Shown: positions 1 to 64,000 of the stretch, in pieces
How the letters are laid out: each line of letters starts with the position of its first letter
Numbering within the stretch: the first letter of the stretch is position 1
Origin: Aquila chrysaetos chrysaetos
Lineage: Eukaryota; Chordata; Aves; Accipitriformes; Accipitridae
Length of the DNA: 64,000 nt
Reading direction: 5' to 3'
NCBI RefSeq assembly: GCF_900496995.4
Contig: NC_044012.1
Location: 24,466,759-24,530,758 of the forward strand
Translations under genes and position numbers: made by a program
Notes under the pieces: model-generated
Databases searched by the model: none
What the model saw: only the letters and a program-made list of their open reading frames with translations
Told to the model about the DNA's origin: nothing

Positions 1-1732
1 ATCTGGTAGGGCAATTCCTGCGTGAGCAGGCAGCCCAGCAAACTGCACTCACCACTCAAGTCACTTCCACAGCGGTAATTTACGATTAGATGACATACTA
101 CAAGAGATACACAAAAGATAAAGGACTATGGAAAGTGATAGATGAAGTCACACTGAGTAACATCCCTACCTGACTTCAGTTTTTAACCAACGGAAGAAAA
201 TCTGAAGGCATTACTTCTCCAAGAGCTACCACTAATTCTGTTTGCAAATCAGAATAAAAGAATAAGCATATAAAAGACGACGATCACAGGTAGCTATGCC
301 TATGATTTCATTCCTCTAGTACAGAGTGATTAATGCCTAGAAACATAATACCAGCTTTTCAGGCAAAGGTTTCTCCAAAGCCTGCAAGGAACTAAGCCAT
401 TAGGAAAACTGTTCTGTGTACCTCTGAACTGTACCACACATACTAAAAAAATATTTCTAGCTAGCCTACAGCAGCAGCGCACAGCAATCCTCCTAAACCT
501 CTAACACTCTCGCAGCCTGGAGAGAATGCAGCAAGGGACTGAGAAAGGAAGACAAAACCATCAGTTTGTTTTCTTTTCCAACCTTCTTCACTACATTTTC
601 AAGTCATATGTTGGAGCTCTGCATTAGTTTCCAGAGCTTACCATGGCTCTTGTTTTTGAGACAAGCAAATAAACAATAAATAAAGGAACAAAGAAGAAAG
701 TTTCCCAGACTGTTGTGATTCTGCACAATCATTTCAGATGTGACAAAGGCCTCTCCAAATTAGATTCCTGTACAAATCCACCAGTTTTAAAGGGATCTGG
801 GAATCATTTGGATAGCAGATCCTATGTGGGCATATTTGAACTTGTCAGAATAGTATACAAATATTTTACTGATAAATATATTGCTATTAGCAGATTATTT
901 TTTTAGTAGCCGCACTCCTCCTCCTCTTTTTTTACCATTAATCTAATTATAGCACAGTGATATCACCAAGCCTTTATTAATTTCTTGTAATTGATTTAGA
1001 ACATGTCTCAAATTACTTTTATTAGTAAAGCTATGAAATATTAATCACAAGTGTATTATGTAGTGATATCCAATACATTTGGAGATCAAGATACTTTTAA
1101 GACACTCCTAACAAAGATATCGGTTTGAAATAGTGTATAGAACCTTCCTCATTACTTGTGTGCCTGATTAAATTTTACTAGAAACAATGCAATGACTTTT
1201 AGGTGAGTTTGACAAATCTATTTTTACAGCTCCTTAATCCCAAAGAATCCTAAACCCAGTTTGTATTTCAGTATACCAAGTTATATGGAGAGATTGCTTA
1301 AGCTATGTCTGAAATGAAGCACGACAACCCCTTAATAGCAAAAACCCCCCAGAATTATTCACCTTGGAATTTGGCCAACACACCAGTTTAACACATTTAC
1401 TTTTGTGAAATACATCATGGTGCACCAGAGTGACCCTGAATAGTCAGGACCTTCATTTCATATCTTACCTGGAGGGTAATACTATCAATGGTAATTTCCA
1501 CTAATGTGTAAGGACACTGGATTCACTCTCGAGTCGAAGAAAACCAGCTGCTACTCCCTGTAGTCCCTGCAAGGTTTAGCACAACTCCCATTCAAACACT
1601 GCCCTGACACCTCCCTGTTCAGCCTGCGAAATCTCATGTGCTCACAGCACATAACAGCATGACGGCAAGCAAGCCTCGCATTTCCCCTCTGCACCCCAAA
1701 CCACTCTAAATACTGAAGGCATTTCTGCTTAC
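1..1732 (-). other. POGZ: POGZ intron (third intron, incomplete)
   Basis: This AT-rich non-coding sequence lies downstream of the second coding exon. I looked for the next POGZ exon, which should continue after NNN-G, and found no matching reading frame on the minus strand, so it must lie beyond the left edge. I recognise no repeat or RNA gene here. Confidence 0.7.
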
Positions 1733-3942
<2,210 letters not shown>

Positions 3943-6900
3943 TTATTGGAAAACTATGTTTTGTCAGGCAGTGAAAGCCATTCATTATAAGAAAAATTCT
4001 AATGCCACGAATATGAACAATGTTTTTATTTCTCAGTATTCCAAAGGGAGAAAAAAAAAAAATTGAGTTGCATATTTTTAGGTTCTTACTTATTTCTCCA
4101 ATTACAGAGCTGACTCCACATCCTACTTTAATAGGCTGCATTTCCTTTTTGGATAAATCTGTGAAGTTGGTGCTGGAAACTCTTGGTTTTGACTTAAAAC
4201 TGCAGTGGTTTTGCCTCTCCTGCACAAGAAATCCAACCTACCAGCTTTGAAATCAGAAGTCACCACCCCAAAACCCAGCACCTTTAAATAAATGAGTAAC
4301 TGTGACTGAAAGAAGGAAGAATCATGGTTTTTTGTTCTGTTCATAGTTTTGAATATTCTAGCATTACTGCCAACACATGACAGAGATTGAATATCCAAGT
4401 TTAAATGAGTAAAAAATGCATGCACAAACGGGTCAACAGTCCTCAGCTAACCTCAGCCAACCCCCCCAATCAAACCCACCTGTACCCAAACCCTTGCACA
4501 CTCCCACAGCCCCAGCTCCTACTGATCTTCCTTGTAGCAGGGAATATGACAGACAATTATGAACTAGTTCAAAGACAAAAAGAGTAAAGGGATTTTCTGC
4601 AATTAGATCCATAGTTATTGTCTTTCAACTCAAACGAATGTTCTCTTGATCTCTGGAGTAAAGCACCCAATTTACCTTTTCTGCATTACTCGTTACTGGG
4701 TATAACCATTACCATGTTTATTTAGAGAAAAGACACAACTGACAATTTCAGCCTGTTTTGTGTCTCCTCATGGATAAGTCTCTCTCCTTGTCACCAATCT
4801 CTAAAACTTCTATTTTGGCTATGTCCTTGTGAGACAGGGAAACAGAAACAAAGGCAATTACATAAGCAGGGGGTGTATCACTACAGATATAGCGATGTTA
4901 TAACATTATAATTCACAGTGCTACTTTCTGCTCCACTATTTACATATCTTCCCCCTTTGTTTGATTTTCTGAGCACCACTGCACACAGAACACAAGTTTC
5001 TATGAATCTGCCTACAGTGAAAGTCAAGTATTTTCTCCTGCATTGGCATCTAATCTAGACTTCAATGATGTATAAATCTGTATGTATTTAGAGTTCAATT
5101 AAACATTCAGACCATCAAGCCAGAATTAAAAACAAGATGATTCACAATTAGCAACAGTCTCAAGCATCCTAGAGGACATCTCTTCTCAGAAGGTGGTAGA
5201 GTTACCACCAAAGGTCTCCAAAAAGCTGATTTGCACTACTATTACTGAGATCTAATCAATAGACACACGCATCCAATCACACTTTGGCAACTTACAAGCC
5301 ATTCAGCCAAGCTGCTAAAAGGAGCTTTCTCCCAGACCTAGTTTTGCATTGTTTCAGGATTTGGCTGTTTCTAAACTTCACTTATAAATGATGCTTATGC
5401 AAAATTTTAATTCTCCTTAATAATACATTTAGGAGTCTTTAACCAATATGACTCATTCTAGAAGCTCAGTTGCATTTTCAAAAGGAAATAAGGATTATTA
5501 TAGGAAATAGGACACAAAAACCCCCTGAATTTCCTAATTTCCCACCTGGATTATAGTAAAAAAGAATCGATCCTTTCCCTCTACTATCAACCACCAGAAA
5601 GGCTGGTGAGCAGAACAAGTGGCAGTTCACTCCTGTAAGTGAACGGGAATCAAGATATCTAGAAGGGATTTTGCTCTTCTTGATTACATTTTGGTGGCAA
5701 GAGAGACTGTTATGATTGCATTTTGTCATCTCTACTACCATTTGACAGCCATAAAAATCTGAAGAGAAATGTTCTGAGAAACTGGCCAAAATAAACAGCT
5801 TATAATAGGGGACAAGCAAGAAAATAATCCAACTCATGTGCAGACAATCTGTGATTTCAACAGCCACAGAAAACCGTGCTGACCAGAAGGCTTAAACACA
5901 GAGGAACGTTTATTAGCTCACTATTGAAAAACTAGAAGAGACATAGCTTTAAAAATATAAGCTGGATTAAGTAACCACAGAGCAATTAGATTATAAATCT
6001 TGTATCATTAAGCTATGTCTACCCTTCTTATGCTAACACAGTCATAATTCTGGCTGAACAAATGCTGAACCTGTTATAAACTTCAGTTTGTAAATCAGTC
6101 TAAAGCTAGGATTTACAGGAGTGGCTGCTAAGACTGTGGGTGCAACCACCTTGTGCAAATGCAATCTTTAATTTTTACTTGTGTTGTGCCACACCAGCTG
6201 TAAAAACACCTGAGCATCAGGAATTCCGTGCAATACAACATGAAGCTGAAACAAAATTTCAACAAATGCTGATCCAAAGTAACTGTCTTAACCAGGTAAG
6301 CCTCAAAAAAACCCCAAAACCACCCCAAAAAACCCACCCACAAAAAAACCCCAAGAAACCCAAAAGACCAAAATCCTAAAAACTTGTTCATGTTTGCCAA
6401 ATTCAAGTTGCCAGCATTTTTTTTTGAAACAACACATACCACTGTTTTCCTCTAGATACAAAGACAGCCTCTCAGACTCTCATTTATCTGTTGTATTTGT
6501 CTAAAAAGGATTCCCAGAGCTTAAATTGCAATGTTAGTGAAACACCATCATGCAACAACAAGAAATACTCATTTTAGTTTTATGCTTGGTTATACTAATA
6601 CAAATAATTCTCACTTCCCAATTATGCTTTTGAAGCACAGTAATATTCATTTTAAGAATAACATAAAGAATGATACTTAAAGGAAGCCCATCGCACCACT
6701 CATGTTCAGTAGCTGATATTCTGTTGTTCCCCACTTCCTCAACATTCATATCGATAAAAAAGTAATTCGTCTTATCTTGCATACCACCCTGAACGACTAG
6801 TCCTGCCACCACTTCTACGATGACACAGAGCATCAGCACTTTTACCTAAACTGGTTTATGCCTATTCACACATACTGCCAACTTGAAATATTTAATATAG

Positions 6901-7654
6901 CTATCCCAATGCCTCACAATTCTGTCTATTTACAGCGCAGAATCTTAAATAATACAGTAAATGAAAACATTTCTGTATAATTTCACTTTTGATCTCTGTG
7001 AAATTGGATTTGCCCTTTATGAAGGCCTTTAAAAGAAAATAAAAGCCCCCAAAGTCCAATGCCAAAGTCACAAATAACTTACTCCTACCAAGACTACCTC
7101 TTTTAGGGGGACCAAAGTAGATTACTCAAATTGAGGGTGCTCGTGGGCTTGTTCAGCTCTCAGGAAAAACTGTTGGTAGAGAAGTATTACCTAGCATTGT
7201 GACTTTACAAGGGAAGTATAAAGAATCCTGTTTCTCTGAATGCAGGTAGAACAAGAGATCATTTCTCTTCTCACTGTTTCAAGTCCTTCTCAGCTGACTT
7301 TTAACCTAAAAAGCACTCTTTCAGGAACTTTAAATGACCTTGCCTCTTCCAGCTGTCCCCTAAGCGCTCTGTTCTGGTATTCTGTCCAGAAATGGAAGCA
7401 CATCTCCATAGCTGTTTTCTCCTCACTCTTATCACACCTTCCCAGCATGCGTTTTGAGGTGAGAAAAACCCAGCAACAGCTCAGGCTTGCCAAGTCGACC
7501 AGTGGATCCACTAGCAAGTTATCAGTAAGCAAAGAGACATTTAATGGTTCCTCATGCAAAATGACATGGTTGCACTTTGCATGCTGTAACACTGCCTGGA
7601 GCATAATGATAGATGTAAACCAACTAGAGAGCCCAGAAGAGAGCTGGAAAATGT

Positions 7655-7985
7655 GATCTTCAAGAAAAGATGGAATGACCTGGAGTTGTTCAATCTATAG
7701 CAAAGATTACTGAAGCACAATAATCTTTAGATAGGTAAAAGGCTACTGCGAAGTGGAAAGAAGCAGTCTGTCCTCTGCATCTGTGATGGGAAGAAAGAAA
7801 TGAAGGGCTCAAATTGAAGAACAGAAGACTCCAGCTTAAGACACCAAAAAGGCTTCTAGGAATAAAGATGAAGCACTGCAACAGGCTGCCTGGGGAACTC
7901 ATGAAACTTCCAGTTCTAGATGCCCCTGGGAACAGGCAGATCTGTAAGAGAAGGTATATATACATACACTATAAGGGAGGCAAGG
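7655..7985 (+). mobile_element. CR1-type LINE, old 3'-end fragment
   Basis: The order of motifs matches the 3' tail of CR1 retrotransposons of birds and reptiles: a 'gacctggagttgttcaatct' type start, then 'aggtaaaaggctact', 'gcactgcaacaggctgcc', 'ggggaactcatgaaactt' and a final 'tagatgcccctgggaacagg'. The element is sense on the plus strand (antisense to POGZ), strongly diverged and without coding capacity. It supports a sauropsid origin. Edges are approximate. Confidence 0.65.
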
Positions 7986-8584
7986 TGGATTAACTGTCTT
8001 GCTGGAGACATCTGAGGCTCCATTTTTCTACAGTATTGTGTAATTCATGAACTAAACATGTATTACCAGGTATTTTTGCACTACTACAAAACAGCAAGTA
8101 TACTTCAGTTGTTGACACTGAGGCTTTCGCTATAGGAAGCAATTAAATACTCCTATAACAGTTACCTCTTTTCATCTTGCTGAATACACAAAACATTACT
8201 AATAAATGTAGCACATAAACCAAATTAACCCAACTTAATACATCCAAATTCCTGCTCATAAATACTGTATAAAGCCATAGTTGTTTAAATGTGTCCATCG
8301 AACTTCTCACAGAAACATATGCCTAAAACTAGTCTTAGTGCAATTTCTTGTAATCGAGAAAAAGTAGCCAACTGATTAAAAAAAAATAATCAAGTCTCTT
8401 ACTTGTCAAATAAAGTTACACTAGTATATTAAAAAAAAAATAATCAAAGAGCACTGTAATAATCCTAATATACAATTAACCAAGTGTATTACATTAAGCA
8501 TGAAAAAGCTCACATTCTCCATAGCACCCATTACCTGCATGCTTCAAAGACATTACTAGCTTCTTCATTTACATAAAACCTGCA

Positions 8585-8740
8585 GCGTGTAAAAAATTTT
8601 ATTAACCTTATCTCAAAGGTGGGAAATGGAGTTCAGTGAAATTAAGTGACTTGCCAAAGATTCTACTAGCAGTGAGTGGTTTAGTCAGAAATAGAACTCA
8701 AGATGCCCAGCCCTTGTTCACATCATTGACCATAAACTTC
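8585..8740 (+). mobile_element. MIR-like (tRNA-derived) SINE fragment
   Basis: The stretch carries the characteristic MIR core and tail order: 'ttaaccttatctcaaaggtggg', 'gaaattaagtgacttgcc', 'agcagtgagtgg' and 'agaaatagaactcaaga'. It is diverged, as expected for this ancient amniote SINE. A related CORE-SINE family could fit too. It is followed by an A-run at 8754, which may be unrelated. Confidence 0.6.
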
Positions 8741-8753
8741 CCCCGGTTCTGTT

Positions 8754-8775
8754 AAAAAAAAAAAAAAAAAAAAAA
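8754..8775 (+). repeat. A(22) homopolymer
   Basis: Uninterrupted A-run in POGZ intron 1, directly downstream of the MIR-like fragment. Confidence 0.95.
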
Positions 8776-10043
8776 GTCATTTCTGAATGACAAATGGTAA
8801 GAAAATAGATTCCAAGAAATGAAGCTCTGAAGTACAGGTTTATGCTAGAGATCTGCTTAGCAGGGGAAAGCAAGAATCAAAGAGCCTTAAATATTATTTT
8901 CTCTGCCTGTTAACATAAACTTTTTTTATAATTAGAAGATTTTAGTAAAAACAAGCAAAATCTCATACAAGATATACACTAAGATCTTGAACGGATAGAC
9001 ATTACAACTGATCAATAACTACGTATTTATGATTTTCAACATTCATCTTTCACAGAAACATCTAGAAAAAAATCCTCTGTGAAGCTTCTAGGACAAAGCT
9101 TCTCTTCGCTGGCAAAACCGGTGACGCTCACAACACTAACTATTTGTCTGGAATCATATTACTCCACACCAGACAAGTAACAGTGCCTTAATGCTATAGT
9201 GATGGGCAGTCTATAAAGAGGATAAATAACCTGCTCTATTAATTAAAGCATGCACATATGTCTGCCCAGGAAGTTAGAACTACAGAGGAAGTCTTTGCAC
9301 ATGTTGTAAAAAATATTATTCAGCACCTCATAATTATTCAAAAGATGCAAAGACAAAATGCTGAAGAGACTGTAGTTACAAGCTTCTTTTGACACTAACT
9401 TACATTATGCGCATAGTATTTCATCTGTTCATATCAACTGAACTAAGAAAATGTCTCCTCTCTTCTATAATGTAACAGCTTTGTTTTTCAAAGCTTTGAT
9501 CTTGAATATTTTTGTATGTAAGAAGCCTTTGCTCAATAAAATGATTAATCCCAATGATAAATACACTACATTTAGCTTTTCAGCACATAGTTGGCAGATG
9601 CTTGGTTGAAAATACGGATGCCAAAAAAATTTACAAAAAAAAATTACAAAGTGTTCTAGACACACTGCAAGAAATAAAGCCTTTCAGACTGAAAGGTATT
9701 TTCTCTCCCCTTTAGTTGGAAAATGGGAGATGACCTTCAGGGAAAGAGCCAATGTATGTTAGCCTCACACAAATAACTGGCACAACTGTGCAAGATATAG
9801 ACCCTTTATTTTTTGTCAGCTGATGTGGTTCATACTCATTGTTGCCATACAGGGGAAGAAAGCCAACAGCCATTAAACTCTTGTATTAAAAGGCCAGCCA
9901 CCTGATTACATTCTCTGATCAATGTGAACACCATTACCAGGGGAAATCCAACAATGAAGATGTTTTATTTGCATACCATTAGACAGATTACCCTGTCATG
10001 AGAAGAGAAGAAATCTCTTTCTTTTCTCCTATGCCTCACTGAG

Positions 10044-10079
10044 AAAAAAAAAAAAAAAAAAAAAAGAAAGAAAAAAAAA
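10044..10079 (+). repeat. A-rich simple repeat
   Basis: An A(22) run continues as A-runs interrupted by single G bases. Confidence 0.95.
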
Positions 10080-13000
10080 GTCTCCCTTGTAATTTCAACT
10101 GAAATTTGGAATCCAAGATCCAATTGCATTTATTTATCAATGAACCACTTTCACCTAGTTAGAAAGATATCAGCTATAATCCCTACAGACTCTCATTTTT
10201 TTCTCAAGAGAAAAATGACTGAACAGGTAGAAAGGACAAAACATTGTACTCTGGTTTAAAAGATCACTGGCACTTTCAATCTTCAAAAACATCTCAATAA
10301 ACAAAATAAACACTTAGGCCAGTTTCTCCACCTAAATGAGGTGGCAAACAAAGGACTTGGCTACCACAATGCAAGTTTTAACTCAGTAATTCCACTAACT
10401 TAGTGATGCAAGCAGATAGAATCAGGTCCCAAGTGTTTTCTATTACCTAAAGCACCTGTGGATAGCGGGTTTTACATGACAGCTGCAGAATAAGGCAGCT
10501 GTGTCTCATTGAAGTGATCTCTAAAAGATGTGTGGTTATATATTTACAGTTTCATTCACAGCTTGATATTATGTGACACAAAGCAAATAAGTTATGACAT
10601 ACATATGCTGTCTATACACACACTTCTTTTTAAAAAGGACTTCAAATTAATGACTTGTTCACAGTGTTCTTCAAAATTCACATGATGGGCTGCACTACTC
10701 TTGCTATATAAGCTTTGCTTTCTAAGGCTTTTAATTAAAAAAAAGTATAAATAAATCAGTACTTGTCAGGGCACTGCTGGTGGCCCAATTTCTGCCTACT
10801 GGGTGTAATCATCTGCAACACTATCAGACTTAAGGACATACTAGCAGGTCAGAAATAAATACGTACTCCATGATACAGGTGACATGGTAAAGCAAAAAGC
10901 TGAATTTTGTTTGAAGATGGGACAAAGAGGAGGGATAGAGACTACTATCCCAGAGGGACAGAGACTACTACCCAGAATTTCACAGCATCACCCCTCCAAC
11001 ACAATGCTACCTACAGAGGTACGAATATAGCCATGTACTTCGCTGACGGAAAAGCAGAAGGAATTCATCAGCCTTGCTCGGATCAAACGTGGGAAGTTTT
11101 GAGAGAGCAGTGAGGGACCCAGGAACCTCCACTCCTACCTCTCACTCCCTGGCCTACACTTGGGCTGCTTGTATTGCCTTTCTCTAGACAGGCAGGAACT
11201 CCAGATGCAAATACATGTACACTCTGACCATGACAAAACAGGTAGCAAGGTAAGTAATTTTAACTAACAGATATCCTAACCCTAAAAGATAACATCAAGC
11301 CTTCACAAATCCTAATTTAAAGCTTTATTCCCATTTTCAAAGGAGAATATGCATCTTCATGTGAATTTACAATATAAAAACCCAAGCTAATACGCAGTGA
11401 AAATCAATCCAAGTATCAGCACATAGCATTTACATGCTAGTATTTTTTTCTTTTTTAAAGAAAAAAGTCCCAGCTGACTCCCATGAGGAACCCACAGTCA
11501 CAGTTGACTAGTAGTGATGAAGGACTGAATGACAGCTGAGGAAATGATGAGGAAATAGCTTATGAACTTTAAGGATGGGCTTTGCATCTTCCAAAAGTCT
11601 ATGACTAACAGGTTTTAGCACAAAGGTGACTCCTGCAAGTTCTCGCACAGAGCTTCCACCTTATTCACCAATATTACACCTGGCAGCACAGCAGTTTGGG
11701 ACAAAGCTGGCACAAAGAAGCCCCAGAACAAAGAGTAAGTCCCTGCAATGTATCTGCAGAGGGAATCACTGCAACAGCTCCCAGAAAGAAGACACTGTGG
11801 GCTGGCAACCAGGCTTATGGTGAAGGAGGAAATACACCCAGAGCAAACAGCATCCTACTGACTCCACTGAAATGAGGGAATGCAGCTGCTCTACCCTGCA
11901 ACGAAACATAGAGGTAGGTTGTGCACAAACTACGTTCCAGAAGATTACATTTTTAGCGCCAAGTGTATAAACTTTCTTCACTGTTCTTGCCAAAGGTTTG
12001 TCAGTTTTTATGCCAGTCCAGATTTGCCATTGTAGATTTAACTGCAGTATGGTTGTAATGCTATCAATACCCAAATACTTGCAAAAAATACATATTAAGA
12101 ATCAATGGACCCTTAAATTTTCTTCACCACTTGCTGTAAAACAGCCTCCTCCCCTCCTGACAGTCCAGAAAAAAAAAACAAAACCAACTAAAATACAAGA
12201 TTGAGGGTCTGTCTTTAAGAGACCGACAAATAAGCTTGAGGGGATGATTCAATGCACGCTTTAGGACAGAAATTAATGCATAAATCAACTTCTCTTGTCC
12301 AAGTTCTCCTTCTGAATGGCCATTTCTTCTCTCCATTATGTCTTCCCCTGGTGAACATGCAGCCTCAGCAGAATTGCTGTCTTGTTACTTATTTTCTCAC
12401 TTACTTTCGATAATGTGTACTTAACGGCAAGGAACATATCTTAACTTTTTAAGAACCTAGAAATCCGACGAGGTTACATTAAATGCAAATGAATCCTATG
12501 ATAAAGGTTTCTGCTGTCAAGACATGCTGCAATCCTTGCCCTGAAAAAAAGGTAATACTCTTCAGTGGCTTTTAATGACTAACTGGCACAACCTAAAACA
12601 GATATAATCTAAGTGATGAAAATACATATTGGATGATGTTTTCATTACTGTTTATGTGGCTATTCATCATGAGCAACACCTCCGAAAGAAGAGGGGAGGT
12701 GAAAGGCACCGTGCAAGTTGAATGCCAGAGTTCACGAGTTACATCCTTCAGGCCAAGGTAAATTTACGTTTTGTTGACTGATGTGGTTGACTCGACTTTG
12801 CTGGGTACTGAAATAATTTCAAAAGGCATATTACATTTCTTATGAATGCTATCATTTAAAATCCTATATGTTTTATTAAAGGCTTTGAAGTGTGTGATGC
12901 CTACTAATTAAAATGTATTATTATACGCTCAATTATAATGATTGTTATCTACCTTAAAGTTTGAACTGCAGAGTGATGAAAACAAACCGCTTTCTGATTT

Positions 13001-14995
13001 TTTGGCGTATTTTGTGAGCATGGGACTACCTTGAGGCTTTTAGAGTCCAAGAGCTTGTCTGGAGCTATGCTTCTGCAACAGGCTCTTTTGTGAGGAGACA
13101 GTATGGAGCACTCCACTCATGTCGATGTGGATGCAGGTCTACTCACACGAAGACAGTTGGAGGTTCTTTGACAGTATCTAAGCAGCTGTGGGGATGGGGC
13201 ACATAAACAACGTAACCGTATATACCCACAAACAAGACCAACTGCAAGCAACGTCTGCAGAACCCCGCACCCAGACAGAGCTTAAAGTGGCAACAGAGAG
13301 CAAGCTCTCTGGGTGGGTAACCCTGTAGGACAGCCTTATGAATGCTAATAATGATACAATTGAAAAAAAGATGTGCATGCAGTAAGCCTGACTTCATGTT
13401 CAAGGATAAAAATTAACAACTGCATCAACCTGAAGCTATAAGACAGTATACACTGAGAACCAGAGCAGGGAAGATGCATAATTCATATATCCTTGCAAAG
13501 TGTTTCCTAAAAGAAGCAACAGATTCCCCCCATCCTCTACCTCCACTTCCGATCACTCACTCCTGCCCCATTTGGTATGTCTTGGTGACAGCTGCAACTG
13601 CTGGCAAGTTAATAAAAATAAAGCTGTGTGTGTTGTCATGTGTTGTGTGTTTTCTGCAAGGGTGTTGGGCAGCAGGATTCATGCCTCCCCATCTCCACAC
13701 ATGCTTTATGTCGCATCCCAGCCAAGGGGAAGAAGCAGAGAGCGAGGATGCCCGAATGCAGCAGCCTGGATTCCCCAGGTACTCAGAAGAGCAGGACCAC
13801 AGTAAGGGCCGGGCAAACATCTTGATAATAAACATCTAATTTTTAATATCTGTAGCCAGAAGAATCAGCCTTGGGGTATTCTGCATAAAGTCTTTCAGTG
13901 ATCCCAATCCTTCTCCAGGAAAACCTGCTAAACTGAATTTCTGACCCAGCAACGGGGCAGGCGAGCAGGTATGTCGAGGCACACTGCTTACCAGGCAGAA
14001 AGCACTGGCCAAGGGCAGCGAGTGACCCAAGATTTCTTGTCCGTGTAAGAGGACAGGGCAGGCAAGGAAGCATACGGAGAGGGCCTGCAAGCTCAGGGAA
14101 ACAAATAAAAACAACAGTTTCCCCTCTACACCTACTCAGATGTGCTTGGGAAGAGCCCCTTCCGCTGGGGCCATGGGCAGGGAGCCCAGCGCTGAGGTGG
14201 CGAGTACTCTCTTGTCACCAGAGAATGACACCAAAGGGAGAAGAAGCAAGTGGCAGGGCAAGCAGACCCCACTGCCTGAGAGAAGCCGCTGAGGAGAGGT
14301 GTAAGCTGGCAAGCCCAGCTCCCCTCAGCCTCAGACAAGGTGGCAACGGAGAGGGGGAACCACTCTGCGAAGGTGGAAAAGGTGCAGGCCAAGGGGGGCT
14401 CTCACCCTCCGAAGGGGTAGGCAGAGCCTCCCCCCACTGTTAACTTCCCTCAAAAAGGGGCAGAAAGGACATTTCTCCAGAGAAGTAAAGTAAAACCGAC
14501 CCTCAGTTTATTGTGGCGGCTAAGAAAGAGAGAGAAAAATAATCCCCGTGCCCAACATGGCCGCCCACCCAGCACCAGCCATGGGAAAAGGAGGAGGGGG
14601 AGGTAAGACGGGGAGGATGCGGCCGTCCCCTCCCCCGGGGGACGGCGACCCCGCGACTGGCGGGGGAGGCCCCGCTCGGCGCCGGGATGTTTTGTCCGGC
14701 GTCCCTGGCGGGGGGGTGGGGGGTGGAGGGTGTGTGGGAGCGGAGGGAGCTGCCGCTGCACCGCCCGCTCCCCCCCAACGCCAGCGGAGGTGGGGGGGTG
14801 CGAGGATCCCTCCGCCTCCCCTCAGAGCCCGGGCGAGCGAGCGGCGGCCGGGCGGCATTCCGCCGCCCAGCGGGAGCCGCCGCGGCGGCTCCTCCCCGTC
14901 CCCCGCCTCGGCAGCCCCAAGCCCTCCCTCCCTCCTCCCGCCGCCGCCGCCGCTGCTGCTGCTGCTTTTGTGTACGGCGCGCTCTGGCCCGGCCG

Positions 14996-15014
14996 CCCCC
15001 CCCCCCCCCCCCCC
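14996..15014 (+). repeat. C(19) homopolymer in CpG island
   Basis: Uninterrupted C-run. The minus strand reads as a G-run able to form G-quadruplexes, and such runs are prone to assembly length error. Confidence 0.9.
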
Positions 15015-15173
15015 GCTCTCCTTCTCCCCCAGACCCGGGCGGTTCGAACCGGTTCCAACGGTCACCAACCACCACCCGCGCACGGCGCGCACCCCCCCTC
15101 CTCCTCCTCCTCGCGCACCCCCCACCCCCCCTACCACCGCCGCCCCCCACATAACGGGCTCGCAGCACCTCAC

Positions 15174-15300
15174 CTTCCTCGCCGGCGCCGCCTCGCTCTC
15201 CCACCGCCGCCGCCTCAGCCGCGGCCGCGCGCTCTTAAAGGGCCCCGCGCGCGCGCCCCCCCCGCACTCCGCCGCTCTCCCGGCGAGGCGACCGGCAGGG
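15174..15300 (-). other. POGZ: Probable POGZ non-coding first exon and transcription start area
   Basis: On the minus strand a purine-rich, CpG-dense stretch ends in GGAAG followed by GTGAGG at 15173-15168, a good splice donor. It lies inside the CpG island and upstream of the coding exon whose acceptor is at 3917. This fits the known POGZ layout of a non-coding first exon followed by an exon carrying the ATG. The upstream edge (start site) cannot be seen; 15300 is only a guess. No TATA box is present, as expected for a CpG-island promoter. Confidence 0.6.
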
Positions 15301-15318
15301 GAGGGCAGGTGGCATGAG

Positions 15319-15333
15319 CCCCCCCCCCCCCCC
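15319..15333 (+). repeat. C(15) homopolymer followed by AGG repeats
   Basis: A C-run is followed at 15354-15379 by a (GAG)n-type trinucleotide repeat. Confidence 0.9.
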
Positions 15334-15558
15334 GGAACCCCGAGCGTGATGCTGAGGAGGAGGAGGAGGAGGAAGAAGAGGAATTATCTCTTGATTCTGC
15401 TCTCCCTCTGTACGTTCTCGCGGGGGGCGGCTCCCTGCTTTGCGTGTGTCTCCCCTTCCCCCCCCCAACCCCCCCCCCCCAGAAGAGAGGGGAAAAAAAA
15501 AAGGGGGGGGGGGGAAAAGAGCGCCCGGCGGGCTGATACACGCGCGAGGCGCCCGCAG

Positions 15559-15589
15559 ACACACACACACACATACACACACACACACA
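15559..15589 (+). repeat. (AC)n microsatellite
   Basis: An AC dinucleotide tract with one T interruption, followed by an A-run, inside the CpG island upstream of POGZ. Confidence 0.95.
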
Positions 15590-15622
15590 AAAAAAGGGGA
15601 CCTGGCCGGCGGAGGGATACGG

Positions 15623-15685
15623 TGACGTCATTTCCTTCTGGGCCGCGGAACGGTGCGGGGATTGGCGCGCGGCGCGGTGACGTCA
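15623..15685. promoter_or_regulatory. Twin CRE/ATF palindromes with an intervening inverted CCAAT box
   Basis: Two perfect TGACGTCA palindromes lie at 15623-15630 and 15678-15685, 55 bp apart. Between them is ATTGG (15661-15665), an inverted CCAAT box. An ETS-like TTTCCTTC follows the first palindrome. Such clusters are typical of TATA-less housekeeping promoters bound by CREB/ATF and NF-Y. They sit upstream of the POGZ first exon. Confidence 0.7.
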
Positions 15686-17929
15686 CCGGGAGGCCGGCGC
15701 AGCCTATACCCTGGCCCTGACGAAGTTTCGCCGAAGCACAAATGGTGTAGGGTGGGTTGGCTCCCGCCTCACCACCCCCACCGCCCTCCCCCTCCGCGGC
15801 CGCCCCGGGGGGGGGGCGGGCTGGCTGAGGGGCCCCCGGCCTCGGGGGGAGGCCGCGGGAGGGGGACCCGAGGCCGGGCCCTGCTCGAGGCCTAGCGCTT
15901 TGTCGAGGCCCCTGGCGCCTCACCACCATCTCCTCGCGCTTCCCACTCGCCTCCTGTCAGGACTGTCCCGCAGGGGAACTTGGCCTGCCTGACAGGCCCC
16001 TGAGGGCTGGCAGGGGGGGAGCTGCTGCTGGAGAGGAGTCTGGCCCTCCTGGCTGTTAGGAGGTGGTTGGCCTTGGCAGAGGTGGTCTCCAGCCAAAATC
16101 GCCCAGTTGTAGCAGGTGTTGTCTTTGGCTTGTTCGGCCTTACCTGCACCTCTGGAATTTGGGAGCGTTCATTGCGTCTTGGACTCACCAGGCGCCATAG
16201 GGTGGTAGGATGGTGAGGACTCAATGCCACCATCTCTAGGTCTAGGGATAATTACATTACAGACGTTGTAGTTAGGTCTTGGTGTCTTTAACCGCAAGAT
16301 TATTTTAGTGGCTAGCTAGCAGTGTTGTCAAGAGCCAAGCCTGCCACCTTTGCCTTAGTAGCCTTTAGTTTTCTTGGGGAAGGTAAGGATGCTGATGTGG
16401 TTATGGGACTGAAACCCATCGTCCGTAAAGATTAATGTGTTCAATAGCCAGTGAGACTCAAAACGTGTTTTGATGGCTGTGTCTCCAAACAATCAGAAGG
16501 TACATTTAACGATGAAAAAGTCTTCCAAGGTCCAAAAATCCTTAGAGGCCTCTTTAATGTAACTATTCCTTATCTCTACATTTTGTGTCCCTTCTGTGAG
16601 ACTCATAATTGGAAGTTGGCACAGGTTTCATCCCTCGGGGATGGCTTCAAGGGGGAGGCTGAGGATTAAATTGCCATAAAGTTCTCCACTGCTTCTGTGG
16701 AGGTTTCCTGGAAGTCAGGACAGAGGTGGGTGGACACAGCAGTACAGACTGACGTAGGGAGCTGTCCACCGAGGTGTGAGGGCTTTGCTTAAGTGGATAC
16801 TTAAGCCTATATCTAACTTTATGTATTTAAATGATCCAAATACAATCAGCACAACTATATAAATGCTTAAAATTGTGCATTTGCTTAAGTACATTGCTGG
16901 ATCGGTGCCATCTAAGTTTCCTGTGCTGTCAAGCCAACGTGTCATCAGTCACTACATTTCTCCCTAGCATAAATTCAAATGGTTTATATCTTTAATAATG
17001 AGCTTATTATTGTGAATAATTTAGGAATGATAGAACATACAGCTTTTAACAGTGTACAGTACAGACTGAATACTAAAGATAGTATGCTTAAAACAGATAA
17101 TGCATGTTTTTTATTAATAGTTAAGGTATTTAACAAAATATGAGTATACTTTTTATAACCCTGTTAACATTTCTATCTTCAGCATACTTGGAAATGTTAT
17201 TTTATTTATTCTTAAAACGCTCTTATGAATTTGGTAAGTCGTGTGCTTCCCAAATGGACCCCCTTGCTGTGATACCCCTGTGTTGCTAGAATGTGATTTA
17301 TTATTCTGCGGGTCATTAAACAAGCCCATTAATTTTCTTCTGATGGTCTTCATGAGTTACCAGTCATTCTTCCTGGTTTACAGAAGGCACCAGGCTACTT
17401 CACCTCATGCTGGATGGAAGTGTTTTCATTTAACTGTCTATCTGTCACCTATAAATCATATACGTACGCAATACAAAGGGCTGCATTCTCTTCTGTGGTT
17501 ATGCCACTGATAATAATAACAAACATCATTATCGCTAGTTATGCATTTGTATTCCTGATTGTGCTTTGCAGCCTCTGCCTTAGATGAAGTATTATTTAAT
17601 TATTTAATATAATAATAGCAATTTTCACTTACCTTTTCAGAAAAAGATAATCTGGAAGCAGAAGCTATGAATAAAAAGTGATTTTTTCCTTAAATGAAGG
17701 GGAAAACAGCCAGCCACACTGGCATTGCTAGCGACGGGAAAAATTAAGTTTGTAAATGGAATTCAGATGTCGATAGCAGCAAGAATTTACCAATGAAGTT
17801 TTATATTACTGACTGATGACTAATGATTGTGTTTACCACTGAAAAAATTATCATCTGCTAATCCCAAACTTGATTTCTTCCTTCCTTGTAAATGCAATGT
17901 TTCTTACACGTAAGGTAAAAAGCAAGGTT

Positions 17930-17952
17930 AAAAAAAAAAAAAAAAAAAAAAA
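17930..17952 (+). repeat. A(23) homopolymer
   Basis: Uninterrupted A-run in intergenic DNA, with no recognisable retroposon body upstream of it. Confidence 0.95.
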
Positions 17953-20900
17953 GCAAGCCATAAAAATTCACCAGGGTGGTTTTGTCTTTATCCAGTGTAT
18001 GTTCTGCAGATACCAAATTCAAATGAAATTAATGACAGGGAGAATGCAGCTGTTTTAAATCACATCACCATTGGCAACTTATTTTTCATTTTTGCCATGT
18101 CCAGCTGGAACAGAAGGAAAGCCCTCTATTTGGGGAGTGCAGTAGAATGAGAAATTTTTATTTGCTATTGAAATGCATAAATTCATGAGGGTATCAAGAC
18201 AGAATTCTGATATTCTTGCTCCAAAAAGAAAATTCCTATTTCTTTAGGGATAAAAATAATTGTGAAATACATATGTTTTAAAACATGACACACAGGTGGA
18301 CTTTTGGGTTTCATCACGTACCAACTCTGTGTGCATTGGGGGCAGTCTACCAGATCTGTTGAACTACAGGTGTCTACACTGATGATCTGTGGCTGAAAGA
18401 AGCAGGAAACTAACAAGTCTTGAAGTAGAAAGAAGGCAAATACCTGCAAAGACATCAAAATGCTATTTTCCTCAGGGCTCATTCACCCCAGAAAAACAAA
18501 CCATGTTGAGATCAGCGTGCACGAACTAATCTTAAGCATGACAGTCAAACAGTTCCAGCTGTGCCTCTCAACCAAACGAAAGCTCAAGCATTTTCCTAAA
18601 GTAATGTAGGTTTTAGTAAAAAGTTTGATGTAGGAACACTCAGTTGATAAATTGCACGTTCTGAAGATAGTAAGTTGGAATATTGGATTTTGCTTCTGCA
18701 GGTAGCCAGTGTTTTGGACAGTTGCCATGTAAGTTTTTTTGCCAGGGGTCTAAGATTGGAACCACCTGCAGGAAAAAGTGAAAAAGTTTCAACATGCGGT
18801 TTCAGAGTAACAGCAACTCCGTGGAAGGATGTACTTCAGCTCTGAAAGTGGAACAAGATGTAGTAGACTTTTTCTAGTTCTTAAGTATATTAAAAAAATA
18901 GCATGGGGCTGGCCAGAAGAACAAATAAAGGTTTTGAAGAAGCAGAAATTTCCACTAGAATATGTTTGAAGGAAATAAGCTTTGAGAATGCCACTAACAA
19001 TTTGAAAACAAAATTACGTATGTAACCTCTTTTTTTCTTGTGGCAGCTTGGCTGAGTAAGGTACGTCAAGGGAGACAGATGCTTACACAGGAAGGCGTGC
19101 TGGCTGCCCAAAATACCCCAAGATTACTACAGTCAAGTGACATTTTCCCTGATTTTTTTCAGTTTCTTTATTATATGAATTTGTTGCTTTACATACAGGA
19201 CATTTCCCTGTTTTGTGTTGATTACAGAACTTTCTCTCCATTTAATTTATCCCACTGAATTAACACTTAGGTTCAGTTTATATTGTTTGTTATAAATTCA
19301 AAGTTAACTAGTATTCTTTAGATCTGAATGTTTAAAACATCCACATGTTCTATATTTTAACTTACATATAAAGTTTTTAACTTTGTTTTTCATTTTTTTC
19401 AAACAAACATTGAAATAAATGTCTCTAGCTCTTCCTAAAATGCTTTACCCAACCTCCTCATGAAGCAGAAATCAAATGTGTTGTTTTACCTCAAAAGGCT
19501 GGATTTGGGGAATTCTCCATTAAATGTTTTTCCTTAATACTTTGCACAAATGGGTCACTGTGATGCCTGAGGATGCTTATTAATTGGTTCCATGCTCAAT
19601 TTAATTCTCAAATACATTTTAACTCATTTACATTTACAGGGTGTAACATAGAGCATGAATTTCCATTAGTTTATAGCTATAAATTTCTCCCTTCTCTCCA
19701 AAATTTCTCTGTGATAACTAAATGTGTAGCAAATTTCTTCCCATGTCCATGTTTCTGTTGTTTCTGTACAACCTAGTGGATAGTGAAGGATAGAAATGGG
19801 TGACCAGGAGTTACTTAAGCTGTTTTAAACCACATAGCTATCAAATGCGTAAGCCTCAGTCACCACTCGTGTCTTTGAAAAGATTGCTAAAAATCGTTAA
19901 AAACTCTTACATTTCTATTTTTAGGGTGAAAATCTGTCAAGCTGTTTCAATGTGTTGCAGAGAAGTAAGGAATGCATTTTCTTTTTGTTTGGTCACTGAG
20001 GAATCTTTTAAGTCGTCTTTTTTTTCCTTTTTTTTTTTTTTAAACTTTCTTACTTAAATGAGCTATTACAATATCTCATTGATTAACTAGGGGACTTGAT
20101 TAACTCTTGGAGCTATGCACTTGGAGTTACATTTATAAAGATACTCTGAAAAGAAACGGCCCTGTGAACAAAGGATATCCTTAGAGTTCACACTGAAGTT
20201 TTGGGCCCGTTTGGCCAAGAACATGTATCACAATTACAAGCTCTTCTTTGAATGCATATTTGTGCAACAGGGGTAAATACTGAGGTAGACCAAACCTAAA
20301 CATTTCTTTTTTAAGGGCATCAAACATTTGAAGGGCTACTAAAGCATGTTACGGTCCAGCCCATCAGCTAATACAGGTCTCTCTCCTAACTGCGCAACAA
20401 GGTACAGATAAGGAGTGGGGTTCCTTTCCTTAAAAAGCTGCTAAGACAGGGCAATTTTTCCCTAAGAGCTACTAGTACTTGTCCTGAAAGAATGACAGTA
20501 TTATCTGCAAAATATGAGCTAATTACTTAGGCAAATAACCTACCACTGCAGAAGAAACCTACTCAAGGGAGGTCTTAATAAAAATAGAGTTAGAGGCCTC
20601 TCGCCTACAGGACTCTGGGATTTGGCCCAGGATCAAGATATTTCTCTGCAGGAAGCTGTTGTGGCTATAAAAATGTCTGTCTTTTTAATCATTGGGTTTG
20701 TTTGTCTTGTCAAGTCCCAGCTGAGATTTCCCTTTGCAGTTTCTCTAAACATCTGGTTGTTGTCATTTCATTATTATCAACCTTGAAGTAAAAGATTGGG
20801 CTCTCCAAGATTATGCAATTTCTTTAAACATTATGAAATTATTAAAAATAATAAATGTGTGGCATTTTGTACTTGTTTGTACTTCATTTGTTTGTACTTC

Positions 20901-23900
20901 AAGCTGTGTGCTCTCCATAAACATGAGGCTTAGCATATTGCCTCTTAAAAAGAAAAACTGTGATTCCTTCAGATAGTGTGACTGTGGGATTTAACAGAAA
21001 TCTCTATTGTAAGACTTGTGATAAAATTTGTCAAAAAGTTGTCAAAAACATAATTTATTATTACATGCGCAGATATTTAACTCTGCCAGTGGAATTGTCA
21101 TGTAGAGTACTATTTTATATAACAATTAAAGAACAATAATGTGGTTTGCAAATATCAATGAAGTTTGAAGAAGGCTGTCAACATTTGTGTTGCAGATGAT
21201 CACTTTGCCAACTTGCATCAATTAATGCATCGAGACCTGCTTCCATGCTGTTTTAAAATAAATTCACACTAATGCTTTTCAGCCTGCCTCTGAATCCACA
21301 TAAGGTTGGGAACAAATATCCAGATAAATAAACTGAGAAAGGAATTCTGAAAACTTTATTTAAAATGCATTAGACATTTCTAGCTTCCAGGCTAATTCTG
21401 ATAACGTTGGTGTTATTTCAGGAAAAACACCTCTCCACTTCCAAATTTTTCCATTTTTTATAATCCCTTCCCTTTCATAATCCTATAATCCATAATACTT
21501 GATAGTCCTACTTTGCTATTTAATGTGCCTATTCTCTGTTTCACATGTGATGCGGTAGTGAAATAATTTGTTAATATGGATCCATAGTAGACTTCTACAG
21601 AGCTACACATCCTTCCAATTTGTCAGTGAATCATTACATAGCTATTTTTTGATTTTACAGTTTTGTAGGTATCTTTACACCAAACTTAGAGTTGTTTTAT
21701 ATAAGCTATATGCTTAGTTAGGAGGAAAGTGTGAGGCACAACATCAAACTTCTCACTATAACTAAGAAATACATATGTTCTTTTCTACTTCTCCCCTTTT
21801 GATCAAAGTTTTATCATAGAAATAAACTGATGTGCTGTGATTTGTTCTTGATAATTACAGGCTAGTTGTCTCTAAGTTATTTTCAGATTCCAACAAGGTG
21901 TGGAACAATTTTCCAGGGAGCAAAGTGAAGATGAATGGTGTATATTTCCCAGTTTCTTCTTTTGAAGGTAGGCTGTGATTGACTCTTTTTTGTCTTCTGC
22001 AACCTAATTTATCCTCTACAAATTCTCAAAAAATAAATTCTAGTGTCTCCATTGACTCCAAAGTTGTTGTGGATGAGTTGCTTAAACTACAAATTGGGCC
22101 AGTAATTGGCTAGTTCTTATTTTTGGGTACTCAGCATAAAACGTCTGCAGCCAAATTTGCGGAAGGGACAAGTGAGCTGCTTATGTTGGTATAAATAAGC
22201 TATATGCTTGTGCTTTTTTTAAAGTGGGCATTGAAATTTACTAATTGGTTTTGGTCAATGGAGTTATAATTCTCCTCTTTGTCAAGTCAGCACTTGTCAA
22301 ATAAGCTAAATGATGCCACCTAACATAGTGGGTATTGCGCAGATAAATTTAATAGTGTTTATAGAATACTCGTATGGCAAGGTTCCTATACAGCAATTAA
22401 AAAAATTGCATTTTGTGCTTGGTTGGAATGTGTTGGGGTTTTTTTGATAAGCTCGGGATTATGCACTAAATATTAATGGTTAAAAATGTATTAACTACTC
22501 AATGAATTTAATTAAGTGTGTATCTTATGAAAAAATAATGGTGAGTTATTTCACAATGTAGGATTTACAATGCACATTTAAAAGGCAACTGAATTTAATT
22601 TATATCAGCATAAAAGGGGATTGAATTTAATTTATATTGACACTCTTAACTGTAGCTTTTATTAACGAATGCTTGACTTTGCAAAAACAATGGCCTCCTA
22701 ATATTGTTTCCTGATCATAATTCTTTAGCAGGTCTTATTCTGCCCTCATCTCTGTGGTGTGTGAAGGTTTTTGCAGCTGTCCATTGGATGATCTGACTCT
22801 TGCTTGTCATGGGGGACGGGGGGGGGGTTCCCATCCTCTTTAGAGGTGAATGAATTTGTCTCCAGTGGATTGCTCTGTTTTGCTAGGCTTTTTGTTTTGG
22901 GGTTTTATTTTTGTGTTGTGTTTGTTTGGATTTCTTTTCTTTTTTTCCTTTGCTTTAATACTCGCTGCACAATCAAGAGAAGAAAGAAATAACATTGCTC
23001 ATCTAAATGCAATAGTCTTTACTCAAGCAACATTCTCTGTGATGTTTTTGCCTGAGGTTTGCAAGATTTTGCCTGTTTTGTAAAGATTCATTTAAATTGA
23101 CACAATGTTTTCATAAACATTAAAAGGATAAACCCCTGGTATTAAACTGTCTACCAAGACAAACACACAAGAGGGAATTCTTAGTTGCTGTACTCTTTGA
23201 CAATGACATTTAGATTTTTTTTCTCATATTCTTGTTTTAGAGAGAGAGTTGAGATGTTGTTTGTATTAGTTATATGACTAGAAGGAAAATATTAGTGCAA
23301 TGTAAAGGTTCTGATCCTAGTCCTGAAGACATTTTGCACTTTATGTGATTGCAGGACAAATTATACAAACAAAACACATAACTTCTGGTTGCTTAATTCT
23401 GTAAACAAGTTACTGAGTTCAAAAAGTCATCAGTAGTAAGGTAGACAGAAAGGTTGACAGATGGCCAGTTTGAAACTTGTCCAGGGCAGTGAAGAAAAGA
23501 AATAATTTCTAACTCAGACTGTAGCTATTTCACATCATTTTAGATGAACTTTCTGATATATATGCCTAATCCAGTTTATAATGATGAATAATTATAACTC
23601 ATTCTTTTTATAGTGCTTTTGTACAAGGACTCCCAATAAAAGATGAGGGACCCAATATTCCACATGTTATGCATATGTAATATACAGGACATCCATTAAA
23701 CTAGAGAGCTTACAGTTTATTTTTCCATTCTACTTGTAATTGAAAGAATTGGCGTAATTGTTGGTAGATCCTGTGTAGAATCTAAAGATTGAAAATAAAG
23801 AATTTTCACATTATATCCACCTTGGAAGAATCTGAATTAAACATCTGAAAAACAGTACATCAAAATATGAGGACATGCACCATGCTTTATCAGCTGAGAA

Positions 23901-25615
23901 TGAACTATACAAAATCTCACAAATAATAAAAGAGCATTTGAAATCCTGGCCTTAATATCGGGACTCATTCCATATTGCTCATGAAACATAATGAAAATGT
24001 AATGAAAAGTCAGGATGGGACAGGTATTGTGTAGTCCTGTGTTTCCAGACTTGCTTTGAGAAGAAAACTGAGTTTTCTGTCCCATGCAGCACTTAATGAA
24101 TGGCATGCAGAATAAGGAGTGAGGCTTTTGGGCAATCCTTGGTATGTGAAGCAACGGACTAGCTAAACCATCTAGTCAGATTGTTTTGAACCAAATCAGA
24201 ATTTACCTCAAGCATAACTTGGAGTTTGGATGCCATGAGAAGGTCCGGGCCAGAAACAAGTGTCTTTGGCCCTATCTACACATTCTTTTTGTGCTGCTAT
24301 AAATATGATGATATATTATAACCATCTTTCAAGACAAGGCATGCCGATGTGTCGATAAAAATATTCTACTTTGATAAAGTATGTTTGCAAATCTCAATTA
24401 TGACACTTCAGTGAGATTAATTTCTAGATGCAGGATACACAAATCAGGCCTGCACTTGCTGAAAGCGTTGCAGGAATCTGAGCTGCAACACAGGGTGTCA
24501 CAGTAGTAAGAGCTGTATAGAAACTGGAGAAAGGTGGTGCAGTGTAAGTTAGGCAGTGAAGGACTAGAGGAAAGTATTTGTGGCTGCTAGTGTGGGTTTG
24601 TTTTTAACACAGTCCTATTTCACTCAATGAGTTTTATCTCGTGAGCTGTTTGTAACGTTTTCACCAGGCTGTTCCTGATTGCCCCCCTTGGCACGCACTT
24701 CTTTTAATCTCTAGTGTCTCTTCTGCAACTTGCCAGCTTCAGGCTGCCTCCAAGGCTGTTCCAAAGCCTCCGGGTGTGTACAAACTCATCTTGGCCTTTC
24801 GCTGGTTTTGTGTTTGTGATAGACCCATCCCGAGGTGTGCAGCAGATCCCTCTGCCTCCACAGTGGCATGAGATGTGAGCCAAGAGCACTAATGATTTAG
24901 TATAATGTGGTTATCATCCTGAGCAATAATATGTTCCCTGCTGGATCAGATAATTTATACAGAAGTAAACTACTGCCTGATCAGTTTGCACATTTTTGTG
25001 TTGATTGTATTATGTGTTTGCCCTGCTCTCTGGCTGTATTACTCCTTGCACAGGACTTCAGTGGATGTGTGGACTGGCCTGACTGTCCTCCTGCTGACTT
25101 CGAGAGCTAGAACTCCTGGTGATTTTGATGGAAGCAGAAATAGGTCATTGTTGAGAATGACTGAATTCCCACCCACTCTGCCTAAAATTAAGGTCATAGA
25201 TCTTGTAATTGAAGTGATGTTTGTGAACTCCTGTTCATCCTTGGAGTCCCTTTGATATCAGTGGGGTTCTTCAGGAGCACACTGGTCTGAAAAGACAGGT
25301 CTGATTCCTTGAGGTGGATCTTCAGTTAGTGTTTCATGGTATCTCCTGAGAACATAGTCTCTCAAGTTCATGAAATAAATTACTCACATTTTTTAATAGC
25401 AGCTTAAAAAAAACACTGAATCAAGCTTATGTGTAGTAAAGTAGTGTTTTAAAATGAAAAGTTAAGGAGGGAAGGAACTGTTGGACAGACAAGGCTATAT
25501 CTGAGGAGGAAGAGACTGGAAAGAGTGATAGATACGCAAGGAACTCTTAATGAAAGATGAACAGTCCAATGGACACTAAGGATTTGTGGGCAAAAATAAT
25601 AAAAATACCTTCCCG

Positions 25616-25630
25616 CCCCCCCCCCCCCCC
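25616..25630 (+). repeat. C(15) homopolymer
   Basis: Isolated C-run in an AT-rich context, about 1.1 kb upstream of the SELENBP1 promoter. Confidence 0.95.
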
Positions 25631-26739
25631 AAATTATCTTCTTTCTGAATCAGTTAGCAGAAGTAAGCCCATCAAATGAAATGAGAGAGACATGATTTGG
25701 ATGGTCCATCGCACAGTTCAAATACCTAACTGCAGCTGTGGAGTATTGAAAACAAAATCTAGAGAAAATGATTTTTGAGCAATAATTTGTTTGCACAAAA
25801 TATTTAGCTAGCAGTCTGAAGCAGTAAACAAGTTAACAGACTGCATTTGTCTAATTCGTGATCAGGAAAAAAAGGCTCAGTTCACTAAATAAATTAAATA
25901 AATTGTTAGTTATAGGTCATTTATCAGCTCTCTGACATTCTCTTGGCTTAATGGAGGGAATTGCTTAAATAGTTCTAGTGTTTCAGCACTGTTTAGTGTT
26001 TCTGCTGATACTGGTGGCTTATGTAAAAGGCAGAGAAGAAGTGGGACAGGGTTGTAAAATGCAGTATCCTCTCTTGAGAAGGTTTTGGAAGTGACAGAGG
26101 TAATGTTGCCTGGGAAAAAGTATTGTCCTTTAAAAAAATCAGTGGGAAATAATAGACTAATTCTTATTAGGGACAGTCTAGCAGAATCCCAGATGGAATA
26201 AAGAGTGAAATCCAGATTTTCCAATACTCTGGGGCAGCTGTCACTCTTGAAAGAATCTTCTTTAAGAAGTAATTCTGTGAAGTTTTCAGCAGGCAAGTTG
26301 TCTTTTTGTAGCTGCCTTGTTTAAGGGACTGAAGGGCCATGAAATGTTAAAAACATTGCTGCCTGCCAAACCAGACACAGTTGAGAGCCGTGATCCGGTC
26401 TGGCATGCATTGACTCCTGGAGAACTTGAAACATTGCCCAAAATCAAGAGTTTTAAAGCACAACTGTTTCCCCCTTTGCTGTTAGAAAGCATGCAGGCTC
26501 TCTCTGCATGAGAGCGGTTACTTGGGTACAAAATACCCAGATAAACATATCTGGAATATAAACAGGAGCAGGTGGAAAGTGCAGCAGCGTCAGAGCTGGG
26601 TGCAGCAGAGGTCGGGGGCTCAAGTAGAGCTTTGAAAGCTTCCTCTACTCTTTCCTGGGAAGTAGAAGCTAAATTTCTGTCCCGGTCCTCCTGCACTCCC
26701 AGCTGCGCTGGATCCTCCCCTTGGCAGTTTCTGTCCCTA

Positions 26740-26866
26740 GTTCTGCCCGCCCCTTCACTCTTGTATATATGACCCTCTCGGACTAACTTTTGCTTCACAA
26801 AAATCCAGTCCAGGCAGCTGTAATTCCTCTTGCGTGCACCCAGCAGCCCTGAACGTCTGATCTGAC
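26740..26866 (+). promoter_or_regulatory. SELENBP1: SELENBP1 core promoter and 5' UTR
   Basis: A TATA-like TATATATG lies at 26764-26771 with a GC box (CCCGCCCC, 26746-26753) just upstream. Transcription is expected to start near 26795-26800, giving a 5' UTR of about 70 bp before the ATG at 26867. The block from 'tcctccccttggcag' through the TATA box to 'accctctcgga' matches the region upstream of the second SELENBP1-like gene (48540-48606), so the promoter was duplicated together with the gene. Confidence 0.75.
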
Positions 26867-29800
26867 ATGGGTAAGAGATCCAGATTGTGGATCCAGCCGG
26901 GTTCTGCTGCTTTTGGGTACAGTTCTGCACTGTGAAACTTGTAAGCAGGGCCAGTGGGTTCGTTAGCGTGGTGGACTGTTAAGGAGAGGCGCGGGGCTGA
27001 AGTTCACCATTTCCTCAGGCTATTAAAAGGTTTACTTCTTCAAGCTATTGAAAACCCTGTGGTTTTAAATAAGTAGCTTTAATGCTACCAGTAAATGTCT
27101 TTTATGCTATCATTAAATGTCTCTTTTAGTACCCTGGCATGTAGAAACTGAAATAAGCATTTGGACTTGCTGCTCTGGTTGATTGTGAACATGAATGACG
27201 CTTAGGAAGATTGCCAGGAAACTGAGGACCAGAATTTAACTTTTTGCTTACGTTTTTGTGAACAGAGCATATAATTTTTACGGACTTTCATTTTTGGACA
27301 CATGGACAGGAAATAGAGGGAGGGGACTAAAACAGATGAAAGCTTTTGTGTGTGTGAATGTATTCTTGTAGAATTTGCAAGGGGGACACTGTTACATTGT
27401 GATTTCACAAAACAGGGTAAGATTGTAGACCTTAGTAAAAAAAGCCCTAATTACACAGACAAAAACAAGGATTCTGACTCAGCAGAAGTGTCATGCCTGG
27501 TTTATCTGCCTAGGGTGAATATGTATCTTTTTGTGCTTTTGCAAGTACTAATAGTACAAAGTAAATGATACTTGTTTTGCTTTGCTTTCTAACAAACTAT
27601 AAGTTTCATTTTGTAACCTGGGATAATGACAGTTTTGTCTAAATGGTTACGGCAGTCTTTAAGAAGTCTCTAGGCAGTGTGTAAAGAGTAAGTTAAATAC
27701 TGCACCTTAAAGCTTAAAGTACCATGATGGTGATTGATCGGTCACAAGGTTTGGAAAAGTATGCTCTTGGCAGTGTAGAAGATCAAGTCTTGGACTGCTC
27801 TTCAAAAATTTAACAGATCATTAAAGTCTGCTTGCATAATTTGTTACTTGGAAAAAGACTTGTATTCCAGAAAGAATGTGCTGTTTTTGTCTCTGTTGTT
27901 CTCTAAGGCCTATGTCTTGTCATGTATATAGTATAGCTGATACACTAATTTTTTTTTTCCCATTTGTGTGTTTATTTCAGCAGTTTAGCACAATCATACC
28001 ATGAACCAGGTTTGCCTACCTTCATTTTTTTAATATGTCAGTGTTTAACCCATGCACACACCTTAACTTCAGAGAACTTTCTGTTTACTCAGGCTCTGCA
28101 AGAAGCCCAGTTTGGCCCAGACTTATTCCACCTAACTTTAAGTTCTCAACAGAGGTGGCTAATTTGTTGCCACGTTTCTCCTAAAGTCCCTCGATAGACT
28201 AAAGAGTCTTAGGCACCTTCATGGTTTGTCTTAAGTGGGCTGAAGAACTCTGCTGCCATAAAATAGTGCAAATAAAAAGACAAAGTCTTTCCTGCTCCTG
28301 TCCTTTATTTCATGCTGTTAAACACAAACTATCAAAGAATGCCTCTTTGTGTTAATAGTTACTGAATACTATGAAACTATGCTTTATCAGGTGGGATAGT
28401 TTTCTACAATGCTATTACCTGTTGTTGGAAATCTATAAACCTCATTACACAGACTACTAGTGACTCCCAGGTTAATCTGAGTATAGTTTGCTCGTGCTGC
28501 AGCTTCCTCAGAGGCTTTGCATATCACTTCAAAATTTTTAACTCACTGATTAGGTAAGTATAAATGGATTAGCCTTTTTTTTTTTTTTTTTTTTCCCCCC
28601 CAAAAAGCTACTTTCAGAAGTTTTTCATAAAACAATCTCCTAAGTCTTGCTTTTATAATGTTTTGTGGTATTTGTTGTCCTTTGGGATGATCTGTATTTC
28701 CCAATATTTCTTTGCCCTGAGGAGCTCAGCATTTCTGAGGACTTTACAGCCCTTGAAAAGGTGGAGAGGCATCTTTATCACCTGCCTGAGAAAGGAAGTG
28801 CTTGTCTTCAGGGTTGCAAAGCAACACGGTGACTTGGCTCACCCAGTACCAGGGTCCAATGAACCCAGAGATGTCTGGACTGTTTTTCTATGCTGTGACT
28901 GCTAGACTGACAGATCCTGTTGTCATTCTTTGACCTTGCACAGTATGTGATTTTTACCTGGCACTGTGGTACAACTTGGTGCCCCCAAAAATGAGGGAAA
29001 TGAAACGTTTTATTCTTCAGTACCACCCGAAAGAGTGTGGTGTCTTTGCACCATCAGAGAAGCTCTTAACATTTATGACATTGAGAACTGCCTCCTTTCT
29101 GTCTAAAACTTACTGAGTGGATGGAAAGCTGCAGGGAGTCCCTCATTATGCTTTATGTGGGAAATGATGGCTTACGTATTTTTAGCTGTTGTAAGCATGG
29201 CAAAATATCCCCAAACCTTGTTGTTGGTTTGCATGGAGTTTTCCAGAGTGGCCTGTGGATCATTGTTGGTGGCTCACCAAGGATTGGACAGTTGTCTTTG
29301 GTTTACTGTCCCTCCTGTTCTCCAAAAAGAGGAACAGAACAGATGGAAAGACATGAAAAAATACAGAGCAAAAGGAAACTAGACTGGATTCTTCAATTCC
29401 CTTTGCTCTCCACAAGAAAGAATTGCTGTAGACAGCGGTAACGAAAGGAACAGTGATATTTTTATCAGCTCTTGGTGTGTATATACAAATAACTGCATAG
29501 GAGTAAGGAGGAATTGGGCTTATTCTAACTTCATTTGTGAAAAAATAAAAAATGTACAATGAAGCAGTTAAAGCTAAATGCATATGTTCTTCCCGTGAGC
29601 CATTGGCGGTAGATCAATGTTCTTTGATTTAGAAAGACAAGGAAGGTGGACTTTGTGGATGGGAAGCTACCCATAAGAGAATTTGCCTGTGAGGGTGTAA
29701 CATACACTGCAGAAAAAAAATCTCAGTGCTTTTGTCCTCGCTGGAGTTTGCAAACCACATGTGTGTGATGGAGTGTCCTGCTTCCTGGTACTCAAAACAC

Positions 29801-32800
29801 TCACTCAGCTGCCAGATTAATGGGGGATCTTGAACGTAACAAGTAATAGTAACATGTTTAACCATGGATTATTAACATAGCAATGTAAATGTTATTGTTA
29901 ACATGTAGCTACAAGATGGTACAAATCACAGATTCATGACAAAAACCTTATTTTGTATTCACAAATGAGCTTGGCATCGTATAACACAGAAAGGCTTGCA
30001 TCATCCACGGATACCTTCAGGCAGTTAGATACAATGGTTCAGAATAAAAGAGTGTTTGAACAAGATCAGAGGGAAGGGGGAAAAAATGTGTATGAGAAGA
30101 AGGAAGAGAAAACGTTCATCATCTTGCTGTATGTTTTCTCTGGAAAACAATTTGGCACAAATAATCTTTTTCTCAAAGTAATCTGCAGAAAACTGCATTT
30201 GCAATGCTAATTAAGCTGTGGTCTAATGCATACTGAGTTCCTGCTAATTTAGGTGATTGAGAAAATTGGAATAAAGTTTAAATTATGGCTTAGACATAAA
30301 TGGAACAAAGCAAACTTTATATTTTGTGTTTCAAGATAAAAATATTTCACAAAGAATGTGAAATTAAACCTAAAGTACTAAATTACTCTTTTTGAGAAGA
30401 TCCTGTTTATGAAGTTAGGAGCCTCCAAATGCAGCAAGTGAATTGCTTGAAGCATTTTGCCTTCAGAGAAAGGCTCCATAATTAAATGGGCACTGGAGCT
30501 GTAACTACCTTTGGATTTGAAATCTTAGATCTGTGGCATTCTGAAATAAACTGGTGCTATAAATTTATCTTTTTAAATATCAGAGAATGGCAAATAGCTG
30601 GTTTGCTTATTTTTATTATAGACACTTGAGGTACGGCAGGAGGCAACTATATTATGTTTTTACTTCTGTCAACATGTATTTCACTTCATGTCACATTGAA
30701 GAAATATGCTGGCATCCTGCTGCACAGCACTTCTATATTTTTGTGTTTTAAACAGCTGATTATACACTAGTTCCATTTAGGAATGGAGCAGAAGCTTCCT
30801 GCATTGTGTTCAGCAGGCCTGCAGCTCTGTGACTCTAGAAAAGTAGAGATTGATGTGTGTCAGTTAAGCCTATAAACTTGCAACATGTAACTGCCCCTTA
30901 CAGCAACATTTCAGGGTAATATTTTCTAAATTCTAGCCAACAATTTATGATCCTGAGCATATATGTTCTGTTGACTGTGTTAGAGTAGAACTCACTGTGT
31001 ACAAGGCTGGTTTAGTATCATTTTTACTTAGGTGTTGATTAGGATCCAAACCGATACAAAGGGAGGTAAGACACTTCCAAGAAGTAAGCAGAAATGGTTA
31101 TAAGTGTTACATGTTAGTAGTGAGCAGTGCTTTATGCTTGCTGAGGGTCAAGCTCTTAATTCTGGAAGATCCTAATGCAGGAATCCTATCTTTTTGGAAG
31201 TGAACACATTACTTTCCAGATAGAGAAGCTGTAGATAACAACTGCTGTGGTTGCCGTCCCTGCTGAAATTTTGAGGGTTTGAGCATAGAGACACCCAGAT
31301 GCATGGGTTGGTTTTGACTCTCGGTGCAGAAGAGCATTGCTTCTCAGTCTTCTGCCACTGTAAAATGACATGTTCCTCCTAACGCAGAGCCCAGCCTTGA
31401 ACCACACGCGGTCCTTCTGCTTTTGTGGCATTCCCTTCTCCAGAGGACATTTAGATTCCCTTTCTATCTTCCTAAAACTACGGTTTCCCCACTTGGTTGT
31501 CTGATTCGTGATGTAGTTGCTGTGCTGGAAGTGGTGAACAAGGAATGCCAGTTCAAGGAGGGTTTCTGGCGGCTGTAACAGTGGCGTGAGGGCAGAGGTG
31601 GGGAGCTGAGTTTTTAACAGAGAGGTGGTGGAATGGTTCATAATTCCCTTTCCTCTTGTCATTTTTGGTCACCTGCAGTATCACCTCTTACCCAGGCTGT
31701 AAATCCTTAAAAAGAACCACTTCTTCAGCATTTATATGCAGAGAAAGACTGGAGGCTTTCCAGTAATAATAAAATGGGTTGTTCAAATTGGACAATCTGT
31801 CTACTTACTCATCTGGCAGTGATTCAGCAGCTCTCTGTAAAACATTTAACACAATTTTCTTAAATCCCAGACCCTTGTCATATATGAATGTGCTTTAAAA
31901 TTGTGAGGCTGAACTCCTTGAAATGAAGGCCCAAATTTCCCATTATTTTTGAGCATGGAGTGTCATATTGTGTATATTTTCAGAAACTCAAGTAACTTCA
32001 GCAGTAACTGGAGTCAGTGAGACTTACAGGTGTTTGCCAATGTAAAAATTGGTTCTAAGATTTGCCAATCTCTGAATGCAAAGCCAATTTCCTCTTAGAA
32101 ATATGCTTAAAAATAATTTGGAGATTAAAAGAACTTCTTTTTTTTTTTCTCCAATCAGCAAAATGCGGAGCGTGTGGTCCAGGATATGCAACTCCTCTGG
32201 ATGCCATGAAAGGCAAGTACTGCAACATCTTTTCTAAATCCAGACCATCAGTAAAGGAATTGTTTTCAGATTAGTTGAGGACTAGGTGGATGCCTTCCAG
32301 AGTGGCTCATTAATTAGCAAGGCCAAGGAGACTTTAAATATTGGAAGGGATTTTATTTCATTTTGCACCCAACTCTGGGCAAAGCATGCAAGCTCTGTTA
32401 CCATGAGTTCACTAAATCATAGCACTAAAACAAAGTGGGTCTGGGTTTAGATGTGTGCATGGCTATAGGATGCTAACACTCAACAAACAGTTCTGGTTTT
32501 CTGTGCTGCAAAATAGAGCTTTGCTTTAAGAATATTGTGAGCAAGTGTTTAACCTAAAAAAAAAAAAAAAGTTTCCTCAGTGGTTTTGGATGGAGATGTT
32601 TATAGACTGCCCTCAGACTCTCTCTAAAAACAAGTGACTGTCTAGGACAGAAGAAGGGGAAAACAGGAGAAAGGACTGTAGGGTATTCTGTGTGACATGG
32701 TTTAATGGCAAGCTTCTCATCCACTTGTAGCTGTACAAAAGTTATGTTCTGTTCTTCCCAGCAGTGTCTGGCTAAATCCTGAACCTCACTAAAGCCCTTG

Positions 32801-35800
32801 AGGCATTTTGCTGTAGCTTTTAATAGTGTCAGAACTTCACCTTGAGTCCTTTGATATATTTTAAAAGCCTCAATTTTATAGATTGTAATAAGTAGGCTTT
32901 TGGCATAGGTAGACTGAAATCTGGGCCCTGGCAGCAGGGAGTCATCACTTGTGTAACTGGGGAAAGGAGAGGCTTGACATGGCCTTGCAGGTGGGAAGGT
33001 GGTCTCCAGCACTGTCCTTTTTCAGGAAAATAATTGCATCCCCAGGGCCTCTTACATTAGGAGGGGAAGGGAGTGCAAAGGCCCCACAGCTGAATAAGCA
33101 CTTTCTCCTGGCGATTTCTGGCTGCTCAAACTATATACTACTGTGTAGTGTTTGTCCATAAAATGGAAATACTGCGATTCCATTTGCTAGGAAGAATCAC
33201 AATTTACAGATGGAGAGATTAAATCCAGAGAAGATTCTCTTAAAGTTAACCACAGCTTTTTGTAAAAATGGTTTCTTGTGATGCATTAAACAAGAATTCT
33301 GCCTTGAAAGGTCCCCGGGAGGAGATTGTGTATCTGCCTTGTATCTACAGAAACACTGGGATAGAGAAACCTGACTACCTGGCCACTGTGGATGTTGACC
33401 CCAAATCTCCACACTATTGTCAGGTACTCCTGTGTGTAGAATGGCTCTGGTGCTCCATTTTCTAGGGTGGTGAATATCTGGGTTCACATAATAATTTTCA
33501 AGTAGATATTTGTGTTGAGAGCCAGTCAAATCCTCTGCTGTTTTTCTTACTAGGTTACTCAAAGGTAAGATTTATCTTGTTAGTCTCAAGATACTTTCAG
33601 AAAATTTTCGTGCTTAGTATTTTGATAGTTCTTTTTGTAACATTATTCTTGATTTATACTGAGCATGAGTATTAAGCCCTAGAAGGTGATATTTCCTCAG
33701 GGTGTGTCAGTAGTAGACAGAGTTTATAATGTAGGATGTCTGATACCCTGGGAAATTCTACATATTAGGCATTATAAATCTAATCCATTTACTTCATAAA
33801 TGGAAAGCTGTGGGTAGGTAGCTACCAATATACCAGATCCAAAATATTGATAAGACTGTCCTTAAGCTCAGGTTATTACTGCAAATAGTGTACACTAAAC
33901 CGCATTTGAACATGCAGTGCTTGTACGACTCGAATTATCAAAGATACTTTGGACTCTGGTCTCCGTGTGTTTAAGGAGCAGCGAATCTGGTTTGACAACA
34001 AAGATTTTCATAATTTGTTCTTTTTTTTTTATAGCTACTGGTTAGGGTTTTATTAAGGAAGAGTGGAGGAAACAAGTCTAAAACTTTGACAAAACTTAGC
34101 TGTAATCTTTCAACTTTTCTTAGTTATACAGTAGAAAAGTAAAAATCAGAAGCAAGAAGCAAGAGTGCAAATTAACATGTCAGTTTGTGAGAGTCAGCCC
34201 CAGTTGTAATCAGGTAAATCTTGTAAAAGCAGGGACTTGTAGCACATGGACGAGTGATGTTTTTGTCTGTCTTTTTTTCCATATCATTGTTGCATGTCTC
34301 CTTAATTAGATAGAATATTTTAAAGATTTGGATTAATTTAATAGCATACAACATTTAACAAATGCTATGCAATCGTGATGTCCAACTTTCTTCTCCCACT
34401 CTACAGCTTCAGCTCTGCATATCTCAGGCTGAATCTGCTTCCTGAATAACAAATAGCAGTTTCCTTCTGCTCTTTATTAATTTATACTTTGACATAAAGA
34501 CCCATTTCTTTGCCTAGGGGAAAAACTATACCAGACTGAATCTTAAGTCTGTCTCTGACTTTGTAGGTGATCCATCGCCTGCCCATGCCGAATCTTAAGG
34601 ATGAGCTCCATCATTCAGGGTGGAATGCCTGTAGCAGCTGCTTTGGGGATGCCACAAAGAGAAGAAATCGTCTGATTCTACCCAGTCTGATCTCTTCTCG
34701 AATTTATGTGGTGGATGTAGGAACAGACTTGCGAGCTCCTAGAATCCATAAGGTATATTTAGATGACTTTAAGGTGGATTTTTATTGCTTATATTTTGAC
34801 AAAGAGACAGTGATTTTTATGGATTCCAACTTCAGATTAGAATAGGAAAGCCAGAACTGTTATGGAAACTTTTGCCAAACATTAGGAACTTGTGGGAGTT
34901 TTGAAACTCCTACAATTTATTGATAAACTACACACAAAAAATCTTGCACTGAAGAAATATGAGTAAATGTGGTGTCAAACACTGAAAAATTAGGAAGTTC
35001 CAGAATTCAACCTGCCTCTGCGATATGAATTTCAGTCGAAGTGGTTGCACACTGTATTATTACAAGATCACAAGGCAAACTCCAACATGACACATTCAGC
35101 TGATCATTATGTAGATTGTATGTTTTTCAGAGATGAGTTCAAATTTGATTGGATTTTCACTGAGCAAGACCAGATCTCTCCTGTAAAGGACACCTCCTCG
35201 ATTTGTAGTCTTTGGTTCCTAAACATGTGATATGTAGATTTTTTAAAAGAAAAAATTAAGAAAATGTTTTAGTATGGGGAAATGAACATTTTTAAAAATC
35301 TCTTGTTCATGGAAACAATTGAAATTTTCCCAAAATAAAACTTCCACTGCAATAGAATTCATTTGGCAGAGATACAGATATTGGCATTGCTAGAGGTTTG
35401 GATATAGACTTACACTTTTCCATGTCTAACTGTTTAGATTCTCTTTATGGTCAGTGAAAAAAAAAAAGGCATTGCTGGAGTCAGATTTGTCTATCCTCAT
35501 TTAGAAAACTGTTTTAGGGTAAAGGAATTGTGTCTTAAGAGTGTTTGTTTCTTTTCACTGACTATAAAGTAAGCATACAGGATTAGCTTAGATGGAAATA
35601 CATACACTGTCAGCATCTATACTCGGTCAGATGAATCCTACAGCAATGTGTGAAACTTCAGTACAGAGTTCCAGGTTTAGCAGAGACAAATTTAGTTATC
35701 AAAAACATATTTTGAAGACAGGTCATAATGTGGAATGTAAGGAAACTTTTAAGTGGTCTTTTGTCCCACCCCATCTGCCTGCAAATACTCTCATTCATAG

Positions 35801-38800
35801 TCTTTCAGTTTTGAATTCTGTAGAACCTTGCCAGCCTTTAACTGTTAATGCAGTGGAATAAAACCCCCGAAGGTCTCTTCTTGTACAGTGAATTTTGTTT
35901 CAAACTGAGTCTCTGGCAAGCCTCAAAGGTTTTTTTTTCCCCTCTGAACTGCTAGTTCTCCGGTGAGAGCTGATGCCTGAATATTGCACAAGTGGTGTTT
36001 CTGCTGTTGATACTAATTAGAACAAATTTGTTGCAGAAATTAAACTGATTCTAACCATTCAACTCTTGCTGTTTATATTTTTGAGAAGAACAAATAAATG
36101 TCATGGGTGGTACTGTATTACTGGGCAGAGTAGAAAGAAGGAGGTGGCAGGTATTCAAAAACCAAAATAGCAAAAGAAACAATCCCCCTCACACATACAC
36201 CATTCTCATTCCTTCCTTACTCTTTGAGACTTGAACTCTTAGGGGTGGAACTGGTATTCTGTTGTGATCTCAGTGAAGGTGACTATGACTATGTGTGTAC
36301 TCATTTTAGATTGTTGAGCCAGTGGAGTTGTTCTGGAAGGGTAACGTGGCTAATCCTCACACCTCTCACTGTCTGGGCAGTGGTGACATCTTAATCAGCT
36401 GTTTGGGAGACCCTTCTGGCAATGGAAAAGGTATTAATCCCCTTCGTTACTCTAGAAAAGTATTTGTGGTATAGAAGTATCATGCTTCCAAAGTACAGGC
36501 TGCAAAGCTAGAAGAATTTTTAAGAGCTTACAGTTCTTTTGTGCACATAACCATTCCAGCAGTTGTTTATTTAACTATAGAATAAATACTTCAGGTGAAC
36601 TGTATGGTCATTGCTCTGCCATAACAATTCAGACTTGATGTGGAAGAACATCTGTGGGACTGTTGATGAGTTCAGCTTCCCTGTCTCAGTCTTTCACATA
36701 TATGACTAAAGAAGACCAACTGTAGTGGTTATAATATGAGCAACAAACCTATTAACATTTCACTTGGGTCCCTTCAGCATCGAGCAAGGAAGACTTGCTT
36801 TTGAACATAATCTGTACCAGCTCAGTGTTTGTGACTTGGGCATGAAAGATTCTGTTGCAAACCTAAATCCTCTTTGTCTCATTGTCTAATGAAAATTAAG
36901 CCTTTCAAGCTAGTCTAGATTGCATTTCCTATTTAAAACTTTTGAAGGATTCTTGTGTAATTTTGTTACCTATTCAGATGTAAAACACCTGACATCTAAA
37001 GAGAAATACTAGCTATTAGAAGAAATATACTTCAGATAGTAAGTGGTGAACCCTGCTCCTTTTCACAGGGTTTTTCTCTTCTGGATTGTGGGCAAACATG
37101 TGCTTGAATAGATGCATATAACGTACATAATTCAAGGATACTGGTGGCAAGCAAAGAAAAATGGAGGTGACTCCTCCAGGATCTTCTCTAAGATATCCCT
37201 TAATTGAAATGTACTCTAGGAGGGCTAACAGATTTATTGGAATGACTTGAGTAAAAATAGAGCAAACTGAAGCTTAAAAAATTCATTACAGTGTGATAAA
37301 GTTCTTTTAAAATCCAGCTTTCATTTGCTTTAGTCCACAAAAGCAAAACCAACAGAATCACAAAACTTTCCTTAAGCATAGGGTTGCATTTTACAGAGTG
37401 TTTACAAAATAGGCATTTAAATATTAATATATTATTTATCTTATTTAAAGCTGTGGATCTGCGTGAACGTCTTCAAACAATTTTCTTTGGTTTTTATATC
37501 AGGTGGCTTTATTTTGCTGGATGGAGAGACCTTTGAAGTGAAAGGAAATTGGGAGAATGGGGAAAAGGTACCCCCCCTGGGTTATGACTTCTGGTATCAG
37601 CCACGACACAATGTCCTGATGAGCACTGAATGGGGAGCCCCAAAAGCCTTGGCAGATGGGTTTAACCCAGATGATGTAGAGAGAGGTGAGGGAGAATTTG
37701 TTTAAATTCTCAAAAGTAGAAGTGATTCTTTGTTAAAATAATATCTTCTGTGCTTATTTTTGTCTGACCTGATCCATTAGGGCATTATGGCTGCCGCATT
37801 AATGTGTGGGACTGGAGCACTCACACCTACATTCAGGCAATTGACTTAGGGAAGGGGTCCATACCCTTGGAAATTCGATTCCTCCACAATCCGGATGCTG
37901 CAGAAGGGTTTGTTGGATGTGCTCTGAGTGGTGCAGTTCATCGGTTCTACAAGACAGAGGTAAGTAATGAAAGCTGTGGCAAACACAGAAACTCAAACCT
38001 AGTTGTTTCAGAAATCCACCAATCACTTATGAAGTAGTAGAATTTGGATTAAAAATAAAAAGTCTCCTAATTCCAGTCTAATTCTAGCTAAGCTCTAACA
38101 TTGTGTCAGAGAGCAAACCTAATCACAGCGTGCATACAAGCCGATGCCGTGGCTTTCTGAAGCTACCATGTAGTCCCTCATCTTTAAGCAATTGCAGTTG
38201 GTAGGCATTTTGAGTATCTCTCCAGCCATATTGCTAATGTCCAGCATGCAAATCTTCGGCAGCCTGATCCTGAAAGGAAGCAAAGCTTAAGAGGTCATGT
38301 TGCTGGTCTTTCAGCCCCACTTCCAACGCTCCTGCCTCCACAGTAACTTGTTGATCAATTTAATCACAGTTAATGAATTGTGAAAGTCTCAAAGAGGGGA
38401 AGGTCTTGCCAATGATAGGAACATTAGTGATCACTTGAACAAGAGACAATCTAATGAACACTTGCACTGAAGAGAGGGATGCAGCATTAGCTCAATGGCT
38501 TGCTTTCTGGCCTGCAAGCTGGTCAACAAACACATATCAATTGGACAGCTAATCGGAACATGTGAAACTTGTCACCAGTGTCAATGTGGGCTGCCTACTG
38601 CTCAGCCTGGAAGCATAGGGAAAGACCTGAGGGTAGAGGAGGGAGGGAGGGAAAGTGGTGGGGTCATGGACAGGGGAGTAGAGCTATTGCCATTTTAGAG
38701 GACGAGCTGGAGACAGATAGGACACCAAGCTGTAGGAGATTAGAAGTCTTTAGTTCTGCTACTGTTACAGCAATCTGTTTTAGAGGTTGTTGCATAGTAT

Positions 38801-41800
38801 AATCATTAACATTCTCTCTGGCAGTATAGTTACCATCCTCACTCCTTGGTAACACTTATTTGCAGTGTGCATATCACCTCTGTACAGGACCTGTTAAATA
38901 AATAGCACTATTTGCTTCTCCTCCCTCTGTCGTGCATAGCTGAGCCCTCTTGGCTAACGTCAAGGCAATAATAATGCGGTGTTCTCTCCTGTGCCTTCTG
39001 CAGAAAGGAGACTGGGCAGCAGAGAAGGTGATTCAAGTACCCAGCAAGAAGGTACAAGGATGGCTTCTCCCTGACATGCCTGGTTAGTGTGACCATGTTT
39101 GGAAAAGAAAAGGGGTGTTGTCCTCTTCAGTTCACTGGTACAGTGTAGCTTTTTGCAGAATCTTATCCTTAAGTGGCAAACACTTCCCATGTAAATTACT
39201 AAATTTCTGTTTGGGTTCTTTGTGTAACACTTCTGATGTAACCAAATTGCTTATGAGCCACCAAGTAGGAGATTGGCAGACCTCTGCTCCCACACTGCTC
39301 AATGCTTGAGGTCAGTTTCTCTAGAAAAATACTTGAGTTTGGGTCTTTCAGCATGAGCTCACAGTATTCAGGAATGGTCCTGGGAATGCTGGTAGAGCCT
39401 GCACCTCCTTTGAGTAGGCACTGGGTTTCCAGGGATGATTGTGTTTGTTCAACCCATATCTTAACATATTTTTCTGAGGCTACTATGACTAGAATTTTGA
39501 AAGATAATAGGCTTGTGGTCTTCTTTGTTGCTGGTCCTGTCCATTTCCTGACTTTTCTACTGAATATTTTCTTGAAGGCCTTATTACTGATATCCTCATC
39601 TCGCTGGATGACAGGTTCCTGTATTTCAGCAACTGGCTGCATGGAGACATCCGCCAGTACGATATCTCCAACACCCACAAACCCAAGCTGGTGGGACAGG
39701 TAAGCCAGCATCAGAAAAGCTGTCACGTACAAGGGCAGTACAGTCTGCTTATTCCCTTCTTTTTTAAAAGGAGAAATCGACAATTTACTTTTGCTTCAGA
39801 ATTGTCACTATATTGCTTTCATGTTCCTTTGATAGCCGACACCTATTCTCACACATTTCCTTGGTTACAGTTGTTTCTGGGAGGCAGCATCACAAAAGGG
39901 GGGCCTATAACTGTAGTGGAAGACAAGGAATTGCAGTGTCAGCCAGACCCATTTGTGATCAAAGTAAGTTTTCCTAACATGCATGTTGTCAGTGCTCTGC
40001 TGATTGTAATCCATTTTAAAATATCCCTATACCTCAGTCAAATGTACAACATATAAAGCCACATCTGAGCTAGTTTTTATCTTGGCTGACAGCCTGGGCA
40101 GGTATCACGTTTCAGCATGGACTGGAGCTAGTAAATCCTGGTAAGTGTTCTGGGTCCCTGGTGGATTTGGACAAGCTGTTCAACTGTACTGAAGCCTGTG
40201 TAATTACATCTTCCCGGCTGTTGTTAGCTAGCTATTGTAAAGCTAATGCAATGTGCATTCATCACACTGCCATCACGGCTTCTGATAATCTTTCAACAGC
40301 TGATAGTTGAAGCACTAAACCAGCTCATTCTGCAGTGTGTGTTTGGGGGGGTGCATGTGTGTGAAGAGTTTGATGGCACCTGGCATCGTGATAGAAAAAT
40401 GAAAGAGTATTAATTGTCTCTGGTCATTATCAATGTGCATTAATATTATTACTGTCAAGGCAGCTACCTATGGAAAGTCTCAAGATGTGCAAGAACTGAA
40501 TATGGTTATGACTAAGATCTGTTGGCCACGAAAGGCAGTTTCAAGAAGTTCCACATACTCCTTTTCTTCATAGTGCAGATTGTGACCTAGCTGCAGTATA
40601 GACACGTTCTTATTTGCAACTGTGTTATGCCACCCACCTCTTGCTTGATTTTTGATACTTCTATCCAAGTACAACAACCTGAACCCTTCAGCCCTTACTT
40701 TCTTACATTACTAGTTCTGTGAATTAAGTGGAACTCATCTGAAATGGCTTCGAGGCTCCCAGTTAGTAAGGAATAAGACTCCCAATAAAAACTGTTCTGT
40801 CTCCAAAGTAGGGAATTTGGTGCTCCTGTGTCAAGGATTTCAGAGTGCTGGATGGTCCTCTGAGTAGCAGAACTGCTGTGCTGTTTTGTTTCTCCTTGCT
40901 GTTGCATTTCCTTTGTTCAACCTCTGTGGCAGCTCGTCTTGAGCACCTTGTTCTCTATTATAATTTTAGGGGAAGAGGGTGCCAGGTGGACCTCAGATGA
41001 TTCAGCTTAGTTTGGATGGGAAGAGATTGTATGTCACCAGCTCTCTCTACAGTGGATGGGACAAGCAGTTCTACCCTGATCTTGTCAAGTAAGAAAACTT
41101 TGGTAAATGAGGATGACTGTACAAGCCCATGTTCAAGATTTCTTTCTTAAATGGTGACATGCATATACCAGCTGGTATACAGCACAAAGTTCCCACACAG
41201 GGAGACTGAATCCAGTAACTTTTTATACACAGCCTACCAACCTAGATGTTTTACCCACTAGCCAGAATCCATCCCTGCTCAACAGGCACACAAAAGTTGG
41301 GGCCTGCACACACTATTTGTTGAAATCATGGTCTATTTGGAAGTAGGTGAGAATGGCAAGAAACCAGTGAATGTGACCTAGCCTCCTGGAATCTGTAGTA
41401 CTTCCAAACTGCCTTTGAGTGTATCAGCATGAGACTCTATTTTTTGGATTTAAAGAAAGGAGAAGATGATGTTCCAGATGGCCACAGGAGGGCATAGTGC
41501 AGCTTGTCTATTCCTTTAAAAGAAACAACAGCTATTAATTTTCACTCATTCATTGCTAATTTGAGGTTGCAGGTTTCACTGAGACAGTGTAACTCACTTT
41601 TGAGACCTGCTAAGACCCATTTGGAATCTGGGAATCTTTTCATTTTATATTAAATGAAGACAAATCCTGCCCAAATATGGAACAGAAGAGCAACAAATAC
41701 AAATCCTTTTCCCAATTTCTGTTTTCTTGTCCCTTTTTCAGGGAAGGTTCTGTTATGCTGCAGATTGATGTGGATACTGAAAGAGGTGGATTGAAAGTGA

Positions 41801-41904
41801 ATAAAAACTTCCTAGTGGATTTTGGGAAGGAACCTGAAGGGCCTGTCCTAGCTCATGAGATTCGTTACCCTGGTGGTGACAGTACCTCTGATATCTGGAT
41901 GTAA
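26867..41904 (+). CDS. SELENBP1: SELENBP1, selenium-binding protein 1 / methanethiol oxidase, complete
   Basis: A cytosolic SBP56-family beta-propeller enzyme; the human protein oxidises methanethiol to H2S, formaldehyde and H2O2. Twelve coding exons: 26867-26870, 32159-32212, 33311-33423, 34567-34752, 36310-36430, 37503-37685, 37781-37959, 39004-39082, 39578-39699, 39871-39963, 40970-41088, 41742-41904. All phases join, giving 471 codons with TAA at the end; human has 472. Exon 1 holds only ATGG. Visible signatures: N-terminal KCGAC (C4, C7), C56 (human C57), C79-S-S-C82 (the CSSC motif), H72/H73, H136/H139, [11 protein letters not shown]224 and H328 in NWLHGD (human G225 and H329, sites of halitosis mutations as I recall), and [11 protein letters not shown] near the C-terminus. 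Intron 2 has a GC donor (AAAG|GCAAGT). No disabling change is seen, so this is the conserved orthologue. The acceptor of exon 3 (GAAAG|GTCCC) is weak, but phase and homology fix it. Confidence 0.97.
26871..32158 (+). other. SELENBP1: SELENBP1 intron 1 (5.3 kb)
   Basis: The intron is bounded by ATGG|GTAAGAG and CAATCAG|CAAAATG. It holds a T(20)C(7) run at 28575-28601 and no recognisable gene. The antisense open frame at 31186-31662 (158 codons) matches nothing known to me. Confidence 0.85.
28575..28601 (+). repeat. T(20)C(7) homopolymer tract
   Basis: A T-run directly followed by a C-run in SELENBP1 intron 1. Confidence 0.95.
41266..41575 (+). repeat. SELENBP1 intron 11 segment with a diverged copy 3.3 kb downstream
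   Basis: This part of intron 11 is repeated in the same orientation at 44556-44862. Shared landmarks in order are 'aatccatcc', 'ctgcacacactattt', 'gtgacctagcct', 'ttccaaactgcct', 'gatggccacaggagggcat' and 'cttaatttgaggt'-type endings. Confidence 0.75.
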
Positions 41905-42530
41905 CTGTTGTCTGGAGTTGGTTTTGGGGTTTTTTTGTTTTTCTTTCTGTTGTTTTTTCACTTTCTCCCTCTCTCTCCTCTCTACCCCCTTTTTATATAG
42001 GTGAATCGTGTCAGCTGTAACTTTGTCCACTGTCTGAATTTAGACTTCCATTAGGGTGAGCCACAGAAGTTCCACTTTCCTCTCATTCTGAGGCAGCCAA
42101 GTGAATGTCTCTGAAACATGATATACATCTCATTTTCTCTACTCCTTCCTGTTTCATAAGGTCCTCTGTAATCACTGTTGACTGTCGGTTTCAAGGCCGA
42201 GGTCACCCATCTTTTAAGGACTCTTTGCCTTGTTTGATGCTACTTTGCCTTGCCACTGTTTGCCAGTTTGCCTTGCCACTGTTTGTTGGTGGAAAAGCTG
42301 CTCCTAAATAACTCCCTAAGAAGGATACATTCCATGGGTTTGCCCCAGAGCAAGTGTCCTGTCCCTGCAAAGCTTAATTTGCTTAAAGTAATCAGTGCTT
42401 TACAGCAGACATAGCATAAAAATCATGCATATCTAATCTGAAGCCACATGTTTCTGGAGCTGGGTTATAATTTAACATTTGTGCATTGATGTTATAAAAA
42501 TCAACAATAAAATTGTTCTTCAAGTCAGGT
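41905..42530 (+). other. SELENBP1: SELENBP1 3' UTR
   Basis: The segment runs from the TAA stop to shortly after the AATAAA at 42506-42511. It contains a two-copy 23-bp tandem repeat at 42244-42284 built on 'tttgccttgccactgttt'. Part of this UTR ('aactttgtccactgtctga' near 42019) is also recognisable downstream of the decayed copy near 59845. Confidence 0.7.
42506..42511 (+). terminator. SELENBP1: Polyadenylation signal of SELENBP1
   Basis: An AATAAA hexamer followed by 'attgttctt' and a TG-rich stretch. The same 'aataaaattgttctt' context recurs at the end of the paralogue (55165), which supports it as the used signal in both. Confidence 0.8.
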
Positions 42531-42755
42531 GGAGCTTCGCATTTTTTTCTTTTTAGCATTTCAGCATTTTCTATTTCAAAGAACAAAATGTAAGATCATT
42601 TCAGAAAGTTAACAATGTCATTTGTCTAAAAATTGTTTGGCGAGGAATTTATTTTCGCTGAAGCCACCTTTGTTCCTATTATTGCAAGCAAAGATTCTCT
42701 TCCATTTTCTAAGACTGCAGCAAACTGCAAAAAACTTTTCTGATGATGCTAGCAG

Positions 42756-42788
42756 CAGGTGTCTTACAGGTGTCTTTCAGGTGTCTTG
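42756..42788 (+). repeat. Three tandem copies of an 11-bp unit
   Basis: Three consecutive 'caggtgtctt' plus one variable base units lie in the region downstream of SELENBP1. Confidence 0.85.
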
Positions 42789-44555
42789 CAACTTCTTGAA
42801 CAGACAAGCACTCACAAGTCCACCCTTTCTTCTCGTGCCAGTTCCTGATGCATCTTCCCTAAGCTGTTTCTTGGGTCTGATTCTCTTTTCTGCCTCCCTA
42901 GATCTGTTGCTTTCCCATCTGTGTCCATTGCCAGTCTCTGCTGTTTCCTACTGAGCTTTAGCATTGCCAGTTGTAACACTGGAATCACATCAGCAATGTT
43001 GGAGGAGCAGCATGTTAATGGGACTTCCCGCTGGAGCCTTTTGGATGTTTTTTTTCCAACTTTTACCGTGCTTCCACAGCAAAATCCTCACCTAGCTGAC
43101 AGATCTTACTTTAAAATCAAGACTTCATTCTGTATATAGCTGCTTACTGTCTTGCCTAACATGTTTGGAACCAGGCTTTGAGAGTTCAATTTTGTGTTTT
43201 TAACACAGAGCAGCTGGACTGCTGCCCCTTGGTCTCTCTGAAACCTGCGACAAGCAGTTCTGTTAGGACCTGTGAAGCCAGAAAGCTTTCTAAATGACAA
43301 GGCATTGTAGCCACCTGTGTCTGATGTAAAAGCCCATTTTCAGAAGCTTCTTGTTAGAAATGGGTGGTGTTTAAACCATCTTGCTGCAAGGACTCATTGT
43401 TTTCCTTGGGAAGGGACTGGTTTCAAGAATGGAGTATACACTGCTAACCTGTGTAAATGCTGCTAATAGACCATGCTGGGTGAGTACAGTGAGTGCTCAG
43501 TGTCTAAACAGTCTCTGTCTAAACAACTGTCCAGAAAAGTCATTGATTTGTTAGGAAATCATTTGCTACCAGCCAGTACTACTGGAGCCTGTATTTTTTT
43601 CGGACCTGTTTCCTATACGACTGAGGGTTTAAAATTGGAAAAGGTACATGATGGCCACGTGAGGGCAGGCTGCAGCCTGTCTTCATGCAGTACAGAAGTA
43701 CAGCTAGGAGTTTCACTCTGCTAGCAATTTTAGGTCGTGATTTTCCACAGATCACAAACTTGCTAGTGAGGGTGGCCCTCAGCCTCTTCTCGGTCCATCA
43801 GCATATTGCAGGGTGACTGAGGTCTCTCATTCCAGCTACAGTGAGCACTCCAGTCTGGGTCCCATCCTGAAATCCCAGTTGGAAATGCCCCTGAATACAA
43901 GTGTGTACAGCTACTGAAGTGTGGATTGCTTCTATTCCTTGTAAAAGGCAAATGTTAAAAGCAAAAAGGTGCTTAGAGAAGGAAGAGAAAAGCAAAGTGT
44001 GAGACTCGCTTGAATTAAAATATTTCGTATTTCCTAATATCTCCTAATCTGGGTACTGAAAAAGGTAAGCTGTGAGTAGAGAGTTTCTTGTGATTCTGGG
44101 AGGAAACCAATGGGTCTCAGCATGCTTATGGGTTCCATGTCCATAGTAGAGATTCTGCTTTTAGTAGAAAAAAACCTGGGTGCCTGTCTGGGTCTACTTT
44201 ATTGCAAGGTGAGCTTTACCGTGGACTCACCTGACTGTATTGACAACACCTTCATTGTCTATAAGGAAGTTTCTGAGGGGACACTGTCATGGTAGCTACC
44301 CGCAGTCAGAGGCCATTGGAAATGGACCCCAGAATTTCAGACATTAGCCAAATGCCTGCTGTTTGGAGAATCTCTGAAGGTGTTGTGAAACCTTACCCTC
44401 ATGACTGACCATCGTCTCTCTCATGCTTGTCAAAGTGGAAGAAGCACATGCAGTGAAACAAAATAAGCTGGTGGATGCAGAGCAGGTCCAGATACTTGGT
44501 AGGTCAAAAAAGACACTCATATGTTAATTCAGTAGTATTGCAGAGGATGTGGAGA

Positions 44556-44862
44556 AATCCATCCTTACTCACAAGCACACAAAACTCTGGGTCTGCACAC
44601 ACTATTTCATACTGTTTCTTGAAATTGTGATCTATTGGGAAGTAGGTAAGAATGTGAAGAAACTGGTGGACGTGACCTAGCCTTCTGCAGTCCATGGTAT
44701 TTCCAAACTGCCTATGAGTGCATCAGCTTGACTTCAATTTTTGGCATTAGAGACAGTAGATGATCCAGATGGCCACAGGAGGGCATAGTACAGCTTGCCT
44801 GTTCCTTCATAAATTACTATTTCCTGGTTTCCACTCATTGATTCTTAATTTGAGGTCACAAA
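44556..44862 (+). repeat. Diverged copy of SELENBP1 intron 11 (relic)
   Basis: It is collinear with 41266-41575 but clearly diverged. I see neither exon 11 upstream nor exon 12 downstream of it, so it is either the remains of an old gene copy or a local duplication of intron DNA. A weaker third match ('gatggccacgtgagggca' and following) occurs near 43650-43740, so an unrecognised dispersed repeat remains possible. Confidence 0.7.
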
Positions 44863-45167
44863 TTCATGTATATTTCTGCTGCCAAGTCATATCCAAGACA
44901 AGTAGATGTATTTATATAAAAAAGAGAGTCTATTTGTAGTATTTTCAACAAGTGTGAGAGAACAACAAGGTATATTATATCTCAGTTAGTAGCTGGGGAA
45001 GTTATAGAATGGAGAACAGTTTCTGCTGAAGTGAAGCCAGTGCAGTTGTGATGAGAGTCACCATTAAAAAAACCCTATTTTTTGGTCTGCTACCTTGAGC
45101 TCTACTTCTCTTGTGAAGACTGACTTCTTACTTTTGAGTCTAATAGTGTAGAGAAGTGCCTTGTTAT

Positions 45168-46358
45168 ATACAGAGAAGTGTAAATGAGTCCTTGGAGTGG
45201 AACCTGAAATGTTTAGGTAAACTGCTCAGCATATGTATTCCTGGTTTGCATTTCCTTCTCCATCACTGGAGGAAAGTCAGCTGTTCTTGTTTTCAATTGT
45301 TACACGGTTGGAGTCTGATTTGCAGTGCTCGTAGGGACTTTTAAGGAAAGTTGCCAATGCCTGTCTTTAGGCAGAGGCATGGAAGAGGAGAAGAAGCAGG
45401 TCCTGCTCGTCCGTCCTCCCCAGCTGCATGGTGCTGCCACTCCTCTTGTGTCAGATGGAGCGATTGTGCAGTTGTGGGAGGAGTCGGTCGGAGGAGCTGA
45501 TCCGGCAGAAAACTGCGCTGCCAGAAAAGTGACTCACCGTCCATCTCCCTGTGGCTGCACATGGCAGGGCCCTTCAGCAGCAGCCTGAAGTCACTTCTCA
45601 TTACATGGTGTCTGAAATCACAACCTAAGGATGTGGGTGTCGGATGGGTTTGTCCGGTTGCAGCTGTGGGCTGCAGTGGGGAGGGGTGATCCCACTGCTG
45701 CCGTGCTTCTGGCCAGACCTTTCTGTGCCCTCCCCTGTGACTCCGGCTCCAACAGCAAACCACTCATTCGGAGGGGAAGGGGCAGCTGAAATAGTAGCGG
45801 AGAAAAGGCAGAGAGGTGCCTTGAGGGAGAAGAAGTGTAGTTGTGCTATGCTGATGTTCCCTCCAGCAAACCTGGTAGCCTGCACATGGAAATGTGTTTT
45901 GAAGTGACATGCAGAAGGGCACCACGTGTCCCGGGCGTGAGTCCAGTAGCCCTGTGACATTTGGTTTGTTTCTGCTCAGTGAGGGGATCGATAGATCCAG
46001 GGTGTTGGATCTGAGCTTTGCACAGTCTGCTTGCTTTTAAAAACATTTGCCTTTTGTCTTAGATGTGCCTCTGCACTTCAGGCTGTTTGCGTACCACTTG
46101 CACCAAAGTTCTGAGCACTCTGTCTTTCTATCTCACATGCCTTTGGTGGACTCTTCTGTGCTGCCCCCAGAGTCGTTTGTGTCTTGCTACTGCCTATGTG
46201 CAGTGAGCTGTGCCACCTGCCATCGACTTTGTGTTGCTCTGCTGGGGATCCACAGCTGGCAGGGAGGTTGTCTGCCAGGAATCTCACCGTCCTGCTCCTT
46301 TCTGCTCTCTCCTCTGCCCTGGCAAAAGGTGAGCTCAGCTGGTTTTGCTCGGTGTTTG
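45168..46358 (+). repeat. Segmental duplication block A (upstream copy)
   Basis: About 1191 bp is repeated in direct orientation at 57165-58355 with a constant offset of 11,997 bp. In the parts I compared by eye I found only two substitutions, both near the right end ('ggcaaaagg' against 'ggcaagagg', 'gctcggtg' against 'gcttggtg'). The 87-codon open frame at 45325-45588 is identical in both but has no other sign of being a gene. The right part ('ttgtctgccaggaatctcacc') is related to intron 3 of the SELENBP1-like gene ('ttgtctgctaggaatctcacc' at 50207). Confidence 0.95.
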
Positions 46359-46410
46359 CTCGTGCCATGAATTTACAGCTTGCCAGCAAAGCTCTGTTTC
46401 ACAACATCTT

Positions 46411-47039
46411 CAAGGGTTGGATGGTGTGGTTTTCCTTGTGCTCCTGAAGAGGGGAATGGACTGGAACAGAGTGAAACCCCTGGGAGATGTGGAGCCTGGG
46501 AAGGTCTAGGACAATGTACCTCTGCTGGCATTTTTTGCTGGGGCACTGGCACTGACTACAGCCTTTCCAAACTCTGCTGCTCTCGTGGTGCTTAGTGCCT
46601 TGCTGACCTGTTTGAGTGTGGCAGAAAGCTGTAAAGAGAGTATGGAGGCCAGGACAAAAGTATAGGACGGGGGATTTAAGAATGCAAGATGATGAGCAAC
46701 ACTTAGACATCCTGGAGCACCTCCAGGGTTTTATGGCACGGTGAGGTGGGAAGCGAGAGAACGTCCTCCCTGGAGAACGAGGGGAAGGTTGGAGGGTGCT
46801 CCCATAGTTGGGGTAGGTCTTGCTTGGGTGTTTAGAGCAGACGTGGTTTTCTTGGTGAAGCAAGGTCTTCTCCCAATGCATTTAGTGCGCTGGGCCAGTC
46901 TGCACCAGGTTGTATCACTTTGTCTTGCCCATTACCAAAATTATAGCATGTTCTTCCCTACCAGGGTTGGAAGAGATGATCAGGAGGAGGGGAGTAGTTG
47001 CCACCTGACTGTGGGCTGTCAAGTGAAGCCCACAATTGC
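46411..47039 (+). repeat. Segmental duplication block B (upstream copy)
   Basis: About 629 bp is repeated at 60532-61160 with offset 14,121 bp and only a few substitutions. The preceding 46366-46410 ('ccatgaatttac' to 'acatcttcaag') has a more diverged partner at 60256-60303, so the downstream copy carries about 230 bp that the upstream copy lacks at this point. Confidence 0.95.
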
Positions 47040-47227
47040 CTGGAGCACATGTTTGGGCCATACATCCTGCCAGCCTGGAAATTGGAATTTCCACTCTTTC
47101 TGGAAGGAGTGAAAATGAGCCTGCATTTTTTTCCTTTTCTACTGCCTGAAACAAGCACCTGCCTCTGCATAGTGCACTAATTATTTGAGAAACTGCTTAA
47201 AGCTGGGCACTGATGCCAGGTGCCAGG

Positions 47228-47977
47228 CTGCTCCAGTGTCCACCTGTCACTTGTTTAAAGTGCTGTTCTGGAACCAGAGAGCCATTAATTACAGCCCTAC
47301 TGAGATTGGCTATCTCTTCTGGTGGAGATCTCCCGAGGGCTTCTTTAATGGCGCTGTCAGATGTTTCTGCATTCCTACGTGGAGCAATTACTTATCCTGT
47401 GTAATTTGCCCACTGATTGAGGAGCTCTTCCACAAGATACAATGCTCGTTCACGTTCCATGGCACTTGGTGTTTTCTTCCTGCTTTAGTTTGGCAGCTGG
47501 TGGCAGCCAGGCTCCTGGTGATCACAGGAGGGGACCCTTCTTCCAAAATTCTTCTCTCCAATACCTCAATCCCTTTAATGGAGGCCTCTGCTGTTCCCAT
47601 GGGTGTTTTGTGACAGTTTAGTCTAGTTTGTATGTAATTCAACCACACTGGTGCCAGGCACTTTGCAGCGTTAGTGGCTGCTATGGGGCTTTGGGTGTTC
47701 AGTGAGTGGACTGGTGGGGAGAGTAAGTAGCTACTGCTCAGGCACTGTTTCACGGTGCCGAGTTGCCCCGAATCCTAAAGGTTCCTATTTTCCATAGGTG
47801 GGCTGACTTCCCCACATGGAGATGCAAACCTGAGAGGCAGCAGGCATGTCTTGACCTTGTAGGTGCTGCATCAACAAGATCAACAAGGGCACAGTTTGCT
47901 TTTCCTGAGGCACCCATTCCTAGCCTGATGTGTTTTCTAGCTGTTTGGGAGCCATCAGCAGCTCCTCAAGTCTCTTC
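47228..47977 (+). repeat. Segmental duplication block C (upstream copy)
   Basis: It is repeated at 63247-64000, reaching the right window edge. The first 100 bp differ by small indels; from about 47330 the copies are almost identical (offset 16,022, then 16,023 after one extra T). In this upstream copy the block leads, 0.7 kb later, into exon 1 of the SELENBP1-like gene. Confidence 0.95.
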
Positions 47978-48539
47978 TGATGTCAGTACTGTTGGAGCCC
48001 CCTCCCTCCTCTGAGTGCTGTATCCCAGTTTGCAGTCCTTAGGAGCTCCCAAAGTCGTCTTTGTGGGTAGAGGCACCTCTGGGCCTGGCTTTCTGAGTTG
48101 ACCCCAGGGAGCCCATGATGCCTTCAGCTCAGCCCTCAGACAGAGACGTGCCTTCTGTCAGGGTCCAGGTTTCAGAGGTGCCTTTGGTGGCCTCCGTATG
48201 TTGAAACCTTGTAATTTCCAGGAGGCTGCTGGTGGGGCCGATTATCTAGCTGGACTTCTCATCCCTCATGTGGAATTTGCAGCCACTGCACATTTGTATG
48301 GCAGGAGCCTGGGTATGGGGGATGGCTTTAATTAGCTTGTTTCTCGGCTGGGACATGGAGGCCTCCAGAGCCTGAAGAAGTCATTGGAAATCACCAGAGC
48401 CCCAGGATCAGATACGGGAGGTTGTGTTTAAGGAAAAGACCTGCATGGACCAGCAGATTTTTCCTCTAGATTGGTGGTTAGCAAGGCGGAAACAAGCTGC
48501 AGCGCTGGTCTGGCACCTCCCAAACGCTTAGGAGTGATG

Positions 48540-48710
48540 GCTCCTCCCTTGGCAGCTTGCTTTCTCCCCCCCACCCCTTTGCCTTGTATATAAGGCCCCC
48601 TCGGAGCAGCCTTGGCACAACACAGCCCACTCCAGCGAGGCAGGGAGCAAGCTGCACCTCCAGTTCCAGCACCTCTGCTCTTGAGGAGAGTGAACCAGAA
48701 GGCCTTCAGC
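48540..48710 (+). promoter_or_regulatory. Promoter and 5' UTR of the SELENBP1-like gene
   Basis: TATATAAG at 48587-48594 is a stronger TATA box than that of the first gene. It is flanked by the shared blocks 'ctcccttggcagct', a C-rich run and 'ccccctcgga'. Transcription should start near 48620, leaving about 90 bp of 5' UTR before the ATG at 48711. Confidence 0.8.
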
Positions 48711-51700
48711 ATGGGTAAGAGATACTCTGCAGCCTCCCCGCAGCCCACAGCAGCTCCAAGCCTTGTAGCCGCATCCTGGATCTGGCTCCAGCCACTGCCT
48801 GGAGGCTGCAGACATCCCACCTTGAAACCCATTTGTGGACTGGTAGGTTTGTTCCTCTGCAGCACTGCAGGAAGGAGAAGAGTGGGACTGAAGCTTGGCG
48901 TGTTGTCTGACTGGTGCCAGAGGTTTCTATTGCCTCGCTACCGTTCTGCTTCCAGGGGCTTCTTTTTGCCTTGAAAAGCTACTTGCATGTGGCTGTAGCA
49001 TCCGTGCTGAGGGGAGCCTCCCCTTCTGCTGCGGAATCGTCAGGGAGACAAGAAACCAGACTTATTTTCCAGGCTAGACCTTCAATACTGACGTGGTTCT
49101 CTGTGTAAGCTCTCTCTCCTTCACTGCTGTTGGAGAAGCGATCAGTGAGGTGCTCAGAGGATGCAGAAGGGAACTGAGCAGTGGTTTGATCCATGATACG
49201 CCAGGTGGCACTTGAGAGAGGATTCCTCTCCTGCATCTGTGATTTGTCAGTGCCATAACAAGACTAGATGCTGGTCACAGAGGTCCCCATTGACAGCGGG
49301 GGTGGGAGAAGGTCCATCGGGTAGGACAGAGTCTTCTGAATAGGCACCTTTTAGGACGTAGACGTTTCTCATTTTATTCTTCTCTTCTTCTCGAATCAGA
49401 CAGATGCAGAGTTCAGTGCTACGAGTACCCCACCTGCCCGGATGTTGTGAAAGGCAAGTCCTCTTGAGCATGTTTTGGAGTGGGTGGTGTTTGGGAAAGA
49501 GCTCCGTGTTAGTGGAGACCACCATTAACTGTGTGTGTTATAGCCTCTCCAAAGGGAGAAGGCTGTAACTATATGGAGATCCACTTTTGTCCTCTTACCT
49601 CTGGGTCCGTAATGGAAGCAGGGTTGGACAGTTAACAGTGACCAAGGAGGAAGGTTGTAGCATCCAGAAAAATAAGTTCAGTCCTATCTGAGAGTCTGTT
49701 GAAGCTTTTCTTTTCCTTTCTGGCTGGCTCATGGTGTGTTTTAAAGGAAGCTTTCTATATACCCAGCTCCCAGAGAGGAGGTTGCCTACGTGACCTGTAC
49801 CTACAGGGAAACATGCATCGACCAACCTGACTTCCTGGCCACCATCGATCTCAACCCCAGATCTCCATATTATTGCCAGGTACCTGTGTCTTGACTGTGT
49901 TTTTATTGGGCTGGTGACTAGCTGCTGGCTCTGTGCTTTATAGTGCCTCCAGATTCAGGACATCTACTCTTTTTTGCTGGGGAAAATCAGATTGCTTGAT
50001 AGCCACTCTGTCATGCCAGCTGTCTGTTTATGCCTTACACCTTCTTGTCTTCCTGCATCTTTCTGTCTCATCCACCCTGAACTGACTTTTTTCCCTTGCT
50101 GCCTGTTCATAACCTGCCAAGACCCATCTGGGAAACCCCTTGTGAGTTTTGTCATGACAGGTCTACTTCTTGCTTCTCCACCGGTATTATGCGTGAGATA
50201 GGGATGTTGTCTGCTAGGAATCTCACCTTCCTGGTCTCTTTCCACTGTCTTGTGTATGCCTCGCTCTAGTTGAATCACCTCTGTCTCTGTGTCCCGGGGA
50301 CAAGTTGGCTCTGACTCACTTCCCAACTCACTCCCAGAGAATCTTGGTGCTGCTAGTGAGTTTTTGAGCAAATGCTCTGAATCACCCTGTCAGTGGCTGC
50401 TCAGCATGGAAAATGGTCTCCAGTGACCCAGGTGGTTTAGGGTATCCAGCACTTTTGCAGAGTTCAGCAATTTTCTACTGTGCTGCAATGTTGGCGATGT
50501 TCTGTTATGCACTGTACCAACCTGTCTGCTGTCATCCTAAATGGGAAGTTGGAGTTTACCTGTCTCCAAAGGCTGCAAAGACACATTATCTACATCTACT
50601 GTGCATCTTTGAACTGATCAGTCACATTTAACATTTCCGGAGATCTCCTTTGGTGCGGGCACTGGTGTTATCATCTCTATGTTGCTGGTTGCATTAGGGT
50701 CCCCATTTCTCCGTGCCTCCCTGTGCGAACCCTAACTCTACCTTGAGTGCCTAGGTGATTCACCGCCTGCCCATGCCCAACCTCAAAGATGAGCTGCATT
50801 CCTCGGGGTGGAGCGCTGGCTGCCCCTGCTTTGACGATACCACAACGAAAAGGAACAAGCTGATTCTTCCCTGTTTGATTTCTTCCCGCATTTACGTGGT
50901 GGATGTGGGTTCACAGTGCCGGGCTCCCAAGCTGTGTAAGGTATGCCTGAGGTGATTCAAAGACAAGCTTCTGGGAAGGAGTTGGGAACTAGTGCTTCTT
51001 GAATAATGTAGAGGGAAGAAGGGTTCTCTCCTCATCTTCTCTTCCACCCTGATTTTAGAGAGCTGGGTCACTTTTCCCTCTCGGCTCTCTCCTTTTCAGA
51101 CCAAGGAAGGCTCCGATCATCATTGCGTTCCGTTCTGTGTGCCTGTTGCACAGAGAGAGTCTAATAACGGGAAGTCACGCAACACACCACACCTGCCCCC
51201 CTCCCAAATAGTGAGGCGGACAGACAAGCTGTTATGAGTTAGGTGTTGCTGCACTCTTGTTGTCTGTGCAGAGGGGAGCTCAGAGGCTTCTGTGCTCCTC
51301 TCGAAGGAGGAGCAGGCCCTAGCAAGTGTGAGTTCTGGGAAAGAAAGCTCCGGCAAGCGTCAGAGATTTTCAGAAGTCTCTGATGGCCAAAGGCTCTGCC
51401 AGGGAGTGTGAAATGAGCTGAGCAGTCAGAGGCTGAAGTGTGTGTGCGTCAACTTTTTTCAGATGATTGAGCCAGTGGATGTCTTCTGGAAGTGCAACAA
51501 GGGATACCTCAATATACCTCGCAGCCTGCCTAATGGCGATATTCTGATTGCCAACACAGGAGATCCATCTGGCAATGCGAAAGGTACTTTGCCCTTTAAT
51601 AACTCCATGAACAAACTGATTGGTTTGGAAGTGGAGTATGTGATATTTCGTCCATCCCCTTTTTGTATCACAGGTGGATTTATTGTGCTGGATGGAGAGA

Positions 51701-54505
51701 CCTTTGAGCTGAAGGGGAACTGGGAGAATGAGTGTGACAGCCCGCCGAGTGGATATGACTTCTGTTACAAGCCACGCCACAACGTTCTGGTCAGCTCTGC
51801 CGGAGTAGTCCCAAAATGTGTGGGATATGGATTCAGTCCCGATGACTTCAAGAAAGGTGAGGGAATATGGGTGCAAGTGCTGAGCCAGAACTCACCGAGG
51901 TGGTGGGAGGGTGTCGATGCCGTCAAAGAAAGGGCCAGAGCTGGTGAGAGGACACAGGCAGATTTCTTCCCCAATGGCCCATTTTACAGACACGGCTACA
52001 GGACGTGCAGCATCTGTCCTTAAGGCAGGCTGGTTCCTGTCTTCTCCCACTGCTCCCTAAATCACCGCAGTTTCTCTGCTGATTCTGGCTCGTCGCTGCC
52101 ATGGCTGTCCCTGCCTGTGAGCATTTTGGGGAGGGATTAGGGTAGCCCTCCCTCTTCTGATGTGGTTTTCCTTTTCCTCAGGGGTCTTTGGGCGCCGCCT
52201 GAACGTGTGGAACTTGTCCTGCCGCAGCCTCACCCAGTGCTTTGACCTGGGGGAGGACTCTCTGCCCCTGAGCGTTAAATTCCTCCACAACCCCGATGCT
52301 GCCGAGGGATATGTCAGCTGTGCCCTGAGTGGCATCGTCTACCGCTTCTACAAGTGCGAGGCAAGTATTGTGCCAGCAGCCAGGGGAGACCCGGCCGTGG
52401 TGAGCTACAGAGGGATTGAGAAGCACACAGAAGAAATTTGGGGTAGCAGAGAGAAAGAAGGAGGCGTGCGGAGAGGGCACTATCCAGACCCTGCTTTGGA
52501 TGTGTGTGCTAGAACGAGAGGAGTCTGTTCTTCCACTGAGTGTAAAGGAAGCCCATCATGACCATCTAGGATGAACATCTGGGGGATTAATTTGAGCGAT
52601 GAAGACCAGCCTTGCTGTTGGTATCAGACGATGCTGTCCTAATTGTGTCTGCTCATAGTAGCTGGGTGCAGCGGTAGCCTTCCTCAGGCAACTTTGCCTA
52701 GCTGTGCAAGTGTGTGAGTGCAGGGGAGTGCACATCTTGCCTGACCAGCCAGGAACGCTCATGGTGCGGTGCCTGTGTTTCTTGTGCAGAGAGACAACTG
52801 GGCAGTGGAGGAGGTGATTCGGATACCGGCCAAGGACGTGACGGGATGGATTATGCCCAAGATGCCAGGTTCGTGTGCCCTGAGGTGGTGTTTCCTTTTT
52901 CTTCCGGGGCATTGTTTTGCACAGCCTGGCAAAGCCCACTCACTGACCGGCAAAGCCTTGCTGCGTAAACACGGCAGAAGGCTCGTTGGAGGGGCTGAGG
53001 GGCTGTGCACACCCCCAAGAAGACACTGCTGCCCCAGCTGGAGCCTGTGCACTTGAGCCTGTGAGATGTACAGAATGGCAGGGAGAGATGCGAGCTGGGG
53101 TTCGATGCAAGGCATGCTTTCTGTTGCTGCTGTCTTCTCTGGAGCTTTTTGTTTCTGTGCCCTAGCATTCACAGTGGACCTCATCATCTCAATGGATGAC
53201 AAGTACCTCTATCTCAGCAACTGGCTGCATGGAGACATCCGCCAGTACGAGCTCTCCAAAACCTGCAAGCCCAGGCTGGTGGGACAGGTAAGGCAGGAGC
53301 AGAAAGGCTTGCACTGTTGGGTTCCTCGGCAGGATCTGGTGGTGGTTAGATGACAAGGCAACATGTCTCCCACTGCCTCGCTTACAGGTGTTTGTGGGAG
53401 GCAGTATCCTCAGAGGTGGACCCGTGGCTGTGTGTAGAGACGAAGAGCTGAAGTGCCAGCCGGAGCCCTTGGTGATCAAGGTGAGTTCCGTGGCCTGTTT
53501 GCCCTCTGGTGTCCTTTGGACTTTGGCTCTGCTCTGCTAATTCTCTGCCCAGGGTTTCTGGGGTAGGTCTCCACCACGGAGGTGCCCCCGTGTCTGCAGC
53601 ATCTGGTAGCTTGTCTGTGTTGGGAGGGGAGGCAGCCACTCTGCTCTGCTCTGCTCCCCTGCTCCTGCTTGTGCTTGACTGCTCAAAGAAAGAAGCCAGT
53701 AACATCACTGCTGTCTGTTGTGCCTTCAGTGCAAGAGAGTGTACGGCGGCCCTGGTAAAATGCAGCTCAGCGTGGATGGCAAGAGGCTGTACGTCACCAA
53801 CTCCTTATACAGCACATGGGACAAGCAGTTCTACCCGAACTTGGTCAAGTAAGAAACATTTGGGAGACAAGGGGCCTCTTTTGCATGGCCTCTCTGTTAG
53901 AAACAGGAAAGGTGCCTCATCAGGGGGCCTACAAGGACGCGTTTGTGATTGCAAGGGGACAGCTCTTTCTAACACCATCCCCGCAGCTTCCTCATGTTGA
54001 ATTTCACATTGTGAGTTGACTCACAAACATCTCTGGCTGGGCAAGCTGCAGTGCCAGGGATTGGCTTGGGAGAGCCTAAGTGTTTCAGTCTGAAAGGTGG
54101 AGTGAATCCATCTACGGATCTCTGGGAGCCAGGCCACGTCTCTGCTACAGCATCTCCCAGTGTATCCACCAGAGATGTTTTGATTTAGCAAAGCAGACGA
54201 TGATCTCCAACACCAAGGCAAGCTCCAGCCTGCCTGTCACATCATGCCTAGCAGATACGGAACAGGAGGGTGAAGGGCAGGATCTCTTGAACAGGACCAT
54301 GGTTTGCTTGTCTGTAATAGCTGTGCTCTCGTCCCCTCACAGGGAAGGCTCTGTCATGCTGCAGATTGATGTGGACACTGAGAAAGGAGGCCTGACCGTG
54401 AACAAGAACTTCCTGGTGGATTTTGGAAAGGAACCCAATGGGCCTTGCCTTGCCCATGACATCCACTTCCCTTGTGGGGATTCCACCACCGATATCTTGG
54501 CCTAG
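48711..54505 (+). CDS. SELENBP1-like paralogue, cysteine-rich, complete
   Basis: A full tandem paralogue of SELENBP1. Exons: 48711-48714, 49400-49453, 49767-49879, 50755-50940, 51463-51583, 51674-51856, 52182-52360, 52790-52868, 53166-53287, 53388-53480, 53730-53848, 54343-54505. Every exon has the same length as its partner in the first gene, giving 471 codons ending in TAG with no stop or frameshift. By my count exon 12 keeps 42 of 53 residues and exon 4 keeps 45 of 62. It has 25 cysteines (4, 8, 14, 30, 36, 56, 80, 82, 97, 112, 118, 130, 180, 190, 208, 234, 240, 267, 279, 340, 363, 370, 379, 453, 462) against 11 in SELENBP1. The CSSC motif became GCPC, and KCGAC became RCRVQC. H73, H136 and H139 of SELENBP1 are gone, as is TEW (201-203). 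C56, G224 and H328 remain. Introns 2 and 7 use GC donors. The enzyme activity is therefore doubtful; the frame looks maintained by selection. Confidence 0.94.
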
Positions 54506-55190
54506 GCGCCATGTGAAAGACTCCCTTCTTCTCTCCCTTCTGTAGTGCAGCCATTAAGAGCATAGGGTAATTGGGTCTGGGGGTCCGCATGCATTGCTGG
54601 AGTCTAGATTTCTGCTAACATAAGCTATGGAAGCTCTGCCTTGTTGCGAGAGTTTGGTTCAGGCCGGTGAACAACGACACAGGCATGTTTTCAGTGCAAA
54701 GCAATCCCTGGGCATGATTCACAGAGCAGAGCCCAGGGCGATTGCTCAGATACAGACACGTGCAGTGCGCACAGTGCCTTTCGGCAGACATCTGCATACC
54801 CACCGTGCCTTGCCTCATTGCTACAGGCCTGTCGGACACCTGCCTTGATGTCCCCAGGCTGTTAGCAATCGCTGTCTAGTACCGGGGCCGGTAGCAAGGT
54901 GTTGGACTCTCAGTTATGCTTCAGAGCTTGTTCACCCTTGAAAACTAAGGCAAAAGAAAGTGAAGTGCCCAGTTTGTCTGAGTTACTGTTCTTCAGCCAG
55001 GACATTCCTGGATAGTCTTCCCCTGGCACAAGAGCCCTCTTGGCTCGCTTCTCACGTGCTTGGATCAGTATGCATTATAGCTGAAGGAGTATGAAGTGCT
55101 TTATTTCAAAAAGAGGTGCCTGTTTCATGACACTGGTTTGCTCTTGTGTTCTGCTTTAAACAAGAATAAAATTGTTCTTTGCATCAGCTG
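54506..55190 (+). other. 3' UTR of the SELENBP1-like gene
   Basis: This runs from the TAG stop to just past the AATAAA at 55165-55170. The end of the UTR is related to that of the first gene around the signal. Confidence 0.7.
55165..55170 (+). terminator. Polyadenylation signal of the SELENBP1-like gene
   Basis: AATAAA in the context 'aataaaattgttctttgc', shared with the first gene's signal, followed by a T/G-rich element ('tcttcatgtgtctt'). Confidence 0.8.
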
Positions 55191-57164
55191 GATCTTCATG
55201 TGTCTTATTTCATTGAAGCCTTTCTATATTGTTTTCAGCAGTGGTTAATGATTAGGTCAGGGTTTTAGAAATCCCTATGACAGAAACACTGTCTGGTCAG
55301 GAGTGCCTGTTAGTCTTCCTGAAACCCAAAGGTTGCAAAAATGTGGATCTAATGTGAATCCTTACAAATTTTAGCTTTTTCCCTATTTACCTTGGAAGAA
55401 AAGATCTTTGCTTTCTTTCTTCACACTTCCCATGGACAAACACATTGCTACAGCTCTCTTGTGCCCCCTTAATGGTCCCAGGAGAAAAACACTCCCTTCT
55501 GGAGAACAGTTCCATAGCTTCAATGAAGTGTCCAAGAGGTCTGGGAGAAATTGCCCCCTTGGGGGTCCTTTTCTCACTGGCTAGAGAGGACGACATTAGA
55601 CGAGGTCTTGAGTTTCAGGAGGTGAGAGGCATCCCTGGGGTGCTGCTTGAGGGTGACACGCCGTTCTGATCCTCCAGAGCTGCCTTGTTGGAAGGCCTTC
55701 TTGGGGGATGTCCCTGCTGTTGAGGTGGCTTTGGAATGAGCCTTATCTCACCTGCCTTCAGACCCTGCAAAGCCTCTATCTCAGTAGAGGTGCCTCCTCC
55801 TCTCCCTTGGCTGGAGGGAGACTCTGGCCAGCAGACATCCCTATGCCAGCGTGTGGTCCAGGTGGCTGGAGGTAGCTGTGCCGAATCCACCCTGGAAACC
55901 CCTCCTTGGGGTGGGGCCAGGCACCATCCACCTTAACGCAGGGAAGAACTCCCTTACCGAATGGCCATCTTTATGGGGTTGGTCAGAGAGTCTGCTGTCC
56001 CTCACACTATCGACTGGCCACCCTCTCTGACTTGCAGGTGGTCGCACAGCAAGGCGAGGACTCAGCCTGGGCTTTGAGCTGCAGCTGGACCGTGAAGACC
56101 AACAGGCAACGGTGCAGAGGTGACCCAGCAACTTGTTCCACCATCAGGCCATGCTATGCCCAAGCTGGATGGATGCGGACATGTTTCTGCTGGTATGAGC
56201 GAATTCCTTCGTCCCCTCCAAGGCCTGTTCCCAGGTCCTTGGGTCCTGATTTCAGTGTTTCAGGTAGCGTGGGCCTTTCCTCACGCTTGTGCATGAGTTA
56301 CCCCGAGGAATGTGGAACGCGGTGCATCTGCAGTGGCTGAATGTGCCTTACCTGGGGAGATGGTGAATTGGGGTGGCTGAAGTTGGATGCTTCGTCTGTT
56401 CCCTCTCGTGGTTATTTGGAAGATAGGCTTCTCCCTGGTGCCAGCACCCGCCAAGTCCTTCCCAGCTTCCAACAGCTTCCCAAAAGTGCTTTGTTCTGGG
56501 ATACAAGCTGGGAGGGAAGATGGCGTTTCATGAGTACCTGAAGGGCATCCTTAGACTGCACTACTCGTTAACGTACCAATTTAAGATGAGGGTTGTAGGT
56601 GGAAACTAATGTCTCGAAAAAACTTGCTGACAGCGCAGCTGTTGTGAGCGCTCTATTCTGCCCTGGGTCTTCTTTTCAGAGGAACCTTCAATTTTCTGTC
56701 CCCTTCCAGATAGCAGCAGAGGCAAGAAATAATCCCAGCCTATATTCCACTCTAAGCAGCAGAAGACCCACACATTTGATCTCCTCCCCTCTAGTCTGCA
56801 GGCTGCAGCAGATGAATACTGAGATCTCCTAACCCTCCTGAATGCTTTTTGCTGTGCTTTTGTAGCATTTGCTCATTTCAGTGTTTAGAAGCCTGGCTGA
56901 ATATGTGGAAATAGCACTGTGTGAATGTGACCTTTGCTTTCTTTAAGGGATGTTGCCAGGGAGAGGATGCAAATATAACTTTCTGGCTGTTTCTTAAAGT
57001 ATTTTGCAGAGGAATCATAGATATTGCAGAGAATGGAAAAGGGTATTGATTAGGTTGTTTTACCATAGATAAAAATATTGTCTTCTATAATAGATGAAAA
57101 AAACACTGATACATATTCTGCCTTTATATTCATAGTAGGATGAATAGCGACTGACCAGAAACTC
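55191..57164. other. Intergenic DNA downstream of the SELENBP1-like gene
   Basis: About 2 kb with no recognised gene, repeat or SELENBP1 relic. It ends at the sharp left breakpoint of block A'. Confidence 0.55.
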
Positions 57165-58355
57165 ATACAGAGAAGTGTAAATGAGTCCTTGGAGTGGAAC
57201 CTGAAATGTTTAGGTAAACTGCTCAGCATATGTATTCCTGGTTTGCATTTCCTTCTCCATCACTGGAGGAAAGTCAGCTGTTCTTGTTTTCAATTGTTAC
57301 ACGGTTGGAGTCTGATTTGCAGTGCTCGTAGGGACTTTTAAGGAAAGTTGCCAATGCCTGTCTTTAGGCAGAGGCATGGAAGAGGAGAAGAAGCAGGTCC
57401 TGCTCGTCCGTCCTCCCCAGCTGCATGGTGCTGCCACTCCTCTTGTGTCAGATGGAGCGATTGTGCAGTTGTGGGAGGAGTCGGTCGGAGGAGCTGATCC
57501 GGCAGAAAACTGCGCTGCCAGAAAAGTGACTCACCGTCCATCTCCCTGTGGCTGCACATGGCAGGGCCCTTCAGCAGCAGCCTGAAGTCACTTCTCATTA
57601 CATGGTGTCTGAAATCACAACCTAAGGATGTGGGTGTCGGATGGGTTTGTCCGGTTGCAGCTGTGGGCTGCAGTGGGGAGGGGTGATCCCACTGCTGCCG
57701 TGCTTCTGGCCAGACCTTTCTGTGCCCTCCCCTGTGACTCCGGCTCCAACAGCAAACCACTCATTCGGAGGGGAAGGGGCAGCTGAAATAGTAGCGGAGA
57801 AAAGGCAGAGAGGTGCCTTGAGGGAGAAGAAGTGTAGTTGTGCTATGCTGATGTTCCCTCCAGCAAACCTGGTAGCCTGCACATGGAAATGTGTTTTGAA
57901 GTGACATGCAGAAGGGCACCACGTGTCCCGGGCGTGAGTCCAGTAGCCCTGTGACATTTGGTTTGTTTCTGCTCAGTGAGGGGATCGATAGATCCAGGGT
58001 GTTGGATCTGAGCTTTGCACAGTCTGCTTGCTTTTAAAAACATTTGCCTTTTGTCTTAGATGTGCCTCTGCACTTCAGGCTGTTTGCGTACCACTTGCAC
58101 CAAAGTTCTGAGCACTCTGTCTTTCTATCTCACATGCCTTTGGTGGACTCTTCTGTGCTGCCCCCAGAGTCGTTTGTGTCTTGCTACTGCCTATGTGCAG
58201 TGAGCTGTGCCACCTGCCATCGACTTTGTGTTGCTCTGCTGGGGATCCACAGCTGGCAGGGAGGTTGTCTGCCAGGAATCTCACCGTCCTGCTCCTTTCT
58301 GCTCTCTCCTCTGCCCTGGCAAGAGGTGAGCTCAGCTGGTTTTGCTTGGTGTTTG
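57165..58355 (+). repeat. Segmental duplication block A' (downstream copy)
   Basis: This is the nearly identical partner of 45168-46358. Here the right end runs straight on into further intron-3-like sequence and the decayed exon 4, which shows what the upstream copy has lost. Confidence 0.95.
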
Positions 58356-59870
58356 CCTGCACCTACAGCTTCTCTGGCTGAGGCTGGGAGCAGTGTCCCC
58401 TGAGCCTGGTTCATGAAGTCTAATGGCTCAGCCGCGTAGGGCATCCAGCAGCTTTGGCAGCATGCCTTGTAACGTCCACGCTGTTGTGTTGTCCACTCTG
58501 CTAACCACCCTTTCTCATCATATATGGAAAATCAGATTTGACCTCCTTCATGAGGTTGTAAATTCTGTTTATCTTCTCAAACCATGCCTCTGAACAGATT
58601 AGTTTGCTCTTGCAAAGAGTATTCTATAAACCAATGTGTCTGTGGCAGGATCTGTCTCTCCCATCCTTAGAGCAGGAGACTGTGGAGTGGACACATACAT
58701 TGTTGCCTGCATTGCATTTATGCCTGTGGAGAGAGAAAAGGGCGTCCGGGGAGTATGTTCCAAGTCATTCAAGTTGGCCATTTCAAATAGGTTAGATGAG
58801 TGATACCCAGAAAAATTATCTTCTGATTTATTCTCTCCTGAGGCTGTTTGCCTAAAATGCTTCAAAGCATTGTGAACTTTGAATCCAGTGTTGAGGGCAC
58901 TGGAAAAGTCCTATCTCTGGCTTCAAACAGAACATTTACAGCTCTCTTATTTATTTAGATAGTTGTTGTTCAGGTGTTCATTGGCATGGGATGTGTAATC
59001 CAGTTCCTGAAAGAATGTAGGACTTCAGCTTTCAGCTTTCCACATGTCTCAGGCAGAGATGTGCTACCAAACGGAAGCAGCAAGCACAGTGTTACTCTCC
59101 CTCAGTCCCTAGAGGCAGTCTCAGTGCAACAAGGCTTAAGTGACTGTTTGCATTAAGGTCCCCTTTTCTCTCTGCCTCTCCAAGTGAAATACTTCTGCCT
59201 TTGACTGGCTGTGTGATCCACTGCCTATCCATGCCCAACCTGAAAGACGAGTGTCAGCACCTTAGGGTGGAATGGAGGTATCACATGTTTTGTAGATGTG
59301 TCACCAAGGAAAAGGAACAAGCTGATTCTTCTGAGTTTAATTTTTTTCCTGATTTTGTGTGGTGGATAGGAGAACAAACTTCTGAGCTCTCAAGATGTGT
59401 ATGCTATGCATGAGGTAACATGCCTCTGAGAAGGAGATGAGAGCTGGAGCTTTTGGAAGAAGATACAAGGAAGAGGAGTTTTGGATTACCCCTCAATGCT
59501 TATGTAGGCAAATATGGAACTGGGACTCATCAGTAGTCACTTAAAATACAAGTCATTAAAAAGGAGATCTTAGATACAGAAAAATAGTAAAAAGTGGGAG
59601 ACACTTATATTAGGGTATAGTTCCTTTGTCCATAATACCAGCTTTCTTGTTCTTTTTCAGAGGAGGTTGGTGGATTTTGGAAGGAACTCAACCAGGTTTG
59701 CATGCTCATGATACTGGCTTCTCTTGTGGAGACTGCACATCTGATGTCAAGGTGTAGCAATGCAAGGAAGAGCCCAGATTCCTTTCTCTGTTCTAAAATG
59801 TAGTTGTTAGAGAAGGACATAAAGTGACTTTTTTCAGCAGAGACTTTGTCCACAACTTGAATCACCATGG
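58230..59870 (+). pseudogene. Decayed SELENBP1-like gene copy (intron 3, exon 4, part of exon 12, 3' UTR)
   Basis: Intron-3 sequence is recognisable from about 58240 ('ggttgtctgccaggaatctcacc') through 'gcatccagcagctttggcag' (58442) to 'cattaaggtccccttttctc' (59152). The exon 4 relic is 59213-59403. It starts VIHCLSMPNLKDECQ, has lost both splice sites (acceptor CTAG became GCTG, donor GTATGC became CTATGC), and is 191 bp instead of 186, so it is frameshifted. The exon 12 relic is 59661-59757. It keeps its CAG acceptor but lacks about 70 bp of the front part and has a one-base deletion in 'ggaaagg' that brings an early stop. Diverged 3' UTR ('actttgtccac') follows near 59845. Exons 5-11 are missing. 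Similarity is closest to the cysteine-rich paralogue (for example 'cttgtggag' for its PCGD end). Confidence 0.85.
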
Positions 59871-60531
59871 TTTAGTATGTACTGCAGAAGCTGTCTTACT
59901 CCAGTGATCAGATTGAGAAAGAACAATTCCTCTGTTGGTCTATATCTGCACCTACAGACAAGTGCCAGTGAGGCGACCTCCCATTGTCACCTTCCTTTCT
60001 ATCAGCAGTGCAATTTCACATTTCTTAGTTGTCATATTTTCCTCACCCAACAGAAGGTTCTGATGAGCACATGTATCAGTCTGCCAGCTTCAAAAAATCA
60101 TCCCCTTTTTCCTCTCTGTTTCATGTTCACTGCTGATGGGAGAGTTCGGACGCCTTCATATACACATTGGCAATGATTCCTTGGTGCTTGTAGATGAAAT
60201 GTCAGGCCCCACAGCAGTTCAGGTGGGAATGACAAATGGAAATGGGGGCTCACTCCATGAATTTAAATTTGTCAGCAAAGCTCTGCTTCAGAACATCATC
60301 AAAACCGACTGGCAGCTGCTTATAATCAGACTCCCTGCAGGTCAGGATCATTAGGCAGTAAACACTAATGTGCAGAGCTATGGGGGCTACAATCCAGCAC
60401 TCTCTAAGCCACATCTTGAAGAAGTTAACAGTACACTTTATTAAGCTTCCCATACCACATCAGTAGCTTGTAAATTAACCTCCAAACCTTGCCCCTGCTG
60501 TTTGAGGTGATAAATTGTGCCTTTTTTGACA
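59871..60531. other. Spacer between the pseudogene and block B'
   Basis: Mostly unassigned. 60256-60303 is a diverged partner of 46366-46410. A short 'ggttctgatgagcac' near 60055 resembles part of SELENBP1 exon 6 ('tgtcctgatgagcac') but is too short to claim. Confidence 0.5.
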
Positions 60532-61160
60532 CAAGGGTTGGATGGTGTGGTTTTCCTTCTGCTCCTGAAGAGGGGAATGGACTGGAACAGAGTGAAACCC
60601 CTGGGAGATGTGGAGCCTGGGAAGGTCTAGGACAATGTACCTCTGCTGGCATTTTTTGCTGGGGCACTGGCACTGACTACAGCCTTTCCAAACTCTGCTG
60701 CTCTCGTGGTGCTTAGTGCCTTGCTGACCTGTTTGAGTGTGGCAGAAAGCTGTAAAGAGAGTATGGAGGCCAGGACAAAAGTATAGGACGGGGGATTTAA
60801 GAATGCAAGATGATGAGCAACACTTAGACATCCTGGAGCACCTCCAGGGTTTTATGGCACGGTGAGGTGGGAAGCGAGAGAACGTCCTCCCTGGAGAACG
60901 AGGGGAAGGTTGGAGGGTGCTCCCATAGTTGGGGTAGGTCTTGCTTGGGTGTTTAGAGCAGACGTGGTTTTCTTGGTGAAGCAAGGTCTTCTCCCAATGC
61001 ATTTAGTGCGCTGGGCCAGTCTGCACCAGGTTGTATCACTTTGTCTTGCCCATTACCAAAATTATAGCATGTTCTTCCCTACCAGGGTTGGAAGAGATGG
61101 TCAGGAGGAGGGGAGTAGTTGCCACCTGACTGTGGGCTGTCCAGTGAAGCCCACAGTTGC
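60532..61160 (+). repeat. Segmental duplication block B' (downstream copy)
   Basis: Partner of 46411-47039 at offset 14,121. The match ends at 'gtgaagcccaca', after which the sequences are unrelated. Confidence 0.95.
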
Positions 61161-63246
61161 TTTTTCCATGTCATGGCTTCCCATCTCTGCCTGCCATAGG
61201 GAGCTTTTCTTGGGCCGAGAGCAGACCACACTGATTGTGTTCTCCGCTAACCATCACTTGCTTGCTTGTTGGTGTTGCTGAGCCTGCTCTTATCCTTCCT
61301 ACTATCAGTTTTAATTAGAAAACTCTACACCCCACAGCTTGGTTTGTGAGAGGTGCCAAAGACGTCACCAAGGAAAGCCAAATAGGATAACCAGCAAACT
61401 TTGTTAATGAGTGGGAGACTAATGAACTTTTTAATTAGCAGGTGTGCAGGTGCAAGAAGATGGTGCAGTGAGACATGCACATTGTGACAGCAGAAGCATG
61501 CAAAGAGGCATCAGCTGAGCACCTGAAATTGCCTCTGATGGAGCAGGAGCTTCTCTCATGTCCTTGGGCCTGGTTGTGCTTCCTGCCCGCCAGGCAAATA
61601 AGGACGGCAGCAAGTGAGGTACAATGCCTGATCTCTCTTGGTTTTGATTGGGGAAAGATGGGCAGTTCTACCCAGCTCAGAGCAGCATGGGAGAGCAATG
61701 GTGAGCTCTGTGCAGTCAAGCAGAAGAGAGGGAAGGGTCGTTTTGAGTTGCTCTGAGGAGGACAGCTAGCTAGCTCCGGCTTTGCAGCTGCTCATGGACT
61801 GAGGGCTTCCTTCTGATTCTTGAGGTGTGAGCTCTTGAAATCTGCCCCGTGATGAGCGGAAGCCAGGTTGGTTCCCAACACTGTCACCTCTTTGTGAGCC
61901 CAGGACAAGCTTGCTGCCCTTAGGAGACATAGAAGAGTTTGCCTCTGAGAATCGGAGATGGAGACAGATTCTTTGCTTCCACTTGTGCAAGTGTGGCCCA
62001 AAAAATGCATGGCATGTTGTGAAAATGTGTGGGTTGCAGTCTGATGAAGCAGAGCATTGACAGGCTATAGGCGCTGCAAGAGGCAGAGCCAGGCTGAAAG
62101 CTGTCCCAGGCAAGCAATACTGAAAGTCTCTGTGCTGCATTTTACAGAAAAGGTTGTACCAGCTACTTCCACATCTCTCTGCAGTAGGAGTTTGCTGGTG
62201 AAGGATGGGATTTGCAAACTCCTGCAAAAGGAGTGCCACAAGTCCTGTTCAGAAGCACACATCTATAAAATAAACTCTTTGAGAATTACTGTAAAAGGGC
62301 TATGACTGTTCTTAATCCAGAGGGAGAAATCTAGCAATATCCTGCTAGGCTTAGAAAGCAGTGCACAGCCCTAGGAGGCATCACTGTGTCCTTCACCTTT
62401 GGAGTGCTGCTGGCTTCATACAGCTGAAGTAGAAGTGTTTAACATTCATATAGCCATGAGGGTGGAAAGATAGCCACTGTTCAGCACTCTGGGTCTTACG
62501 GCATTGGCCTGTCAGTCTTGTTTTGTCCAATGTGGATTTACAGTGGTCTTTCATCGAGTGTCCTTACCTTTGGAGATGGTGACATCCTGTACACATTAAA
62601 CCTGGTGTTACACTTAAGCCCTGAAGTCCAGTGTGGAGCCCAGTGCCTTAATCCAGGTTGGCCTGGTGCGGCTGAACTCCCCCATGTACAGTGTAGCTCT
62701 TCGATGCCTCTTTCTTCTGGCGTCCTTTGCAGTCCCTCCTTATGTTTGCTAGTTTTTCTGACATCCAAGAAAGGTCCCTCTGCTCGGGTCTTCTAGGTCC
62801 TAGGTGGACACCATGCTTAATTAAATGGGCTGTTCTAATGCTGTTGAAAAGCCATCCAGAAGTGTCTCCATTACATGTCTGATTTGATATGAGGATAGAA
62901 TTTCTTTCCATGTGGTTTACTCTTGCCCAGCATGTCAACTTATTTCATAGTCAATAACATAAGGCTTTAGGCCATTACTGTGCATGCTTTCTCCTTCCAT
63001 CCACGATATTATTTTAACACCTTCTGCTTGCCTTATAGCGACCCTTGATGTAACTGGGACGCAGCTGGTCAGTAATACATTGACTGGTAGCATAGAAGTG
63101 TCTGGCTGTGGTAATGATCCCTCTCCTGACTGTCTTTGTCCCTTGCACTGAAAATGCTGAGATGGATTTCTGCTAAACAAATCACAACTTCCTCCCAGTG
63201 CAGGCAGTTTGATGCTCCTCTCTTACAGAAAAGATCAAGTGTTTGG
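61161..63246. other. Sequence present only in the downstream unit
   Basis: About 2.1 kb separates B' from C', where the upstream unit has only about 190 bp. I recognise no exon, transposon end or target-site duplication. Short open frames are unsupported. Confidence 0.5.
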
Positions 63247-64000
63247 CTGCTCCCATGTCCGCCTGTCACGTGTTTAAAGTGCTGTTCTGGAAGCCATTTA
63301 ATTACAGCCCTACTGAGATTGGCTAAGCTGTCCTCTCTTCTGATGGAGGTCTCCCCGAGGGCTTCTTTAATGGCGCTGTCAGATGTTTCTGCATTCCTAC
63401 GTGGAGCAATTACTTATCCTGTGTAATTTGCCCACTGATTGAGGAGCTCTTCCACAAGATACAATGCTCGTTCACGTTCCATGGCACTTGGTGTTTTCTT
63501 CCTGCTTTAGTTTGGCAGCTGGTGGCAGCCAGGCTCCTGGTGATCACAGGAGGGGACCCTTCTTCCAAAATTCTTCTCTCCAATACCTCAATCCCTTTAA
63601 TGGAGGCCTCTGCTGTTCCCATGGGTGTTTTGTGACAGTTTAGTCTAGTTTGTATGTAATTCAACCACACTGGTGCCAGGCACTTTGCAGCGTTAGTGGC
63701 TGCTATGGGGCTTTTGGGTGTTCAGTGAGTGGACTGGTGGGGAGAGTAAGTAGCTACTGCTCAGGCACTGTTTCACGGTGCCGAGTTGCCCCGAATCCTA
63801 AAGGTTCCTATTTTCCATAGGTGGGCTGACTTCCCCACATGGAGATGCAAACCTGAGAGGCAGCAGGCATGTCTTGACCTTGTAGGTGCTGCATCAACAA
63901 GATCAACAAGGGCACAGTTTGCTTTTCCTGAGGCACCCATTCCTAGCCTGATGTGTTTTCTAGCTGTTTGGGAGCCATCAGCAGCTCCTCAAGTCTCTTC
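63247..64000 (+). repeat. Segmental duplication block C' (downstream copy, cut by window end)
   Basis: Partner of 47228-47977, still matching at the last base of the window. In the upstream unit the SELENBP1-like promoter and exon 1 begin about 0.6-0.7 kb beyond this point. Confidence 0.95.

Follow-up and report, generated by a model that had tools for sequence, protein, structure and literature searches.

A cysteine-enriched SELENBP1 paralogue of birds with a damaged copper site suggests that a metabolic enzyme took on a cross-linking or redox role, possibly in feathers

Two genes of the SELENBP1 family lie on the forward strand of the window (the whole stretch of 64,000 nt of Aquila chrysaetos chrysaetos DNA that was analysed), and they raise a question: gene 1 encodes 11 cysteines and gene 2, at 48711-54505, encodes 25; what has gene 2 become? 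We lean modestly towards the reading that it is a SELENBP1 paralogue that lost its copper site, was enriched in cysteine by selection, and is now a redox-responsive protein of cornifying (feather) cells. The features of the locus are as follows.

26867..41904, + strand: gene 1, an ordinary SELENBP1 of 12 exons (bird paralogue A); Pfam SBP56, 754.5 bits
45168..47977, + strand: 5′ flank of gene 2, parts of which recur further along the window
48587..48594, + strand: TATA box of gene 2, TATATAAG, by pattern match
48711..48714, + strand: gene 2 exon 1, ATGG, by splicing; GT donor
49400..49453, + strand: gene 2 exon 2; Cys 4 and clade-specific Cys 8 and 14; GC donor, same in gene 1
49767..49879, + strand: gene 2 exon 3; Cys 30, 36, 56
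50755..50940, + strand: gene 2 exon 4; Cys 80, 82, 97, 112, 118; human H74 replaced by Ser, human C80 lost
51463..51583, + strand: gene 2 exon 5; Cys 130; NIPRS in place of the HTSHC motif (human H137, H140, C141)
51674..51856, + strand: gene 2 exon 6; Cys 180, 190, 208; human D189 equivalent retained
52182..52360, + strand: gene 2 exon 7; Cys 234, 240, 267, 279; human E252 replaced by Ser; GC donor only in gene 2
52790..52868, + strand: gene 2 exon 8; no Cys
53166..53287, + strand: gene 2 exon 9; Cys 340; dS against gene 1 only 0.33
53388..53480, + strand: gene 2 exon 10; Cys 363, 370
53730..53848, + strand: gene 2 exon 11; Cys 379
54343..54505, + strand: gene 2 exon 12 and stop; Cys 453, 462
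55165..55179, + strand: probable polyadenylation signal of gene 2, AATAAAATTGTTCTT, by pattern match
57165..64000, + strand: second copy of the 5′ flank of gene 2, broken up by inserts
59137..59803, + strand: broken relic of a further copy, with remnants of exons 4 and 12; frameshifts or stops present

Scripted splicing of both genes gave identical lengths for all 12 exons (4, 54, 113, 186, 121, 183, 179, 79, 122, 93, 119 and 163 nt), and each gene reads as 471 codons plus a stop, with no internal stops; 298 of the 471 residues are identical between the two proteins. Acceptors are AG throughout and donors are GT, except for GC at intron 2 of both genes and at intron 7 of gene 2. A check of gene 2 for the marks of a pseudogene (stops, frameshifts, lost splice sites) found none, and its protein is a full-length match to the Pfam family SBP56 (PF05694; 569 bits, residues 11-469). 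The original prediction of an intact gene, with 471 codons and the 12 exon lengths of SELENBP1, was thereby reproduced. A splicing error or one divergent exon is ruled out as the source of the cysteines, since junctions and lengths match gene 1. The TATA pattern has three matches in the window against about 1.2 expected by chance, so that the argument for it is its position; in gene 1, TTGTATATATG precedes the ATG by about 100 nt. The polyadenylation signal recurs after gene 1 at 42506-42520, with 2 matches in the window and none expected. A Pfam search of three minus-strand ORFs of the window and an Rfam search gave no lead.

Six cysteine positions (4, 30, 56, 82, 267, 370) are common to the two genes, while 19 are found only in gene 2 and 5 only in gene 1; of the coding exons, only exon 8 and the 4-nt exon 1 contain none of the 19. 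These counts, and the spread over nearly all exons, had been noticed before and were confirmed by the splicing script; their earlier description as 19 gained and 5 lost holds as a difference between the genes but overstates both gains and losses, because gene 1 cannot be taken as the ancestor. C130 is an ancestral residue that the lineage of gene 1 has lost: it is present in 27/29 other vertebrates, 8/8 reptiles, 8/8 of bird paralogue B and 1/15 of bird paralogue A. Paralogue B also has C363 and C453 (8/8 each) and C208 (7/8), and C97 occurs in 10/29 other vertebrates. On the other side, C150 of gene 1 is a paralogue A residue (15/15), and C225 is the majority residue in no group. Eleven positions (8, 14, 80, 112, 118, 180, 234, 240, 279, 340, 379) are typical of a cysteine-rich bird clade and almost absent elsewhere, and ancestral Cys 7, 79 and 140 have been lost in that clade.

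The homologue searches matched 3155, 4230 and 272 proteins, of which the best 120 of each were examined. The tree and the cysteine group counts used 113 of 122 sequences, omitting nine partial or chimeric models (P0046, P0049, P0050, P0052, P0053, P0072, P0077, P0083, P0113). The 52 cysteine-rich bird proteins group as one monophyletic paralogue (FastTree, support 1.0), ranging from palaeognaths to passerines (kiwi to songbirds), which rules out a one-species oddity. Gene 2 falls in this separate clade, outside the ordinary vertebrate SELENBP1 orthologue group to which the gene 1 alongside belongs, and the orthologues of related birds do carry the extra cysteines, as the original prediction expected. 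Among 125 further proteins checked, 15 had at least two diagnostic cysteines and all 15 are from birds by name; no non-avian protein with the diagnostic pattern appeared in two lists of the best 120 or among the 125 further proteins. A gecko protein (P0105) joins the clade (FastTree support 0.925) yet lacks all eleven clade cysteines; it was rejected as an orthologue and kept out of the cysteine group counts, its placement being probably long-branch attraction. No chicken sequence was found by name among the matches listed.

Full-length clade members (n = 24) have 18-33 cysteines with a median of 23.5, compared with 8-14 in other vertebrate SELENBP1s (n = 54); the content is well above that of relatives clade-wide, as is expected of a cysteine-enriched co-opted enzyme of the CRUOX type. 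The positions turn over between bird lineages while content remains high, a pattern that favours selection on content over selection for one fixed set of bonds. We defined a clade-specific column as one with at least 80% Cys inside the clade and at most 5% outside, and observed 10. LG simulations (two sets of 500) gave means of 0.86 and 0.87 such columns with a maximum of 5, and JTT simulations a mean of 1.4 with a maximum of 10, equal to the observed number; the median content did not exceed 18 in any of the 1500 simulations under these general substitution models. Changes to cysteine were more frequent than in pooled controls (12/105 vs 8/314, P = 0.0007), these pooled comparisons not being independent; against the closest single control the excess is not clear (12/105 vs 2/51, P = 0.15). 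A bias of the gained cysteines to variable positions was not significant (P = 0.13).

Could the cysteines be by-products of the fast evolution of a dying duplicate under relaxed constraint? The stem branch of the clade is long (0.36-0.37), and identity between orders is lower than in paralogue A (82-85% for gene 2 against galliforms and kiwi, 92% for gene 1 against duck and parrot). Four rows of the clade carry the label LOW QUALITY, so that some genes may be damaged, and clade members are protein records, in which repaired stops are invisible. Against this, the gene persists across the whole range of birds given above, 209 of 471 columns are nearly fixed (at least 95% one residue inside the clade), the simulated medians fall short of the observed one, and pairwise dN/dS between gene 2 and gene 1 is 0.23-0.26, well off the neutrality mark of 1 near which relaxation had been expected to show; we consider drift of this kind highly improbable. 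Directed change towards a thiol-rich protein, the first half of an earlier suggestion, is well supported, the enrichment being old, kept and beyond substitution models; the other half, disulfide cross-linking, is conjectural, and the turnover of positions speaks against one fixed set of bonds.

Copper-dependent methanethiol oxidase activity of human SELENBP1 needs six residues, His73, His74, His137, His140, Asp189 and Glu252 (PMC10362175). Gene 1 has six of six, and gene 2 has H, S, N, R, D and S at these positions. For the copper-site counts, five of the nine omitted models were restored to the cysteine-rich side (57), and P0052 and P0105 were added to the other side (62). All 53 clade members readable at all six positions have three to five replaced, and 59/62 sequences outside the clade keep all six. 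The equivalents of H74 and E252 are each lost in 55/55 readable members and that of H140 in 26/57 (retained in 31/57); H137 is lost in 57/57, a universal loss because both cysteine-rich sets were picked by lack of His at position 136 (window numbering). Single human mutants of H74, E252, H137 or H140 each lose about 90% or more of activity (PMC10362175), with some copper binding still present. Human C80 and C141, for which a possible disulfide controlling entry to the site has been proposed (PMC10362175), are kept in 0/50 and 2/57 members. By analogy with the human point mutants, methanethiol oxidation has most likely been lost, and the gene 2 product is, from its residues, probably a pseudoenzyme. 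The damaged copper site is a point that the original prediction did not contain.

An alternative is that the paralogue is still an enzyme of altered chemistry, a thiol oxidase, reductase or persulfide-handling protein whose cysteines stand in for the copper site. The equivalents of H73 and D189 are retained in most members, cysteine occupies a lost His position (window 73) in 22/55, much of the protein is highly conserved, and there is a precedent in CRUOX, a cysteine-rich urate oxidase found in the skin of reptiles and birds, which retained weak uricase activity while acquiring a reducing one (PMC10517255). Such an enzyme is nonetheless rather unlikely, since the ligand replacements differ among birds (at 136 N, A, S, T or C; at 251 S, T, N, C, I or K), which would not be expected of a new active site, and many cysteine positions turn over. 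Metal or selenium binding, as in a zinc, copper or selenium buffer or carrier of, for example, oviduct, liver or growing feather, would suit a family with a history of binding selenium and copper, cysteine being a metal ligand, and in most members Cys 80 and 82 make up a new CXC. This we consider decidedly unlikely: the N-terminal CXXC, which accounts for most of the selenium bound by the human protein, is disrupted (Cys 7 lost in 27/27 readable members), although a new Cys 8 occurs in 21/26, and the clade-wide gains other than 80/82 form no close pairs.

Transcription, raised as a check by the original prediction, seems to take place: a 359-aa ORF on a 1448-nt contig (P0053) joins exons 5-12 without introns 5-11 and is of galliform type (97.5% identity to turkey over 317 residues), so that the gene seems transcribed and spliced there. 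As to tissue, co-expression with CRUOX, and with keratins, in chick embryonic skin is reported for three non-keratins, one of them chicken LOC425662, annotated with "similarity to methanethiol oxidase" (PMC10517255). LOC425662 is a candidate for this paralogue; feather expression would follow from that identity, and the co-expression would strengthen a role in cornified tissue. It is filed under "regulation of transcription" in PMC4594745, a label at odds with SELENBP1, behind which an old gene model may stand. The skin evidence runs entirely through LOC425662, and the paralogue might instead serve a tissue other than skin (oviduct, crop, eggshell gland, gut) in a structural or redox capacity; given the embryonic skin report we think this improbable. 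Ordinary methanethiol oxidase has been reported from polar bear fur, and SELENBP1 from red deer ventral-patch samples, where urine carry-over is possible, so that a protein of this family may occur in cornified material without being enriched in cysteine. Passages of a paper on egg tooth proteins make no mention of such a protein, literature linking feather to SELENBP1, methanethiol oxidase or selenium-binding protein gave no lead among the matches listed, and none joining SELENBP1, gene duplication and avian was found.

In the favoured account of a redox-responsive protein of cornifying cells, tandem duplication of SELENBP1 before the split of living birds would have produced gene 2, functional and widespread in birds; most of the copper site would then have been lost with the overall family fold retained, and cysteines gained under selection for thiol content. 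The paralogue would act in cornifying skin cells, feather cells above all, where oxidation of thiols late in cornification may tie it into a disulfide network with corneous beta proteins; cross-linking would be its mechanism, or, alternatively, it may buffer thiols and peroxide at that stage. A bolder version, which we hold only tentatively and think will probably fail, is that birds independently co-opted uricase and SELENBP1 as cysteine-rich parts of a single cross-linking system of the feather, CRUOX giving peroxide and the dead paralogue being a thiol-rich protein oxidised into the keratin matrix. In that version loss of the copper site would be adaptive, because an active enzyme would give off reducing H2S at the place where disulfides have to form.

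Corneous beta proteins, EDCRP and cysteine-rich keratins have structural or filament-forming roles, and many are small. A proposed likeness with these is that thiols are put to use in cornification; unlike the cysteine-rich feather proteins, the paralogue is a 471-residue member of an enzyme family. It has the family, exon structure and length of the neighbouring SELENBP1, with about twice the cysteines and without the CXXC and the C80/C141 pair. CRUOX and the paralogue both derive from metabolic oxidases, are cysteine-enriched and have a changed active site, yet disulfide aggregation and feather expression were demonstrated for CRUOX alone (PMC10517255). CRUOX, an orthologue, underwent most of its enrichment in the sauropsid ancestor and retains weak activity (PMC10517255), whereas the paralogue is a changed duplicate, found only in birds, whose catalytic site looks dead; because it is a duplicate it lay outside the earlier screen. 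If the account is true, this would be the second case of a cysteine-enriched metabolic enzyme after CRUOX, in an enzyme seemingly without catalysis, and would make testable the idea that metabolic enzymes are generally recruited into hard skin appendages by enrichment in cysteine. It also calls for caution in annotation, as many bird "methanethiol oxidase-like" proteins are probably not methanethiol oxidases.

Further duplicated sequence lies downstream of gene 2. Pieces of its 5′ flank recur at 57165-58356 (99.8%), 60532-61160 (99.4%) and 63245-64000 (96.9%), and this second flank copy reaches the window end about 730 nt short of the expected start of a further gene copy, which would lie beyond it. 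The relic at 59137-59803 resembles gene 2, with Gly at 79 and CGD at 462.

The + strand of the 64-kb window carries a tandem pair of intact SELENBP1 genes, with the following features:

26867-41904, + strand: gene 1, ordinary SELENBP1
48711-54505, + strand: gene 2, cysteine-rich SELENBP1 paralogue
32213: GC-AG intron 2 of gene 1
49454: GC-AG intron 2 of gene 2
52361: GC-AG intron 7 of gene 2

The original prediction of an intact, cysteine-loaded paralogue is borne out: the 12 exon lengths of gene 2 match those of gene 1, and its 471 codons include 25 for cysteine, against 11 in gene 1. The two proteins are identical at 298/471 residues, and histidines fall from 15 in gene 1 to 7 in gene 2. Pairwise dN is 0.26 and dS 1.0–1.1, so that silent sites are near saturation; by exon, dS is 0.8–2.6, exon 9 excepted and exon 2 not computable. 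In exon 9 of gene 2 (53166-53287) silent divergence from gene 1 is far below that of other exons (dS 0.33), which hints at past gene conversion between the two. Both genes have a TATA element close to the start, an identical 15-base AATAAA region 3′ of the stop and a GC donor at intron 2; the GC donor at intron 7 is found in gene 2 only.

Gene 2 is identical at 400 of 408 aligned residues to protein P0013, from the crested eagle Morphnus guianensis. The model of P0013 includes a retained intron, and the translation of that intron is almost identical to the one in the window, which makes an accipitrid raptor the probable source of the window. Close relatives, usually annotated as 'methanethiol oxidase-like' or 'SBP1 oxidase', come among the matches listed from gulls, parrots, owls, hummingbirds, pigeons and songbirds, and also from turkey, quail, kiwi, emu and tinamous; the anseriform proteins listed (Anas, Cairina and Chauna, by name) are ordinary forms. 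A FastTree tree was built from 113 sequences, with nine partial or chimeric models left out. In it the cysteine-rich set, defined as the 52 proteins without histidine at window position 136, forms a single clade (support 1.0, stem 0.37) with no other sequence inside. The orthologues of related birds carry the extra cysteines. No non-avian member was found among the best 120 of a profile search; among 125 further proteins, 15 have two or more of the eleven cysteines that are diagnostic of the clade, and each of the 15 is a bird protein by name. Judged by sequence, the cysteine-enriched paralogue is widespread in birds.

Eleven cysteine positions characterise the clade and seldom or never hold cysteine in other proteins: 8 (21/26), 14 (22/28), 80 (41/50), 112 (51/52), 118 (45/52), 180 (48/52), 234 (47/49), 240 (43/49), 279 (40/47), 340 (46/52) and 379 (50/51). 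The claim that the extra cysteines are new to gene 2 stands for these eleven, not for C130, which is ancestral, nor for C363 and C453, which are also in paralogue B, a third bird SELENBP1 paralogue. Cysteines 7, 79 and 140, all ancestral, are gone from the clade, and 21 positions beyond the eleven have cysteine in some birds only. Full-length clade members (n = 24) have 18–33 cysteines (median 23.5), and the other full-length proteins (n = 54) have 8–14. Pigeon P0043 and P0047 have the highest counts, 32 and 33. The clade's cysteine content has been kept while positions moved, which suggests selection on thiol content. Variability of the eleven positions in other vertebrates is not significantly higher than that of the rest (P = 0.13).

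Chance gain was simulated along the tree, with 500 runs each under LG from paralogue B, LG from the ordinary paralogue A, and JTT from paralogue B. Clade-specific cysteine columns number 10 in the data; the simulated means are 0.86, 0.87 and 1.4 and the maxima 5, 5 and 10, respectively, so the observed value was reached at least once under JTT. Simulated median cysteine counts are at most 16.5, 15 and 18, against 23.5 in the data. Consensus changes to cysteine relative to paralogue B are 12/105 in the clade and 8/314 in pooled controls, which are not independent (P = 0.0007); one of the 12 (370) is a residue present in reptiles and missing in paralogue B. The excess loses significance when the comparison is with the closest single control (2/51; P = 0.15).

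Human SELENBP1 is described as a copper-dependent thiol oxidase whose activity drops by ~90% or more when H73, H74, H137, H140, D189 or E252 is mutated (PMC10362175). At the equivalent positions gene 2 has H, S, N, R, D and S. The H74 and E252 equivalents are each missing in 55/55 readable clade members, that of H137 in 57/57 (true by group definition) and that of H140 in 26/57. In each of the 53 members in which all six positions can be read, three to five are changed; no change is seen in 59 of the 62 other proteins. The replacing residues are not constant, which is the pattern a dead site would show, and the equivalents of C80 and C141, for which a possible disulfide has been proposed (PMC10362175), are likewise lost. 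The original prediction is right yet omits half: the loss of most of the copper site and the probable catalytic death of the paralogue. A SELENBP1-like protein of 631 aa from the gecko Paroedura picta (P0105) also lacks the H74 and E252 equivalents and has none of the clade's cysteines; it may be a pseudoenzyme that arose independently, or the model may be faulty.

In a 1448-nt contig whose sequence is of galliform type, exons 5-12 are joined and part of intron 4 is kept; the gene is thus apparently transcribed and its transcript spliced. The contig's source label, 'lgn', presumably denotes assembled public reads. CRUOX, a cysteine-enriched uricase of bird skin, is described as forming disulfide aggregates upon oxidation (PMC10517255). 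In chick embryonic skin, one of three non-keratin genes reported to be co-expressed with CRUOX is LOC425662, a methanethiol oxidase-like gene (PMC10517255). The gene 2 paralogue would be a feather gene if LOC425662 is its chicken form; the paralogue is present in the galliforms turkey, quail and bamboo partridge, and no chicken sequence was found for it by name. In the one other paper found to mention it, LOC425662 appears among genes higher in sample cEF, taken to be early flight feather, where it is filed under an unfitting transcription term (PMC4594745). Our best guess is a role in feather cross-linking. Among the matches listed from open-licence PubMed Central papers, no earlier description of the paralogue was found, apart from what is said of LOC425662.

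Downstream of gene 2, its 5′ flank recurs as three pieces in the same order, with inserts between and 96.9–99.8% identity:

45168-46359 and 57165-58356: flank repeat piece 1, 99.8%
46411-47039 and 60532-61160: flank repeat piece 2, 99.4%
47226-47977 and 63245-64000: flank repeat piece 3, 96.9%
59137-59803: broken SELENBP1-like relic between flank pieces, exon 4 and exon 12 remnants only

The last piece is cut off by the window end, ~730 nt short of where a further gene copy would be expected to start. The repeat is either a recent second copy in this raptor (tandem duplication) or a stretch repeated by assembly. The relic is closer to gene 2 than to gene 1 at two diagnostic residues. A Corvus kubaryi model (P0052, cluster of 30) has first exons of the cysteine-rich paralogue and later exons of paralogue B, which suggests that the two genes lie side by side and may be joined by splicing. 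Elsewhere in the window, a GC-rich island at 14001-16000 (69% GC, surrounding stretches ~40–42%) is probably the promoter of a neighbouring gene, and a direct repeat of ~300 bases downstream of gene 1 (41266-41567 and 44556-44856, 75% identity) is probably an interspersed repeat.
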